This document shows, piece after piece, positions 1 through 64,000 of a stretch of DNA of 64,000 nt. How positions within the stretch are numbered: the first letter of the stretch is position 1; the number at the start of each line of letters is the position of its first letter. The notes beneath the pieces are model-generated. The model did not search any database and had not been told where the DNA came from. It saw only the letters and a program-made list of their open reading frames with translations. Source of the DNA: Rhizobium sp. FKL33 (lineage in GTDB: Bacteria; Pseudomonadota; Alphaproteobacteria; Rhizobiales; Rhizobiaceae); assembly GCF_005222915.1 (NCBI RefSeq), contig NZ_STFX01000008.1, forward strand, positions 62,001 through 126,000. Reading direction: 5' to 3'. The position numbers and the translations under genes were made by a program.

Positions 1-720
1 GCCATCAACGCCGATCCCACCAGCTTCGTCGAAGCGCTCGCGGGCGTTGCCCCGACTGCGCCTGTCGGCTGGTCCGAACGCACCAAGGCCATGCGCGCCG
101 ACTACCTCGCCTGGTCGACGCCGCCGATGGAAGGCCCCGGCGAGGTCGCCATGGGGCCGATCATGTCCTGGCTCGAGGACAATCTGCCGAAAACGGCCAT
201 CATGACCAACGGCGCCGGCAACTACGCCACCTGGCTGCACCGCTTCCACCGCTTCCAGGCCTTTGCGACGCAGGCGGCGCCGGCCTCGGGCTCGATGGGC
301 TATGGGCTGCCCGCCGCCGTGGCCGCCAAGGCCGCCTTCCCCGAGCGCGAAGTCGTCTGCTTCGCCGGCGACGGCTGCTTCATGATGCATGGCCAGGAAT
401 TCGCCACCGCCGTGCGCTACAATCTCCCCATCATCGTGGTGCTGGTGAACAACGGCATCTATGGCACGATCCGCATGCATCAGGAGCGGGAATATCCCGG
501 CCGCGTCTCGGCCACCGGCCTCACCAATCCGGATTTCGCCGACTATGCCCGCGCCTTCGGCGGGCATGGCGAGAAGGTCACGAAGACGTCGGACTTCGCC
601 GCCGCCTATCTCAGGGCGCGCGAGAGCGGCAAGCCGGCGATCATCGAAGTGATTCTCGATCCGGAAGCCATCACGCCGACGCGCACGCTAACCCAGATCC
701 GCGAAGCCGCCAGAGGCTGA
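1..720 (+). CDS. Thiamine-diphosphate-dependent enzyme, acetolactate synthase-like, C-terminal part
   Basis: The reading frame is open from base 1, so the gene begins before the window; about 239 residues of the C-terminal half are seen. The ThDP/Mg-binding motif is clear: GDGCFMMHGQEF followed about 20 residues later by VNNGIYG, the GDG-x(n)-NN signature of the acetolactate synthase/benzoylformate decarboxylase superfamily. The stretch SGSMGYGLPAAVAAK just before it is also typical. Substrate cannot be told because the FAD- and substrate-binding domains lie outside. Family members make acetolactate for branched-chain amino acids or decarboxylate 2-oxo acids. A GC-rich inverted repeat directly after the stop separates it from the convergent pentapeptide gene. 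Confidence 0.85.
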   Translation, partial: AINADPTSFVEALAGVAPTAPVGWSERTKAMRADYLAWSTPPMEGPGEVAMGPIMSWLEDNLPKTAIMTNGAGNYATWLHRFHRFQAFATQAAPASGSMGYGLPAAVAAKAAFPEREVVCFAGDGCFMMHGQEFATAVRYNLPIIVVLVNNGIYGTIRMHQEREYPGRVSATGLTNPDFADYARAFGGHGEKVTKTSDFAAAYLRARESGKPAIIEVILDPEAITPTRTLTQIREAARG

Positions 721-738
721 TCAACCCAGACAATACTG

Positions 739-767
739 TGCGCCGCGCTTTCGCCGCGCGGCGCGCA
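739..767. terminator. GC-rich hairpin between convergent genes
   Basis: Left arm at 739-748 pairs with 756-767 with a 2-nt bulge around a short loop. It lies in the 50-bp gap between two convergent genes, so it could stop transcription from both sides, although there is no long T-run. Confidence 0.45.
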
Positions 768-770
768 GTC

Positions 771-1475
771 TCAATCGTCGCCGAACTTGCAGGGCCAACC
801 CTTCGAGGGTTTCAGCCCCTGCGGCAGCTTGGTGTCCTTGTCGCCGCAGGCCATGTCGATCTGCCACTGGTTGAGGCCGGTGGCGGTGGAGAGATCGACG
901 CCTTCGATGCGGGTAAGGAAGAAGAAGGCGCGGTCGAAATCCGCCCCTTTGGCAAACTTGGCGCCGCGAAAATCGGCGCGGGCGAGATTGGCGAGCGCGA
1001 AGCGGCTGCCGCTGACATCGGCCTTGTCGAATTGCGACCGGCCCATATCCGCCTTGGTGAAATCCACATCGGTCAGCACCGCAGCATGGAAGTTCGACCG
1101 CTGCAATTCGCCGCTGCGAAAAATCGCGCCCGGCGCGTTGATCTCGCTGAAATCGGTGCGATAGGCCTCGACGCGCGAAAAGCGCGTCCCCGACGCTTGG
1201 GAGCCCGCGAGATTGGCGCGCACCAGTGTGGCTTTTTCGAAAATCGCCGAGACGAGATCGGAGCCGCCGAGATCGGTGCCGGAGAAATCGACATTGGTGA
1301 GATTGGCGCCGCGCAGCTCGCCGCCCGGCAGCATCAGGTTGCGTTTATTGCAATCGCGCCAGTCGATGCCGGCGCGCGGGGAATCATGGCAATCGTCGGC
1401 GGCCATGGTCGCGCCGCTCATGCAGGACGTTGCGATGGCGATCACGCTGGTGACGACAAGATGTTTGATGCGCAT
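771..1475 (-). CDS. Secreted pentapeptide-repeat protein
   Basis: A 234-residue protein. Residues 1-25 form a signal peptide (basic MRIKH start, hydrophobic core, A-x-A cleavage region ending TMAA). Residues about 50-190 carry A(N/D)(L/F)xx pentapeptide repeats such as LRGANLTNVDFSGTDLGGSD and LANLARADFRGAKF, which in known members fold into a right-handed quadrilateral beta-helix. The short C-terminal part has two cysteines and no recognised motif. Periplasmic location is inferred from the signal peptide. Function is unknown; the DNA-gyrase-protecting Qnr proteins share the fold but are cytoplasmic, so that role is unlikely here. Confidence 0.85.
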   Translation of the reverse strand: MRIKHLVVTSVIAIATSCMSGATMAADDCHDSPRAGIDWRDCNKRNLMLPGGELRGANLTNVDFSGTDLGGSDLVSAIFEKATLVRANLAGSQASGTRFSRVEAYRTDFSEINAPGAIFRSGELQRSNFHAAVLTDVDFTKADMGRSQFDKADVSGSRFALANLARADFRGAKFAKGADFDRAFFFLTRIEGVDLSTATGLNQWQIDMACGDKDTKLPQGLKPSKGWPCKFGDD

Positions 1476-1596
1476 GATCGGCTCCGACGGTTGACGGGGT
1501 CGCGCCTTCTTACAAGACGAAGCACGCGGCGCTCATTCTAGGGGTCTGCGCCGAGAAGGGAAAGGGTCTCGGATCACGCCGACACTCAAACGACGA

Positions 1597-1616
1597 AGGC
1601 CGGCTTGCGCCGGCCT
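1597..1616 (-). terminator. Rho-independent terminator of the downstream-reading chemoreceptor gene
   Basis: Perfect 8-bp stem (1597-1604 with 1609-1616), 4-nt loop, followed on the minus strand by a T-containing stretch. It lies 28 bp after the stop of the minus-strand receptor gene. Confidence 0.7.
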
Positions 1617-1643
1617 CCGGATGGGTGTTCGGGAGGCCTCTCC

Positions 1644-3545
1644 TCAGGCCGCGTAGCGACGCTGCCCGCCCGACTTTTCTTCCAGTTGGAAGCGGCTGAT
1701 GAGTTGCACCAGACGGTCGGCTTCGCTTGCCAGCTTCATCGTGGCGGCGGAGGTTTCCTCCACCATCGCGGCGTTCTGCTGGGTCACGTTGTCGATCTGG
1801 TTCACGGCCTGATTGATCTCGTGCAGGCTGGTCGCCTGTTCGCTGGCCGAATGCGCGATCGAGTGGATGTGGCTGTTGATCGAATAGACGCGCTGCTCGA
1901 TTTCGGACAGGGCCGAACCGGTGGCCTGAACCAGCTGCACGCCGGTCTGCACTTCGCCGCCGGACTTTGTGATCAGCGCCTTGATGTCCTTTGCGGCGTT
2001 GGCCGAACGCTGGGCGAGCTCGCGCACTTCCTGGGCGACGACGGCGAAACCCTTGCCGGCTTCCCCGGCGCGCGCGGCTTCGACGCCGGCGTTCAGCGCC
2101 AGCAGATTGGTCTGGAAGGCGATCTCGTCGATCACGTTGATGATCTGGCTGATCTCCTGCGAGGCCTGCTCGATGCGGCCCATGGCGTCGATCGCCTGGC
2201 CGACGACCTGGCCGGCGCGGGCGGCGTTGTCCTTCGCCTGGGTCACCATGCTGGCGGCTTCCTGGGCCTTGTCGGTGGCGGTGCGGACGACGCCGGTGAT
2301 TTCCTTGAGCGCGGTGGAGGTTTCCTGCAGAGCGGCGGCCTGCTGCTCGGTGCGGCGCGACAGGTCGTTGGTCGAAGAACCGAGCTCGTTGATGTTGCCG
2401 TTGATCGAGTCGGAGGTCGCGAGCACTTCGCGGATGGTGCGCTTGAGGCTGTCCATCGTGCCGTTGACGTTGCCCTGCAGTTCGGCGAAGGCGCCGTTGT
2501 ACTGGCCGTTCATCGAGCGGGTGAGTACGCCCTCGGCGAGGTTGGCCATCACGGCGCGCATTTCGGTGATGCCGGCGTCGACGCTGGCGAGCAGGTTGTC
2601 GATGTTGTTGGCGACCGCGTTCAGGTTGGCGTCGCCGAAATCCTTGTCGATGCGGCGGCTGTAGTCGCCGGCAGCGGCAGCGGCCACGACTTCCGACATG
2701 CGGGCCTGCAGGTCATCGTTGCGGGCGCGGCGGGCGGCTTCGAGGCTGTTGAGCTGGACGACGGCGCGGCCGTTGTCCTTGAACACGCCGACGGCGCCGG
2801 CCATTTCGCCGATCTCGTCCTTATGGTCGAGATAGGGAACCGCGATGTCGAAATTGTTGGCGGCGACGGCGCGGATCGTATCGGTGATGCGCTTGATCGG
2901 CGCGCTGAGATGGAAGCGGGCGATGTAGAAGCCGAGGCCGGCGCCGGCGAAGATGCCGAGAGCGGCAGTGACCATCACCACAGTGAAGATCCAGGACTTG
3001 AAGCTGGCGATCGACGCGTCGATTTCGGTCAGCGCGGCCTGATCGGTTTCGACGATAGCGTCGATCTGTTTCTGGAAAGCCTTGCGGTTTTCGCGGTTGG
3101 CTTCGTTATTGCCCTGGGCGTCGGCGTCCTTGGGGTTAACCTGCGTGCCGAGACGCGCGGTTTCGGCGCGGAATTGGCGGAATTCGACGGATTTGGCGGT
3201 CATCGCATCGAATTGAGCCTTTTGTTCCGCCGGAACCAACGGAGCCCACCTGGACAGCACGTTATCCATCTCGGCCAGGTTTTCCATCAGGCCATCGGCG
3301 AACTTCTTGGCCTTTTCGGTGGAGGCTGCATGATAGATGCCGCGCGCTTCCATCACCACGGCGGTGACATAGCGGTTCAGGCGCTCGCCGTAATAGGCGC
3401 GCTCGGAAACGTTTTGGTATTCGCGCAGCTTCTCGTCATATTTGGAGATCGCAAACAGCGATACGCAGCCAATCACCAGCGAAGCGGCGCACATCACGCC
3501 GACCAGACTGTAGATTTTTCCGGAAATTCTCACAATGCACCCCAT
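1644..3545 (-). CDS. Methyl-accepting chemotaxis protein (stand-alone)
   Basis: About 633 residues. A transmembrane helix lies near residues 13-33 and a second near 285-310, enclosing a periplasmic helical sensor. HAMP follows ([20 protein letters not shown]), then a second HAMP-like region, then the cytoplasmic signalling hairpin with the highly conserved tip around [20 protein letters not shown] and [16 protein letters not shown]. It should feed a CheA/CheW complex. It differs from the four tandem receptors at 35-43 kb in its sensor, in hairpin sequence and in lacking their conserved C-terminal tail; it ends GGQRRYAA. The start is uncertain: ATG at 3545 and TTG at 3548 are possible, while GTG at 3533 would give [10 protein letters not shown], closest to the N-terminus usual for this family. 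Confidence 0.93.
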
Positions 3546-3617
3546 CAACGCCGAGCGGAGCCCTTCTCCGCCGATATTACGTTAATTGGATCACGCCGCA
3601 CTTAAATAAGCGTTAAA

Positions 3618-3642
3618 CGAAAAACCCCTGAAAATCAGGGGT
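3618..3642 (-). terminator. Rho-independent terminator
   Basis: Perfect 8-bp stem (3624-3631 with 3635-3642) with a 3-nt loop, followed on the minus strand by five T residues. It ends the minus-strand gene at 3761-4093 and insulates it from the chemoreceptor downstream. Confidence 0.8.
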
Positions 3643-3760
3643 AAATCCCGAAAACAACCGGGGGATGGCGCTATTTCGAGTAAAGCCAGCCCATAATATT
3701 TTAATCAATATCGATCAAACCGCCAGCCATCGAAGAGGGAAACACTGGCGTCTTCAAGCT

Positions 3761-4093
3761 TCAGCGCAGATGCAAGGTCTGCTGATAAATCACTGTCGAG
3801 CGGTTTCCAGAGCGGCAATAGCCCAGCATCGGCTTCGGAAGCTCGTCCAGCGCGTCAACCATCGCGCGCACGGCGTCGGCGGGAATCTGTCCCACGACAG
3901 GAATATGGGCAGTCTCGAGGCCGAGTTCGGCCGCCTTGGCGGCAATCTCGTCGAACGACGGCTGGCCCGGATCCTCATCGTCGGGGCGATGGCAGACGAT
4001 CGACTTGTAGCCCATATCCTTGAGGGTCTGGACATCTTCAAGCGAGATCTGTGGCGAAACGGAGTATTCCTCGGTCAACTGGCGAATCTGCAT
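3761..4093 (-). CDS. TIGR01244-type sulfurtransferase/phosphatase-like protein (Blh N-terminal domain family)
   Basis: A 110-residue single-domain protein. The sequence runs MQIRQLTEEYSVSPQI, then GYKSIVCHRPDDE, then an active-site loop YCRSGNRS close to the C-terminus. This is the cysteine-containing loop of the DUF442/TIGR01244 family, related to dual-specificity phosphatases and rhodaneses; in Agrobacterium and Xylella the same domain is fused to the metallo-hydrolase Blh that handles sulfide. Here it stands alone with no persulfide dioxygenase next to it. It lies 77 bp after the mutarotase-like gene on the same strand and is followed by a good terminator. Confidence 0.8.
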   Translation of the reverse strand: MQIRQLTEEYSVSPQISLEDVQTLKDMGYKSIVCHRPDDEDPGQPSFDEIAAKAAELGLETAHIPVVGQIPADAVRAMVDALDELPKPMLGYCRSGNRSTVIYQQTLHLR

Positions 4094-4170
4094 AGTCTGT
4101 CCTTTCTTGAAGTCTCTCGTCTGTCCCTACTGCATCAACGGCGGCGGGAAAACAGCTTTCCTTCGCGCGT

Positions 4171-5001
4171 TCACACGAACCGGAAGCCGAGCCGGAAATG
4201 CCGGGCGTCGCCGGGCTGAAGCACAGGCATCAGGCCGCTTTCCTCGAGCTTGTCGCGCTTCATCAGCGGATGGCTGGCGGGCTCTATGCCGATGACGTTG
4301 CAATGGCCAGCCTCGTTGCGCCACATCTGCAAATGCGGCATGGCTTCGGCGTCGAACCAGACATCAAGCCGGCCGTCCGCTGCGCCTGGAATGGGACCAA
4401 GTGACACATACGCCTTTCCTTCGCCCTCCGCAGTCGCCGGCGAGCAGATCACCGCCCCCTCGCCATCACCAAAACGCCAGCCGATCCGCCCGCCGGGAAA
4501 AGACGCGCCGGAAAAGCCGGTCGCGTCGTCAAACAGCCGGGCGCCGACATTCATGTGATACATCATCATCGGCGGAAACGGCGTAGCGCCGACATTCTGC
4601 ACCGTGTCCTCGAGTGTGAAGCCGCCGGACGCGGCGTCGAAATGCCAGAGACGGAGAATCTCGGCTTTACCGCCATCGGCGAGCGTCACTTTGATTCGCG
4701 CCTCGACCGACTGGCCCGCTTCGCTGACGCTCCTGCCGGTGATGACGGCGCCGTTGCCGCTCATCGAGCCATGCAGGGGAAAAATCGCCTCATCACCCCT
4801 ATCCACGGGTTCGGGGTGGCGGATATGGTCGGGTCCGCAGGTGAACAGGAAGCCATGCACCGCCCGCAAAATGCGGGGATCGCCGTCATCCGGCACCGCG
4901 CCGCCGGGGGCGAGATCGACGCCGTCGGCCCTCGCCGTGAGCACATCGAGCGCCGATTGTTCGTCGAGCTCCAGTTCGAACCGCGCGTCTCCCAGTTTCA
5001 T
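4171..5001 (-). CDS. Aldose 1-epimerase-like protein (DUF4432/galactose mutarotase-like)
   Basis: A 276-residue cytoplasmic beta-rich protein. Motifs resembling the galactose-mutarotase-like fold are visible: GFLFTCGPDHIRHPEP and IFPLHGSMSGNGA in the first half, MMMYHMNVGARLFDD in the middle and VIGIEPASHPLMKRDKLEESG near the C-terminus. The family acts on free sugars or sugar derivatives; the real substrate is unknown. No sugar transporter or catabolic gene is adjacent, so context does not help. The ATG at 5001 is the natural start, and the upstream 174 bp holds the divergent promoter region shared with the L,D-transpeptidase gene. Confidence 0.65.
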   Translation of the reverse strand: MKLGDARFELELDEQSALDVLTARADGVDLAPGGAVPDDGDPRILRAVHGFLFTCGPDHIRHPEPVDRGDEAIFPLHGSMSGNGAVITGRSVSEAGQSVEARIKVTLADGGKAEILRLWHFDAASGGFTLEDTVQNVGATPFPPMMMYHMNVGARLFDDATGFSGASFPGGRIGWRFGDGEGAVICSPATAEGEGKAYVSLGPIPGAADGRLDVWFDAEAMPHLQMWRNEAGHCNVIGIEPASHPLMKRDKLEESGLMPVLQPGDARHFRLGFRFV

Positions 5002-5175
5002 TCCATGATCCTCATTTGCATCGTCACGCCTAATTTACATGAAACGGCTTGAACCAAAGGGTGAAATTCAGCATTTGTTCACTGCGTTTGTCGAAATTCC
5101 ACAATAGAGTCAAATTCGAGATGTTTGGCTCTCACAGCGCCGCCACGGCGGATGCGACGCCGGAACCTGAGGATC

Positions 5176-6552
5176 ATGTTAACAAGAACGCTTGCATTTT
5201 CTCTTTTGATGCTTCTTGCGGCCAGCCCCGCATCGGCCCAGAGCCTGAACGATCGCAATGTCATCCTCGTGACGCCCGAGGGAGACGTGCTCGACTACGT
5301 GCCCGACGCCGCCGACGTGATCGTTCGGACCAACAAGCGCGGCCAGCGCGTGCTGATCGATCACTACGGCAATCTCGTCGCTACGGAGATGCGCCCTGGC
5401 GATCTCGGCGGCCAGCGCCGCAGCCAGGACGGCCTGCCGGGGGTGGAGGACTATGCGCGCGCCGGCGGCAGCAACGAGGATCCCGGCTATTTCCCCGCCG
5501 CCCCCCAGAGCGACTATGACGGATCGACCGGATCCCTGCCGACCTATTCCGACAACAATGAGGGATATCAGGACCAGCCGCTGCCGAGCGACGGCATCGC
5601 CAACGACAATATGGGCGCCGGCGAGAATGACATGGCCTCGCTCGATCCCGATCCGCAGGCGACCGAAGAGCGCCAGCCCGATCCCGCAATCCAGCTCGAC
5701 GGCAAGAAGTCTCAATATGAGATCACCGCGCTGCAGGTATTCCTCGACCGCGAAGGCGCGTCGCCCGGTGTGATCGACGGAAAGATGGGCATGAACGTCT
5801 CCAAGGCCGTCGCCGCATACGACAAGATCACCGGCGAAACGCTCGACCCCAACAATATCGAAGATATCATGACCCGGCTCGGCTATTCCGGCGGCCTGCC
5901 GATCATGGATTACGAGATCACCGCAGCCGACGCCGCCGGCCCCTATGTCGCATCGATCCCGGAAGACTATGCCCACAAGGCCGCTCTGCCCGGCATGAAC
6001 TACACCTCGGTCACCGAGGCGCTTGCCGAACGGTTTCATATGGACGAAGCCTATCTCAAGGCGCTGAACCCGGGCGTGGACTTCACCATACCCGGAACCA
6101 TCGTCAAGGTCGTCAATCCTGGCCAACCGAAGAAGGGCGAGGTCGCGCGCATCGTCGCCGACAAGTTCCGCAAGCAGGTCTACGCCTATGACGCCGCGGG
6201 CCAGTTGCTGGCCGCCTACCCGGCCTCGATCGGCTCGAGCGACACGCCCTCGCCCTCGGGCGTGCACACCGTCGAACGCGTCGCGCTGAACCCGAATTAC
6301 ACCTACAATCCGAAGATCAATTTCCAGCAGGGCAACAACACCAAGGTTCTCACCATTCCGCCCGGCCCCAACGGTCCCGTCGGCACGGTGTGGATCGCGC
6401 TGTCCAAGCCTACGTACGGTATTCACGGCACGCCCGATCCCTCGCGCATCGGCCGCAGCCAGAGCCATGGCTGCATCCGCCTGACCAATTGGGACGCCAC
6501 TGAACTCGCGAAAATGGTTAAACCTGGAGTTACAGTCGAGTTCATCGACTGA
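5176..6552 (+). CDS. L,D-transpeptidase (YkuD family) with peptidoglycan-binding-like domain
   Basis: A 458-residue periplasmic cell-wall enzyme. The chosen ATG at 5176 follows a GAGG ribosome-binding site and starts a clear signal peptide (MLTRTLAFSLLMLLAASPAS). A low-complexity Asp/Asn/Pro-rich region (about residues 60-170) is followed by a helical peptidoglycan-binding-like domain (ITALQVFLDREG), a LysM-like segment around residue 280, and the YkuD catalytic domain with GIHGTPDPSRIGRSQSHGCI: the His and the SHGC(I/V)R cysteine motif are intact. Such enzymes make 3-3 cross-links or attach proteins to peptidoglycan. An upstream in-frame start at 5125 is rejected because it would bury the signal peptide. 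A terminator follows. Confidence 0.92.
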   Translation: MLTRTLAFSLLMLLAASPASAQSLNDRNVILVTPEGDVLDYVPDAADVIVRTNKRGQRVLIDHYGNLVATEMRPGDLGGQRRSQDGLPGVEDYARAGGSNEDPGYFPAAPQSDYDGSTGSLPTYSDNNEGYQDQPLPSDGIANDNMGAGENDMASLDPDPQATEERQPDPAIQLDGKKSQYEITALQVFLDREGASPGVIDGKMGMNVSKAVAAYDKITGETLDPNNIEDIMTRLGYSGGLPIMDYEITAADAAGPYVASIPEDYAHKAALPGMNYTSVTEALAERFHMDEAYLKALNPGVDFTIPGTIVKVVNPGQPKKGEVARIVADKFRKQVYAYDAAGQLLAAYPASIGSSDTPSPSGVHTVERVALNPNYTYNPKINFQQGNNTKVLTIPPGPNGPVGTVWIALSKPTYGIHGTPDPSRIGRSQSHGCIRLTNWDATELAKMVKPGVTVEFID

Positions 6553-6576
6553 GCTCATTGATTACCCTATTACATC

Positions 6577-6606
6577 AGGCCCGACGAATATGACGCCGGG
6601 CCTTTT
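6577..6606 (+). terminator. Rho-independent terminator after the L,D-transpeptidase gene
   Basis: Six-bp GC stem (6578-6583 with 6597-6602) followed by TTTT. Confidence 0.7.
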
Positions 6607-6805
6607 GCATTAACCACTTCTTTAGAGATTTTCCCGTTTTGGCGCATGTCCCATTCTGGGCCAATTGACTATTTTTTATCATTCGTTAATCTTTCTAAAA
6701 GGTTACAGCGGGGTGTTGAGAACCGCTGGAAAGACGGGATTTTGAGCACTCCCGCTCTGAACCGGATGCCTCGATAGTTCAGCGCGTATTGGCAAAGGTG
6801 GCGTT

Positions 6806-8182
6806 ATGTTCGAAAACATTCCCGGACAATTGAGAACAAGTCTTCCCGCAGTCGAGAAGTACAACCAGCCGACCAATCTTCTGGACCGCTGGTCCGAGTC
6901 CGGCGCCTGGTGGGAATGCCGCGTGCAGCATAAGCTCGACCCCTACCAGAAATACTCGACGAGCCGGGTCGGCAACTATATCGAAGGCGCGCACCGCGAC
7001 GGTTCGTCTTTCGCCGGTCATAACTTCGCTAGTCAGGATTACCTCTCTCTGGCCTCGCATCCGATGCTGATTCAGCGCGCCAAGGACGCGATCGACCAAT
7101 ATGGCCTGCATAGCGCCGGCTCCGCCGCGCTGATGGGCAACACTGCGCTGTCGGTCGAACTCGAACGCCGCCTCGCCGCCTTCACGGGCTATGAAGACGT
7201 CGTCGTCTTCCCGATCGGCTGGGCCGCCGGTTATGGCTCCGTCAAGACGCTGGTCAAGCCGACCGACCATGTCGTCATCGACATCCTCGCCCATGCCTGC
7301 CTGCAGGAAGCCGCCCGCGACGCCACCGAAAACGTCCATGTCCATTCGCATCTGAACGTCAAGGCGATCGAAAGCCGTCTGGCGCGCATCCGCCGCGAAG
7401 ACGAGGACTGCGGCATCCTGGTGGTGACCGAGACCCTGTTCTCCATGGACAGCGACGTCCCCAACATTCCGGAAATCCAGGAGGTCTGCCGCCGCCACAA
7501 CGCCACCCTGCTGGTCGATTGCGCCCATGACCTCGGCGCGCTCGGCGAGAACGGTCGCGGCAAACTCGAAGACTTCGGCATCGTCGGCGGCGTCGACATC
7601 CTCGTCGGCGCCTTTTCGAAGAGCTTCGGCTCGATGGGTGGCTTCGTCGCCTCCAACAGCCGCGGTCTTCGCTTCGGTCTTCGCGGCCAGTGCGGCCCCT
7701 CCACCTTCACCAACGCGATGTCGCCGATCCAGGCCGCCGTCGTGCTCGGCTCGCTCGACATCATCGAGGGCGAGGAAGGCCGCGAGCGCCGCGAACGCCT
7801 GATGCGCAACAGCCTGCGCCTGCGCGCCGGCCTCGAGGAAGAAGGCTTCGAAGTGCTGGGCAAGCCGAGCGCGGTGGTGCCGATGCTGATCGGCGACGTG
7901 CTGCTGGCGCGCCTGATGACCCGCTATGCGGTCGAAATGGGCGGCATCGTCAATCTCGTCGAACATCCGGCGGTCGCCAAGAACGCCTGCCGCTGGCGCC
8001 TGCAGGTGATGGCTGATCACACCGAGGAACAGATCGACGCCATGATCGAGATCGCCGTCAAGGCGCGCGACATGGCCGAAGCCCATGTCGAATGGCTTTC
8101 CGCCAACGACAATGACGAGAGCGAGCGCCGCCTCGTGGCCGCCAACGACGCGGTCTTCACGACTGCGGCCGCCGCCGAATAA
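6806..8182 (+). CDS. PLP-dependent alpha-oxoamine synthase-like aminotransferase
   Basis: A 458-residue fold-type I PLP enzyme of the AONS group (8-amino-7-oxononanoate synthase, 2-amino-3-ketobutyrate CoA ligase, 5-aminolevulinate synthase, serine palmitoyltransferase). Family residues are in place: the PLP-stacking His in DILAHACLQEAA, Asp and His in LLVDCAHDLGALGENGRG, and the Schiff-base Lys in GAFSKSFGSMGGF. The first 60 residues and the last 40, which end in an Ala-rich tail, extend beyond the usual 390-400 residue core. The acyl-CoA and amino-acid substrates cannot be told; no biotin, heme or lipid gene lies adjacent. It is monocistronic, with a 253-bp upstream gap. Confidence 0.85.
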   Translation: MFENIPGQLRTSLPAVEKYNQPTNLLDRWSESGAWWECRVQHKLDPYQKYSTSRVGNYIEGAHRDGSSFAGHNFASQDYLSLASHPMLIQRAKDAIDQYGLHSAGSAALMGNTALSVELERRLAAFTGYEDVVVFPIGWAAGYGSVKTLVKPTDHVVIDILAHACLQEAARDATENVHVHSHLNVKAIESRLARIRREDEDCGILVVTETLFSMDSDVPNIPEIQEVCRRHNATLLVDCAHDLGALGENGRGKLEDFGIVGGVDILVGAFSKSFGSMGGFVASNSRGLRFGLRGQCGPSTFTNAMSPIQAAVVLGSLDIIEGEEGRERRERLMRNSLRLRAGLEEEGFEVLGKPSAVVPMLIGDVLLARLMTRYAVEMGGIVNLVEHPAVAKNACRWRLQVMADHTEEQIDAMIEIAVKARDMAEAHVEWLSANDNDESERRLVAANDAVFTTAAAAE

Positions 8183-8359
8183 CGTACGCGCTCTCGAAAG
8201 GGGCGCATCCTGCGCTCCTTTCGCCAATCAGCAAAGCCGACAAGGCTCCGGCTACGCCGCCCCTCACCGCAACAATCCGACAGATCTACCTGCTGAAACG
8301 CATCCGCGCCGGCAATCGCCAATTTGCGCGTGAAATTTACTGGTGCAGGAACGCCTGCT

Positions 8360-8372
8360 TCACGTTACGTGA
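8360..8372. promoter_or_regulatory. 13-bp perfect inverted repeat upstream of the LuxR gene
   Basis: TCACGT-T-ACGTGA, directly followed by the 8-bp palindrome GAGGCCTC. It sits 16 bp upstream of a putative -35 box, a place where an activator could bind. Its link to the LuxR-type protein is inference. Confidence 0.4.
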
Positions 8373-8388
8373 GGCCTCATCTCGAAAC

Positions 8389-8416
8389 TTGGAATGAATT
8401 TCTAGGACTATATACT
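8389..8416 (+). promoter_or_regulatory. Putative sigma-70 promoter of the LuxR gene
   Basis: TTGGAA, 16-nt spacer, TATACT, in an A/T-rich patch about 60 bp before the ATG at 8478. Confidence 0.35.
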
Positions 8417-8477
8417 GTATTTTTACCCCTAAATTTTACTGGACTCTGTTTTCGCCACAAATGAATACTAGCGTCTC

Positions 8478-9230
8478 ATGAACCAACGCGACAAGAATAA
8501 CGGACCACTGGACGTGACAAGAACCGAGGACGCAACGCATGCGATTTTCGAAATCTACAGCAAGGCCAGTTATTCGGACTGTATTGAAGTATTTTCAAAT
8601 TTCATCTCTGCCTTTGGGGTCAAGAATTTCACCATTCTCGAGACGGATCTCGGCTGTCGTCAACGCGATGTCATGTTGGCCCATGCCTGGGACGACCGCT
8701 GGCGGAGCTTCTGCCTGCAGTCCGGCCACCTCCATCACGACCCCCTCCTGACAATGATCGAGCGCGACCATGGCGCGTTCACGCTGACCGAGCGAATGGA
8801 AAGGAACCGGCCCTGCACGGATGCCGGCCACATCCTACGGCGCTTCGGCGCCTTTGGCTGGCATGATGCGCTGTGCGTGCCCATCCATCGCGGCGGGCTG
8901 CGCTATGGCGTGGCGAACTTGGTCTCCACACATCGGATAGCGCCTGTCGAGAAGGCGCAACTGACCGCAGCTGCTTTCGCCTTCCATCAACGACTTCGCT
9001 GTCTTGCGCCCAAGGAGGGGTTCCGCACGCCGCCAGCCGGCCTCGGCTCAGAAGAAATCGCCTGCCTCAGGCTGCTCGCCACCGGCCTGTCCGACGTCAA
9101 GACCGGCGAAATGCTCGGCCTCGGCGGCGGCGCCGTTCATGCGCTGATCGAAAGCGCCAAGCAGAAGCTCGCCGCGCAGAACCGCGCAGAATTGGTGAGC
9201 CTCGCCCATTCGCTGGCGATCATCGCCTGA
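8478..9230 (+). CDS. LuxR-family transcriptional regulator with autoinducer-binding-like domain (LuxR solo)
   Basis: A 250-residue cytoplasmic regulator. The N-terminal half resembles the autoinducer-binding domain (IYSKASYSDCIEVFSNFISA near residue 30; SGHLHHDPLL, where the conserved Asp-Pro of LuxR proteins lies). The C-terminal 65 residues resemble a GerE/LuxR helix-turn-helix (GSEEIACLRLLATGLSDVKT, then KQKLAAQNRAELV), but the recognition helix reads GGGAVHALIESAK and departs from the usual TVKxHxxxxxxKL consensus. No luxI-type synthase is near, so it may answer signals made elsewhere or by other cells. A bidirectional terminator follows. Confidence 0.8.
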   Translation: MNQRDKNNGPLDVTRTEDATHAIFEIYSKASYSDCIEVFSNFISAFGVKNFTILETDLGCRQRDVMLAHAWDDRWRSFCLQSGHLHHDPLLTMIERDHGAFTLTERMERNRPCTDAGHILRRFGAFGWHDALCVPIHRGGLRYGVANLVSTHRIAPVEKAQLTAAAFAFHQRLRCLAPKEGFRTPPAGLGSEEIACLRLLATGLSDVKTGEMLGLGGGAVHALIESAKQKLAAQNRAELVSLAHSLAIIA

Positions 9231-9237
9231 ACGAAAA

Positions 9238-9259
9238 AGCCCGGCGCGGCGGCCGGGCT
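9238..9259. terminator. Bidirectional terminator between the LuxR and alcohol dehydrogenase genes
   Basis: Perfect 8-bp stem (9238-9245 with 9252-9259). On the minus strand it is followed by TTTTT, so it mainly serves the alcohol dehydrogenase operon; it lies between convergent genes. Confidence 0.75.
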
Positions 9260-9284
9260 CTCTCTACTTGTCAGAACGTTGCGA

Positions 9285-10430
9285 TCAGATGCACTGCGCA
9301 AACAGCGTCTTGGCCGCATCCAGCGTCAGTTCCACCGGATTGCCGCCGGCGGTCGGGTCGACGATCGCCATCTCGGCCATTTCGTCGATGCGATCGGTTC
9401 CGACGCCGAGCGCCGACAGCTTGTCGGGCACGCCGAGTTCTTCGCGCAGCTTCAGCACATAATCATAGAAACCATTGAAGCCGCCGGAAATGCCGAGATA
9501 GGCGGCGGCGGCGGCGATCTTGTCCTCGATCGCCGGACGGTTGAAGGCCAGCACCGGCGGCATCACCACAGCGTTGGTCATGCCGTGATGGGTGTTGTAG
9601 ATCGCGCCCACGGGATGGCTGAGCGAATGAATTGCGCCGAGGCCCTTCTGGAAGGCGACGGCGCCCATGGCGGCGGCGCTCATCATATGGGTGCGGGCTT
9701 CGATATCGGTCCCGTCCTTGTAAGCGCGGGGCAGATATTCCTTGACCAGCCGCAGGCCTTCGAGCGCGATGCCCTGGCTCATCGGATGATAGAAGGGCGA
9801 GGAATAGGCTTCGAGGCAATGCGCAAACGCGTCCATGCCGGTGCCTGCGGTGATGACCTTCGGCATGCCCACCGTCAGTTCCGGATCGCAGATGGTGATC
9901 GCCGGCAGGAACTTCGGATGGAAGATGACCTTCTTGGTGTGCGTCGCCGAATTGGTGATGACCGAGGCGCGGCCGACTTCCGAGCCCGTTCCCGCCGTGG
10001 TCGGCACGGCGATGATCGGCGCGATGCCATCGACCGAGGCGCGCGTCCACCAATCGCCGATATCCTCGAAATCCCAGACCGGGCGGGTCTGGCCGGCCAT
10101 GAAGGCCACGCATTTGCCGAGATCGAGGCCCGAGCCGCCGCCGAAGGCGACGACGCCGTCATGGCCGCCATCCTTGAACGCCTTCACGCCGGCTTCGAGA
10201 TTGATGTCGTTCGGATTGGGATCGACATCGGCGAAGATCGCGCGGCCGAGGCCGGCGGCGTCGAGAATATCGAGCGCGTTCTGCGTGATCGCCATCGGCG
10301 CGAGGCCGCGATCGGTGATCAGGAGCGGCTTCTTGATGCCGACGGCCTTGCAGTGATCGGCGAGTTCCTTGATCCGGCCAGCGCCCATCTTGACGGCGGT
10401 CGGATAGCTCCAGTTTGCGGTGATCGACAT
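9285..10430 (-). CDS. Iron-containing alcohol dehydrogenase
   Basis: A 381-residue group III (Fe-ADH) enzyme. Visible family motifs: the nucleotide-binding GGGSGLDLGK after VVAFG, PTTAGTGSEVGRASVI, and the metal-binding region TAGTGMDAFAHCLEAYSS followed by SLSHPVGAIYNTHHGMTN. The ATG at 10430 gives MSITANWSYP; the frame is open upstream to 10508, but this would overlap the aldehyde dehydrogenase gene. The aldehyde dehydrogenase stop lies one base upstream, so the two are cotranscribed and probably act in sequence, alcohol to aldehyde to acid. Substrate is inferred only: an alcohol derived from an amine, given the ligase, permease and amidohydrolase in the same locus. Confidence 0.92.
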   Translation of the reverse strand: MSITANWSYPTAVKMGAGRIKELADHCKAVGIKKPLLITDRGLAPMAITQNALDILDAAGLGRAIFADVDPNPNDINLEAGVKAFKDGGHDGVVAFGGGSGLDLGKCVAFMAGQTRPVWDFEDIGDWWTRASVDGIAPIIAVPTTAGTGSEVGRASVITNSATHTKKVIFHPKFLPAITICDPELTVGMPKVITAGTGMDAFAHCLEAYSSPFYHPMSQGIALEGLRLVKEYLPRAYKDGTDIEARTHMMSAAAMGAVAFQKGLGAIHSLSHPVGAIYNTHHGMTNAVVMPPVLAFNRPAIEDKIAAAAAYLGISGGFNGFYDYVLKLREELGVPDKLSALGVGTDRIDEMAEMAIVDPTAGGNPVELTLDAAKTLFAQCI

Positions 10431-10431
10431 G

Positions 10432-11814
10432 TTAGAACGACTTTCTGAGGTGGTAGGATTTCGGACGGGTGAGGTTCTGGAAGCCGATGACGGAGAGCGA
10501 GCCGCCACGGCCCGTTTCCTTGACGCCGGTCCAGCACAGCGCGGGATCGAGATAGTCGGCGCGGTTCAGGAACACGGTGCCGGTTTCGATCTCGTCGCCG
10601 ATGCGGGTCGCGCGCTCCGCATCCTTGGTCCAGACCGAGGCGGTCAGGCCGTATTTGCTGTCGTTCATCAGCGCGATGGCTTCTTCGTCGGACTTCACCT
10701 TCATGATGCCGACGGCCGGGCCGAAGGTCTCTTCCGTCATGAAGGACATGGAGTGATCGACGTCGACGAGGATCTGCGGCGCGATATAGGCGCCGCCGTC
10801 ATCGGCCGGGAACAATTTGGGATCGACCAGCGCCTTGGCGCCCTTGGCGACAGCGTCCTCGATCTGGGCGCGCACGGTGGCGGCGAAGCGTTTATGCGCC
10901 ATCGGCCCGAGCGAGGTTTCGGGGTCGAGCGGATTGCCGAGCTTGTAGTTGGACACCCAGGCGACCGACTTCTCGACAAAGGCGTCGTAGAGGTTCTCGT
11001 TCACATAGATGCGCTCGATGCCGCAGCAGCACTGGCCGGAATTATAGGTCGCGCCATCCATCAGCGTGTCGACCGCGGCGTCGAGATCGGCGTCTTCCAT
11101 CACATAGCCGGGATCCTTGCCGCCGAGCTCCAGGCCGATGCCCGTGAAGGTGCCTGCGGCGGCGCGTTCGATCGAGCGGCCGCCTTCGACGGAGCCGGTG
11201 AAGTTGATGAAGTTGAACGAGCCGGCCGCGATCAGCTTGGACGTGGTGTCATGATCGAGGAAGACGTTCAGGAACACGTCTTCCGGCACGCCGGCTTCGG
11301 TGAAGGCGCGCACCAGGCGTTCGCCGACGAGCAGCGTCTGGCTGGCATGCTTAATTACCACCGTATTGCCGGCCATCAGCGCCGGGGCGACCGTGTTGAT
11401 CGCGGTCATATAGGGATAGTTCCACGGCGCGATGACGAAGACGACGCCATGGGCTTCGCGCTTGATGTAGCGCTCGAATTTGTCGCTCTTCTCGATGAGC
11501 AGCGGCGCGAGCGCATCATGGGCGATCGAGGCGACATAGTTGGAGCGCTCGTTGAAGCCCTTGAACTCGCCGCCGTAACGAACCGGACGACCCATCTGCC
11601 AGGCCAGTTCCTTGACCACGTCCTCGGCCATTTCGTTGAGGCGGGCGACGCCCTTCAGCACCAGCGAGACGCGCTCTTCGAGCGGGCGCTTGGCCCAGGA
11701 TTTCTGCGCCTTGCGGGCGCGCGCCACGACGGCGGCCGCGTCGTCATAGCTGAGCGCCGGACGCTCGGCGTAAACCGAGCCGTCGACCGGCGATATGCAT
11801 TGGATTATCGTCAT
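10432..11814 (-). CDS. NAD(P)-dependent aldehyde dehydrogenase
   Basis: A 460-residue ALDH superfamily enzyme. It has the cofactor region VIAPWNYPYMTAINTVAPAL, the catalytic Glu in GIGLELGGKDPGYV and the catalytic Cys within NSGQCCCGIERIYV, then EETFGPAVGIMK. Length is slightly under the usual 480-500. The stop codon is one base from the start of the alcohol dehydrogenase, indicating coupled expression. Upstream lie a toxin-antitoxin pair and then a glutamine-synthetase-like ligase on the same strand. By analogy with gamma-glutamylated amine pathways it could oxidise a gamma-glutamyl-aminoaldehyde; this is inference. Confidence 0.92.
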   Translation of the reverse strand: MTIIQCISPVDGSVYAERPALSYDDAAAVVARARKAQKSWAKRPLEERVSLVLKGVARLNEMAEDVVKELAWQMGRPVRYGGEFKGFNERSNYVASIAHDALAPLLIEKSDKFERYIKREAHGVVFVIAPWNYPYMTAINTVAPALMAGNTVVIKHASQTLLVGERLVRAFTEAGVPEDVFLNVFLDHDTTSKLIAAGSFNFINFTGSVEGGRSIERAAAGTFTGIGLELGGKDPGYVMEDADLDAAVDTLMDGATYNSGQCCCGIERIYVNENLYDAFVEKSVAWVSNYKLGNPLDPETSLGPMAHKRFAATVRAQIEDAVAKGAKALVDPKLFPADDGGAYIAPQILVDVDHSMSFMTEETFGPAVGIMKVKSDEEAIALMNDSKYGLTASVWTKDAERATRIGDEIETGTVFLNRADYLDPALCWTGVKETGRGGSLSVIGFQNLTRPKSYHLRKSF

Positions 11815-11830
11815 CTTTCTTCACTCCAGT

Positions 11831-12247
11831 TCAACAGGCCAGCACTCTCACATGGCCCGCCGCGCCATAGGCCAATATGGCCTGGTCGCGGGTAATGATG
11901 GTCAAATCGTGTTCGCGCGCGGTGGCGATGAGGATGCGGTCGATAGGGTCCTTGTGGGACAGATGGGGAAGCTCGCAAGAGGCCATGAAGATATCGGCCG
12001 TGACAGGCGCCTCCTCGAACTTGGCCGCATCCAAAAAAACCCAATACCACTCCTTCGCCGCCCTCGTTTCAGCAATCCGCCGGCGCGATAAAAGCATGCC
12101 CATTTCCCATGCCGTCACAGGAGAGACAAGAACCTTCCTTCCGTCCTGCTCCGCATAGTTGATCGCGTCCATTGCCTTCTTGGTCATAGTCTCGTGTCTC
12201 GACATCCAGATGACTGCGCAGGTGTCGAGCAACAGTCCGCTACCCAT
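11831..12247 (-). CDS. PIN-domain ribonuclease toxin (VapC-like)
   Basis: A 138-residue PIN-domain protein. The acidic residues of the family are visible: LLLDTCAVIWMS near the N-terminus, the Glu in SPVTAWEMGMLLSRRR, and HKDPIDRILIATA near residue 100. Known PIN toxins cleave tRNA or rRNA. The start ATG at 12247 overlaps the upstream gene's stop by 8 bp (a GTG at 12253 is an alternative), so translation is coupled to the XRE gene, as expected of an antitoxin-toxin pair. It is unusual that the partner is a XRE protein, not a PHD/AbrB/RHH antitoxin. The pair sits between the ALDH and ligase genes. Confidence 0.85.
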   Translation of the reverse strand: MGSGLLLDTCAVIWMSRHETMTKKAMDAINYAEQDGRKVLVSPVTAWEMGMLLSRRRIAETRAAKEWYWVFLDAAKFEEAPVTADIFMASCELPHLSHKDPIDRILIATAREHDLTIITRDQAILAYGAAGHVRVLAC

Positions 12248-12725
12248 TGCCACGCTCGCCAGTGTAAAGTTCGTCGCTCCATTCGAATTCCATCGGCTCG
12301 GTCAGATCGACCCCCGGCATGATCGTGACGCTGCCCCTCATGCAGCCGAACACAGAATGCAGTTCGACGAGGTCCCCGTTGCGTCCCTCCATCCAGCGTT
12401 TGCCGTCCCTGTAGATGACATCCGTCCCCGAATACCACTGCTTGGACGGTGTTGTCTGCTCAGTCGCATCCCCCTCGACGCTGTAGGGGCTCTGCTTGCT
12501 CTCGCTGAAGCCGACTGCCTGTCCCCGACGGTGCACAGCGACCTCTTCGAGACTGACGCCGAGAAACTCCGCTATCCGGTCCTGCTCGTCGGCGCTCATC
12601 TTGCGCTCGCCCGTCAACATGCGGGACACGGCGCTGGCGTCGAGCCCGAGATGCCGCGCCAGTCCCCGAACCGAGCTTCCACGCGCCTCCAACTGTCGAT
12701 GAAACCATGCCGTATCGATAGCCAT
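12240..12725 (-). CDS. XRE-family helix-turn-helix protein, probable antitoxin of the PIN gene
   Basis: A 161-residue protein. Residues about 8-60 are a Cro/C1-type helix-turn-helix (GSSVRGLARHLGLDASAVSR, then MLTGERKMSADEQDRIAEFL). The C-terminal half (YRDGKRWMEGRNGDLVELHS and MPGVDLTEPMEFEWSDE) is not recognised and could be a metal- or toxin-binding part. The ATG at 12725 is preferred because a GGAGG ribosome-binding site lies 5 nt before it; an ATG at 12737 places this site inside the gene. It overlaps the PIN toxin gene by 8 bp. The expected role is autorepressor and antidote. Confidence 0.8.
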   Translation of the reverse strand: MAIDTAWFHRQLEARGSSVRGLARHLGLDASAVSRMLTGERKMSADEQDRIAEFLGVSLEEVAVHRRGQAVGFSESKQSPYSVEGDATEQTTPSKQWYSGTDVIYRDGKRWMEGRNGDLVELHSVFGCMRGSVTIMPGVDLTEPMEFEWSDELYTGERGNG

Positions 12726-12802
12726 AGCAGCCTCCATGGGTAAGAGACCATTCTACCCGATCGTTGTGATTTCGTCAAAACCAGCGGAGGAAGCGTTGCG
12801 AT

Positions 12803-14170
12803 TTACGCACGCTCGAAGCCGCGCGCCACCTCCCAGTCCGTCACGCGACGGTCATACTCTTCCTGCTCCCAGCGCGCCGCGCGGGTATAGTGATCCACCA
12901 CGTCGTCGCCGAAGGCGTCGCGCAGCAGCTTGGAATTGGTGAACATGTCGGTGGCGTCGCGCAGCGTCTTGGGCACTTCGCGCACGCCGGCTGCGCCATA
13001 GGCGTCGCCGCTGAACGGATCTTCGAGCTCCATCTTCTTCTCGATCCCGTCGATTCCGGCGGCCAAAAGCGCCGCAAAGGCGATGTAGGGATTGAGATCC
13101 GAGCCGCCGACGCGGCATTCGATGCGAATGCCCTTGGTGCCGTCGCCGCACAGGCGATAGCCGGCAGTGCGGTTGTCCTTGGACCAGACGGCCTTGGTCG
13201 GTGCAAAGGTGCCGGCCACGAAACGCTTGTAGGAATTGATATAGGGCGCGAGCGCCAGCGTGATTTCGCCGGCATGCGCCAGAAGTCCGGCGACATAATG
13301 CTCCATCAGCTTGGACATGCCATATCGGCCATTGGGATCGAAGAACAGCGGCTTGCCGTCGAGCGACCACAGCGACTGGTGGACGTGAGACGAGGAGCCG
13401 GCCGCCGAGTAATTCCACTTGGCGAGGAAGGTGATGGCTTTGCCGCGGCTCCAGGCGATTTCCTTGCAGCCATTCTTGATGATGGCGTGCCGGTCGGCCA
13501 TGGTCAGCGCTTCGGCATAGCGCACATTGATCTCCTCCTGGCCGGCGGAGGCCTCGCCCTTGGAATTCTCAACCGGGATGCCCGCGCCCTGAAGGCCGTT
13601 GCGGATCGCCCGCATCACATCTTCTTCCTTGGTGGTCTGGAAGATGTGGTAGTCTTCGTTGTAAGCCGAGACGAGATTGAGATCGCGATAGCCGCTCTGG
13701 CGGGCGTCGTCATAGGTCTGGTCGAACAGGAAGAATTCGAGTTCGGTCGCCATGAAGGCCTTCATGCCCATGGCTTCCAGACGCTTGACCTGCTTCTTGA
13801 GGATGGCGCGCGGCGAATGCGGCACTTCCTCATGGGTGTGATGGTCGAGCATATCGCACAGCACCATGGCCGTGCCTTCGAGCCAGGGAATCCGACGCAG
13901 CGTGGAAAGATCCGGCTTCATCGTATAGTCGCCATAGCCCTTTTCCCAGGAGGTGGACTTGTAGCCGGAGACGGTCTCCATCTCCATGTCGGTCGCGAGC
14001 AGATAGTTGCAGCTATGGGTTTCCTCATAAGCGCTCTCGACGAAATACTGCGCCTGGAACCGTTTGCCCATCAGGCGGCCCTGCATGTCGACCTGGACGG
14101 CGAGAACCGTGTCGATGCGGCCCTCCGCCACGTCCTTCTTGAGGTCGTCGAATGAATAGGCAGTGCTCAT
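12803..14170 (-). CDS. Glutamine synthetase family gamma-glutamyl-amine ligase (PuuA/GlnA4-like)
   Basis: A 455-residue glutamine-synthetase-fold protein. Motifs: FMATELEFFLFDQTYDD (metal-binding Glu), EINVRYAEALTMADRH, then AAGSSSHVHQSLWS in place of the usual G-S-G-M-H-V-H, and ECRVGGSDLNPYIAFAA near residue 370. The departures from GlnA and the neighbouring permease, dehydrogenases and amidohydrolase suggest ligation of glutamate to an amine (as PuuA does with putrescine or GlnA4 with ethanolamine), using ATP. The starts at 14182 and 14170 are both possible; MSTAYSFDDL is chosen. A strong hairpin separates it from the permease gene upstream. Confidence 0.85.
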   Translation of the reverse strand: MSTAYSFDDLKKDVAEGRIDTVLAVQVDMQGRLMGKRFQAQYFVESAYEETHSCNYLLATDMEMETVSGYKSTSWEKGYGDYTMKPDLSTLRRIPWLEGTAMVLCDMLDHHTHEEVPHSPRAILKKQVKRLEAMGMKAFMATELEFFLFDQTYDDARQSGYRDLNLVSAYNEDYHIFQTTKEEDVMRAIRNGLQGAGIPVENSKGEASAGQEEINVRYAEALTMADRHAIIKNGCKEIAWSRGKAITFLAKWNYSAAGSSSHVHQSLWSLDGKPLFFDPNGRYGMSKLMEHYVAGLLAHAGEITLALAPYINSYKRFVAGTFAPTKAVWSKDNRTAGYRLCGDGTKGIRIECRVGGSDLNPYIAFAALLAAGIDGIEKKMELEDPFSGDAYGAAGVREVPKTLRDATDMFTNSKLLRDAFGDDVVDHYTRAARWEQEEYDRRVTDWEVARGFERA

Positions 14171-14233
14171 GAGGAAATCCATTCTTGTTTTGTCCGGGCT
14201 CTTCGCGCCGGTTGTTCCCATTATTTAACGAGA

Positions 14234-14271
14234 AAGCCGCCTCCGGCCTTCCGGGACCGGAGGCGGCTTTC
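14234..14271 (-). terminator. Strong hairpin between permease and ligase genes
   Basis: Perfect 14-bp stem (14234-14247 with 14258-14271) with a 10-nt loop; on the minus strand the stem ends in TTT. It lies after the permease stop (14281) and before the ligase start, so it either terminates or attenuates read-through. Confidence 0.7.
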
Positions 14272-14280
14272 GAGATCGGA

Positions 14281-15831
14281 TCAGGCTTCGCCCACCGCCC
14301 GTTCGGCAGCTGCGATTTCCGCCTGCCGCTTGGCGACTTCGTCACCGATCGGCGGGCCCTTGAAGCGGCGCTGCTCGAAGGCGAACCAGATCACCACGGC
14401 GAGCACGATGAAGCCGAGGGTGATTTCGCCCACCGCGTCATTCGGCGGCTGGATCGCGACGAAGATGATAATCGCCATGCCGATGACGGTCAGAACCGCG
14501 ATCAGCTTGAACAGACCCGCGCCGAGATTCCACGGGCCGGGAGCCGGCCATTTCGACGTGCCGTAAGCGAAGAAGCCGAGCACGATCGGGATCGCGAAGG
14601 ACAGGAACAGGAAGATCAGCGTCGCGTTGACGACGGTGACATACAACGAGGCTTCGCCGATCTTGATCTTGAGCGCCAGGAACACGAAGGCGACTGCGAG
14701 CGCGGCGGCGGTCCAGATGGCGGTGACCGGCGAACGCAGCTTGGGATGCACGGTTGCAAGCGACTTCGAACCGACCGGCATGCCGCCGTCGCGCGAGAAG
14801 GCGAAGATCATGCGCGACGCCGACGTCACCGTGGCCAGACCGCAGAGGAACTGGGCGATGAAGATGGCGATGTAGATGATCTTGGTGAGCCAGACCGGCA
14901 TAATGGCGGACATGGTTCCGAAGAACACGCCCCAACCGGAAGCGGCGCCGGCATTCATGTCCGGAATGGCTATGACGAAGGCGGAAAGCATGATCCAGCC
15001 GGCGAGCGACGACCAGAAGACCGACATCACGATGGACTTCGGCACCGAATGCGCGGCCTTGTGCGTTTCTTCCGACGTATGGGCGGACGCATCATAACCC
15101 GTGATCGTGTAGACCGGCAGCAACAGGCCGAGCATGAACACATAGAGCATGCTGTCGGATTGCGGCCAGACGGAGCCGCCCGTTTCGCCCGAATAGTTGG
15201 TGAAGGTCCACAGCCGCGAGAAATCATGCGTCGGCGCCAGAACCAGGCACAGCACCGTGATGACCGCAGCCGTGATCATGATCAGCGTGCCCGAGAAATC
15301 GGTAAGCTTGGCGGTCAGGCCGATGCCGAAATGGTTAATCAGCGCCTGAATGGCGGTAATCACCAGGACGATGACCATCTGTTCGTTTTCAGAACCGGTG
15401 AGCCCCAGTTCCGGAAACGCGCCGGCTGCGAAAAGCGCCGTGCCGATATTGATGGCGCCGAGCACGGTGATCAGGCCGAGAAGATTGAGCCAGGCGGTGA
15501 ACCAGCCGGTGAAACGGTTGCCGAGGATCGACGCCCAGTGATAGAGGCCGCCCGCGGTCGGATAGGCCGAGGCGATCTGCGCCATGCCGAGCGCGAACAC
15601 CGCCGACACCAGGCAGCCAACCGGCCAGCCGATGCCGATGCCGGCGCCGCCGACGCCCGACGTCGCCTGTGCGAGAGAGTTGATGCCGCCCGAAAGAATG
15701 CAGATGATGGAAAAGGAGATGGCGAAGTTGGAAAATCCGCTCATCCGTCGCTCGAGTTCCTGGGCATAGCCCATGGAATGCAGGATCTTAAGATCCTGCT
15801 GCTTATCTGTATCAGTATAACCGTCAGACAT
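14281..15831 (-). CDS. APC-superfamily amino acid/amine permease
   Basis: A 516-residue inner-membrane transporter with about 12 hydrophobic helices. The N-terminal region has the APC signature: MSGFSNFAISFSIICILSGG (first helix and unwound loop), then YPTAGGLYHWAS. This arrangement is typical of the amino acid/choline or GABA permease subgroup. It belongs to the minus-strand amine locus and probably imports the substrate of the ligase next to it. The exact substrate cannot be read from the sequence. Confidence 0.92.
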   Translation of the reverse strand: MSDGYTDTDKQQDLKILHSMGYAQELERRMSGFSNFAISFSIICILSGGINSLAQATSGVGGAGIGIGWPVGCLVSAVFALGMAQIASAYPTAGGLYHWASILGNRFTGWFTAWLNLLGLITVLGAINIGTALFAAGAFPELGLTGSENEQMVIVLVITAIQALINHFGIGLTAKLTDFSGTLIMITAAVITVLCLVLAPTHDFSRLWTFTNYSGETGGSVWPQSDSMLYVFMLGLLLPVYTITGYDASAHTSEETHKAAHSVPKSIVMSVFWSSLAGWIMLSAFVIAIPDMNAGAASGWGVFFGTMSAIMPVWLTKIIYIAIFIAQFLCGLATVTSASRMIFAFSRDGGMPVGSKSLATVHPKLRSPVTAIWTAAALAVAFVFLALKIKIGEASLYVTVVNATLIFLFLSFAIPIVLGFFAYGTSKWPAPGPWNLGAGLFKLIAVLTVIGMAIIIFVAIQPPNDAVGEITLGFIVLAVVIWFAFEQRRFKGPPIGDEVAKRQAEIAAAERAVGEA

Positions 15832-15920
15832 TGTTGAGTTCCCCAGTGGCCCCTCTGGACCGGTTGTTCATGCATCATGCTTGAACCCGGGTCTTTGCGC
15901 CCGGTTGTTCAGGTCATTCA

Positions 15921-16676
15921 CTAGCCGAGCGCGGCAAGGCTTTCGCCGAGCAGGCCCGACAGGAAACCGGCGGCGCGCGCCTGGCCGGCCTCATCCCGCA
16001 CGAGATCGTTGCGGATCTCGATCATGACATTCACCAGCCCGTTTTCAAGTCCGTGCCGCTTCAGCGTGTGGGTCACGCCGTCGGCGGGGCCATAGGGCTC
16101 GTTGCGCCTGACGACGTAGCGGCTGTCGGCCCGGGCCAGCATCTCGTCGGCGAGGCGGGAATCCGCGTCGTGAAGAATGCCGATCTCCACGTCGCGGGCG
16201 ACGCCTTTATAGATGGGCGTAAAGGTGTGCATGGTGACGATAACGGTGCGACGCCCGGCTTTCGAGCGGCTTTCGATCTCGCGAGACAGCGCGCCTTCGA
16301 ACGGTCGGTAGATCTCGTCGATCCGCGCCTGGCGCGCCTCGTCGTCAAGACCGCGATTGCCCGGGATCTCATAGACTTCGCTAACTTCAGGCATCGCGTC
16401 CGGGGCTTCCGGCGGACGATTGCAGTCATAAGCGAGACGGGAGAAATTCTGCTGGATCAGCGCGGCGTCCATGCTTTCGGAAATCAGCCTGGAGACGGCG
16501 AGCGCGCCGGGATCCCAGGCGATATGCGCCGAAAGCGCCGCCTCGTCGAGCCCGAGCGCGCCGAGTTTTTCCGGCAGGCGGCGGGACGCATGCTCGCAAA
16601 CGAGCAGGATGGCGCTGGATCCGCCCTGATTGATCACAGTGACGGGCTGCCCGTCCTGGTCGGTCAAAAGATGCAC
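15921..16676 (-). CDS. N-formylglutamate amidohydrolase family protein
   Basis: A 251-residue protein of the PF05013 family. Characteristic motifs: LLVCEHASRRLPEKLGALGL (metal-binding Glu/His), HIAWDPGALAVSRLISE, FSRLAYDCNRPP, TVIVTMHTFTPIYKG, and NVMIEIRNDLVRDEAGQARA. HutG of histidine degradation hydrolyses N-formyl-L-glutamate to glutamate and formate, but no hut genes are present. Beside a gamma-glutamyl-amine ligase the enzyme may instead release glutamate from an N-acyl or gamma-glutamyl derivative; that is inference. It is the first gene of the minus-strand locus, facing the RpiR regulator. Confidence 0.88.
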   Translation of the reverse strand: MHLLTDQDGQPVTVINQGGSSAILLVCEHASRRLPEKLGALGLDEAALSAHIAWDPGALAVSRLISESMDAALIQQNFSRLAYDCNRPPEAPDAMPEVSEVYEIPGNRGLDDEARQARIDEIYRPFEGALSREIESRSKAGRRTVIVTMHTFTPIYKGVARDVEIGILHDADSRLADEMLARADSRYVVRRNEPYGPADGVTHTLKRHGLENGLVNVMIEIRNDLVRDEAGQARAAGFLSGLLGESLAALG

Positions 16677-16771
16677 GGCTTTTTCGCCTCTGGTTCCCCG
16701 TTCTGAAAAGAATTCTTCAAAATTAATTTTCTGTCAATCCACATCATGAACAGGCCGATACGAAAAATCTG

Positions 16772-16800
16772 TTGACTCCGTTCCAGCTTTGCCCTTCATA
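16772..16800 (+). promoter_or_regulatory. Possible promoter of the RpiR gene
   Basis: TTGACT, 17-nt spacer, TTCATA in the 166-bp divergent gap between the amidohydrolase and regulator genes. The -10 is a weak match. Confidence 0.3.
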
Positions 16801-16842
16801 TTTTGCAAAACTCCAGCAAAGACTGGAAGGGGAACATCACTG

Positions 16843-17721
16843 GTGACCACCGCCACCACGGTCTCGGATCTCATCACCGCGGGTTATGACGCCATGACCC
16901 GCGCCGAAAAACAACTAGCGAACAGCCTGCTGGACAATTATCCCGTGTCGGGCCTGGGCTCCATCACCACGGTCGCGGAAGCGGCGCGGGTGTCGACCCC
17001 CACGGTCGTGCGCATGGTGCAGAAGCTCGGCTTCAAGGGCTTCACCGAATTCCAGTCTCGCCTGCATCAGGAGTTGGAAGAAACCATTTCCAACCCGATC
17101 ACCAAGCATGAGCGGATGGCGCCCAATGCGCCGGGCGCCCATATTCTCAATCGTTTCGCCGAGGCGGTGATGGCCAATATGCGCCAGTCGCTCGGCGCGC
17201 TCGACCCGCAGGATTTCGACGCCGCCGCCCGGCTCATCGGCGACCGCAAGCGATCGGTCTATCTGGCCGGCGGCCGCATCACCGGCGCGATCGCCGAATA
17301 TTTCTTCACCCATCTCCAGGTCATCCGTCCAGGCGTGGCGCGCATCTCGTCGAATGCGTCGAGCTGGCCGCATTACGTGCTCAATATGAGCCGCGGCGAC
17401 GTGCTGATCCTGTTCGACATCAGGCGCTATGAAAGCCAGCTGGAAGCGCTCGCGCGCACCGCAGCCGAACACGGCGCCGAGATCGTGCTGTTCACCGATC
17501 AATGGGGCTCGCCGATCGTGAAGCACGCCCGCCACAGTTTCCGGCTCAACATCGAGGCCCCCTCCGCCTGGGACTCCTCGGTTGTGACGCTGATCGTGGT
17601 CGAGGCGCTGATCGAGGCGATCCAGGGCTCTCATTGGGAGAAGACCAGGGAGCGGATGGCGATGCTGGAAGGGCTCTTCGAGTCCACCCCACTGTTTCGC
17701 AAGCCGATTTCAGGCAGATAG
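16843..17721 (+). CDS. MurR/RpiR-family transcriptional regulator
   Basis: About 292 residues from a GTG start at 16843 preceded by an AAGGGGAA stretch; upstream extension would need a TTG at 16789. The N-terminal 75 residues form the RpiR helix-turn-helix (MTRAEKQLANSLLDNYPVSG and STPTVVRMVQKLGFKGFTEF). A SIS sugar-isomerase-like domain follows (SVYLAGGRITGAIAEYFFTH, then GDVLILFDIRRYESQLEALA). Such proteins sense a phosphorylated sugar or a similar small ligand. Its position between the divergent catabolic cluster and the ABC importer suggests it controls both. Confidence 0.9.
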   Translation: MTTATTVSDLITAGYDAMTRAEKQLANSLLDNYPVSGLGSITTVAEAARVSTPTVVRMVQKLGFKGFTEFQSRLHQELEETISNPITKHERMAPNAPGAHILNRFAEAVMANMRQSLGALDPQDFDAAARLIGDRKRSVYLAGGRITGAIAEYFFTHLQVIRPGVARISSNASSWPHYVLNMSRGDVLILFDIRRYESQLEALARTAAEHGAEIVLFTDQWGSPIVKHARHSFRLNIEAPSAWDSSVVTLIVVEALIEAIQGSHWEKTRERMAMLEGLFESTPLFRKPISGR

Positions 17722-17735
17722 GAGGAGGAGCTGAA

Positions 17736-17777
17736 ATGATCATTACAGAGCCGCCACTGAGCTGCTCGGAAGCGTAA
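17736..17777 (+). CDS. Possible 13-residue leader peptide before the ABC transporter
   Basis: A minimal open frame (MIITEPPLSCSEA, then TAA) starts 7 nt after a very strong AGGAGGAG ribosome-binding site, 15 bp after the regulator stop and 76 bp before the binding-protein gene. It could be a leader peptide acting on the ABC operon. No evidence beyond the ribosome-binding site supports translation. Confidence 0.3.
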   Translation: MIITEPPLSCSEA

Positions 17778-17853
17778 CGAAACTGTCACACAGCCGTCAT
17801 CAAACAAAACTAACAGGGCTGCGATCGCTGCCCCACCAAAGAGGAGAAAGCCA

Positions 17854-18957
17854 GTGTCCAAGAAGCTCAACACGTTCATCGCCGCGTCCTGCGCCGCGCT
17901 GATGGCCACCACCGCCATTGCTCGCGCCGAAGCCCCGGCGGAACTGATCGCCGCCGCAAAGGCCGAAGGCGAACTGACCGTCATCGCCCTTCCCCACGAC
18001 TGGTGCGGCTACGGCGCCGTGATCGAAGGCTTCAAGGCCAAGTACGGCCTCAAGGTCAACGAACTCAACCCCGACGCCGGCTCGGCCGACGAAGTGGAAG
18101 CCATCAAGGCGAACAAGGACAACAAGGGCCCGCAGGCTCCTGACGTCGTCGACGTCGGTCTGGCGTTCGGCCCGCAGATGAAGGCCGAAGGCCTGATCCA
18201 GCCCTACAAGGTGTCGACCTGGGACGAAATTCCGGCCAACATCAAGGACGCCGACGGCTACTGGTATGGCGACTATTACGGCGTCATGTCGATGATCGTG
18301 AACAAGGATCTCGTGTCCAACACGCCGAAGGACTGGGCTGACCTCAAAAAGCCGGAATATTCCGGTCAGGTCGCTCTCGCCGGCGATCCGCGCGCGTCCA
18401 ACCAGGCCATTCTCGGCGTTCTCGCCGCTGGTCTCTCCACCGGCGCCAAGGCTGGCAAGGAAGCCGGCGAAGCCGGTCTCGCCTACTTCGCCGAGCTGAA
18501 CAAGGCCGGCAATTTCGTTCCCGTCATCGGCAAGGCCGGCACGCTGGCCCAGGGCTCGACCCCGATCGTCGTCGCCTGGGACTACAACGCGCTGTCCTGG
18601 CGCGACACGCTGGCCGGCAACCCGCCGGTTGACGTTATCGTTCCGGAAAGCGGCGTTCTCGCCGGCGTCTATGTCCAGGCGATCTCGGCCTACGCTCCTC
18701 ATCCGAACGCAGCCAAGCTCTGGATGGAATATCTCTATTCGGACGAAGGTCAGCTCGGCTGGCTGAAGGGCTATTGCCACCCGGCTCGCTTCAACGCGAT
18801 GTCCGCCGCCGGCAAGATCCCGAAGGAACTGCTCGACAAGCTGCCGCCGGCCGCTTCCTATGAAAAGGCCTACTTCCCGACGCTCGAGGAAGTCGACGCC
18901 AACAAGGCCGCCGTCACCGGCGGTTGGGACAAGGTCGTCGGCGCCAACGTTCAGTAA
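17854..18957 (+). CDS. ABC transporter periplasmic substrate-binding protein
   Basis: A 367-residue precursor with GTG start after a GAGGAGAAA ribosome-binding site. Residues 1-26 are a Sec signal peptide ending ARA. The mature part resembles the AfuA/FbpA/PotD-type class F binding proteins (PHDWCGYGAVIEGFKAKYG; WGYDYYGVM-like segment GYWYGDYYGVMSMIVNKDL; YSGQVALAGDPRASNQAILG). Such proteins bind iron, polyamines, phosphonates or other small anions and cations; the ligand is not determined. Two permeases and an ATPase follow. A strong terminator hairpin directly after this gene would lower transcription of the membrane components relative to the binding protein. Confidence 0.92.
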   Translation: MSKKLNTFIAASCAALMATTAIARAEAPAELIAAAKAEGELTVIALPHDWCGYGAVIEGFKAKYGLKVNELNPDAGSADEVEAIKANKDNKGPQAPDVVDVGLAFGPQMKAEGLIQPYKVSTWDEIPANIKDADGYWYGDYYGVMSMIVNKDLVSNTPKDWADLKKPEYSGQVALAGDPRASNQAILGVLAAGLSTGAKAGKEAGEAGLAYFAELNKAGNFVPVIGKAGTLAQGSTPIVVAWDYNALSWRDTLAGNPPVDVIVPESGVLAGVYVQAISAYAPHPNAAKLWMEYLYSDEGQLGWLKGYCHPARFNAMSAAGKIPKELLDKLPPAASYEKAYFPTLEEVDANKAAVTGGWDKVVGANVQ

Positions 18958-18978
18958 GCGTCTGATGTCATGAAATGC

Positions 18979-19006
18979 CGCCCCGGCGTCCGCGCCGGGG
19001 CGTTTT
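18979..19006 (+). terminator. Intra-operon terminator/attenuator after the binding-protein gene
   Basis: Perfect 10-bp GC stem (18979-18988 with 18993-19002), 4-nt loop, then TTTT. It is placed between the binding protein and the permease genes, a common way to keep binding protein in excess. Confidence 0.8.
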
Positions 19007-19113
19007 ATGCTTGATAAAGCGCAATTCTGATGCGGGGCCTCTTTGCCGCCGCCGGCCATCGCCGCTATTCTGTATTTTTGACAAACCATCCCTCGGGGCA
19101 CGGGACTGATTTG

Positions 19114-19995
19114 ATGAACACTTCCAACGCCGGAGCGAAATCCGCTCCGATGAAACTGCCGACGCATTGGCTGGGGGTCGCGCCCTTTTTCCTGTTCGCG
19201 CTGCTGTTTCTCATCCTGCCGACATTCAAGATCGTGCTCGGCGCGTTCCAGACGCCGGAAGGCGGCTTCACACTCGACAACATCGCTGCGCTGTTCACGC
19301 CGTCGATTCTTGCGGCCTACTGGATCTCGATCAAGATCAGTCTCGCCTCGGCGACGCTCGGCTGCCTGATCGGCTTCGGCATGGCGGCGGCGGTGACCGT
19401 GGGCGGCCTGCCGCGCGGCGTCCGCGATCCGTTGCTGACATTTTCCGGCGTCGCCTCGAATTTCGCCGGCGTGCCGCTGGCCTTCGCCTTTCTGGCGACG
19501 CTCGGCCCGGCAGGGATGATCACCCTCTACCTGAAGACGGAACTGGGCATCAATCTTCGCGCGCTCGGCTTCAATCTGCTCTCCTTCTGGGGACTGACCG
19601 TCACCTATCTGTTCTTCCAGATCCCGTTGATGGTGCTGATCATCACGCCGGCGCTCGAAGGCCTGAAGAAGGAATGGCGCGAGGCCGCCTCCATTCTCGG
19701 GGCCACGCCCGGCCAATACTGGCGCATGGTGGCCTTTCCGATCCTGCTGCCGTCTCTGCTCGGCACGTTTGCGCTGCTGTTCGCCAACGCCTTCGGCGCC
19801 GTGGCAACCGCGATCGCGCTGACCGGCTCCTCGCTCAGCATCGTGCCGATCCTGCTGTTCGCGCAGATCCGCGGCGACGTGCTCGGCAATCCCCATCTCG
19901 GCTACGCCATCGCCTTCGGCATGATCGTGATCACCGCGACGGCCAACACTCTTTACATCTGGCTGCGCGCCCGCAGCGAAAGGTGGCTCAAATGA
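19114..19995 (+). CDS. ABC transporter permease subunit 1
   Basis: A 293-residue inner-membrane protein with six hydrophobic segments. It carries the EAA-type coupling loop near residue 185 (KKEWREAASILGATPGQYWR), typical of binding-protein-dependent permeases. ATG at 19114 gives MNTSNAGAKS; earlier in-frame starts lack a ribosome-binding site and would add a non-membrane leader. The stop overlaps the start of the second permease (ATGA), so the two are translationally coupled. Confidence 0.9.
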   Translation: MNTSNAGAKSAPMKLPTHWLGVAPFFLFALLFLILPTFKIVLGAFQTPEGGFTLDNIAALFTPSILAAYWISIKISLASATLGCLIGFGMAAAVTVGGLPRGVRDPLLTFSGVASNFAGVPLAFAFLATLGPAGMITLYLKTELGINLRALGFNLLSFWGLTVTYLFFQIPLMVLIITPALEGLKKEWREAASILGATPGQYWRMVAFPILLPSLLGTFALLFANAFGAVATAIALTGSSLSIVPILLFAQIRGDVLGNPHLGYAIAFGMIVITATANTLYIWLRARSERWLK

Positions 19996-20774
19996 AAAAG
20001 CTCTGGGCCTGGGGCGCGCTCGCCTTCGGCATTCTCTATTTCGCCCTGCCGCTGATCGGCATGACCAACTTTTCGCTTAAGATGCGCCGCGGCGTCTATT
20101 CCTTCGACGCCTACGCCAAGGTCCTCGCCGATCCGAGCTTCCAGGCGACCTTCTCCTATTCGGTGGCGCAGGCGCTGGCGACGATCGTGTTCGGCGTGCT
20201 GCTGGTGGTGCCGACGGCCTATGTCGTGCGGCTGAAGCTGCCGCATATCCGGCCCTATATCGAATTCATCACGCTCCTGCCGCTGGTCATTCCGGCCATC
20301 GTCATCGTCTTCGGCTATATCCGGCTCTACAACACGTCGAGCTGGCTGCCGCTGACGGGCACGACCTTCGGCACCAATCTGCTGCTGATGTTCGGCTATG
20401 CGACGCTGGCGCTGCCCTATATGTATCGCGCCGTCGACACCGGCCTGCGCACGATCGACGTGGGAACGCTGACCGAAGCCGCCCAGAGCCTGGGCGCTGG
20501 CTGGGTGACCATTCTCGGCCGCATCATCCTGCCCAATGTGATGATCGCGGTGCTCTCGGGCGCCTTCCTGACCTTCGCCATCGTCATCGGCGAGTTCACC
20601 ATGGCCGCGCTGCTCAACCGCCCGGCCTTCGGTCCCTACATGCAGCTGCTGGGCGCCAACCGCGCCTATGAGCCGGCCGCGCTCGCCGTGATCGCCTTCG
20701 GCATCACCTGGGGCTGCCTCGGCGTCATCCAGCTGCTGTCCCGCTTCCAGAAAACGCCCTCCCGCCAGGTCTGA
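19992..20774 (+). CDS. ABC transporter permease subunit 2
   Basis: A 260-residue inner-membrane permease, beginning MKKLWAWGALAFGILYFALP with about six hydrophobic helices. The EAA loop is TEAAQSLGAGWVTILGRIIL. Start ATG is embedded in the ATGA overlap with the first permease. It would form the heterodimeric channel with subunit 1 and the ATPase encoded 12 bp downstream. Confidence 0.92.
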   Translation: MKKLWAWGALAFGILYFALPLIGMTNFSLKMRRGVYSFDAYAKVLADPSFQATFSYSVAQALATIVFGVLLVVPTAYVVRLKLPHIRPYIEFITLLPLVIPAIVIVFGYIRLYNTSSWLPLTGTTFGTNLLLMFGYATLALPYMYRAVDTGLRTIDVGTLTEAAQSLGAGWVTILGRIILPNVMIAVLSGAFLTFAIVIGEFTMAALLNRPAFGPYMQLLGANRAYEPAALAVIAFGITWGCLGVIQLLSRFQKTPSRQV

Positions 20775-20786
20775 GGATTTTTGTAC

Positions 20787-21848
20787 ATGAGCTTTCTCAC
20801 CCTCACCAATATCCAGAAATCCTACGGCGCGCAGAACGTCGTCATCGACTTCAACATGGCGATCGAAAAAGGCGAATTCGTTTCCTTCCTCGGCCCGTCG
20901 GGCTGCGGCAAGACCACGACGCTGCGCATGGTCGCGGGCTTCGAGACGCCCACGTCCGGCGAGATCAAAATTGGCGGCGCCCGGCAGAACGACCTGAAGC
21001 CCAACCAGCGCAATATCGGCATGGTGTTCCAGGCCTATGCGTTGTTTCCCAATATGACGGCGGCGGAAAATGTCGGCTTCGGCCTCAAGGTCCGCGGCGT
21101 CAATCGCGCCGACCGCGACAAGACGGTCGCCGACATGCTGAAGCTCGTCGGCCTCGACCACCTCGCCGACCGCTATCCGTTCCAGCTGTCGGGCGGCCAG
21201 CAGCAGCGCGTGGCGCTCGCCCGCGCGCTCGCCATCAAGCCGCAGGTGCTGCTGCTCGACGAGCCGCTGTCGGCGCTGGACGCCAAGATCCGCGTGTCGC
21301 TGCGCGAGGAGATCCGCGACATCCAGCGCAAGATGGGCATCACCACCATCTTCGTGACCCATGACCAGGAAGAAGCGCTGTCGATCTCCGATCGCATCGT
21401 CGTCATGCATCAGGGCAAGGCCGACCAGATCGGCACGCCGCACGAGATCTACAACCGCCCGACCACTCGCTTCGTGGCGAGCTTTGTCGGCACGCTGTCG
21501 ATGATCGAAGCTGTGGTCGCCGATCCCGCCGCAGGCTCGGTCACCGTCAATGGCGCAACCGTAACCGTTTCGCAGCCGCTCACCGGCAAGAAGGCCGGCG
21601 ACAAGGTCACGCTGGCCGTACGCCCTGAAGCGCTGTCGCTCGATCAGAGCCGCGGCCGCGATCTCTCGGTGACCGGCGTCGTGGACGGCGTGCACTTCCT
21701 CGGATCGGTGGTGCGCACGCGTCTGAAGGTCGAGGGGACGACGCTGTCCTTCGACGCCTTCAACGATCCCTCGCATCCGCCGCCGTCGATCGGCGACACG
21801 GTTTCGGCCTATTATGCGCCGCGCGATCTGCTGGTGATCGGCGACTGA
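20787..21848 (+). CDS. ABC transporter ATP-binding subunit
   Basis: A 353-residue ATPase. Walker A GPSGCGKTTTLR, Q-loop near MVFQAYALFPNM, signature LSGGQQQRVALARAL, Walker B VLLLDEPLSALD, and H-loop TIFVTHDQEEAL are all intact. The C-terminal 110 residues form a TOBE-type regulatory domain, as in PotA and FbpC. ATG at 20787 is preferred to a TTG two codons upstream. It energises import by the two permeases. Confidence 0.95.
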   Translation: MSFLTLTNIQKSYGAQNVVIDFNMAIEKGEFVSFLGPSGCGKTTTLRMVAGFETPTSGEIKIGGARQNDLKPNQRNIGMVFQAYALFPNMTAAENVGFGLKVRGVNRADRDKTVADMLKLVGLDHLADRYPFQLSGGQQQRVALARALAIKPQVLLLDEPLSALDAKIRVSLREEIRDIQRKMGITTIFVTHDQEEALSISDRIVVMHQGKADQIGTPHEIYNRPTTRFVASFVGTLSMIEAVVADPAAGSVTVNGATVTVSQPLTGKKAGDKVTLAVRPEALSLDQSRGRDLSVTGVVDGVHFLGSVVRTRLKVEGTTLSFDAFNDPSHPPPSIGDTVSAYYAPRDLLVIGD

Positions 21849-21873
21849 CGCGAGCGCAATCTGAAAGAGATCG

Positions 21874-21899
21874 AGGCCGCTGGAGCGATCCGGCGGCCT
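21874..21899 (+). terminator. Terminator of the ABC transporter operon
   Basis: Seven-bp stem (21874-21880 with 21893-21899) followed by a T-containing run; it also lies downstream of the convergent small gene at 21908. Confidence 0.65.
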
Positions 21900-21907
21900 T
21901 TCGTTTG

Positions 21908-22072
21908 TCAGTTTTTCTTGGTGAGCATCGACCAGAGGCCGATCGGCGAGAAGGCGCATCCGGCTGGGCTGCCCGAGCGCGCCGTCAAAGCGGCGAACGC
22001 AAGCGCATCGATGAGCGTTTTTTCAGCAATGCTCTTGTCTTCGGCGGCGGCTGTTGCGGCATTGTTGAGCAT
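21908..22072 (-). CDS. Small hypothetical protein (54 residues)
   Basis: A short frame with a GGAG ribosome-binding site 7 nt before its ATG. It starts MLNNAATAAAEDKSIAEKTL and ends SPIGLWSMLTKKN. Amino-acid composition is protein-like (a helical Ala/Glu-rich first half), and it sits 58 bp after the MFS exporter gene on the same strand. It has no signal peptide and no recognised domain. Translation is likely but the role is unknown. Confidence 0.55.
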   Translation of the reverse strand: MLNNAATAAAEDKSIAEKTLIDALAFAALTARSGSPAGCAFSPIGLWSMLTKKN

Positions 22073-22130
22073 GGCGTTTCTCCAGGTGATCCCGGAAGAG
22101 ACGCTGCAACGCCCATGCCAGATGCTCCAC

Positions 22131-23657
22131 CTATCCCTTCATGCCGCTCGGCAGGCGATTGTTCTTGAGCAGCATGGCGGCGATGAAGCCGATGGCGATG
22201 GTCAGCGACATGGTCAGGAACACATGATGGAAGGCGCCGGCATAGAGATCGGCCACCAGCAGGCGGCTGCTTTCCGGCAGCGTGGCCAGCGCCGACGGCG
22301 TCAGTTCGGCGATGTTGCCGACGCCTGGAATGGTCGAGACATGCCGCTCCACCCCCGCCGACAGCACCGCGCCATAAACGGAAATCGCGATGGAGGCGCC
22401 GGCCATGCGGGTCAGCGTCACCGCCCCCGTCGCCGCGCCGACGTCGCGGGGATCTGCGGCGTTCTGCACCCCGATCACCGGCACCTGCTGTCCGAAGCCG
22501 ACGCTCATGCCCTGCAGCAGCATCATGAAGCCGATCAGCGGAATGGGCGTGCCGGCATGCAGGAAGGAAAACAGGAAGAAGATGGTCATGCTGCCGGCGG
22601 TGCTGATCAGCGAAAAAACCTTGTAGCGGCCGGTCTTCGAGATCAGCCGGCCTGCCGTCAGCGACCCCAGGGCGATGCCACCGGTCAGGGCGATGAACAA
22701 AAGGCCGGCAAGCGAGGGCGAAAGCCCGGTGGTGGTCTGCAGGAACAGCGCCACATAATTCACCGAGCCGATACCGACGGCGCCGCTGGTCAGCGAGATG
22801 ATCAGCAGAAAGCTGACGGTGGGGTTACGGAACAGGCCGAGCGGCACGATGGGCTCAGGCGCGCGCCGCTCCACCATGATCCAGGCGATCAGCGACACCG
22901 CGCCGAACAGCACCACGGCCAGACTTTCCTTGGCGATCAGCGACCCGAAGATCTCGCTCGAGTCGGCCCAGAGCACGACGCTCGACACCGCGCCCGCGAG
23001 CAGCAGCGCCCCGGCGTAGTCGATCCGGGGTTTGCGGGTCGGCCTGCGATAGGGCAACAGGATCGCCATGCCGATCAGCACCGCAATGCCGACGGGCAGA
23101 TTGACGAGGAAGATCGAGCGCCAGCCGAACAGATCCGACAGCGCGCCGCCGAGCGTCGGACCGATCGCGCCCGACGCCATCAGCACCAGGCTGGAATAGC
23201 TCTGGTAGCGGGCCCGCACGCGCGGCTCGAACAGATCGGCGTTGATCGAGAACAGCGACACCATGATGCCGCCGCCGCCCAGCCCCTGCAGCACGCGCGC
23301 GGCGATCAGCGTATTCATCGACACCGCGAGACCGCAGACCAGCGAGCCCAGCGTGAAGATGAAGATCGCCGTCATGATCACATATTTGCGCCCGAACAGA
23401 TCGCCCAGCTTGCCATAGACCGGCATGACCGCGCTCGTGGCGAGCAGATAGGCGGAGCCGACCCAGCCGAACCGTTCCAGCGCGCCGAACTCGCCGACAA
23501 TGGTCGGCAGCGCCGTGGAGACGATCTGATTGTCCAGCGTCGCCATGAACATGCCCATCAACAGAATGAGGAACACCAGCATGCGCCGCTTCGGATCGGG
23601 CACCAGCGACGTGAAGGCTGTAGAGGCTTGTTCGGCGGTTTCGACGCGAGCGTCCAT
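22131..23657 (-). CDS. DHA2-family MFS multidrug exporter (EmrB/QacA-like)
   Basis: About 508 residues with 14 predicted membrane helices. Family motifs are present: motif D1-like FMATLDNQIVSTALPTI, motif A GKLGDLFGRKYVIM, and motif C region SGAIGPTLGGALSD. It should export hydrophobic compounds using the proton gradient. ATG at 23657 (MDARVETAEQ) is preferred because an AGGA sequence precedes it; 23684 is an in-frame alternative. It is divergent from a MarR regulator, and palindromes in the shared gap suggest direct repression. Confidence 0.92.
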   Translation of the reverse strand: MDARVETAEQASTAFTSLVPDPKRRMLVFLILLMGMFMATLDNQIVSTALPTIVGEFGALERFGWVGSAYLLATSAVMPVYGKLGDLFGRKYVIMTAIFIFTLGSLVCGLAVSMNTLIAARVLQGLGGGGIMVSLFSINADLFEPRVRARYQSYSSLVLMASGAIGPTLGGALSDLFGWRSIFLVNLPVGIAVLIGMAILLPYRRPTRKPRIDYAGALLLAGAVSSVVLWADSSEIFGSLIAKESLAVVLFGAVSLIAWIMVERRAPEPIVPLGLFRNPTVSFLLIISLTSGAVGIGSVNYVALFLQTTTGLSPSLAGLLFIALTGGIALGSLTAGRLISKTGRYKVFSLISTAGSMTIFFLFSFLHAGTPIPLIGFMMLLQGMSVGFGQQVPVIGVQNAADPRDVGAATGAVTLTRMAGASIAISVYGAVLSAGVERHVSTIPGVGNIAELTPSALATLPESSRLLVADLYAGAFHHVFLTMSLTIAIGFIAAMLLKNNRLPSGMKG

Positions 23658-23707
23658 GGCGGCACCAGTCCTGACGAAATTCAAGTGTGCAATTCATGTG
23701 CTTTTAG

Positions 23708-23717
23708 CATATATATG
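23708..23717. promoter_or_regulatory. Palindrome CATATATATG in the MFS/MarR gap
   Basis: A perfect 10-bp palindrome in the divergent promoter region, 17 bp from a second palindrome (start to start). It is a candidate MarR operator half of a pair. Confidence 0.45.
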
Positions 23718-23724
23718 TCAACAG

Positions 23725-23734
23725 CACATATGTG
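23725..23734. promoter_or_regulatory. Palindrome CACATATGTG in the MFS/MarR gap
   Basis: A perfect 10-bp palindrome 52 bp before the MarR ATG. MarR dimers bind such short A/T-centred palindromes, so autoregulation plus control of the exporter is the expected arrangement. Confidence 0.5.
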
Positions 23735-23786
23735 ACAAAGACACGAAATATCTTGGCGGCGTCGATTTTTCTGATAAACAGACACT

Positions 23787-24305
23787 ATGAGCGATACCGA
23801 ACCCAAATCCTCCGACACCCGCAAAGACGACGCCATTCATCGCGTCGGCGAAGCCATGGCCAGGATGCGCCTGATGACCGGCCGCCGCTATATCGGCCGC
23901 GTGGCGCTGGCGCGTCTGGGCACGGGTATGGAGCTTTCGGATCTCGACGTGATGAGCCTGGTCAGCCGACTGGGCGAGAAGCAGGAAATCACCATCGGCG
24001 CCATCGCCGACAATATGCGCATCGATCATTCCCGCGCCAGCCGCATGGTGGCCGATCTCGTCAAGCGCGACCTCCTCCGCCGCGAAGCCTCCCAGCAGGA
24101 CGCCCGCCGCACCATCGTGACGCTGACCGACAATGGCCGCGCCATGATCGACAGCGTCCACGACACCAAGCGCGACGTGCTGACCACCGCGCTGGCAGGC
24201 TGGCCGGAAGAAGACATCGCGGCCTTCGCCACGCTGTTCAACCGCTTTACCGAACGGATGGAGGAACAGGCCAATGCGTTTGAGGCGGCGCAGGCGGGCA
24301 AATGA
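23787..24305 (+). CDS. MarR-family transcriptional regulator
   Basis: A 172-residue winged-helix protein. The DNA-binding region is ITIGAIADNMRIDHSRASRM followed by the wing LRREASQQDARRTIVTLTDN, the MarR DxR signature. N- and C-terminal helices would form the dimer interface. It is transcribed away from the DHA2 exporter and probably represses it until a ligand binds. Confidence 0.9.
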   Translation: MSDTEPKSSDTRKDDAIHRVGEAMARMRLMTGRRYIGRVALARLGTGMELSDLDVMSLVSRLGEKQEITIGAIADNMRIDHSRASRMVADLVKRDLLRREASQQDARRTIVTLTDNGRAMIDSVHDTKRDVLTTALAGWPEEDIAAFATLFNRFTERMEEQANAFEAAQAGK

Positions 24306-24354
24306 CAAGGCGGACGATCAAGGTTGAATAACGATCAGGACCCGATGGATTACC

Positions 24355-24669
24355 ATGCTCAATCCGGTGATGAACAACACCAAATGGAATGAATTGAGAC
24401 TGGCAATGTACGCTCTCAAGCCGGCGCCAAAATGGAGCACGCTTTCGACCGATGGCCACGAATATGGACCAGACGGCGAATGGTTTTATCATTTTCGCAA
24501 CGGGGGATATGAAGACATCGCGCATGTGGACATTCACACCGAAACACCTGCTCAGCGTGAGTCTGTTCGCGTCGCGCTTCAAAGGATCCACGTTCCGGGT
24601 GAAGAAACAGCGAAAGGCTTTCGCGTTTTCGGCTATATCCGGGACGGTGAAGGCGTAGACTACCTCTGA
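24355..24669 (+). CDS. DUF6678-like small protein
   Basis: A 104-residue protein (or 99 from the internal ATG at 24370, giving MNNTKWNELRLAMYAL). Conserved-looking blocks are EWFYHFRNGGYEDIAHVDI, IHVPGEETAKGF and YIRDGEGVDYL, which resemble the uncharacterised DUF6678 family as I recall it. No catalytic motif is evident. It lies 49 bp after the MarR gene and is convergent with epmB. Confidence 0.65.
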   Translation: MLNPVMNNTKWNELRLAMYALKPAPKWSTLSTDGHEYGPDGEWFYHFRNGGYEDIAHVDIHTETPAQRESVRVALQRIHVPGEETAKGFRVFGYIRDGEGVDYL

Positions 24670-24672
24670 AGT

Positions 24673-25713
24673 CTATTGATCCCGATATTCATGCCTTCCG
24701 CCGTGCCGGTCGAATATCTCATAAGCCCCCTCGCCCACGGCCATGACCGGGCTCTCCGTCAGCGACACCTTGCCCGATCCGCCCGGCACGTCGAGGATAT
24801 AGGCGGGCATGCACAGACCTGAGACGCGGCGGCGCAGAGCTTCGACCAGCGTCCTGCCCTCGTCGATCCCCAGCCGGAAATGGCTGGTGCCGGGCGCGAG
24901 ATCGGGGTGGTGCAGATAATAGGGCTTCACCCGCATCTCGACGAAGCCGCGCATCAGCGCTTCCAACGCCGCGACGCTGTCATTGACGCCCTTCAACAGC
25001 ACAGACTGGCTGACCATCGTCACGCCGCCGGCGATCAGTCTATCAACGGCAGACCTGGCCTCGGACGTGAATTCGCGGGCGTGATTGGCGTGCAGCGCCA
25101 CATAGACGGTTTTGCCCGGAGTCCCGAGCGCGTCGATCAGCGCGCCGTCGATCCTGCCGGGGTCGACCACCGGCACGCGGCTGTGGAAGCGGATGATCTT
25201 TACATGATCGATCGCGCCCAGCCGCTGCATCAGCGAGGCCAGCCGCCGGGGCGACAGCACCAGCGGATCGCCGCCGGTGATGATTACTTCCCAGATATCG
25301 GGATGGCGGGCGATGTAATCGAGCGCGCCATCCAGCGCCTCCCCCGCCAGCATCCCGTCTCCCGCTGGACCCACCATTTCACGGCGGAAGCAGAAGCGGC
25401 AATAGACCGGACAGACATGCACGGCCTTGAGCAGCACGCGATCCGGATAACGATGCACGATGCCGGCCACCGGCGCATGCGCGTGATCGCCGATCGGATC
25501 CTCCCGCTCGCCGGGCAGGATGGTCAGTTCCTCCGGGCGCGGCAGATATTGCCGGGCGATGGGGTCATGGGCGTCCGCCGGATCGATCAGCCGGGCGACG
25601 TCGTCTGTGACAGAGATGGCGTAGCGGGCGGCGACCCTTTCCGCCGGCTCCAGCGCGGCCTCGTCGATAAGGCCGGCGGAGAGGAGGTCTTTGGGCGTGG
25701 TGAGCGCGGTCAT
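24673..25713 (-). CDS. epmB: EF-P beta-lysylation enzyme EpmB (lysine 2,3-aminomutase family, radical SAM)
   Basis: A 346-residue radical-SAM/PLP enzyme. The iron-sulfur cluster motif CPVYCRFCFRR (CxxxCxxC) lies near residue 100, followed by EVIITGGDPLVLSPRRL and the RFHSRVPVVDPGRI segment typical of lysine 2,3-aminomutases. At 346 residues it lacks the long N- and C-terminal extensions of catabolic KamA, matching EpmB. EpmB turns L-alpha-lysine into (R)-beta-lysine, which EpmA attaches to EF-P. The epmA and efp genes are the next two genes upstream, which makes this assignment firm. Confidence 0.92.
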   Translation of the reverse strand: MTALTTPKDLLSAGLIDEAALEPAERVAARYAISVTDDVARLIDPADAHDPIARQYLPRPEELTILPGEREDPIGDHAHAPVAGIVHRYPDRVLLKAVHVCPVYCRFCFRREMVGPAGDGMLAGEALDGALDYIARHPDIWEVIITGGDPLVLSPRRLASLMQRLGAIDHVKIIRFHSRVPVVDPGRIDGALIDALGTPGKTVYVALHANHAREFTSEARSAVDRLIAGGVTMVSQSVLLKGVNDSVAALEALMRGFVEMRVKPYYLHHPDLAPGTSHFRLGIDEGRTLVEALRRRVSGLCMPAYILDVPGGSGKVSLTESPVMAVGEGAYEIFDRHGGRHEYRDQ

Positions 25714-25772
25714 GCGGGACGGCTCCGCGCGGGTAGAGGATTTTGAATGAAGGCGACGCTGGAGCCAGTATT

Positions 25773-25928
25773 ACCCCCCTCTGTCCTGCCGGACATCTCC
25801 CCCTCAGGGGGGGAGATTGGCTGGCGGCGCCCGCTCGCCTCCATCTCGACGCCTAACGTGGGGCGATGTCCTCGCCTCCTTCGATCTCCCCCCTTGAGGG
25901 GGAGATGTCCGGCAGGACAGAGGGGGGT
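25773..25928. repeat. Large inverted-repeat element between epmB and epmA
   Basis: A perfect 33-bp inverted repeat: 25773-25805 pairs with 25896-25928, and pairing continues inwards with mismatches. The arms enclose about 90 bp. It looks like a mobile-type or RNA-structured intergenic palindromic element of the kind dispersed in Hyphomicrobiales genomes; only one copy is inside the window. Confidence 0.75.
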
Positions 25929-25964
25929 GAGCCACGAATGCGAGGCATCGCTGGGGCGTGCTCC

Positions 25965-26093
25965 GCCCCTCATCCCCCTGCCGGGACCTTCTCCCGGCGC
26001 GAGCGGGGAGAAGGAGGATGTGGCAAGGACGGCGCTCCATTGCCCTTCTCCCCGCAACTGCGGGGAGAACGCAGCGGCAGCCGGATGAGGGGC
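25965..26093. repeat. Second palindromic intergenic element
   Basis: An 11-bp perfect terminal inverted repeat (25965-25975 with 26083-26093) encloses nested hairpins (CTTCTCCCGGCGCGAGCGGG and CTTCTCCCCGCAACTGCGGG). It lies 36 bp from the first element. It resembles common RIME-like repeats of rhizobia. Confidence 0.7.
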
Positions 26094-26164
26094 TGTGCAC
26101 GCCGTCGTCTCAGCAACAACCGGAAAACAAGCCGCGCGCGCGCCTGCCTTAAGAACATTCCGCA

Positions 26165-27220
26165 TCACGCCCCCCACGCCACAGGCGCCCACATCACCTG
26201 GTCGATGCGGCGGGCGCCGCTCGCCAGCATCGCCAGGCGGTCGAAGCCGAGCGCTGCGCCCGACGCTTCGGGCATGATCGCGAGCGCGGCGAGGAAGTCC
26301 TCGTCGAGCGGATAGGTCTCGCCATAGATCCGCTGTTTCTCCGCCATTTCCATCTCGAAGCGGCGACGCTGTTCGATGGGGTCGGTGAGTTCGCCGAAGG
26401 CGTTGGCGAGTTCGACGCCGCAGGCGTAAAGCTCGAAGCGGTCCGAGACGCGGCCGTCCCTGGGCGAGCGGCGGGCGAGCGCGGCTTCGGCGGCGGGGTA
26501 TTCGCAGAGAATGGTCGCGCGCCCCTCGCCCAGACGAGGCTCGACCTTTTCGACCAGGATGCGGGAGAAGATGTCGGACCAGGTGTCGTCCTCGGCGATG
26601 CGGATGCCAGCCCCCGAGGCTCGCGCCGCCAGTTCGTCGCGATCGGTCTCGCCATCCTTGGCGATCGTGGCGAGAAGATCGATGCCGGCATGGCGCGAGA
26701 ACGCCTCGGCCACCGTCAACCGCTCGGGCGCGGCGAAGGGATCGCAGCTCATGCCGCGATAGGAGAAGGTCGTCGTCCCGCCCGCCTCGGCGGCCAGCGC
26801 CAGCATGCGCCCGCAATCCACCATCAGCGCCTGATAGGGCTCGCCCACTCGATACCATTCGAGCATGGTGAACTCAGGCTGATGGGTCGGCGAGGTCTCG
26901 CGATTGCGATAGACATGCGCGAAGGTGAAAATGCGCTTTTCCCCCGCCGACAGCAGCTTCTTGCAGGCGAATTCAGGCGAAGTATGGAGATAATAATCGC
27001 GCGGCTCCCCATCGGAGCCGATCAACTCTGTCTTGAAAGCGTGCAGATGCGTCTCGTTTCCAGGCGAAATCTGCAGCGCCGGCGTATCGACCTCGATGAA
27101 ATCGCCACCGGCAAGATAGGCGCGCAGCGCCGCCTGCACGCGATTGCGGGCGAGCAGAAAGGGGCGCCGGTCGGCATGCACATCGGGCGCCCACCAACGG
27201 GACGGCGTCGTCGAAGCCAT
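26165..27220 (-). CDS. epmA: EF-P--(R)-beta-lysine ligase EpmA (GenX/PoxA)
   Basis: About 351 residues, the size of a class II lysyl-tRNA synthetase catalytic core without the anticodon-binding domain. Class II motifs are visible: motif 1 area FIEVDTPALQISPGNE, motif 2 FTFAHVYRNRETSPTHQPEF, and motif 3 GAALGFDRLAMLASGARRID. EpmA activates beta-lysine with ATP and attaches it to EF-P. The ATG at 27220 (MASTTPSRWW) is chosen; 27229 is in frame. It faces the divergent efp gene and is followed, after two repeat elements, by epmB. Confidence 0.93.
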   Translation of the reverse strand: MASTTPSRWWAPDVHADRRPFLLARNRVQAALRAYLAGGDFIEVDTPALQISPGNETHLHAFKTELIGSDGEPRDYYLHTSPEFACKKLLSAGEKRIFTFAHVYRNRETSPTHQPEFTMLEWYRVGEPYQALMVDCGRMLALAAEAGGTTTFSYRGMSCDPFAAPERLTVAEAFSRHAGIDLLATIAKDGETDRDELAARASGAGIRIAEDDTWSDIFSRILVEKVEPRLGEGRATILCEYPAAEAALARRSPRDGRVSDRFELYACGVELANAFGELTDPIEQRRRFEMEMAEKQRIYGETYPLDEDFLAALAIMPEASGAALGFDRLAMLASGARRIDQVMWAPVAWGA

Positions 27221-27361
27221 GTTTCTCATCTTCGTGTTCGATTCAGACTGGCAATTTGCCCGTTTTCGGGTTATTGGCGCGCCACATCCTGAAAAAGGCG
27301 GGCAGTTGGCCGGTTTCGACCGTCCTTTAATGCGCGTTCAAACAAGTTACAAGGAAGTCCT

Positions 27362-27931
27362 ATGGCAAAGGTCATCGCTTCTCAGCTCCGCAAGGGCAAT
27401 GTCCTCGACATCGAAGGCAAGCTCTATGTGGTTCTGACCGCGCAGAATTTTCATCCGGGCAAGGGCACGCCGGTCACGCAGATCGACATGCGCCGCATTT
27501 CCGACGGCGTGAAGGTGTCCGAGCGCTGGAAGACCACCGAACAGGTCGAGCGCGCCATCGTGGAAGACATCAACTTCCAGTTCCTCTACGAGGATGGCGA
27601 AGGCTTCCATTTCATGAACCCGGAAAACTACGATCAGGTCGTGGCGACCCCCGACATGATCGGCGACGACAAGGCCTATCTCGCCGATGGCATGACGGTG
27701 ATCCTGTCGATCCACGAAGGCAACCCGATCGCCATGGAACTGCCGCGCCACGTCGTGCTCGAAGTCATGGAAACCGAGCCGGTGGTCAAGGGCCAGACGG
27801 CCTCGTCGTCCTACAAGCCGGCCATGCTGTCCAACGGCATTCGCTCGATGGTCCCGCCGCATATCGACGCCGGCACCAAGATCGTCGTGCTGACCGAAGA
27901 CGGTTCCTACGTCGAACGCGCCAAGAGCTAA
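27362..27931 (+). CDS. efp: Elongation factor P
   Basis: A 189-residue translation factor that relieves ribosome stalling at polyproline stretches. The modification loop reads HPGKGTP with Lys at position 34, the residue that EpmA/EpmB modify. Three beta-barrel domains of normal length follow, ending with the conserved [16 protein letters not shown]. It is divergent from epmA, so all three genes of the EF-P beta-lysylation module lie together. A strong terminator follows. Confidence 0.97.
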
Positions 27932-27957
27932 TTCCCGCGCGAGACAAAACAGATCGG

Positions 27958-27987
27958 GGCCCGCCTTCGTCGCGGGCCTTTTCTTTT
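27958..27987 (+). terminator. Rho-independent terminator after efp
   Basis: Seven-bp GC stem (27958-27964 with 27972-27978) followed by TTTTCTTTT. Confidence 0.85.
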
Positions 27988-28069
27988 GGGGATCATCCGG
28001 CGGATTCGCGCGTTACAGCCTGACACGGCGCCCTTTCAACGAGGTGTCGCACAGGCAGAGGTGACGCTT

Positions 28070-28747
28070 ATGACCCCGATCCGTCGACCCATGTTCATCG
28101 CGTTTCAACGCAGCCTGTCGTCCTATCGGACACTGGCGCTGACGGTTGCAGCAGCGGCGACTGTCTTGACTTCGGCGGCTTTTTCTTCCCCCGCCGTTGC
28201 GGGGAGCCCGTCTTTCGATTGCGCCAATCCGGCTGGACGCGCCGAAAAGACCATCTGCGGCGATTACGAACTGTCATTGCTCGATCGCGAGGCGGCGCGT
28301 CTTTATGCGCTCGCCCTGAAGGCGGCGGAGCCCAAGCGGGCGGCGGCGATGAAAGCGGATGCGGCCGGCTGGAAAAGCGCCCGAAACGATTGCTGGCTGG
28401 CGCAGGAAACGCGAAGCTGCATCATAGCCGCCTATGCGCGGCGCATTCATCGTCTTCTCGAAAAGCATGAAGAAGCGCGGCAAGCCGAAAACGCATTGGC
28501 TCGCGGCCCCTTCGTGCTCAACTGTCGGAAGATCGACCTGCCGGTAACCGCGACGCTCATCGAAAGCAATCCCCCCGTCGGCGCGATCGAATGGCGAAAC
28601 GCCGTCCATGTCGGCGTAGCGGATGGCGACCGTTTCGTCGAACGCTCGGATTATGGCGCCGAAGGCGTGACCTTCGAGATCCGCGGTGATGACGCGCGCA
28701 TCTCGCTGCCCGATGGGAGGCAGTTTTTCTGCGCCCGCGAGCGGTAG
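28070..28747 (+). CDS. Secreted protein with LprI-like and MliC-like (lysozyme inhibitor) regions
   Basis: A 225-residue precursor; ATG at 28070 follows a GAGGTG ribosome-binding site. A signal peptide covers about residues 1-43 (long basic start, then hydrophobic ALTVAAAATVLTSAAF). Next comes an LprI/DUF1311-like domain (SFDCANPAGRAEKTICGDYE, with paired cysteines) and a helical region. The C-terminal 75 residues resemble MliC, an inhibitor of C-type lysozyme (FVLNCRKID ... GVTFEIRGDDARISLPDGR ... FFC). It probably acts in the periplasm or on a membrane. Combination of both domains in one chain is known in proteobacteria; inhibition of lysozyme is inferred. Confidence 0.75.
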   Translation: MTPIRRPMFIAFQRSLSSYRTLALTVAAAATVLTSAAFSSPAVAGSPSFDCANPAGRAEKTICGDYELSLLDREAARLYALALKAAEPKRAAAMKADAAGWKSARNDCWLAQETRSCIIAAYARRIHRLLEKHEEARQAENALARGPFVLNCRKIDLPVTATLIESNPPVGAIEWRNAVHVGVADGDRFVERSDYGAEGVTFEIRGDDARISLPDGRQFFCARER

Positions 28748-28878
28748 AAACATCCTGAGGTGCACAAACTAGTAGGCGGGCCGAAAGACTTTCTTAACCA
28801 CGATTGGCAAAGATCGTGGAAGAGCTTCAGCCGATGGATCGGGCTGGCGCGAGCAATGTTTTTTCAGGACGTCAAGCA

Positions 28879-29601
28879 ATGCCGGTCATCACTTTCGCAA
28901 ACACCAAGGGCGGCGCGGGTAAGACCACCGCCGTGCTGCTTCTCGCCACCGAACTCGCCCGGCAGGGCGAGCGCGTCACCATTCTCGACGCCGATCCGCA
29001 GCGCTGGATCAGCCGCTGGCATGAGACCGGTTCGCCGCTCGCCAACATCAATGTCGTGTCCTATGTGACCGTCGCCAACCTGCAGTCACAGATGGCGTTG
29101 TATCGCGACAAGACAGATTACTTCCTTCTCGACCTTCCCGGCGCCTGCTCGCCACTCATCGCCACCGCCCTGGGCGTGTCCGATCATGTGCTGATACCCA
29201 TCCAAGGCTGCGCCATGGACGCCAAGGGCGGCGCTCAGGTGCTGGAATTGTTGCAATATCTCGAGGACAAGGCCTCCATCCGCATCCCGCATTCGGTGGT
29301 GCTGACCCGCGTTAACTCGATGGTGACGACTCGCGCCCTGCAGGTGGTCAAGCAGATGCTCGCCGAACGGAAAGTGCGCGTGCTCGACACGCCGATCATC
29401 GAACGCTCCGCCTATCGCGACCTGTTCGATTACGGCTGCAGCCTCCACGACATGAACCCGGAACGGGTCAGCAATCTCGACAAGGCCAAGGAAAACGCCG
29501 CCGCCTTCGCCGAGGAAGTGCTGGGCTATGTGCCGAACCGCAACCGCGTCCGCCCGGCCCGGCCGGCCGTCGCCCTGCCCCGCCCCCGCGCGGTGGCGTG
29601 A
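28879..29601 (+). CDS. ParA/VirC1-like partition-type ATPase
   Basis: A 240-residue P-loop ATPase. It starts MPVITFANTKGGAGKTTAVL, the deviant Walker A motif (KGGAGKTT) of the ParA/MinD group, followed by ILDADPQRWISRWHE and DYFLLDLPGACSPLI. The second half (VVLTRVNSMVTTRAL ... PIIERSAYRDLFDYGCSLHD) resembles Agrobacterium VirC1 more than chromosomal ParA. No parB or parS site is adjacent, so chromosome segregation by this gene is unlikely; it may position some other complex. It overlaps the acetyltransferase gene by 4 bp. Confidence 0.85.
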   Translation: MPVITFANTKGGAGKTTAVLLLATELARQGERVTILDADPQRWISRWHETGSPLANINVVSYVTVANLQSQMALYRDKTDYFLLDLPGACSPLIATALGVSDHVLIPIQGCAMDAKGGAQVLELLQYLEDKASIRIPHSVVLTRVNSMVTTRALQVVKQMLAERKVRVLDTPIIERSAYRDLFDYGCSLHDMNPERVSNLDKAKENAAAFAEEVLGYVPNRNRVRPARPAVALPRPRAVA

Positions 29602-30077
29602 CCGTATCAAGTTCCCGCCTGTCTTTCGTGACGACCCGTGAACGGCCCGATCTTGCGGTCGTCACGGGTCGCTGGCGATGGAACGCATTTTTCTCCGAGA
29701 GCGGCTTATCCTTCGAAGACCTGATGGAGCGGGAACGCGCGGCGACAGCCGATCACGCTTTGTTGCCGCAGGTCTATGTGTTGCTCGATGCGGGAGAACC
29801 CATCGGCATGGTCGCGCTCTGCGACGACGACCTCGACGATCGTCCCGATCTCAACCCCTGGCTCGCCGGCCTCTATGTGACGCCCGAACATCGCGCCAAA
29901 GGCCATGCGCGCAGGCTGGTCGCGAAGATCGAATCTGTCGCGGCGGCGTCAGGCATAGAACGCTTGTCTCTGTATAGCGCGAGCGCCGTCGGCCTCTACA
30001 GGTCCTTGGGCTGGACGACGGTGGAGACTTTCGCTCGCGACGACGCCTTGTTTCACGTCATGCGGAAATGTCTCTGA
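29598..30077 (+). CDS. GNAT-family N-acetyltransferase
   Basis: A 159-residue single-domain acetyltransferase. The acetyl-CoA binding loop appears as LYVTPEHRAKGHARRLVAKI (R/QxxGxG/A-type), followed by LYSASAVGLYRSLGWTTVET. GTG start at 29598 overlaps the ParA stop (GTGA), so translation is coupled. The acceptor (protein, antibiotic or metabolite) is unknown. Confidence 0.85.
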   Translation: MTVSSSRLSFVTTRERPDLAVVTGRWRWNAFFSESGLSFEDLMERERAATADHALLPQVYVLLDAGEPIGMVALCDDDLDDRPDLNPWLAGLYVTPEHRAKGHARRLVAKIESVAAASGIERLSLYSASAVGLYRSLGWTTVETFARDDALFHVMRKCL

Positions 30078-30122
30078 AACTGGCGGGAGCCTCGGGCGCC
30101 CTCCCCGCTTTCCACCGTGTTC

Positions 30123-31859
30123 TCAGAACAACGCGTCGTCGAACAGATCCTCGTCGCTCATCGGCGCTTTCGCCGCCGGTTCGTCGGCGGCCTGGTTCAC
30201 CGCCATGAATTCGCGGTGCAGGTCGCGCTCGGACGCCATGGTGTAGATCTTGTAGATCCGCGCGCTGAGCGCATCGGCGGACGAGCCGAGAATGGAGGCG
30301 TCGCCTTCGGCTTGGGCGGCGAGATCGCGGGCGACGTCGACGCAGTCGCGAAGCACATCGCCGAGTTCGCTTTCGAAATCCAGCGTCGACAGCGCGGCGC
30401 TGACCTTGGCGAACACTTCCTGCCCCTCATGCTCGAACAAGGAGATGCTCTCTTCCATCCGCTTCGACATGGCGCGGATGTCGTCGAGCGCTTCGCGCAA
30501 CGGCGCGCTGAGATCGGAGCCCGTCGCTTCGGCGCATTGCGAAAAGGCCTCGGCGGCGCTCTCGAAATGGTGCAACTCGTCCACGACATTGTTGGCCGGC
30601 TCTTCGAGCTTTTCGGCGAAGACGCGCAATTCTGCGCTGACCACATTGACCGAGCGGCCCTCGTCGCCGAGCTTCGAGCAGCGCAGGTTGGAATTCAGCG
30701 CCATATAATGAATGTCGGTCTTTATGCCGCGGATGATCGAAATGCCGTCGACCAGGCTATGGGCCGTTTCACCGGTGGATTGCGCGACCTTGTTGGCGTT
30801 GGCGCTGGTTTCGGCGACGTTCGAGACGAGACCGCTCGCCGCCGCCACGCCGCGCTCCAGCGTGGCGAGAAAATTATTGCCGCCGCGATCGCCGCTCTGA
30901 TGCATCGTCTCGCGCAACGCCATGATCGAATGGGCGTCGTCGACGAAGCTCTGCATCAGCTGCATGATCTTGCGGCAATCGCGCTCGAAATCGTCGACCA
31001 TGCTCTCGGTCTGGGCCGCGGCCAAGCGGTCGATGACCGCGTCGAGCGCCTCGTTCATCTCGAAGCTCAGGGCCGCGCCTTCCGGAGACGCTCTGAACTC
31101 GTCGAGGAATTCGAAGCTCGAGCGGACATGCTCGAGCCGCTGGCGGGTGATGTCGCCGATCTGCAGCGCCGACAGCACCTGGGCGATCTTGGACTGGATA
31201 GCGCGGGCCAGCGACTTCACGTCATTGGCGATGCCGGAGAGCTTGCGGTGATGGTCGGCGATGACGCCGGCGTCGCGTTCGAGATCGCGGACCACGCCGG
31301 GGACGACGTCGCCATACTCGCGGGAAATGCGCGCCGAGAACTGCGTGGCGGCGGCGAGTTGCACCGCCATGGCCGACAGCTGGTCGCCGAACCGGTCGAC
31401 TTCCTGCGCGCCCGACTGGATACGCTCACGGATCTCGTCGGCGAAGCCTGCGAATTCCGCGATGCCGGCGCCCGTGATCTTGACGGTGATTGCGAAGGTG
31501 CGGAGATAGCGCATGGTTTCGCGCATGTCTTCCACATTGGACTGCATTTTCTGGCAGGCTGCCCGCAGCTTCTCGAAACCGGCGAGCCGCGCCTGTTCGA
31601 ATTTCGGAAGTTCAGCCAGTTCCTTCGCGGTCGAGAGAATGCGTTGCATCGTTGCATTCGAGGCTTCTGTGTCCAGCACGCTCGTCAGGGCGTCGAGCGA
31701 TGCGATCAGCCGCTTCAGAATATCGGAGATCGCAATCAAAACCGCTCCGCCTTCGAGGAACTTTTTCTCTAATTTTCCATGTGCAACGGCGAGTTTCGCG
31801 TCGAGGTCCGCTCGGCCGACGCGCCATGACGCAACGTTACTCTGTTTTACTTGCAACAA
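30123..31859 (-). CDS. Soluble degenerate chemoreceptor-like coiled-coil protein
   Basis: A 578-residue, almost entirely helical protein with no membrane helix, HAMP or known ligand domain. Around residues 375-420 a stretch aligns with the MCP hairpin tip: IHYMALNSNLRCSKLGDEGR then VVSAELRVFAEKLEEP. The invariant receptor core is strongly altered. A central segment (AQVLSALQIGDITRQRLEHV) is also distinctive. It is divergent from the chemosensory operon starting at 32225, so it is probably an accessory of that array: a cytoplasmic receptor or a scaffold contacting CheA/CheW. It ends with an acidic tail (MSDEDLFDDALF). Confidence 0.7.
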   Translation of the reverse strand: MLQVKQSNVASWRVGRADLDAKLAVAHGKLEKKFLEGGAVLIAISDILKRLIASLDALTSVLDTEASNATMQRILSTAKELAELPKFEQARLAGFEKLRAACQKMQSNVEDMRETMRYLRTFAITVKITGAGIAEFAGFADEIRERIQSGAQEVDRFGDQLSAMAVQLAAATQFSARISREYGDVVPGVVRDLERDAGVIADHHRKLSGIANDVKSLARAIQSKIAQVLSALQIGDITRQRLEHVRSSFEFLDEFRASPEGAALSFEMNEALDAVIDRLAAAQTESMVDDFERDCRKIMQLMQSFVDDAHSIMALRETMHQSGDRGGNNFLATLERGVAAASGLVSNVAETSANANKVAQSTGETAHSLVDGISIIRGIKTDIHYMALNSNLRCSKLGDEGRSVNVVSAELRVFAEKLEEPANNVVDELHHFESAAEAFSQCAEATGSDLSAPLREALDDIRAMSKRMEESISLFEHEGQEVFAKVSAALSTLDFESELGDVLRDCVDVARDLAAQAEGDASILGSSADALSARIYKIYTMASERDLHREFMAVNQAADEPAAKAPMSDEDLFDDALF

Positions 31860-32224
31860 CGTTTTGTCCCCAAACGTATTTCATATGTGAGCGAAGCTTA
31901 AGGCAAATCGACAAACGATCGGTAAATTCGTGCAGGGGTTGTCCCATAAATCTGCGCACTGGTTACCGAATCCTCTCCCGCACTCTTCAATGATCTAATA
32001 TTTGGACTGTCTAAAATTATATAAACCTAAGTAATTTCAACGATCTGCAAATTTAAACAAATCGTTATCGTCTATTAAAAAACCGTTTAGCATTCTCTCT
32101 CAAAACTAGCATACTATTAGATAGGATGAACTTTTCCCTTTATAAATTTACCTCTCATTAGCCATTCCCTGTGATCCTCACCCGCTAGAAGTATTTGCGC
32201 GAACACCAGTAAAAAGGTGAGGAC
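31860..32224. other. A/T-rich divergent control region of the chemosensory locus
   Basis: A 365-bp non-coding stretch, much richer in A/T than its surroundings, especially 32015-32160. It must hold promoters for the receptor-like gene and for the STAS-cheY-cheA operon. I could not assign a convincing -35/-10 pair or a clean palindrome in it. Confidence 0.6.
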
Positions 32225-32527
32225 ATGACTTATTTAGCGCCTTCCAAAGCCAATATTCGAAATATCCGCGATATTCACGCGGCGCTGCAGGATTATGCGA
32301 GTTCTTCGAGCAGGATAGAACTCGACCTCGAAAACTGCGAGGATATCGACCTCTCCTTTCTGCAATTGGTTGAATCCGTTCGCAAAAGCGCCGCCGCAGG
32401 CGGCAAGCCCGTCACTCTTTCCCGCCCCGCGAACGACGCCGTTAAGGCGGCGCTGAAGCGGGCGGGCTTTCTGGATGTCCTCTCTCAAGAGGACGCGCAA
32501 TTTTGGCTGCACGAAGGAATGCAATAA
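32225..32527 (+). CDS. STAS-domain protein, first gene of the chemosensory operon
   Basis: A 100-residue single STAS domain. The region IELDLENCEDIDLSFLQLVE matches the anti-sigma-antagonist core, with a Ser after Asp-Leu at the place where SpoIIAA-like proteins are phosphorylated; AAGGKPVTLSRPANDAVKAA follows. It is preceded by a ribosome-binding site (AAAAGGTGAGGAC) and its stop overlaps the cheY start by one base (TAATG). A STAS protein at the head of a che operon suggests an extra switch on, or output from, the array. Partner kinase or phosphatase is not seen nearby. Confidence 0.85.
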   Translation: MTYLAPSKANIRNIRDIHAALQDYASSSSRIELDLENCEDIDLSFLQLVESVRKSAAAGGKPVTLSRPANDAVKAALKRAGFLDVLSQEDAQFWLHEGMQ

Positions 32528-32895
32528 TGGCTGCGAATATTTTGACCGTCGACGACTCCGCGAGCATTCGACTGACCACCAATGTGGCGCTGTCGAACGC
32601 CGGGTACACCGTCACCGAAGCGATCAACGGAGCCGAAGGTATCGCTAAGGCGACCTCCGGTCATTACGATCTGATCGTCACCGATCTGAACATGCCGGTC
32701 ATGGACGGGCTGACAATGATCCGCGAGCTCCGCAAAATTCCGAGCCAGATGGGCGTTCCCATCATCTTCCTGACCACGGAATCCGATGGCTCGATCAAGG
32801 AACAGGCGAAGGCCGCCGGCGCGACCGGTTGGCTGACCAAGCCTTTCGATCCCGACAATCTCGTCAAAATCGTGCGCAAGGTGCTCGGCAAATGA
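32527..32895 (+). CDS. cheY: Single-domain response regulator CheY
   Basis: A 122-residue receiver domain. The acidic pocket (VDDS near residue 9), phospho-acceptor Asp53 (IVTDLNMPVMDG), the Thr in FLTTESD and Lys in WLTKPFD are all present. It is phosphorylated by CheA, encoded next with an ATGA overlap, and should carry the output of this array. Confidence 0.95.
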   Translation: MAANILTVDDSASIRLTTNVALSNAGYTVTEAINGAEGIAKATSGHYDLIVTDLNMPVMDGLTMIRELRKIPSQMGVPIIFLTTESDGSIKEQAKAAGATGWLTKPFDPDNLVKIVRKVLGK

Positions 32896-34874
32896 GCCAT
32901 CCCGATCCAATAGCCGTTTTCCGGACGGAAGCGGCGGAACTCCTGGAGCTGATCGAAGCAGGCTTGCTAGATTTGCTCGAAGACCTGAGCAACAAGGATC
33001 AGGTCGATGCGGTATTCCGCAGTCTCCACACGCTCAAGGGCTCCGGAGCCATGTTTGGCTTCGAAGCCCTTGCTGCTTTCACCCACCACTGCGAAACAGC
33101 CTTCGACAGAGTGCGCAAAGGTGAAGTGCCGGCGACCGAGGACCTGATCTCGGCCGTGCTCGACGCCAAGGATCACATGCGCGTCCTCGTCGAGCAGCCC
33201 GGCGCAGACCATTCCGCTATCAGCGAGAGCCTTCTCGGTCGCCTTCATCGCGCCGTCGAAGCCGCAGCTGGCCGCGAAGCCCCGGCTCCGGCCGCGGCCG
33301 CGCCGAAGGGCAAATGGAAGATCCGCTTCTCGCTGCCCGCCAACGCCATGACCAACGGCACCAATCCTCTGCCGCTGATCGACGAGTTGCGCGACCTCGG
33401 CGAATGCGAAGTGCAGATCGATACGAGCGCGGTTCCGACGCTCGATGGTCTTGATCCGACCGAACTCTATGTCACCTGGTCCGTGACGCTCGATGGCGCA
33501 GCGAGCAAGTCCTCCATCGAAGATGTGTTCATCTTCGTGATGGACGACATGAAGCTGGACATTGTCCGTGACGAACCGCCCGCGGCGGTCGCCGCGCCCG
33601 AGGTCAAAGCCGAAGCGCCGCGCTCCGCGCCGGCGCCCAAGCCCATTCAGCCGGTGGAAGGGCGTCCGGCGGCGATCGACGTCAAGCAATCCAGCAAATC
33701 GGCGGAAAACGTCCGCGTGCCCGCCGAGCGTCTCGATGAACTGATGGACCGCGTCGGCGAACTCGTCATCGCCCAGTCCCGCCTGTCGCAGCTCGCCTCC
33801 AGCGGCAGCGACCTGCAATTGCGCGCCGTCTCGGAAGACATCGAACGCCTGTCCGGCGAATTGCGCGACACGATGATGGTGCTGCGCATGGTGCCGGTGA
33901 CGCAGCTGTTCGGCCGCTTCCGCCGCCTGATCCACGATCTCGCCCATGAAACCGGCAAGCAGATCGAACTGGTCACCGAAGGCGAAACGACCGAGGTCGA
34001 CAAGAGCGTTATCGAACGCCTCGCCGATCCCATGGTGCATCTGGTGCGCAACTCCTGCGACCACGGCCTGGAAACGGCCGAGGAACGCGTTGCTTCCGGC
34101 AAACCGGCGGCGGGCAAGGTGCGGCTCATGGCGCGCCAGACCGGCGGCGAGGTCAAGATTATCATCAGCGACGACGGCCGCGGCATGAACCGCGAACGGA
34201 TTCGCGCCAAGGCAGAGCAGAACGGCCTCATTCAGCCCAATCAGCAGCTGTCCGACCAGGACCTCCTGCAGATGATCTTCCAGCCGGGTTTCTCGACTGC
34301 GCAGACCGTGACCAATCTCTCCGGCCGCGGCGTCGGCATGGATGTGGTCAAGCGCACCATCGACGCGCTGCGCGGCTCGATCAACATCGTCAGCACGCCC
34401 GGCAAGGGCTCCGACATCACGCTGAATATCCCGCTGACGCTCGCCATCATCGATGGTCTGCTCGTGCGGGTGGGCTCGGGCCGTTACGTCATCCCGCTGT
34501 CGGCGGTCGAGGAATGCCTCGAACTCTCGCTCGAGGACGACATGCGCTCGCGCGGACGCAGCTTCATTTCGCTGCGCGACAGCCTGGTGCCGTTCATCCG
34601 TCTCCGCGACCTGTTCAAGACCGGCACCAAGCCCGATCCGTTCCAGAAGGTGGTGGTCATCTCCACCGGCTCCGAACGCGTCGGCCTGGTGGTGGACCAG
34701 ATCATCGGCGATCACCAGACGGTCATCAAGTCCATGTCGAAACTGCATCATGACGTGGCGACCTTCTCGGGCGCGACCATCCTCGGCGACGGCTCCGTCG
34801 CCCTGATCCTGGACGTCGCCCATCTCGTCGCCGCCGGCCAGCTAGAGGAGGCGCAGTTGCGCGCCGCAGGATGA
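32892..34874 (+). CDS. cheA: Chemotaxis histidine kinase CheA
   Basis: A 660-residue kinase. P1/Hpt domain at residues 1-110 with His46 in SLHTLKGSG. In place of a typical P2, residues about 155-235 form a different small domain (GKWKIRFSLPANAM ... DVFIFVMDDMKLDI). A linker rich in Ala and Pro follows, then P3 dimerisation (RLDELMDRVGELVIAQSRLS), the ATP-binding P4 domain (LVRNSCDHGLE, DDGRGM, GRGVGMDVVK) and the CheW-like P5 domain. ATG overlaps the cheY stop and its own stop overlaps cheW, so the genes are coupled. It would phosphorylate the adjacent CheY and CheB. Confidence 0.96.
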   Translation: MSHPDPIAVFRTEAAELLELIEAGLLDLLEDLSNKDQVDAVFRSLHTLKGSGAMFGFEALAAFTHHCETAFDRVRKGEVPATEDLISAVLDAKDHMRVLVEQPGADHSAISESLLGRLHRAVEAAAGREAPAPAAAAPKGKWKIRFSLPANAMTNGTNPLPLIDELRDLGECEVQIDTSAVPTLDGLDPTELYVTWSVTLDGAASKSSIEDVFIFVMDDMKLDIVRDEPPAAVAAPEVKAEAPRSAPAPKPIQPVEGRPAAIDVKQSSKSAENVRVPAERLDELMDRVGELVIAQSRLSQLASSGSDLQLRAVSEDIERLSGELRDTMMVLRMVPVTQLFGRFRRLIHDLAHETGKQIELVTEGETTEVDKSVIERLADPMVHLVRNSCDHGLETAEERVASGKPAAGKVRLMARQTGGEVKIIISDDGRGMNRERIRAKAEQNGLIQPNQQLSDQDLLQMIFQPGFSTAQTVTNLSGRGVGMDVVKRTIDALRGSINIVSTPGKGSDITLNIPLTLAIIDGLLVRVGSGRYVIPLSAVEECLELSLEDDMRSRGRSFISLRDSLVPFIRLRDLFKTGTKPDPFQKVVVISTGSERVGLVVDQIIGDHQTVIKSMSKLHHDVATFSGATILGDGSVALILDVAHLVAAGQLEEAQLRAAG

Positions 34875-35353
34875 TGGAAGCACAACGCAAGATCGACAGC
34901 ACCTTCTGGGACCGCGCCAGCGAACTCGAAGTGCTCACCTACGATATCGCCGGAGAAACACTGGCCATCGAAGCCATCCGCGTGCGGGAAATCCTCGATC
35001 TCGTGCCTGAAACGCCGGTGCCCGGCGCCCGGCCGTTCGTCGCCGCCGTCATCAATTTCCGCGGCCGGGTCATCCCGCTCGCGGACATCACCCAGGCCTT
35101 CGGCATGGAGACGAGCAAGACAACCAAGGACACGCGGATCATCGTGATGGAGCTGGACCTCGACCTGGACAGCGAGCCGGTCCTGATCGGCATCCGCACC
35201 GACAAAGTCTACGAGGTCACCACATTGACCAAAACCGCCAGCGAGCCGCCGCCTTCGGTCGGCATGCGCTGGCGACCGGATTTCATCGACTGCCTGGTGA
35301 AGCGGGGCAACGACTTCATCATCGTGCCGAACATGAGAGCAATCTTCAAATAG
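34871..35353 (+). CDS. cheW: Chemotaxis coupling protein CheW (first copy)
   Basis: A 160-residue CheW-domain protein with an N-terminal extension of about 18 residues. Typical motifs: YDIAGETLAIEAIRVREIL, PFVAAVINFRGRVIPLADI and LIGIRTDKVYEV. It links CheA to receptors. It overlaps the cheA stop (ATGATG) and is followed by the receptor array. A second, distinct cheW lies after the receptors. Confidence 0.94.
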   Translation: MMEAQRKIDSTFWDRASELEVLTYDIAGETLAIEAIRVREILDLVPETPVPGARPFVAAVINFRGRVIPLADITQAFGMETSKTTKDTRIIVMELDLDLDSEPVLIGIRTDKVYEVTTLTKTASEPPPSVGMRWRPDFIDCLVKRGNDFIIVPNMRAIFK

Positions 35354-35401
35354 CACTGCATGGAGCGGGGGCTCCGAATACATCCTAAAAGGGGTTGGGT
35401 T

Positions 35402-37081
35402 ATGTCTTTGACGATTAAAACGAAATTGGGGGTGGCCTTCGGCTTCCTCATCATTCTTATGGTGGCGACGGCCGGATATGCTATCTTCACGCTCGGCGCT
35501 TTCAACACGACGATCAGCGACGTGCTGAACGGACCTGCAGAGCGGCTCAAGACCGCGCAGGCCATCGATATCGAACTTCTGCAGATGATCCGCCAGCAGA
35601 AGAACCTGCTGCTCGCCACCGATGCAGAAGAGCGCGCCAGCACCATCGAGAAGGGCAACGCGGCGCGCAAGCATTTTGAAGAACTGTTGGTCGCCGCCGA
35701 GGGTCTCGCCACCGAGAAGGGTCGTCCGCTCTGGGCCTCGATCCGCGAAAACAGCGATAAATTCATCAAGGGCGACGACTATTCCCGCCAGCGCCTCGCC
35801 GCAGGCGATCTTGCCGGCGCCACCCAGGCGACGGTCGATCTTCGTCCTGCAATCGCAGAGATCGACAAGGTCATCTACGACCTGATCGAGATCGAAAGCG
35901 GCCGCATGCAGGACGCCGAGACCAATGCCGAGGCGCAATATCTTTCCGCCCGCAGCATCATGATCGGCATCAGCGCCGTAGCGCTTCTCATCTCCCTCGG
36001 CGCGGCCTTCTGGATCTCCAAGACGATCTCCGCCGGCCTCACGCGCGCCAACGCCGCTGTCCGCAGCGTGTCGGAAGGCGACCTCACCAAGCTCGCCGAC
36101 ATCACCAGCAAGGACGAGATCGGCGAACTGCTCGGCTATGTCAACGCGATGATCGAGCGCCTGCGCGGCGTCGTCGGCGATGCGCTTTCGGCCTCGACCA
36201 ACGTGTCTTCGGGCAGCCAGGAACTGTCGGCCTCTTCCGAGCAGGTGTCGCAGGGCGCCACCGAGCAGGCTGCCGCCGCTGAAGAGGCCTCGGCTTCGAT
36301 GGAACAGATGGCCGCCAACATCAAGCAGAACGCCGACAACGCCGCCCAGACCGAAAAGATCGCCCGCCAGTCCGCCAAGGACGCGGAAATCTCCGGCGAC
36401 GCCGTCAACCGGGCTGTGGCCGCCATGCAGACGATCGCCCAGAAGATCGGCATCGTCCAGGAAATCGCCCGTCAGACCGACCTGCTGGCGCTCAACGCAG
36501 CGGTCGAAGCCGCCCGCGCCGGCGAGCACGGCAAGGGCTTCGCCGTCGTCGCCTCCGAAGTGCGCAAGCTCGCCGAACGCAGCCAGTCCGCCGCAGCCGA
36601 GATTTCCGACATGTCCTCGGACACGGTGAAGGCCGCGCAGGAAGCCGGCGAAATGCTGTCGCGCCTGGTGCCCGACATCCGCAAGACCGCCGAACTGGTC
36701 TCTGAAATCTCCGCGGCCTGCCGTGAGCAGGACATCGGAGCCTCCCAGATCAACGAGGCGATCCAGCAACTCGACAAGGTCACCCAGCAGAACGCGTCGG
36801 CCTCGGAAGAAATGGCCTCGACCTCGGAAGAGCTCGCCGCCCAGTCCGAAGAGCTGCAGTCGTCGATCTCCTATTTCCGCGTCGAAAACGCGCGGGAAAA
36901 CAACAAGACCGCCGCCGTCCGCAAATCTCCGGCGGCAATCGCCCGGCCTGCCGCCAAGCCGGCTGCCCGCAAGGCCGGTCTCGGCGTCAGCGAACAGCAG
37001 GCCCGCGTGCGCGGCTTCGCGCTGGATCTGAACCATGGCGGCCCCGACAGCGCCGACGACGAGTTCCGCGCCGCCGGCTGA
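35402..37081 (+). CDS. Methyl-accepting chemotaxis protein 1 of the tandem array (one HAMP unit)
   Basis: A 559-residue receptor. Membrane helix about residues 10-32, a four-helix-bundle (4HB-type) periplasmic sensor, second membrane helix about residues 185-207 ([20 protein letters not shown]), one HAMP unit ([20 protein letters not shown]), then the signalling hairpin with [20 protein letters not shown]. The C-terminus has a Pro/Ala linker and the tail motif [18 protein letters not shown] shared with the next three receptors. ATG at 35402 follows AAAGGGG. The region coding for the signalling domain is nearly identical to that of its neighbours, whereas the sensor is not. Confidence 0.95.
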
Positions 37082-37166
37082 TCCGAACGAAACAGTCCTG
37101 GGCTGCGTCTCGTGGCCCAGGGCACAAATCTGACGACGACAACCTGCATTCAAGGATGCATCACAC

Positions 37167-38975
37167 ATGCGCTTCACGATCAAGGCTAAGTTAGCCGCCG
37201 CCTTTTCTTTGGTGATCCTCATGACAGGGGTCATGGCCTTCATGGCTATTGTCAATCTGTCGTCGCTCAACACCGCAATTACGGACATTATTCAGGGTCC
37301 GGCGGCCAATCTGCGTAACTCCAGCGATCTCTCGGATGCGGTTCTCTACAGCATCCGCGCTGAAAAGAACGCCATCATCAACACAGATCCCACCAAGATC
37401 CAGGGCTATGTTGCGGATGTGAAAGAACGCCGCGCCACGATCGAGCGTTTGTTGAAGGAACTCGATAAGGAACAAAACCCTAAAATCCGCGAGAAAATCG
37501 CCGAGTTCCGGACTCTCCTCTCCGGTTGGTATCCGATCCAGGACCGGGTTATCGCGCTCGCCGTCGAGAACACCACCGAGAGCAACATGCGCGCCGGTGA
37601 AATCTCCATGGGCGAAGGCGCCGCAAACAACACCAACCTCCTCGCGACGCTTGCAGGCTTGAACGAAGAGATCGCCGCCGATCTCAAGCAGACTGACGAA
37701 GCCACGAACGCGCAATACGACAATTCCCGCAACATTTTGATCGGTATTGTCAGTTTCGTGCTTCTGTTCTCTCTCGCGGTCGCTGTCTGGATCGGCGTGG
37801 GCATCAATACGGGTCTCAAGAAGATCAAGGCCGTCGCAGACGCCGTCGCCATCGGCGATCTCGACCAGAACATCGAGATCAAGACCAATGACGAGATCAA
37901 GGACGTCGTGGACACGATCAATGTGATGGTCGGCAATCTGCGCAACACGGCCCAGATCGCCAACCTGATCGCCAATGGCGACCTGACCGTGACGCCGAAG
38001 CCGCTGTCGGACAAGGACACGCTGGGTCTTTCGCTGGAAAGCATGGTCGAGCGCCTGCGCGGCGTCGTCGCCGACGCTATCGCCGCATCGGTCAACGTGT
38101 CTTCGGGCAGCCAGGAACTGTCGGCCTCCTCCGAACAGGTGTCGCAAGGCGCGACCGAGCAGGCCTCCGCCGCTGAAGAAGCCTCCGCTTCGATGGAAGA
38201 GATGGCGGCCAACATCAAGCAGAACGCCGACAACGCCTCGCAGACCGAAAAGATCGCCCGCCAGTCGGCCAAGGATGCGGAAGTCTCCGGCGACGCCGTC
38301 AACCGCGCCGTGGCCGCCATGCAGACCATCGCCCAGAAGATCGGCATCGTCCAGGAAATCGCCCGTCAGACCGACCTGCTGGCGCTGAACGCGGCCGTCG
38401 AGGCTGCCCGCGCCGGCGAACACGGCAAGGGTTTCGCGGTCGTCGCCTCCGAAGTCCGCAAGCTCGCCGAACGCAGCCAGTCCGCCGCAGCCGAAATCTC
38501 GGAAATGTCGACGGACACCGTGAAGGCCGCCCAGCAGGCCGGCGAAATGCTCGCCCGCCTGGTGCCGGACATCCGCAAGACCGCCGAACTGGTCTCCGAA
38601 ATCTCCGCCGCCTGCCGCGAGCAGGACATCGGCGCCTCCCAGATCAACGAGGCGATCCAGCAGCTCGACAAGGTGACCCAGCAGAACTCTTCGGCGTCTG
38701 AAGAGATGGCCGCGACATCGGAAGAACTGGCCGCCCAGTCGGAAGAACTGCAGACCTCGATTTCCTTCTTCAAGGTCGAGCAGAACCATCGCGCCGCGTC
38801 CGCGCCGGTCAAGCGCGCCGCCGCTCATGCCGCGCCTGCGAAAACCCAGCCGCGTCGCCCCGCTGCGCCGTCCCAGGGTGTGAAGGCCCAGCAGGAAAGA
38901 GTGAAGGGATTCGCCCTCAATCTGGACCAGGGCGGGCCAGACGAGAACGATCAAGACTTCCGGGCGAGCGCCTGA
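37167..38975 (+). CDS. Methyl-accepting chemotaxis protein 2 of the tandem array (two HAMP-like units)
   Basis: A 602-residue receptor starting [21 protein letters not shown] 4HB-type sensor sits between membrane helices near 10-30 and 190-212. Two HAMP-like units follow: [20 protein letters not shown] and [20 protein letters not shown]. The signalling hairpin has [20 protein letters not shown] and ends, after a basic Pro/Ala-rich linker, with [18 protein letters not shown]. Separated from receptor 1 by 85 bp with no terminator evident, so the array is probably cotranscribed. Confidence 0.95.
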
Positions 38976-39037
38976 TTTAGACCAGGCGGCGCGACAGGGT
39001 TCCGCGCCGTCTCCATTGGACAACCGAGGAAGCATCC

Positions 39038-40933
39038 ATGCGTTTCACGATCAAAGCCAAGCTAACAGCCGCATTTTCCGTCATCATCGTGATGGTCTCG
39101 GCAATGGCGATTTTGAGCATCACAAACCTGTCCTCGCTCAATACGGCAATTACCGACATGGTGGCCGGCCCGGTGAAAGAGTTATCGCTCTCCAAGGCGC
39201 TGGCGGATGCTATTTCCGACGGCATCCGCGCCGAAAAGAATGCGATCATGAACACGGATCCAGCAGCGATCGCCGGATACAGGACGCATTTTTCTGAAAG
39301 CCGCAAGCAGGCCGAAGCGTCCCTATCCGGTCTGCATGCAAATGCGCCGGAATACCTCAAGGCCCTCGTCGTCGAAATCAAGGCGAACTACATGGACTTG
39401 GCGCGGATTCAGGACCGGATCATCGAACTCGCCACGATCAACACCACCGAAAGCAATGCCGAAGCGGCCAAGCTATCGATGAGCGACGGTGCTCGCTTCA
39501 CAGAGGCGTTGCTCAAGGAAATCGATGAGATCACCAAGCAGATCGAACAGGATCTCAAAAAGACCGACGAGGCTACCAATCAGCAATATGCACAGGCGTT
39601 CAATGCGCTTGCCGGCATGTCGGGCCTACTTCTCATCCTGTCCGTCTCAATCGCGATCTGGATCGCCATGGGTATCGGCCGCGGTCTCAAGTCGGCGGCG
39701 ACCGCGATCAACGCCGTGGCGCTCGGCGATCTGAACTCCGACGTCAAGGTCAAGACCAATGACGAAATCAAGGATCTCGTCGACACCGTCAACGTGATGA
39801 CCGCCAATTTGCGCGGTACGGCCGCCATGGCGGACGAAATCTCCAAGGGCAATCTCGCCGTCGAGATCAAGCTCCTGTCCGACAAGGACACGCTTGGCCA
39901 TTCGATGCGCAATATGGTCCAGAACCTCAACTCTTCGGCCAAGGTGGCGGAAGAAATCGCGAGCGGCAACCTCACGATCAACATCACGCCACAATCCGAA
40001 AAGGATCGTCTCGGCGTGTCCCTGCGCAACATGGTCGATCGCTTGCGCGGCGTGGTCGCCGATGCGATTTCCGCCTCGGTCAACGTTTCCTCAGGCAGCC
40101 AGGAACTCTCGGCATCCTCCGAACAGGTTTCCCAGGGCGCGACCGAACAGGCCGCCGCCGCCGAGGAAGCCTCGGCTTCGATGGAACAGATGGCCGCCAA
40201 CATCAAGCAGAACGCCGATAACGCCGCCCAGACCGAGAAGATCGCCCGTCAGTCGGCGAAGGACGCGGAAAACTCTGGCGACGCCGTCAATCGCGCTGTG
40301 GCCGCCATGCAGACCATCGCTCAGAAGATCGGCATCGTGCAGGAAATCGCCCGTCAAACCGACCTGCTCGCGCTCAACGCAGCGGTGGAAGCGGCACGCG
40401 CCGGCGAGCATGGCAAGGGCTTCGCGGTCGTCGCCTCCGAAGTGCGCAAGCTCGCCGAACGCAGCCAGTCCGCCGCAGCCGAGATTTCCGACATGTCCTC
40501 GGACACCGTCAAGGCTGCGCAGGAAGCCGGCGACATGCTGGCGCGCCTGGTGCCTGATATCCGTAAGACCGCTGAACTGGTGGCCGAGATCTCCGCCGCA
40601 TGCCGCGAACAGGATATCGGCGCAGCCCAGATCAACGAGGCGATCCAGCAGCTCGACAAGGTGACGCAGCAGAACTCGTCGGCGTCTGAAGAGATGGCGG
40701 CTACATCAGAAGAACTGGCTGCCCAGTCGGAAGAATTACAGACCTCGATCGCCTTCTTCCGCGTCGACAACGCAGCGAGAGACGATCGCCGTCAAAAGGC
40801 TCAGCCGGTCAAGCCGGGCTATCGCAAGGACAACAGCATTTCCGCCCAACAGGCGCGCGCGCGCGGTTTTGCGCTTGACCTGCGCCTGGGCGGATCTGAC
40901 CCTGACGACGATCATTTCCGCGAAACAGCGTGA
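39038..40933 (+). CDS. Methyl-accepting chemotaxis protein 3 of the tandem array (three HAMP-like units)
   Basis: A 631-residue receptor ([20 protein letters not shown]). The periplasmic sensor is similar in size to that of receptor 2 but diverged. Three HAMP-like units lie in a row: [38 protein letters not shown] and [20 protein letters not shown]. The signalling hairpin is the same type as in its neighbours, and the tail is [18 protein letters not shown]. It is 62 bp after receptor 2. Confidence 0.95.
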
Positions 40934-41082
40934 GGAATAGCATGCGCAGATGAAATGGACGGCCTCAGCCGCGATCGACCGAAAGACCGATCGCGGCCGA
41001 CCCGCCCGGAATGCAGGACCGGAAATTTCCAACAAGGAAAAACCGGCAAAATGGCAACAGGGAAAACGGGTGGAGTAAAAAC

Positions 41083-43122
41083 ATGCGATTCACGATCAAG
41101 GCAAAACTGGCTCTGGCCTTTACATTAACGATCCTGCTCAGCTGCGCGATGGCGACGGTGGCGATCTTCAATCTCTCATCGCTCAACTCATCTGTGGTCG
41201 ACATTGTCGAGGGACCGGCGACCAATCTGAGAATGTCCTCACATCTGAAAGAGGACGTCTACGCGTCGATCCGTGACGAAAAGAACGCCATCTTGACCGC
41301 CAAGCCTGAAAAGATCAGGGAATATGTCGCAGGCATCAACCAGAACCGCGACGATATCGAAAAAATCCTCCGCACGCTGGACGCCGAAAGCAACCCGATG
41401 ATCCGCGAAGCGGTCGCCGATTTCCGCGACGTGTTGCCGAACTGGGTGGCGAAGCAGGACCAGATCCTCACTCTGGCGACAATGAACACCACCGAGAGCA
41501 AGACACGCGCCGAAACCTTGTCCATGGAAGAAGGATATGAGGCGACCAGAAAAGTCCTCGCGGTGCTGGAAAAGCTCGACGAGCATATTGCAACCGATCT
41601 CAAGGGCACCGAAACGGGCGCCAATGAGCTCTACGCCGAATCCAAAATAGCTCTGATCGCGGCGGTGGCGGCAGGCGTCCTCCTGTCGGTCGGCATCGCA
41701 GTCTGGATAGCCCTCGGCGTCAGCCGCGGCCTCGCCCGGGTCAAGCACGCCGCCGACGCCGTGGCGATCGGGGACCTGAACAACACCGTGGAAGTCGCTA
41801 CGAATGACGAGATCAAGGATCTGGTTGACACGATCAACATCATGACCGGAAATCTCCGCGCCACGGCGACGATCGCCGACCGCATCGCTGCCGGAGATTT
41901 GTCCGTCGAGCCCAAACCGTTGTCCGACAAGGACACGCTCGGCTTCGCGATGAAAAACATGGTCGGCAATCTATCCCAGACCTCAAGCGTCGCCACCCTG
42001 ATTGGCCAGGGCGACCTCTCGGTCGACGTCAAACCACTGTCGGATGCAGACACGCTCGGCATCGCCATGCGCAGCATGGTTCGCAATCTGCGCCAGACAG
42101 CCAGGATCGCCGATCAGATCGCCAATGGCGACCTGACGGTGAAGCCAAAGCCGCAATCGGATCGCGACGTGCTCGGCCTTGCGCTCGAGGCCATGGTGTC
42201 GCGTCTGCGCGGCGTGGTTTCCGACTCTCTTTCTGCTTCGCTCAACGTATCCTCTGGCAGCCAGCAGCTGTCAGCATCCTCCGAACAGGTTTCCCAGGGG
42301 GCGACCGAACAGGCCGCCGCCGCTGAAGAGGCCTCCGCTTCGATGGAGCAGATGGCCGCCAACATCAAGCAGAACGCCGACAACGCAGCCCAGACCGAGA
42401 AGATCGCCCGCCAGTCGGCCAAGGACGCGGAAAACTCCGGCGACGCCGTCAATCGCGCCGTGGCCGCCATGCAGACGATCGCCCAGAAGATCGGCATCGT
42501 CCAGGAAATCGCCCGTCAGACCGACCTGCTGGCGCTCAACGCAGCGGTCGAAGCCGCCCGCGCCGGTGAACACGGCAAGGGTTTCGCGGTCGTCGCTTCC
42601 GAAGTGCGCAAGCTCGCCGAACGCAGCCAGTCCGCCGCCGCCGAGATTTCCGACATGTCCTCGGACACGGTCAAGGCCGCGCAGGAAGCCGGCGACATGC
42701 TCTCGCGCCTGGTTCCCGATATCCGCAAGACCGCCGAACTCGTGGCGGAAATCTCCGCGGCCTGCCGCGAGCAGGACATCGGCGCCTCGCAGATCAACCA
42801 GGCGATCCAGCAACTCGACCAGGTGACGCAGCAGAATTCATCTGCAGCCGAGGAAATGGCCGCGACATCGGAAGAGCTCGCCGCCCAGTCGGAGGAATTG
42901 CAGAACTCGATCGCCTTCTTCCAGGTCGAACAGGCGAATACCCGGGACGACAGAGTCGAGACGAACGACAGGCAACGCGGAGGCAAAGCGGGCTCCGCCA
43001 CGCAGACGCGCCGTCCCGACAACAGCGTAAAGGCCCAGCAGGGACGCGCGCGCGGCTTCGCCTTGGATTTGAGCCATGGAGGGGCCGACAATTTTGATGA
43101 TGATTTCAAGGAGAGCGCATGA
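41083..43122 (+). CDS. Methyl-accepting chemotaxis protein 4 of the tandem array (four HAMP-like units)
   Basis: A 679-residue receptor ([20 protein letters not shown]); ATG at 41083 follows a GGAG site, and an in-frame upstream start at 41011 is less likely. Four HAMP-like units follow the second membrane helix: [59 protein letters not shown] and [20 protein letters not shown]. The signalling hairpin matches its neighbours; the tail is [18 protein letters not shown]. Its stop overlaps the second cheW (ATGA). Confidence 0.95.
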
Positions 43123-43610
43123 CCATGACCACACAGCAAAGCGAAGCTCAATTTGTGACTTTCAGCCTCGGCGAGGAAGCCTTCGCTGTCCCCGTCGAGG
43201 TCGTCCGGGAAATTCTGGATCATGAGGACGCCTTCAAGATCCCGAATGGTCCCGACTATCTGCTCGGGCTGCGCAATGTGCGCGGCCAGGCGGTCCCCAC
43301 GATCGATCTCAGACTCAAGCTCGGCCTTAGCCGGACGGTGCCGACCGCGCATACCCGCGTGCTGGTGCTCGATGTGCCGCTCAACGACCGCATGCTGACG
43401 CTCGGGCTCGTCGCCGACCGCGTCCATGAGGTCACGCCCTTCCGCTCCGCACAGATCGAGCAGGCGCCGGACATCGGAATTCGCTGGAATTCCGACTACA
43501 TCGCCGGCGTGGTCCGCAAGGAGACGGGTTTCGTGGTCATCATCGATCTGGCTCGGCTTTTGTCGTCTGACGACACAGCCTTCCTCACCCAGCGGAATGT
43601 CGCCGCCTGA
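43119..43610 (+). CDS. cheW: Chemotaxis coupling protein CheW (second copy)
   Basis: A 163-residue CheW-domain protein: [40 protein letters not shown] and [12 protein letters not shown] are the classical coupling motifs. It differs clearly in sequence from the first CheW, so it is not a recent duplicate; the two may link different receptors or play hub and ring roles. Start overlaps the receptor 4 stop by 4 bp. Confidence 0.94.
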
Positions 43611-43639
43611 CGTCAGATTGTATGCGTGGAGTAACCGGA

Positions 43640-44494
43640 ATGCAGACCGCCCAACGCGTTGCGGCGCCGTCGGAAGACGGCATCAGCAAACGTAATTTCG
43701 AACGGCTGGCCGCCTATATTTATAACTACAGCGGCATCAAGATGCCGCCGAGCAAGCAGACCATGCTGGAGGGACGCCTGCGACGCCGGCTGCGCGCCAC
43801 AGGCCACGCCAACTTTGAACAATATTGTAATTTTCTCTTCAGCCAGGGTGGAATGGAGAAGGAAGCGATCTTCCTGATCGACGCGGTCACGACCAACAAG
43901 ACCGATTTCTTCCGGGAGCCCAACCACTTCCACTTCATGACCCAGAAGGCCCTCCCCGCCTTTCTGAGGTCGGGCGGAAGACGTCTGCGGGTGTGGAGTT
44001 CCGCCTGCTCGACCGGGGCCGAACCCTATACGATCGCCATGGTGCTCGACGACTTCTTTGGCGACCGGCACGACATCGCCTGGAATATCCTCGCCACCGA
44101 TCTGTCGACGGAAGTGCTGCAGACGGCGCGGCGCGGCATCTATCCCCAGGAAATGATCGATCCAGTGCCGGCGGAAATGCGCCGGCGCTATGTGATGACG
44201 GCGGTCGCACGCGAGCGCCGCGACGTGCGCATTACGCCGAAACTGCGTTCCAAGGTCGGCTTTGCCCGTCTCAATCTGATGGACGACGCCTATCCGGTCG
44301 GCGATCCCATGCACATGATCTTCTGCCGCAATGTAATGATCTATTTCGACAAGCCCACCCAGGAAAGGGTTCTCACCCGGCTTTGCGACTGCCTCGAGCC
44401 GGGCGGATTTTTGTTCATAGGCCATTCCGAGACCATCAGCGGCTTCGATTTGCCGCTGAAGACCGTTGCAAACACTGTTTTCCAGAAGGTCTGA
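43640..44494 (+). CDS. cheR: Chemoreceptor methyltransferase CheR
   Basis: About 284 residues from the ATG at 43640 (GGAG site 8 nt upstream; an earlier ATG at 43622 is in frame). N-terminal helical domain ([20 protein letters not shown]), the [10 protein letters not shown] segment, and the SAM-binding region ([20 protein letters not shown], then [17 protein letters not shown], then [11 protein letters not shown]). It methylates receptor glutamates for adaptation. It lies between cheW and cheB as expected. Confidence 0.95.
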
Positions 44495-44496
44495 AC

Positions 44497-45591
44497 ATGA
44501 AGAAGAAGGTGCGCGTCCTTATCATCGACGATTCCGCCAGCGTCCGTCAGACGTTGACCAGCATCTTCGAGGAAGATCCCGATTTCGAAGTGATGGGCGC
44601 GGCGCAGGATCCGTTCGTCGCCGCCCGGCGCCTGCGGGAAGACGTACCCGACGTCATCACGCTCGATGTGGAAATGCCGCAGATGGATGGCATCACCTTC
44701 CTTCGCAAATTGATGAGTCAGCATCCGCTGCCGGTGGTGATGTGTTCCTCGTTGACCGAAGCCGGGTCTGAAACATTGCTTCAGGCCATGGAGGCCGGCG
44801 CTGTCGACGTGATCCTGAAGCCGAAGATCGGCGTCGCCGATCATCTGGCCGAAACGGCCGATCATATCCGCGCGGTGGTCAAGGGCGCGGCCAGAGCCCG
44901 CGTCGACAATCACCGCCGCTTCCGGGCCACCTCGGCCCCGGCATCCCTCAATCCTCAGGAAAAACTGACGGCGGACGCGGTGCTCCCTCCCCCCACCGGC
45001 AAGGCGATGGCCAAGACGACCGAAATGGTGGTCTGCGTTGGAGCCTCCACCGGCGGTACAGAGGCGCTCAGGGAAATGCTGGAAAAACTTCCGGCCAATG
45101 CGCCCGGCATGGTGATCGTGCAGCATATGCCGGAGAAGTTCACCGCCGCCTTCGCGAGCCGGCTGAATTCGCTCTGCGAAGTCGAGGTCAAGGAAGCCGC
45201 CGACGGCGACCCGGTGCTGCGCGGCCATGTGCTGATCGCGCCGGGCGGGCTGCACACCATGCTGGAGCGGCGCGGCGCGCGCTACCACGTGTCGGTGCGC
45301 AACGGGCCGCTGGTGTCGCGTCACCGTCCATCGGTGGACGTGCTGTTCCGCTCCGCCGCCCGTAACGCCGGCGCCAACGCCATGGGCGTGATCATGACCG
45401 GCATGGGCGACGACGGCGCGCGCGGCATGGAGGAGATGCACAACGCCGGCGCCTTCACGGTGGCGCAGGACGAGGCGACCTCGGTGGTGTTCGGTATGCC
45501 CAAGGAAGCCATCGCCCGGGGCGGCGTCGACCGCATCTCTCCGCTCGAAAACATCGCCCGGGAAATCATGGCGGCGCAGGCGCGGTTCTGA
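44497..45591 (+). CDS. cheB: Chemotaxis methylesterase/response regulator CheB
   Basis: A 364-residue two-domain protein. The receiver domain has the acidic pair Asp11-Asp12 and phospho-acceptor Asp57 ([13 protein letters not shown]). After a linker comes the methylesterase domain with the catalytic Ser in [13 protein letters not shown], His in [15 protein letters not shown] and Asp in [11 protein letters not shown]. It removes methyl groups or deamidates receptors. Start ATG is 2 bp after the cheR stop. No cheD follows; cheB ends the operon. Confidence 0.95.
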
Positions 45592-45613
45592 ACCGCGCCT
45601 TCCCATATCCGCA

Positions 45614-46909
45614 TCAGGCCGGCTTGGGCGTCAGGCGCTCTCCGCCCGGCCGGGCGATGAGGAATACACTCATGGCGGCGACGAGGCACATGCCGCCGGC
45701 GATCTGCAGCGCCGGCATATAAGATTCGTAGTCCGTCCTCAGCGTGCCCGCGCCCAACGCCGCGGTGGCGGCGCCGAGCTGATGGCCGGCGAAGATCCAT
45801 CCGAACACGATGTTGGATTTTTCGCGGCCGAAATTCTCCGCCGAGAGCCGCACGGTCGGCGGCACGGTGGCGACCCAGTCGAGGCCGTAGAAGGCGGCAA
45901 ACAAGGTCAGCGAATAGATGTCGAATCCGGACACCGACAGATAGATCAGCGACAAACCGCGCAACCCGTAGAACCAGAACAACAGCCATCTGTTGTCGAA
46001 ACGATCCGACAGCCAGCCGGACAACAGCGTGCCGCCGAAGTCGAAGATGCCGATCATCGCGAGCAGGCTGGCGGCGGTGACCGCCGGCATCATGAAATCG
46101 CCGCAGATCGAGATCCAATGCGTCTGGATGAGGCCGTTCGTGCTCAGCCCGCAGACGAAGAAGGTGAAGAACAGCACCAGGAACACCGGATTGGCGCGAA
46201 CCTCCCACAGTGTCTTCAGCGGCAGCGCCAGCAGCTCCGGCAGACGCCGGTTGTTGACGGGCGGCGCCACGATCTTGTCGTCGCCGTAAGGCGCGAGACC
46301 GACATCGGCCGGGTAGTCGCGCACGATGGCGAGAACGAGCAGCAGGGCGGCGAGCAACGCGGCCACCACCACCGTCAGAGCCGGTCGCCAACCGATCTGC
46401 TCGGTGAGATAGGCGAGAAGCGGCAGGAACACGAGCTGCCCGGTGGCCGTGGAGACGGTCATCATCGCCACCACCACGCCCCGGCGGGCGGAGAACCAGC
46501 GCGTGGCGACGGTGGCGCCGAGAACCAACGCCGTCATGCCGGTGCCCACGCCGATCACCACGCCCCACAGCAGCAGCAACTGCCAGAGCTGCGTCATAAA
46601 GAACGAGCCGACCAGCCCCGACGAAATCATCAACAGCGCCGTCGTGACCACCTTGCGGATGCCGAACTGGTTCATGAAGGCGGCCGCGAAGGGGCCGAAC
46701 AGGCCGAACAGTGCGAGCCGAACGGCCATGGCCGACGAAATCTCGGCATTGGTCCAGCCGAACTCGGTCTCAAGCGGCCCTATCAGCACGCCGGCAGACC
46801 CCATGGCCCCCGCGGTCGACAGCATTGTGAGAAACGTAGCCCCGGCCACCGCCCAGCCATAGTGGATGTTTCGGGCCTGTAGCCAGGATGCGAGGGCGCG
46901 TGACGCCAT
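45614..46909 (-). CDS. MFS transporter (monocarboxylate/oxalate-formate antiporter-like)
   Basis: A 431-residue inner-membrane protein with about 12 hydrophobic helices. The first half (HYGWAVAGATFLTMLSTAGA, then FGWTNAEISSAMAVRLALFG) resembles the MCT/OFA branch of the MFS. A charged central loop (YPADVGLAPYGDDK) precedes helix 7. The substrate, possibly a small organic acid, is not determined. It is convergent with cheB, 22 bp apart, and stands alone. Confidence 0.88.
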   Translation of the reverse strand: MASRALASWLQARNIHYGWAVAGATFLTMLSTAGAMGSAGVLIGPLETEFGWTNAEISSAMAVRLALFGLFGPFAAAFMNQFGIRKVVTTALLMISSGLVGSFFMTQLWQLLLLWGVVIGVGTGMTALVLGATVATRWFSARRGVVVAMMTVSTATGQLVFLPLLAYLTEQIGWRPALTVVVAALLAALLLVLAIVRDYPADVGLAPYGDDKIVAPPVNNRRLPELLALPLKTLWEVRANPVFLVLFFTFFVCGLSTNGLIQTHWISICGDFMMPAVTAASLLAMIGIFDFGGTLLSGWLSDRFDNRWLLFWFYGLRGLSLIYLSVSGFDIYSLTLFAAFYGLDWVATVPPTVRLSAENFGREKSNIVFGWIFAGHQLGAATAALGAGTLRTDYESYMPALQIAGGMCLVAAMSVFLIARPGGERLTPKPA

Positions 46910-47051
46910 GAGTGCCTCCAGTCAGGCCCGAGGGCCAGCGCATTCGTGAGCGCATCGAGATAGACCCGCGCCGGAACCGGCACAATCCGGACTTCGCTCA
47001 AATGTTTTGATAGCAGCTTTCAGCCCTGTGAATGGATGGCTCGACCGGAGC

Positions 47052-47873
47052 TCACCAGAGGTCGTCGCCGGCGGTCCAATGACCGAGTTCCTGCTTGGCG
47101 AGATCGCCGAGATCATATTCCTTGGTCACATAGTCGCCGTCGCTGTCCTGCTTGCCGGTGCCCACGATCATAGTTTCTATGCGATATTTCGCGCCTTCGA
47201 AGAAATAGGATAAGGTCGTGTACTGCCGATTGCCGTCGACGCGCACCAGAAGGTCCGAACCGTCGCGCAGGAATTCGAGTTCGTCCAATTCGGCCAGAGT
47301 GCTGTCGGACGAGCCGGCATCGGCATGAAACTCGATTTCGTCGCTGCCGCCGGCCGTGTCGAAAATCCAGGCGCGGCTTTCGGGGCTTTCGACGATATAA
47401 GTGTCGGAGCCGTTCTTGTCGGTGATCTCCGGACGCGAGCGAGACCCCTGGATGTGAAATTCGTCGGAGCCCGAATTGTCCGAGATGATATCGGCGCCGG
47501 TCTGGTTGAAATAGGTGTCGTTGCCGGCGCCGCCCTTCAGCGTATCGGAACCGGAGCCTCCGCCCAGCACGTCGTCGCCGTCGCCGCCGATCAGCGTGTC
47601 GACCCCGTCTTCGCCATAGAGGATATCATCGTCGTCCTCGCCCCAAAGGCGATCGGCGCCGGATCCCCCGTTGAGATAGTCGTTGTCGCTGCCGCCCCAG
47701 AGGCGATCGTCGCCCCCTTGGCCGAAAACAAAATCCGCGTCCGAACCGCCATCGAGACGATCGGCTCCGCCGCCGCCATAGAGCCGGTCGCCGCCCGCCC
47801 CGCCGATAATGTAGTCGGCTTGCGAACCGCCGGTCAGCGTATCATCGTCGCCAGTTCCAACCTGCTTGGCCAT
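47052..47873 (-). CDS. RTX-type calcium-binding repeat protein
   Basis: A 273-residue protein from ATG at 47873 ([16 protein letters not shown]), after an AAGGAA site. From residue 5 to about 115 it consists of some eleven glycine/aspartate nonapeptides ([40 protein letters not shown]), which bind calcium and fold as a parallel beta-roll. There is no N-terminal signal, as usual for type I secreted proteins whose export signal is C-terminal. The C-terminal 150 residues carry no enzymatic motif. No type I secretion genes lie near. Function could be surface layer, adhesion or matrix; unknown. Confidence 0.85.
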
Positions 47874-48421
47874 TGTCACAGTTCCTTCAGCACTCGTCCC
47901 GTCGCGGCGCCTCGCCTGCGCGAACCGCGCCGCCATTGCGATCCACCTAAGCGGCAATGGCCCCTGGCGGCAACAAAGGCCCCCTCGCCGGGCGGGAACG
48001 AAGCTTGCGCGGCAAGCCTCGAGCAAGCTCCTCGCCGTCCGGCCTTGAAACTTCGCGTCTGTGCCCTAAATACACACGACAGCGCCAAAGGGTGTCCCGC
48101 CCTGTGCTCAAGTCCGTGAGATTCACGCCGTTGAACGATTTTTGCGCCGAAATGCTTGACGTGACACAAAATAGCGGGAATCACCGTCTCAGGCAGACAT
48201 CATGAACAAGACACCGAGCAGGACGCGGCCTAACGGGAAAACGATCGCGAACAGAGCCAACCGCTGGAAATCAAAGGCGGATCTCGACGCGGTTAATCGC
48301 CCGTTAAACCGTGATGCTGTTAGCTCGTAGCTGCTGATTCGCGTTGCGGCCCGCAATGCGGTCGAACATTTTGCGGCAGCGCGAAGTTTAAGGCTTAATG
48401 CGTCAGAGAGAGCAATAGACT
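47874..48421. other. Long upstream region of rpoD and the RTX gene
   Basis: A 548-bp stretch without a supported gene. It holds the control regions of two divergently transcribed genes. A CTTGACG sequence near 48156 resembles an alphaproteobacterial -35, but no good -10 lies at the right distance. Short frames inside have no convincing ribosome-binding site. Confidence 0.5.
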
Positions 48422-50482
48422 ATGGCAACCAAGGTCAAAGAAAACGAAGAAGCGGAAACCGAACGCGACGCCGCGCCGGATGGCCCTCTTCTCGACCTTT
48501 CCGATGACGCCGTCAAGAAGATGATCAAGGCCGCCAAGAAGCGCGGCTATGTCACCATGGACGAGCTGAACGCCGTGTTGCCCTCCGAGGAAGTGACCTC
48601 CGAGCAGATCGAGGACACGATGGCGATGCTGTCCGACATGGGCATCAACGTCGTCGAGGACGAGGACATCGAGGAGCAGGCGCAGGAAGACGACAGCGAA
48701 GCCGACTCCGACGGCGAGTCCGAAGGCGGCGAGATCGCCCCGACCGCCGGCACCGCCGTCGCCACCGCCAAGAAGCGCGAACCGACCGACAGGACCGACG
48801 ACCCCGTCCGCATGTATCTCCGCGAAATGGGTTCGGTGGAGCTTCTGTCGCGCGAAGGCGAAATCGCCATCGCCAAGCGCATCGAGGCCGGCCGCGAAAC
48901 GATGATCCAGGGGCTGTGCGAAAGCCCCCTCACCTTCCAGGCGCTGATCATCTGGCGCGACGAGCTCAACGAAGGCACCACCCTGCTGCGCGAGATCATC
49001 GATCTCGAAACCACCTATTCCGGCCCGGAGGCCAAGGCGGCTCCGCAGTTCCAGAGCCCGGAAAAGATCGAGGCCGACCGCAAGGCGGCCGAAGAGAAGG
49101 AAAAGAACCGCAAGGCGCGCTCCGGCCCGCCGACCGGCGATGACGACGACATCACCGATGTCGGCGAAGCCATGGTGTTCGAAGAAGAGGAAGAGGACGA
49201 AGACGAGTCCAACCTCTCGCTCGCCGCCATGGAAGCCGAACTGCGTCCGCAGGTCATGGAGACGCTGGACCAGATCGCCGAGACCTACAAGAAGCTGCGC
49301 AAGCTGCAGGACCAGCAGGTGGAAGCCCGCCTCGCCGCCTCCGCCACGCTGTCGCCCGCCCAGGAGCGCCGCTACAAGGAGCTCAAGGACGAACTGATCA
49401 CGGCCGTCAAGTCGCTGTCGCTCAACCAGAACCGCATCGACAGCCTCGTCGAGCAGCTCTATGAGATCAACAAGCGCCTGGTGCAGAACGAAGGCAAGCT
49501 TTTGCGTCTGGCCGAAAGCTTCGGCGTCAGCCGCGACGAATTCCTCAACCAGTATATGGGCGCCGAACTCGATCCGAACTGGATGAAGTCGATCGGCAAT
49601 CTCTCCGCCCGCGGCTGGAAGGAATTTTCCCGCTCGGAAAACCAGACGATCAAGGACCTCCGCCAGGAAATCCAGAACCTCGCCTCGGAAACCGGCATCT
49701 CGATCACCGAATTCCGCCGCATCGTGCAGATGGTGCAGAAGGGCGAGCGCGAAGCGCGCATCGCCAAGAAGGAGATGGTGGAAGCCAATCTCCGTCTCGT
49801 GATCTCGATCGCCAAGAAATATACGAACCGCGGCCTGCAGTTCCTCGACCTGATCCAGGAAGGCAATATCGGCCTGATGAAGGCGGTCGACAAGTTCGAA
49901 TACCGTCGCGGCTACAAGTTCTCGACCTATGCGACCTGGTGGATCCGTCAGGCGATCACCCGCTCGATCGCCGACCAGGCCCGCACCATCCGCATTCCGG
50001 TGCATATGATCGAGACGATCAACAAGATCGTCCGCACCTCGCGCCAGATGCTGCATGAAATCGGCCGCGAGCCGACGCCGGAAGAACTGGCCGAAAAGCT
50101 GGCCATGCCGCTCGAAAAGGTCCGCAAGGTCCTGAAGATCGCCAAGGAGCCGATCTCGCTCGAAACGCCTGTCGGCGATGAAGAAGACAGCCATCTCGGC
50201 GACTTCATCGAAGACAAGAACGCGCTTCTGCCGATCGACGCCGCCATTCAGGCCAACCTGCGCGAAACCACCACCCGCGTGCTCGCCTCGCTCACGCCGC
50301 GCGAAGAGCGCGTGCTGCGCATGCGCTTCGGCATCGGCATGAACACCGACCACACGCTCGAAGAAGTCGGCCAGCAGTTCTCGGTCACCCGCGAACGCAT
50401 CCGCCAGATCGAAGCCAAGGCGCTCAGGAAGCTGAAGCATCCGAGCCGGAGCCGGAAGTTGAGAAGCTTCCTGGACAGCTAA
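48422..50482 (+). CDS. rpoD: Primary RNA polymerase sigma factor RpoD (sigma-70)
   Basis: A 686-residue housekeeping sigma factor. Region 1.1 is N-terminal ([20 protein letters not shown]), an acidic insertion lies near residues 80-110 and again at 240-262 ([10 protein letters not shown]), region 1.2 is [20 protein letters not shown], and the core regions 2-4 are complete: [40 protein letters not shown], and the C-terminal region 4.2 [20 protein letters not shown]. In many rhizobia dnaG precedes rpoD; here the upstream gene is the RTX protein on the other strand. Confidence 0.98.
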
Positions 50483-50507
50483 ATTCTGTCGAAGTCCCGA
50501 AATCTTC

Positions 50508-50545
50508 AGGCCCGGCCGGAGCGATCCAGTCGGGCCTCTTCGTTT
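50508..50545 (+). terminator. Terminator after rpoD
   Basis: Seven-bp stem (50508-50514 with 50531-50537) followed by CTTCGTTT; it lies against the end of the convergent DUF2798 gene. Confidence 0.65.
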
Positions 50546-50784
50546 CAGGCGGATTCCGTCACCGCCCGCACGATTCGCCGCGCCGTGGGCATGGCGACGA
50601 GCAGCGTGGGAAAGGCGATGAGCCAGGAGACGCCCCAGGCGGACATCCAGTGGCCCAGGATGTCGGGGCTCAAGCCGATGACCTTGATGGTGGAGACGCC
50701 GGAGACCACGAAGGTCATCAGCAAAGACAGAACGAAGGGCAGGAGAAGGCCCGCATACCGGGCGGGCAGACGCGCAATCTTCAT
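50545..50784 (-). CDS. DUF2798-type small membrane protein
   Basis: A 79-residue protein with two hydrophobic helices (LLLPFVLSLLMTFVVSGVST and WMSAWGVSWLIAFPTLLVAM) separated by a short loop, and a basic C-terminus (PTARRIVRAV), which matches the DUF2798 family. Inner-membrane location is likely; function unknown. Confidence 0.8.
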   Translation of the reverse strand: MKIARLPARYAGLLLPFVLSLLMTFVVSGVSTIKVIGLSPDILGHWMSAWGVSWLIAFPTLLVAMPTARRIVRAVTESA

Positions 50785-50958
50785 GATCAGACTTTCAAGA
50801 TGGGGATCGTCGGCGCGCGAGCGTATCGAGAGCGCCAGAGGGACGATCCGGGTTGATACGCGTAGCCTGACGTCAGACGCTTACGGCCCGCCGAGCGGCG
50901 AGCGTCGTTTTCCTAGCGTTTCTCTCGATCCGTGTCCAGAGCCGGGTTGCGAGGGCGC

Positions 50959-53841
50959 TCACCCCTCCCCGATCAGATCGCGGATCGCCGCCTCGAGCAT
51001 TCCCTGGTCGTAGGGCTTGCCGATCACCACTGCCCCGTCGAGCTGGTGGTTCACCGATTTCGGAGTTTCGCCGGTGGCGATGACCACGTGAAGATCGGGT
51101 TTCTGCGCCCGCAGTTTGCGCGCGAGGTCGAGGCCATGGCCGTCGGGCAGATGCAGGTCGACGACGAGCAGGTCGATCGTCGCGTCGAAGGCCGCTTCCG
51201 CCTGGGCGACCGTGCCGGCCTCGGCCACGCCGAGACCGAGATCTTCCAGCATGTCCACCGTGGTCATGCGGATCAGCGCTTCATCATCGACGAGAAGCGC
51301 CCGCCTGGGCCACACATTCTGCGCCGGCGCCGGCGCGGGCGTCTCAAGCGGCCGCAGCGAGGCCAGCCGCTGCGGTTCGCGCGACGCATCCAGCACCTGC
51401 CGCACTTTGCGGGCGATCTGCTCGCGTCCATAGGGCTTGGAAATGAATTCGATGCCGCTGTCGAGCTTGCCGTCGTGAACGATGGAATTCTGCGTATAGC
51501 CGGAGGTGAACAGCACCGCGAGTCCCGGCAGCATGGCCTGCGCGCGGCGGGCGAGCTCGGTGCTCTTCATCGGTCCGGGCATGACCACGTCGGTGAACAG
51601 GAGATCGATCGCAGCGCCGCTCTCGACCACCGCAAGCCCGCTCGCCGCATCCCGCGCCGTCAGCACGCTGTAGCCGAGATCGCGGAGGATGGCGACGGCG
51701 GTCTCGCGCACCGCATCGTCGTCCTCGACCAGCAGAATGGTTTCTTCGCCGCCCTTGAGCGGCGCCGGCGACTGGGCCGCAATCTCTTCGCGGGCGTCGC
51801 TGCGCGGCAGGTAGATGCGGATCGTCGTGCCGACCCCGACTTCGCTATAGATGCGGATATGACCCTTGGATTGCCGCACGAAGCCGTAGACCATGGACAG
51901 GCCGAGCCCGGTGCCCTTGCCCTCGGGCTTGGTGGAAAAGAACGGCTCGAACACCTTGTCGAGAATGTCGGACGGGATGCCGGAGCCCGTGTCGGTGATG
52001 GCCAGCATCACATATTCGCCCGGCGAGATTTCCGCGCCCTGGGCGTAGAGCGCGTCGAGCACGGCGTTGCCCATTTCGATCGTCAGTTTGCCATGGCCGT
52101 CCATCGCGTCGCGCGCGTTGATCGCGAGATTGAGCAGCGCCGTCTCGACATTGGTCGGATCGACGATGGTGTTCCAAAGCCCCGCCGCCACGACCGTGTC
52201 GACTTCGACGCCCTCGCCGATGCTGCGGCGGATGAGCCCGTCCATGTCGCGCACCATGCGGCCAAGATTGACCACTTTGGGAGCGAGCGGCTGGCGGCGG
52301 CCGAAGGCCAGAAGCTGCGCGGCGAGCTGCGCGCCGCGCTCGGTGGCGGCGAGCGCATTGGCCACGTAGCGCCCACCCTTCTCGTCGAGCCGGGCATGCC
52401 GGCCCAGCAGCTGCAGACTGCCGGTGATGACCTGGAGCAGATTGTTGAAATCATGGGCGATGCCGCCGGCGAGATTGCCGACCGCCTCCATCTTCTGGCT
52501 CTGGCGCAGCGCAGCCTCGGTTTTCTCAAGCTCGGCCGTGCGGTCGTTGACGCGCTGCTCCAGCGTCTCGGCGAGATATTCGAGCTGCGCCTCGGTGGTC
52601 TTCTGGTCCTCGATATCGGTGTTGGACCCGACCCAGCGCAAGACAACGCCATAGTCATCCTTGTTGGGAATGGCACGGGCGATATGCCAGCGATAGGCGC
52701 CGTCGCTGCGCCGCAGTCTCAGTTCCGCCTGGAACGGCTCACCCGCCGCGCGCGCCGCCGCCCAGGCCGCTTGCGCCCGCTGCTGATCGTCGGGGTGCAC
52801 GGTCGCGCCGATCGGCCGCCCGATCATCTCATTGAGCTGCAAGCCGGAATATTCGAGCACTCGCTCGTTGCACCATTCCAGCCGGCCATCGCGATCGGTG
52901 GTCCAGGCATGGTTGGGAATGGATTGGGCCAGCGAGCGGAACCGCGCCTCGCTTTCCAGCGCCGCATCCTGAGCGAGCTTCTGCTCGGTGATGTCATGGC
53001 CTTGAACGAAGATGCCGACGGTTTCGCCGTTATTGTCCTTGATCGGCTGATAGACGAAATCGAGATAGGCCTCGCGGCGCTTGCGCCCCTCTCCGCCGAC
53101 CACCAGCCGCGCGCCATGGGCGACGAAAGGCTCGCCGGTCGCAAAGACCTTGTCCAGAAGCGCGATGAAGCCTTGCTCCTCCACCTCCGGCAGCGCCTCG
53201 AGCACGCTTTTGCCGATGATATCGCCGCGTCCGACCACATCGAGATAGGCGGCGTTGGCCATGTCGAAGACGTGGTCAGGCCCCAGCAGCACCGCCATGA
53301 AGCTCGGCGCCTGTTCGAACAGGCTGCGGAGATATTGCCGCTCCTCGGCAAGCGCCAGATTCTGATGCGCCACCCGGTCGGCGCGGCTCAACAGGTCGGT
53401 CTCGACCTTCCAGTCGCGCGCCGCTTCCCGCCGCAGCCGATGCAGTTCGGTGACGTCGACCGTGTGCTGCAGAATGAAGCGAAGCTCTCCCGTGGGTGAT
53501 TTGATCGGCCGGTGCGTGGCGCTCCAGTAGCGATCCTCGAATGTGCCGTCGGGCCGGGCGATCGGATAGGGAATGAGCGGGATCGCATCCTCTTCGCCGG
53601 TGCGGACCACCTTTTCCAGCGAAGCCCGCAACAGGCGATGCGAGGCGGAATCGGGATCGCTCGGAAAGGCGTCGAACATGTTCAGGCCGAGTATGCTCTC
53701 CCGGCTGCGCATGGTCACGGCGAGATAGGCGTCGTTCATGGCGCGGATGCGGAAATCGCGATCGAGGATCACATAGGGATTGGGCGCCCTGTTAAACAGC
53801 TGGGCCAGATCGGCCACGTCCAAAGTCTCGATGAAGTTCAT
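50959..53841 (-). CDS. Hybrid sensor histidine kinase with three PAS domains and two receiver domains
   Basis: A 960-residue soluble kinase without membrane helices. PAS1 about residues 12-130, PAS2 about 170-285 ([20 protein letters not shown]), PAS3 about 297-412 with PAC-type end. The HisKA domain has His463 in [20 protein letters not shown], followed by N and G boxes ([37 protein letters not shown]). Two receiver domains follow: VEDDDAVRE ... [12 protein letters not shown] and VDDEALIRM ... [13 protein letters not shown]. This architecture suits cytoplasmic sensing of light, redox or small ligands; no cofactor motif such as the LOV NCRFLQ was found. No separate regulator gene is adjacent. 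Confidence 0.95.
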
Positions 53842-53961
53842 AACGCCGGAACCCAGATGAAGCGAAGGACGCGAAATTAGAAGACGGCGAGCAAGCGCGT
53901 TGCCGCTTCGCCCTCCCTGAGGCTGCCGCTACGCGCGATGTCTCCTTGTCCAAAGCTGAAA

Positions 53962-53998
53962 CACTCCGCATGCGCCGTGTCAACGCGCATGCGGAATG
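53962..53998 (-). terminator. Terminator-like hairpin after the CoA-transferase gene
   Basis: A 14-bp stem with one mismatch (53962-53975 with 53985-53998) around a 9-nt loop, 61 bp past the stop of the minus-strand gene; followed on the minus strand by only TTT. Confidence 0.55.
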
Positions 53999-54058
53999 TT
54001 TTGCCAATCCATACAGTTCGATGCTGCCGGCTCTCAATGCGACGGTTGAGGTCTCCGC

Positions 54059-55966
<1,908 letters not shown>

Positions 55967-56356
55967 ATGACCAGCTTCATCACCAAGGCAGCGTTTGCCG
56001 TCACTCTCGCGCTCGGCGCCCTCGGCGCCGCAGGTCAGGCCAATGCCGGCGGCGTCGATGTCGATGTCCATATCGGAGGCCCGCGCCATTACCGTCCGCC
56101 CGTCGTCATCCGTCCGGCCCCCGTTGTGGTGGTGCGTCCCGCCCCGATCGTGGTTCGCCCCGCCCCGGTGGTGGTGGTCCGTCCCGGCGTGGGACGCTGC
56201 TCGCAGAACCTCGCGCTTCAGAAGGCGTACAACAACGGTCTCAACCGCGTCTATGTCTCGCAGGTCGGCCCCAATCGCGTGACCGTCACCGGCAAGACGC
56301 GCGGCGTCTGGGCCAAGATGGTTTTCGCCAATGTGCGCGGCTGCCCGCGTCTCTGA
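55967..56356 (+). CDS. Secreted Pro/Val-rich repeat protein
   Basis: A 129-residue precursor. ATG at 55967 follows the strong site AAGGAGAGCAACC. A signal peptide spans about residues 1-24 (SFITKAAFAVTLALGALGAA, ending ANA). The mature N-terminus is an extended (R)PAPVVVVRP repeat, then a basic domain of about 55 residues with two cysteines (GRCSQNLALQKAYNNGLNRV ... NVRGCPRL). The product is periplasmic or surface-exposed and rigid near its start. As it has PAP/PPV proline runs, its translation may draw on EF-P. A strong terminator follows. Confidence 0.8.
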   Translation: MTSFITKAAFAVTLALGALGAAGQANAGGVDVDVHIGGPRHYRPPVVIRPAPVVVVRPAPIVVRPAPVVVVRPGVGRCSQNLALQKAYNNGLNRVYVSQVGPNRVTVTGKTRGVWAKMVFANVRGCPRL

Positions 56357-56429
56357 CCGCATCATGACCATCAACGGATAGGCTGGTCTTTACGTTCTAA
56401 CCCTGCCATCGCGCGAAGGTCTCCTTGAC

Positions 56430-56466
56430 GCCCTCCCCGGCTTATGCCGCGGAGGGCTTTTGTTTT
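56430..56466 (+). terminator. Rho-independent terminator of the Pro/Val-rich protein gene
   Basis: Perfect 7-bp outer stem (56430-56436 with 56451-56457) with additional inner pairing, then TTTTGTTTT. Confidence 0.85.
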
Positions 56467-56547
56467 CGTGCTGCGCGGAGAAAACGCCAAAACGCCTGCG
56501 TCCGCGCGAACGTGATGCAGTTCGGATGCGGGGCAGGCGAAGGCGAA

Positions 56548-56583
56548 AGCCTTTCCGGCGAACATCTGTTCATCGGAAAGGCT
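56548..56583. repeat. Two-tier hairpin in an intergenic region
   Basis: A perfect 10-bp inverted repeat (56548-56557 with 56574-56583) encloses a second 4-bp stem (GAAC-ATCT-GTTC). It lies in a gene-free 313-bp gap with no T-run on either side, so it is unlikely to be a plain terminator; it may be a dispersed rhizobial repeat or an RNA element. Confidence 0.5.
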
Positions 56584-56669
56584 CCGGCGTTTCAACTATA
56601 TGGGTCGTCTAACCCAGAGGCGATCCCGTGTCGCCCGGGCAGGCTCAAGACGGCCATCCTGGCCGGATC

Positions 56670-57416
56670 TTACGGCTTCGGCTTGATGGCGATCTTTACC
56701 GACACGCTCGCACGATAGCTGTTTTCGCCAGTCGCCAGCGGCACGGCGTCGGAACTCTCCTTGCCCGCCATAGACATGCGCGCCATCGGAACCGGCTCGG
56801 CGACGGCGGCGTTGTCGGCGATCTCCAGCACGTCGCCGAGCACGACGCCGGCCGCATCCGCCAGGGTCTTGGCCTTGGCCAGCGCGTCGCGGACCGCCTC
56901 GGCGCGGGCCTTGTCGATCGCCGCGTCGGGTTTGTCGTTGAGGAAGCGGATATCGCCGCCCTGATTGACGCCGAGCGTAACGGCCGTGTCCAGCAACCCG
57001 CCAAGCTTGGAAAGATCGCGGAGCCGGACTGTCAGCGTATTGCCGACCTGATAGCCCAGCAGCTTCGGCGGCTTGCCGTCATTGTCGCTGGAATAGTCGT
57101 ATTGCGCCTGGATGAAGAAGCCGGAGGTTTGCAGATCCTTGTCCGCCACGCCCGCCTGCTTCATCGCAGCCAAAACATCCGTCATTGCCTTGTTGGCGCC
57201 ATCAAGCGCGGCCCTGGCCGTTGCCTCATTTCTGACGACTGCGAGATTGACGAGCGCCATGTCGGGCGCGAGCGCTGCGGTGGCCTCACCGGTGACCGAA
57301 ATCAGCGGCCTGTCGTCAAACGCCTCTTGCGCAACGGCGACTGCCGGCAGAACGGGCGCTGCGGCAAGCGCGCCGAAAGCGGCGAAGCTCAGAATTTTCA
57401 TGGAAAGACGCGGCAT
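56670..57416 (-). CDS. SIMPL-domain (DUF541) periplasmic protein
   Basis: A 248-residue precursor with signal peptide (residues 1-29, ending AVA). The SIMPL domain follows: PLISVTGEATAALAPDMALV at its start, then AMTDVLAAMKQAGVADKDLQ, GYQVGNTLTVRLRDLSKLGG, and ARAEAVRDALAKAKTLADAA. Such proteins are periplasmic, oligomeric and linked to oxidative or membrane stress in some bacteria; the mechanism is unknown. It stands alone, 138 bp from the tRNA. Confidence 0.9.
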   Translation of the reverse strand: MPRLSMKILSFAAFGALAAAPVLPAVAVAQEAFDDRPLISVTGEATAALAPDMALVNLAVVRNEATARAALDGANKAMTDVLAAMKQAGVADKDLQTSGFFIQAQYDYSSDNDGKPPKLLGYQVGNTLTVRLRDLSKLGGLLDTAVTLGVNQGGDIRFLNDKPDAAIDKARAEAVRDALAKAKTLADAAGVVLGDVLEIADNAAVAEPVPMARMSMAGKESSDAVPLATGENSYRASVSVKIAIKPKP

Positions 57417-57554
57417 GTTTCCTCCGAATTTACGAAACCCAACCTCATTGCGCCCCGATTGTGCAACGAATGCGACGCCGCTTGCCCCGCTTCGAAATTT
57501 CGGTTAGACGCAGCATAAAGGCAAAACCATTGCACCGCCGAGACTACCCGGCAC

Positions 57555-57630
57555 GGGCCTGTAGCTCAATGGTTAGAGCCGGCGGCTCATAACCGCTTGG
57601 TTGGGGGTTCGAGTCCCTCCGGGCCCACCA
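57555..57630 (+). tRNA. tRNA with CAT anticodon, probably tRNA-Ile2 (lysidine type)
   Basis: A complete 76-nt cloverleaf with encoded CCA: 7-bp acceptor stem, D arm GCTC/GAGC, anticodon stem GGCGG/CCGCT with loop CTCATAA, variable loop TGGTT, T arm with TTCGAGT. CAT may be Met or, after lysidine modification by TilS, Ile. C4-G69, C5-G68 and A37-A38 are present, the features reported for TilS recognition of tRNA-Ile2, and the body resembles E. coli tRNA-Ile2 more than elongator tRNA-Met. Assignment to Ile is therefore favoured. The DNA composition changes right after it, so it is a likely integration site. Confidence 0.92.
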
Positions 57631-57686
57631 TCACCTTCTTATTGCTTTAATTTCAAAGGGTTTTTCGTTGTAGCTTGACACCACTT

Positions 57687-57719
57687 TTTGGAATTTTGTC
57701 ACGAGACTTTGGAATTTTG
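57687..57719. repeat. Two 12-bp direct repeats with 21-bp period
   Basis: TTTGGAATTTTG occurs at 57687-57698 and 57708-57719, two helical turns apart, in a very A/T-rich stretch between the tRNA and the adenine methylase. This spacing fits tandem protein-binding sites such as integrase arm sites or a repressor operator. Confidence 0.55.
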
Positions 57720-57790
57720 CATTTTTCTGCTCCCGCCAAAACTCGATTTAAAGGCCCTTTAAAGTGCCTTTGAAAGCGTCGATTCAAAAG

Positions 57791-58606
57791 TCATTTTGCA
57801 GCCGTGACAATCAACTCCCTCGCTGGCGCTCCCTTACCGCCCTTAACCGTATAGAGCAGGTCGACTGCATTCATTTCGAAGCGACCAAACACTTCCCGGA
57901 TTTCAGGCACATCGTTGATGGATAAAATGAAGCGACCCTTGATCCTGCCAAGGCGCTCAGCGATTGCCGCGAACTGACCGCGCTCGAAGATCAGCTTCCC
58001 ATAATCGTCCTCGCACCCCCAGTATGGTGGATCGAGGTAGAAGAGCGTTCCGGGCCGATCGTAGCGATCGACGAAATCTAACCAATCCAAGTTCTCTATT
58101 GTCACGCCGGCAAGGCGCTCATGAATGTCTTCCAACTGCGATGCAAGCTTGGTCAAATTGAACCGAGCGCTACGATCGTAAGAGACACCGAAAGAAGGGT
58201 TTGTCGGTCGACCGCCGAAGGCCAGACGCTGGAGATAGAGAAACCGAGCTGCGCGTTCTAAGTCTGTGAGCGTTTGGGGGTCACAAGCCTTCAGCCGTTC
58301 GAATTCCCTGCGACTGGTGATCTGGAATTTCAGCGTATCCATGAACTGCGGATAGTGCCGCTGCAGAATGCGGAAGAGGTTGGTGATCTCGCCGTTGCGA
58401 TCATTAATGACTTCGCCCTTCGGGGCAAATTTGCGCCTGAAGAACACGCCCCCCATCCCTACGAAGGGCTCCGCATAAAGGGTGTGCTGGGTCTCCGCGA
58501 TTATCTTGCAGATTATGGAAGCCAGACTGCGCTTCCCCCCCATCCAGGCGGCCGGCGGTAAGGCATTTGCGACGGTCTTAGAATCGTTTTCGAAATCCAT
58601 TTTCAA
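57791..58606 (-). CDS. DNA N6-adenine methyltransferase (Dam/D12 class)
   Basis: A 271-residue alpha-class adenine methyltransferase. Motif I region PPAAWMGGKRSLASII and YAEPFVGMGGVFFRRK binds SAM; the catalytic motif IV is FYLDPPYWGCEDDY; RFILSINDVPEIREVF matches the family's motif VI region. Small Dam-type orphan enzymes of this kind are common in phages and islands. No cognate restriction enzyme is adjacent. It is encoded towards the tRNA, in DNA more A/T-rich than the chromosome to the left. Likely target is a short adenine-containing site such as GATC, not proven. Confidence 0.88.
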   Translation of the reverse strand: MKMDFENDSKTVANALPPAAWMGGKRSLASIICKIIAETQHTLYAEPFVGMGGVFFRRKFAPKGEVINDRNGEITNLFRILQRHYPQFMDTLKFQITSRREFERLKACDPQTLTDLERAARFLYLQRLAFGGRPTNPSFGVSYDRSARFNLTKLASQLEDIHERLAGVTIENLDWLDFVDRYDRPGTLFYLDPPYWGCEDDYGKLIFERGQFAAIAERLGRIKGRFILSINDVPEIREVFGRFEMNAVDLLYTVKGGKGAPARELIVTAAK

Positions 58607-59064
58607 GGCCCAAAGACTCAGTCACAACGAGCCGCCCTGCAGGGCGCGGGTGTGACAGTTGAACCCAATCGCTGTCTTGCGGATCTGGACGCCAATCTAC
58701 GAGCCGCAGTTTCGGGCATTTATGGCCCGAGGCCACCCGCTCAGTGCCTTTTCATGGAGGGCTTTTGCGCTAAGCTTGGGGGCGGCTTCACGAATAGCTG
58801 CAGGGGTAGGCAACACCTAGCTGACAATTGACAGCGCCTCAGCAGTTCACACCTCTCAAAGCGCCGGCCGCCACCATTCCCCCAGTCCCGGTTGTTTAGC
58901 CGCTACAGCGAATGTAATCTCATTTTGCCCATTGACCGATTTGGGGCCGGAAGGGGACTGGCAGGTTTCAGACGAGCGGAGAGAAGAGCCGCCCTGGGCA
59001 TGGATATTTAAACGACACCGGTCTATACGCGATACATGTCACGTGCGAAACTGGAGGTACATCG
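58607..59064. other. Intergenic region between adenine methylase and thyX
   Basis: A 458-bp divergent gap. Short open frames (for example 58932-59171) lack a credible start and overlap thyX, so no gene is called. The thyX ribosome-binding site lies at its right end; other control sites were not identifiable. Confidence 0.5.
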
Positions 59065-60015
59065 TTGGCTGGATTGACGAGCGAGCAAACTGCAGAAATC
59101 GAGTATCTAAGGTCGACCCATTCCAGCACTCTGCGGCCGGTGTCGCCCGGCCTCGAAGAGATCCTCCATAAGTCGTTCTCCGTTCTGGACCACGGTATCA
59201 TCAGAGTGGTCGACTACATGGGCGACGACAGCGCGATCGTGCAGGCGGCGCGGGTGTCCTATGGCCGAGGCACGAAACGGATCCAGGAAGACAGCGGACT
59301 CATCCGGTATCTTCTACGCCACCATCACACGACTCCATTCGAGATGGCGGAGATCAAGTTCCATGTGAAGCTACCGATATTCGTCGCGAGGCAATGGATC
59401 CGCCACCGCACGGCGAGCGTGAACGAATATTCAGCTAGATATTCCGTACTCGACAAAGAATTCTACATTCCCCAGCCAGAACATCTTGCCGCGCAATCGA
59501 CGTCGAACCGTCAAGGACGCGGAGCGGTGTTGGAGGGAGACGAAGCAGCCGAAGTCCTGTCACTTCTGCGCCGCGACGCCGAGCAGGCATACGACGACTA
59601 CTCGACGATGCTGAACGAACCCGCAGGTCCCGATCATCGCGAAGACCGGTCCGGTCTTGCACGTGAACTGGCCCGCATGAATCTCTCGCTCAACTTCTAT
59701 ACCCAATGGTATTGGAAGACCGATCTGCACAACCTGATGAACTTCCTGCGGCTGAGAGCCGACTCGCACGCACAGTACGAGATTCGGGCCTACGCCGAAA
59801 TCATGCTGGAGATTATGGCGGCCTGGGTTCCGATCGCTCATTCGGCGTTTAAGGAATACCGGATGGAAGCGGTGCAGTTGTCCGGAACGGCCGTGAAGGC
59901 GGTTCGTCGGATGATAGCTGGAGAAGCCGTTAGTCAGGAGAACAGCGGACTGAGTGCGCGAGAATGGCAGGAGCTCAATGCCGCCCTCGCCCTAACATCG
60001 CTGAAGGCACCGTAA
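59065..60015 (+). CDS. thyX: FAD-dependent thymidylate synthase ThyX
   Basis: A 316-residue flavoenzyme that methylates dUMP to dTMP with methylene-tetrahydrofolate and NADPH. The hallmark RHRx7S motif is intact ([17 protein letters not shown]), as are [20 protein letters not shown] and [19 protein letters not shown]. The start is a TTG at 59065 with a near-perfect GGAGGT ribosome-binding site 8 nt upstream. It is convergent with the operon to its right (9-bp gap) and lies in island-like DNA. Whether it is the cell's only thymidylate synthase or an accessory copy, perhaps serving the neighbouring nucleic-acid system, cannot be told here. Confidence 0.93.
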
Positions 60016-60024
60016 AGGTGCCGA

Positions 60025-60981
60025 TCACGAGTTCCGCTGTGTAAAGAGCTGCGTCAGGGGGAAAACGTAGGCGGAGGTTCCGACGGTCGAATAGGTCTCC
60101 TCGTTGTATGCGCCGACCTCGGCATAGCAGACCTGAACGTTACGATGTCTTTGAGCATAGAGGCCGACGCCGATAGTTGAAAGCTTCGTGTGCAGGGGCG
60201 CGAGAACGACGTTCGATCTCTCGGAGTTCGATATCGAGCTCTCCAGCTCCTTTACCACCTTCAGCGGATCGCGGGCCGAAAACTCGAATGTCGACTCGAT
60301 GTTCGCGTAGTTGGACGCAAGTTCTTTGAAGAAGACATCGTTTTTGCCGGAGAGGGTCTCATTGATCGATTCCGACCGCAGGCCCCTCCCCAGCACCAGA
60401 TACTTCGGTTCGTATGCCTCGATGATGGCGCGTGCGCGTGGAATCTCGAAGCCCATGAGGACCACGAGCCTCGTCGGGCGTGATGGCCACATTTCGCCGG
60501 CGTATCCGACGACCGATCTGCATTGCGTCACTTTTCCGGAAAGCGGATCGGCCATATCGCCCGCGCTCACATACACCAGTTCGCAGTTCCGGCGTTTAGA
60601 GCTGTCGATGCCGCGAAGCACCTCCAGAAGCATCAGAAGCTCCTCGCGGCGAAACGCGGTGATGTCGATCACGGTATCGACCAAGCTGATCGAGTTTACC
60701 GCTTCGTTGATCCGTTCCGCAGTTCCGAGCGGGTCGCTGGTCCGAATCTCGACAACCCGGAGATCGGAATGCAGGTTCCTGACCTCTCTTACCCTCGCAT
60801 CCGCGAGTTCGCTCCGGCCTTCGGACGCGAAGAGAATGCCTCTCCGGACCATGGCGGGCGGTGCAGTGCACGCTACCACAGCCGACCGTTCCTCGAAACT
60901 CAGTCGCGCGACGATGGGCCTGGGTTTAGTCCAGAGCCGGGCGGGAAGGTCAGTTATCGGAATGCTCAACCCTGTCTCCAT
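60025..60981 (-). CDS. Unrecognised alpha/beta protein, last gene of the HD-ATPase operon
   Basis: A 318-residue soluble protein that I cannot place in a family. It alternates predicted strands and helices: VVEIRTSDPLGTAERINEAV, VDTVIDITAFRREELLMLLE, RLVVLMGFEIPRARAIIEAY and SNVVLAPLHTKLSTIGVGLY suggest two Rossmann-like halves, the second ending in a TKLSTIG segment. There are no membrane helices, zinc ligands or nuclease motifs that I can recognise. Its start overlaps the ATPase stop (ATG at 60981 or TTG at 60966, the latter with a GGAGACAGGG site), so it is coupled to that gene and is probably the system's sensor or effector. The C-terminus converges on thyX. Confidence 0.8.
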   Translation of the reverse strand: METGLSIPITDLPARLWTKPRPIVARLSFEERSAVVACTAPPAMVRRGILFASEGRSELADARVREVRNLHSDLRVVEIRTSDPLGTAERINEAVNSISLVDTVIDITAFRREELLMLLEVLRGIDSSKRRNCELVYVSAGDMADPLSGKVTQCRSVVGYAGEMWPSRPTRLVVLMGFEIPRARAIIEAYEPKYLVLGRGLRSESINETLSGKNDVFFKELASNYANIESTFEFSARDPLKVVKELESSISNSERSNVVLAPLHTKLSTIGVGLYAQRHRNVQVCYAEVGAYNEETYSTVGTSAYVFPLTQLFTQRNS

Positions 60982-62809
60982 CAAGATTCAGCGAAAACTG
61001 GCTTTCGGCCGATCCGTCCTGCTTGAGACGGGCCTTCACGAATTCCCCGGGATTTCGCATAGCTACCTCGAGATCCCTTGACATGATCGAGAGGTGGGCG
61101 GCGTATCCCGATATGTCGAGCTTGTAGTGCGGCCCGAGACGTCTTGCCAGGATGTAGCGCGGCCGCCGGCCGCCTAGTGCTTCCTTAGCGGCGTAATCGG
61201 ATCTTTGCAAATAACCCAGCCGGACGCCGAGGTTCAGCACGCGCTCCAGTTCGGGCTTCGGTCGGTCCCTCAGCACGACTGAGAACACACGCTGCTCGCT
61301 CGCTTTCGGGTCGAGAAGCTTGCCTCGGAACAAGCGTCCCAGTCCCTCTATCAGGTTGCGGAGCTGTTCGTAGAGCACGGTTTCGTGGCCGTCGGCATGA
61401 AGGCTTTCGATCCCTTCACTCAGATCGGTCTGTGTGTCGGAGATTTCCGTTGTCTGGCGCGTCAACAGCTCAAGGAACTCAGCGGACCAGTCCTTAATAA
61501 CAGCGTCCTGAATACTGACCGGAATCTCGCTCACCATTCCGGAGTCACCCAATCCCTCGCTTACCACTCTGTCGTACATGCGGCTCGCAGGCTCCAGAAA
61601 CCAGCGCACGACGCCAGACGAAAGGTCGACCAGAGATCGGAATCCGCTATAGCTGTAAGTGTGGGCTGATTTCGAGGATCCGGCGATCTCCCTCATGAAT
61701 CTTGGGATAGTGTAGCGCCTTGCTTCGTCGCGACTGCGGGCCGATCCTACCTGAACCTCGGACGATGAGTTCATCGCGACATGCTCGGCGATGATCTCGG
61801 CTGCGATGGCATGCAGCCGTTCCTCTTGCGCCGTGTCCAGCGGAAAGAACTGATCGACGGACGAAGAGATGCCCGAGTTCTCCAAGCGCTTGGTCACGAT
61901 CTCGTACAGACGTCGGCTGTAGGTGTCGGAGGATGCAGTATAGACTGCGGTCAAATTCACCTCAGCGTAGTCATGCGGGCTCTCGATGATGCGGTTATCG
62001 AGGGTGCGCATCGTGGCATAGGCAAGCTGCGTGGTGACCTTGAGGCATATGTCGCGGGTGCTTCTGGTCGATACCCAGGAGTTAAGGACCCGCTGTAAGG
62101 GTATTGGAAGGTTGTCGGCATCGTCCAGCATAACGAACAATGGAACGCACGGGACGTTGTCGAGGCGCTTTATCTCGCGGGCGAGAGGAACAAGAAAATC
62201 GAGAAATCCCGCGAGAGCACCGACATAGTCCGGGTCCGCGTTGCGAAATGGCTGCCTCACGAGGAACTGACGCACCCTGAAGATGTCTGTCTCGCATGTC
62301 TCGGCGATACGCCGAAATGGCGATCCCCCCTGTGTAGGTTCAATGGCCGCGTCCTTGGCCGTGGATCCTCCGGCGATGTTGAAGAGCTCTTCGAATCTTT
62401 CCCGAAAACGGGTCGCCGATGCCTGCGAGATCTCACTGCTGAAGCTGTCCAGAAGCTGCGCCACCCTCAGGACGACGTGCATCACCAGTAAATGCTCGCC
62501 GATGGCGTTGACGGCATAGCCCTTGAACCTGTTGAACTCGGGGGCGCCGAAGTCGGCGGTCCGCAGGGGAACGTGCACCGCGACAAATGGAAGGTCCTTC
62601 AGCTTCTTGGCCTTCGCCTGTAGGATCATGACCCGCGGTTCGAGGCTGCGAAGCAGCATGCTTTTGCCCGTACCGCGAGCCCCGTGAATGAACGTGTTCC
62701 CGAGCTCCTTCAAACGGGGAAAGTCGGTTTGCATCTCCACGAAGTTTCGAGCGATGTATTCGGGGTTCACGTGCTCAGGATTCTGTACGCCAAACGGGTT
62801 TGTGCTCAC
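60950..62809 (-). CDS. ORC/CDC6-like AAA (STAND-type) ATPase
   Basis: A 619-residue P-loop ATPase. Walker A is GARGTGKS at residues 43-50, Walker B is VPLFVMLDDADNL at about 223-233, and a sensor-like Arg region follows (SWVSTRSTRDICLKVTTQLA). The N-terminus (MSTNPFGVQNPEHVNPEYIA) is of the type seen in ORC/CDC6-family bacterial ATPases. The second half is a winged-helix-like and helical region ending VARMRN-type basic motifs (LEVAMRNPGEFVKARLKQDG). GTG start overlaps the HD gene stop (GTGA). Together with an HD hydrolase and a methyltransferase it suggests a switch that activates an effector. Confidence 0.85.
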   Translation of the reverse strand: MSTNPFGVQNPEHVNPEYIARNFVEMQTDFPRLKELGNTFIHGARGTGKSMLLRSLEPRVMILQAKAKKLKDLPFVAVHVPLRTADFGAPEFNRFKGYAVNAIGEHLLVMHVVLRVAQLLDSFSSEISQASATRFRERFEELFNIAGGSTAKDAAIEPTQGGSPFRRIAETCETDIFRVRQFLVRQPFRNADPDYVGALAGFLDFLVPLAREIKRLDNVPCVPLFVMLDDADNLPIPLQRVLNSWVSTRSTRDICLKVTTQLAYATMRTLDNRIIESPHDYAEVNLTAVYTASSDTYSRRLYEIVTKRLENSGISSSVDQFFPLDTAQEERLHAIAAEIIAEHVAMNSSSEVQVGSARSRDEARRYTIPRFMREIAGSSKSAHTYSYSGFRSLVDLSSGVVRWFLEPASRMYDRVVSEGLGDSGMVSEIPVSIQDAVIKDWSAEFLELLTRQTTEISDTQTDLSEGIESLHADGHETVLYEQLRNLIEGLGRLFRGKLLDPKASEQRVFSVVLRDRPKPELERVLNLGVRLGYLQRSDYAAKEALGGRRPRYILARRLGPHYKLDISGYAAHLSIMSRDLEVAMRNPGEFVKARLKQDGSAESQFSLNLDGDRVEHSDN

Positions 62810-63879
62810 GAAATTGGCTCCTGATGCGGTGTCTCACAATGCTGGTCGCGCAGCTTGCAAGCATCAAACCTAGGCTGTAGTTCCCTGACCTTACTCGAAG
62901 TGCCCGGGTATCCCACCTCTTCGAGATCTACTGCAATGGAGTCGATCTCCACATCGCCGTCCATGATCACGAGCTTCGCGCGAATGCGGTCGTAGCTTGC
63001 GAAGCCTGCCAGAAAGCGGTTGCAGTAGCGCCGTTCGAGCTCGCATTTCTCCAGTCGCTCGGCGATGTAGTCGACAAACATGATCTCGCGCGTTCCGCCG
63101 CCTTTGGCCGGAATCACGAACGTTTGTGGAAGAAGCTGCTTATCGATAGTGAACGCGAGATGCACCGACTTGCCTTTGAAATCGATTCTTCTATTGATGG
63201 CGCGACAGTAAAGATTTGAGAGCACGGAAAGTGGCGGCGTCGCGGCGTCTGCAATCGCAACGTCGTCGGCGCGCGTGTAGTTTTCACTCAATTCGTCGGC
63301 GAGACGGAGCAAGGCGGCAAGGCGCCAAGCGTGAACTTCGATGCCACCGATGTTTGGGACGGGTTCGCTCATAAGGCGTGTAATCGTATCCCTGCTGCCG
63401 TCTTCCATTTCCCCCCCATGCGCCTGTGCGATGGAAGAGATTATCCTGCGCTCGATGTCGCTCAATCCCGCCGCCTCGCCGACCTCGCGCAATATTGCGG
63501 CGGCCTTCTTCTCATGGCCATCGCGGCTCATCGCATTCCCAGCGTCGTGCAGCAGTATGGCGACAAGCAGGACAAAGCCCTCGTAGGCTAAGACCTGTTT
63601 AATGGCTGGCGCAGCACTGTCCGATTCTAAGCCGAGCATCAGCCCTGCAGTCTCGATGACGTCGTCCACGTGCCCGATGTCGTGCCTCGTATACCGGTCG
63701 CCTTTCTGCGCCAGGGCGGCTCCCGCCACGGCATAGTACTTCTCTGCAAGACGCTGCTTTATGGAGGTGTAATGTTCAAAGTATCTGTTGCCGCGGTTTG
63801 GAAGCTTGACGGAGCTTTTCTTGAGAGATTTCTTCAACCATTGTTCCAGAGCGGAGTCTACCGATATCAGCACGGACAC
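62806..63879 (-). CDS. HD-domain phosphohydrolase-like protein
   Basis: A 357-residue protein with GTG start 1 bp after the methyltransferase stop. A complete set of HD metal ligands can be traced: His66/His70 (RYTRHDIGHVDDVIE), His111-Asp112 (LLHDAGN), His122, His154 (AQAHGG) and Asp195 (LLRLADELSENY). Its HD core lies in residues 60-200 and is followed by a beta-rich region of unknown role (VHLAFTIDKQLLPQTFVIPA). HD proteins cleave nucleotides, cyclic nucleotides or nucleic acids. The substrate is unknown. Overlap with the ATPase gene by 4 bp implies a fixed stoichiometry. Confidence 0.88.
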   Translation of the reverse strand: MSVLISVDSALEQWLKKSLKKSSVKLPNRGNRYFEHYTSIKQRLAEKYYAVAGAALAQKGDRYTRHDIGHVDDVIETAGLMLGLESDSAAPAIKQVLAYEGFVLLVAILLHDAGNAMSRDGHEKKAAAILREVGEAAGLSDIERRIISSIAQAHGGEMEDGSRDTITRLMSEPVPNIGGIEVHAWRLAALLRLADELSENYTRADDVAIADAATPPLSVLSNLYCRAINRRIDFKGKSVHLAFTIDKQLLPQTFVIPAKGGGTREIMFVDYIAERLEKCELERRYCNRFLAGFASYDRIRAKLVIMDGDVEIDSIAVDLEEVGYPGTSSKVRELQPRFDACKLRDQHCETPHQEPIS

Positions 63880-63880
63880 G

Positions 63881-64000
63881 TTATCTGCCTCCCGCCTGAC
63901 TGGACATGGCGATCACCTTGTCGAACACGGCCTTCGCCAGGATAGGAGGGACAGCATTGCCAACCTGCTGTTGTTGGAATCCTATCGATCCATGGAAGAC
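63881..64000 (-). CDS. DNA cytosine-5 methyltransferase, C-terminal end only
   Basis: The last 39 residues of a protein whose gene continues beyond the window. The sequence GFQQQQVGNAVPPILAKAVF is the motif X of C5-cytosine methyltransferases (QxGNAVPP). The stop lies one base before the HD-gene GTG, so it is probably the first or an upstream gene of the same operon. Its partner genes downstream are not a classical restriction enzyme. Confidence 0.85.
   Translation of the reverse strand, partial: VFHGSIGFQQQQVGNAVPPILAKAVFDKVIAMSSQAGGR

What the first reader, a model, noticed from the sequence alone, without database searches (positions are those of the whole stretch)
59065..64000. Candidate undescribed defence/modification operon: C5-methyltransferase, HD hydrolase, ORC/CDC6-like ATPase, unknown protein
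Seen: four minus-strand genes with 1-bp spacing, a GTGA overlap and a longer overlap, all coupled. Known: AAA/STAND ATPases, HD hydrolases and DNA methyltransferases recur in anti-phage systems, and islands at tRNA genes are typical homes. Inference: the ATPase senses infection or unmodified DNA, the HD protein and the unknown 318-residue protein act as effectors, and the methyltransferase marks self. I do not recognise this gene set as any named system (BREX, DISARM, Zorya, Septu, Druantia, Qat and so on).
Basis: partly seen in the sequence, partly recalled or inferred. Interest (0 to 1): 0.82.

Follow-up and report, generated by a model that had tools for sequence, protein, structure and literature searches.

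The report
Methylation-linked CARF–HD operon with ThyX
A mobile four-gene bacterial cassette pairs a DNA-marking enzyme with an ATPase, a CRISPR-type nucleotide sensor and a phosphate-cutting enzyme, repeatedly has a thymine-making enzyme beside it, and is probably an anti-phage defence that I found under no name.

Summary
The four coupled minus-strand genes exist as described: C5-methyltransferase, HD enzyme, ORC/Cdc6-like ATPase, 319-residue protein. The finding's start (59065) is a separate plus-strand gene, thyX. The "unknown" protein is probably no effector: family model, predicted structure (pLDDT 93) and nearest folds (Can1, Can2, Cam1, Csm6) make it a stand-alone CARF sensor (PADLOC "CARF6"). 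The HD protein keeps its metal-site residues and resembles Ppx/GppA and cyclic-nucleotide phosphodiesterases. HD–ATPase–CARF form a block in 26 distinct loci (Alpha-, Beta-, Gammaproteobacteria, Magnetococcales, Bacteroidota; chromosomes, plasmids, viral contigs); a C5-methyltransferase of one conserved family adjoins in 25. ThyX adjoins in 9 of 26, on several branches of the ATPase tree and from two ThyX clades; the host also has ThyA, and 25 sampled relatives lack ThyX. Sister systems swap HD for PRTase-CE or a calcineurin-like enzyme; in two of three an adenine methyltransferase is adjacent. I judge this a mobile, methylation-coupled defence: a new variant of the catalogued ORC–CARF6–"conflict effector" kind, with ThyX a recurrent partner. 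Defence activity, CARF ligand and HD substrate are inferred. Two likely key papers were not readable, so novelty is provisional.

The parts
63881..64000 (-). C5-cytosine DNA methyltransferase, 3' end only in the window (gene continues to position 64948; L002:6382-7449:-, 355 aa)
   Evidence: ORF; PF00145 1.1e-59; TIGR00675 2e-50
62806..63879 (-). HD-CE family protein, candidate metal-dependent phosphohydrolase effector; H66, H70, H111, D112, H122, H154, D195 invariant
60950..62809 (-). ORC-CDC6-like AAA+ ATPase with Walker A (GARGTGKS) and Walker B (LFVMLDDADN)
   Evidence: PF24389 4.9e-100; motif check
60025..60984 (-). stand-alone CARF protein (CARF6), candidate nucleotide sensor/adaptor; I read two CARF units in the model, the PADLOC label names three
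59065..60015 (+). ThyX, flavin-dependent thymidylate synthase, convergent (9 bp between the two ORF ends); recurrent partner gene, not one of the four
   Evidence: PF02511 4.8e-58; adjoining in 9 of 26 distinct loci; the only ThyX found in G000, which also has ThyA; none in 25 of 25 other relatives searched
57791..58606 (-). D12-class (Dam-like) adenine DNA methyltransferase on the same side of the tRNA; membership in the system not shown
   Evidence: PF02086 4.2e-23
57555..57630 (+). tRNA-Met, left boundary of the accessory region
   Evidence: many alignments to relatives end at query 961-962, i.e. window 57630-57631, some run to 970-985

Best explanation
A mobile, methylation-coupled anti-invader (most likely abortive or nucleotide-depleting) defence system. 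Shown: the gene set, the catalytic motifs, the conserved block, the mobile contexts, the CARF and HD folds (predicted), the recurrent ThyX. Inferred: (1) the C5-methyltransferase marks resident DNA at a fixed target; (2) the ORC/Cdc6-like AAA+ ATPase is the DNA- or invasion-responsive switch; (3) the CARF protein binds a nucleotide and couples the switch to the effector; (4) the HD enzyme is the effector and hydrolyses a small phosphate compound, probably a nucleotide, so that the invader cannot replicate; (5) ThyX, where present, supplies dTMP to offset or reverse the damage, which points to a deoxynucleotide (thymidylate) pool as the battleground.
For: HD-ATPase-CARF block in 26 distinct loci, adjoining methyltransferase in 25; distance correlations HD/ATPase/CARF 0.94 each and 0.74-0.82 with the methyltransferase over 23 loci. 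Mobile settings: conjugative plasmid next to Vsr, a second methyltransferase and SIR2; plasmid between IS1182 copies next to AbiEii; viral contigs, with phage structural genes read by eye; tRNA site. CARF fold. HD site invariant and Ppx/GppA/PDE-like. Effector slot swapped in sister systems: PRTase-CE, calcineurin-like phosphoesterase. ThyX association arose more than once.
Confidence: 0.5

Rival explanations
1. The HD protein is an off-switch: it degrades the nucleotide that the CARF protein binds (like a ring nuclease), and the ATPase-CARF pair with an unseen partner is the real effector or a regulator.
Against: No messenger synthase in the operon; a clear Cas10 score only in the Magnetococcales genome and a SMODS hit only in G000 among the 15 handles searched. 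PRTase-CE in the same slot is not a phosphodiesterase family.
Confidence: 0.17
2. A restriction-like system: the ATPase-CARF complex recognises DNA unmodified at the methyltransferase's site and the HD protein is a nuclease that cuts it.
Against: The best structural matches of the HD model are Ppx/GppA and PDEs, which does not exclude cutting DNA. The methyltransferase region between motifs VIII and IX is as conserved as the catalytic half. Vsr is not specific to the block: 3 of 8 viral methyltransferase loci with it, 6 of 72 without it.
Confidence: 0.17
3. A DNA-modification and nucleotide-metabolism cassette that helps a plasmid or phage replicate and evade host restriction (methyltransferase masks its DNA, ThyX makes dTMP, HD adjusts nucleotide pools), i.e. 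counter-defence or fitness cargo rather than host defence.
For: Carried by plasmids and viral contigs; ThyX is a known phage gene family (PHROG thymidylate synthase hit).
Against: An ORC ATPase and a CARF protein are not needed for this. The usual viral ThyX and methyltransferase genes lack these partners: 80 of 80 nearest viral ThyX loci and 72 of 80 nearest viral methyltransferase loci have no HD, ATPase or CARF gene.
Confidence: 0.13

Closest known systems
ORC-CDC6-like / HD-CE / PRTase-CE 'conflict' families (Pfam PF24389, PF24391, PF24390) with CARF6 proteins (PADLOC)
   Same: ATPase and HD proteins match these Pfam models above cut-off and the CARF protein matches PADLOC CARF6; the order effector-ATPase-CARF is the same in the PRTase and calcineurin-like versions
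   Different: This version has the HD effector plus an adjoining C5-methyltransferase, often thyX and sometimes vsr. Whether the papers behind these models describe that could not be read here. That the suffix CE means 'conflict effector' is recalled.
Can1 (type III CRISPR ancillary nuclease with two CARF domains in one chain)
   Different: No nuclease domain recognised; not in a CRISPR locus; partner proteins instead of fused domains
Type III CRISPR / CBASS nucleotide signalling
   Different: No cyclase in the operon; clear Cas10 or SMODS hits elsewhere in few of the carrying genomes searched
Methyltransferase-containing multi-gene defences (DISARM, Druantia, BREX)
   Same: A DNA methyltransferase beside an ATPase; the methyltransferase matches DruM2 and DrmMII models as well as many type II models
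   Different: No other component of these systems was listed for the scanned proteins (25 of 62 matches listed for the methyltransferase)
Ppx/GppA exopolyphosphatase domain III and class I cyclic-nucleotide phosphodiesterases
   Different: Low identity (7-19%), no Ppx catalytic domains; substrate unknown

Membership tests
CARF superfamily, CARF6 group | Sequence match to the family model | tested here: met
   PDLC01917 5.5e-121 over residues 7-315
CARF superfamily, CARF6 group | CARF (Rossmann-like) fold | tested here: met
   [not shown]
CARF superfamily, CARF6 group | Binding of a cyclic oligonucleotide | not testable with these tools
   No ligand data
ORC-CDC6-like / HD-CE conflict families (Pfam) | Match above gathering score | tested here: met
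   ATPase 336.4 bits against cut-off 27; HD 80.9 bits against cut-off 27
ORC-CDC6-like / HD-CE conflict families (Pfam) | Anti-invader activity | not tested
   No experiment
Type III CRISPR-Cas ancillary module | Cas10 at the locus | tested here: not met
   Cas10-palm hits of G000 lie on contigs C60, C54 and C16, none on C58; the best scores 27.5 bits (cut-off 27), and the E. coli control also rings, so GGDEF-type proteins are likely
CBASS | CD-NTase (SMODS) in the operon | tested here: not met
   The only SMODS hit of G000 is on C33, not on C58; other CD-NTase models were not searched
DISARM / Druantia / BREX | Core partners besides the methyltransferase (named from recall: YprA-type helicase, PglZ, BrxC and others) | tested here: not met
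   PADLOC scan of CARF, ATPase, HD, ThyX, Dam and the C5-methyltransferase (25 of 62 matches listed) shows only methyltransferase models of these systems; the contig end hides what lies upstream of the operon
Type II restriction-modification | A cognate restriction endonuclease | tested here: inconclusive
   No nuclease family above cut-off among the four proteins; HD fold is closest to Ppx/PDE, which does not exclude cutting DNA
ThyX (flavin-dependent thymidylate synthase) | Family match and RHR-type signature | tested here: met
   PF02511 4.8e-58 (window copy); signature present in 9 of 9 system-associated ThyX

The most novel reading that the evidence does not exclude
A methylation-gated, nucleotide-sensing immune system aimed at the thymidylate/deoxynucleotide pool: the CARF protein, without any cyclase, reads a nucleotide whose level changes when a phage takes over DNA synthesis; the ORC-like ATPase licenses the HD enzyme to destroy a thymidine (or related) nucleotide; ThyX was recruited repeatedly as the built-in antidote that refills dTMP. 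This would be a CARF pathway independent of cyclic oligoadenylate synthases.
Probability: 0.22. Interest if true: 0.85.

Novelty: new variant of a known kind. Interest (0 to 1): 0.62.

Why it matters
It links three things usually studied apart: CARF nucleotide sensors, DNA self-marking by methylation, and deoxynucleotide metabolism. A stand-alone CARF protein in an operon with no messenger synthase asks directly what ligand CARF proteins read outside CRISPR. The repeated capture of thyX gives a concrete, cheap hypothesis for the effector's substrate. The sister systems (HD, PRTase or calcineurin-like enzyme; C5- or adenine methyltransferase) suggest one switch reused with different effectors.

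Tried and rejected
Rejected: the 319-aa protein as effector (CARF protein). Rejected: thyX as the host's housekeeping thymidylate synthase (ThyA present; no ThyX in 25 other relatives). Rejected: chance co-location of two common phage genes as the explanation of ThyX adjacency (0 of 80 nearest viral ThyX loci carry HD/ATPase/CARF; 0 of the 72 methyltransferase loci without the block have ThyX against 4 of the 8 with it, two of these four being near copies). Limits of those controls: only the 80 best of 356 ThyX relatives (flank 7 kb) and of 173 methyltransferase relatives were returned, ranked by closeness to the window's protein; the system-bearing viral ThyX were not among those 80, so close outsiders of the viral ThyX trio may be missing from the tree.

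Led nowhere or weak: solved-structure search by sequence gave no hit for the ATPase up to E 0.1; for CARF only SAKe entries with no stretch passing on its own and a reductase at 0.044; for HD an exopolyphosphatase at 0.0033. Foldseek on the CARF model gave a mixed list, cleared only by the second aligner; folds absent from that list are not excluded. NCBIfam gave nothing above cut-off for CARF, ATPase or HD. PHROGs had no clear hit for CARF, ATPase or HD. Cas10 hits near the cut-off in several carrying genomes were not resolved. Dam (57791-58606) beside the operon may or may not belong; it also matches a PADLOC PD-Lambda-5_B model, 1.3e-22, among methyltransferase models. Of the 14 of 398 genomes over the PF24389 cut-off, several with other arrangements (L009-L015; stretches L249-L254) were not annotated and are not counted as sister systems. 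The methyltransferase conservation test has no matched control set of ordinary restriction methyltransferases.

Literature: 9 of 10 paper searches used; none listed a paper that I recognised as describing this gene set. Two likely sources, Makarova et al. 2020 (10.1093/nar/gkaa635) and Burroughs and Aravind 2020 (10.1128/JB.00365-20), are not held; that they bear on these families is recalled. So absence from print is not claimed.
Full report
Observation. The window is bases 62001-126000 of a 127,099-base contig of a 5.3-Mb genome. Four minus-strand genes run C5-methyltransferase, HD protein, ATPase, 319-aa protein. The methyltransferase ends at window 63881 and begins 948 bases past the window edge; the contig ends 151 bases beyond that start. 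The stated couplings are right. The interval of the finding also takes in a plus-strand ORF, 59065-60015, which is ThyX, convergent with the operon with 9 bp between the two ORF ends.

How often the set recurs. I count as distinct loci those with HD, ATPase and CARF all visible, dropping repeats of one contig or genome (L005 with L036, L008 with L044, L054/L061/L066 with L033, L063/L067 with L056, L068 with L055, L069 with L060, L071 with L058, L076 with L057) and L073, which lies on another contig but has the same coordinates and match values as L072. This leaves the window, L033-L045, L048, L049, L050+L053 (one plasmid across its record start), L051, L055-L060, L072 and G642 (L262), 26 in all. 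A C5-methyltransferase of the window's family adjoins in 25 of 26: in front of HD in 22, behind CARF in 3 (L058, L072, G642). The exception, L044, has two other C5-methyltransferases and a Vsr-like gene 3.5 kb or more upstream. Left out as partial: L046 (contig starts inside the ATPase), L047 (two ATPase fragments), L052 (contig ends inside the ATPase) and L062 (HD only as a remnant, read by eye). By route: of 14 loci found through the ATPase in genome contigs, 12 have HD, ATPase and CARF and 11 of these the adjoining methyltransferase; of 7 found through HD in viral contigs, 7 have all four; of the 80 best viral loci for the methyltransferase, 8 have the block and 72 do not. An ATPase search of 397 genomes of the order found 2, the window's own and G642, which also has all four plus ThyX. 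The system is thus rare. Carriers include Rhizobiales, Rhodobacterales, Magnetococcales, Beta- and Gammaproteobacteria and a Spirosoma (Bacteroidota) plasmid (some orders recalled from genus names).

Co-inheritance. Over 23 of the 26 loci (L044, the Spirosoma plasmid and G642 left out), pairwise distances of HD, ATPase and CARF correlate at 0.94 for each pair and with the methyltransferase at 0.74-0.82, 0 of 2000 permutations reaching the value in each case; shared descent contributes to this. Mean pairwise identity is 53% for the methyltransferase against 32% HD, 37% ATPase and 30% CARF. Its region between motifs VIII and IX (residues 161-296, where target recognition lies in such enzymes; recalled) is as conserved (50.5%) as residues 1-160 (49.6%) over 23 rows, though its first half (161-228) is the least conserved part (36.8%) and its second half (229-296) the more conserved (64.1%). 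I read this as a fixed DNA target, an inference without a matched control.

ThyX. ThyX adjoins in 9 of 26 loci: convergent in the window, L034, L035, L048, L049 and G642; co-directional, with a 1-bp overlap, a 17-bp overlap and a 20-bp gap, in viral contigs L056, L058 and L072. In L037, L040 and L044 the stretch ends within 0.6 kb past CARF, so 9 is a lower bound. In a tree with 80 other viral ThyX, the Rhizobiales ones plus G642 form one clade (support 0.87) and the three viral ones another (support 1.0), neither containing a sampled ThyX from outside the system; those 80 were chosen by closeness to the window's ThyX, so outsiders close to the viral trio may be missing. On the ATPase tree the ThyX-bearing loci fall on several branches, interspersed with loci without ThyX (drawn without printed supports). 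None of the 80 nearest viral ThyX loci has HD, ATPase or CARF. The host has its own ThyA, and none of 25 other relatives searched has ThyX. ThyX is therefore accessory here, and its association with the block most likely arose more than once. Vsr, PF03852, was confirmed in L055, L056 and L058; a related ORF is in L044, and the Agrobacterium record annotates vsr. Vsr is not specific: 3 of 8 viral methyltransferase loci with the block and 6 of 72 without it have it.

Sister systems. L003/L247 has PRTase-CE, the ORC ATPase and a CARF6 protein, overlapped by an N6-type methyltransferase gene. L006/L248 has a calcineurin-like phosphoesterase, ATPase and CARF6; no methyltransferase was recognised in its 11.7 kb, which runs to a contig end (the methyltransferase profiles used there were C5 and Dam only). 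L246 has a D12 adenine methyltransferase, calcineurin-like phosphoesterase, ORC ATPase (PF24389 4.3e-121) and an ORF that matches my CARF profile (5.6e-13, found as L161:1577-2506), and it lies near the same tRNA-Met in a relative. So the ATPase-CARF pair looks like a reusable core, the enzyme in front is exchanged, and in 2 of these 3 an adenine methyltransferase is adjacent. Other PF24389 loci were not annotated.

Signal source. Among 15 genome handles with the system (two pairs probably the same genome), 7 have a Cas10-palm hit over the cut-off, but a clear score appears only in the Magnetococcales genome (103.7 bits, listed twice); the others score 35 bits or less and the E. coli control also rings. 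SMODS is found in 1 of 15, G000, on another contig. Only these two models were searched, and several genomes are incomplete. The CARF ligand is thus unlikely to come from these synthases in general.

Mechanism. I commit to a methylation-coupled defence in which the ORC ATPase and CARF protein gate an HD phosphohydrolase, with ThyX as an optional restorer of thymidylate. Shown are anatomy, conservation, predicted folds and mobile contexts; the sensing, gating, substrate and protective effect are inferred.

Novelty. The component families were already modelled (Pfam, PADLOC), so this is a new variant of a known kind. Two likely source papers could not be read, and nine searches of the held library listed no paper that I recognised as describing the set. 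Papers of which passages were seen: PMC12839542, PMC7159879 (only an author line and a reference), PMC12669027, PMC9704534; the rest were seen as listings.

Noticed in passing
L246 (G420:C1), 9729-14506: Near the same tRNA-Met in a relative: D12 adenine methyltransferase, calcineurin-like phosphoesterase with a wHTH (PF24408), ORC-CDC6-like ATPase and a CARF6-like ORF, in what by eye looks like a mobilisable element.
   Followed up: partly
L247 (G043:C890), 5345-12030: PRTase-CE/ORC ATPase/CARF6/N6 methyltransferase block with a dUTPase gene and a dGTPase-like HD gene just upstream; another link to deoxynucleotide metabolism, perhaps chance.
   Followed up: partly
L055 and L058 (viral contigs): Two viral contigs share genes on both sides of the cassette, but one has Vsr-MTase-HD-ATPase-CARF and the other Vsr-HD-ATPase-CARF-MTase-ThyX at the matching place: a cargo site among phage genes.
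   Followed up: partly
[not shown]
   Followed up: partly
L070, 7989-11795: A methyltransferase 45% identical to the window's without HD/ATPase/CARF; by eye its neighbours look like a histidine-kinase-type ATPase and a receiver protein.
   Followed up: no
window 57791-58606: Dam-like D12 methyltransferase between the tRNA and thyX; relation to the operon unclear.
   Followed up: no
G000:C33:6319-6804: The host genome has a SMODS nucleotidyltransferase (66 bits), possibly part of a CBASS system.
   Followed up: no
L249, L250, L252: Other genes matching ORC-CDC6-like sit in a different recurrent neighbourhood (ORFs of similar size and order before and after the ATPase in three distant genomes); not annotated.
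   Followed up: no
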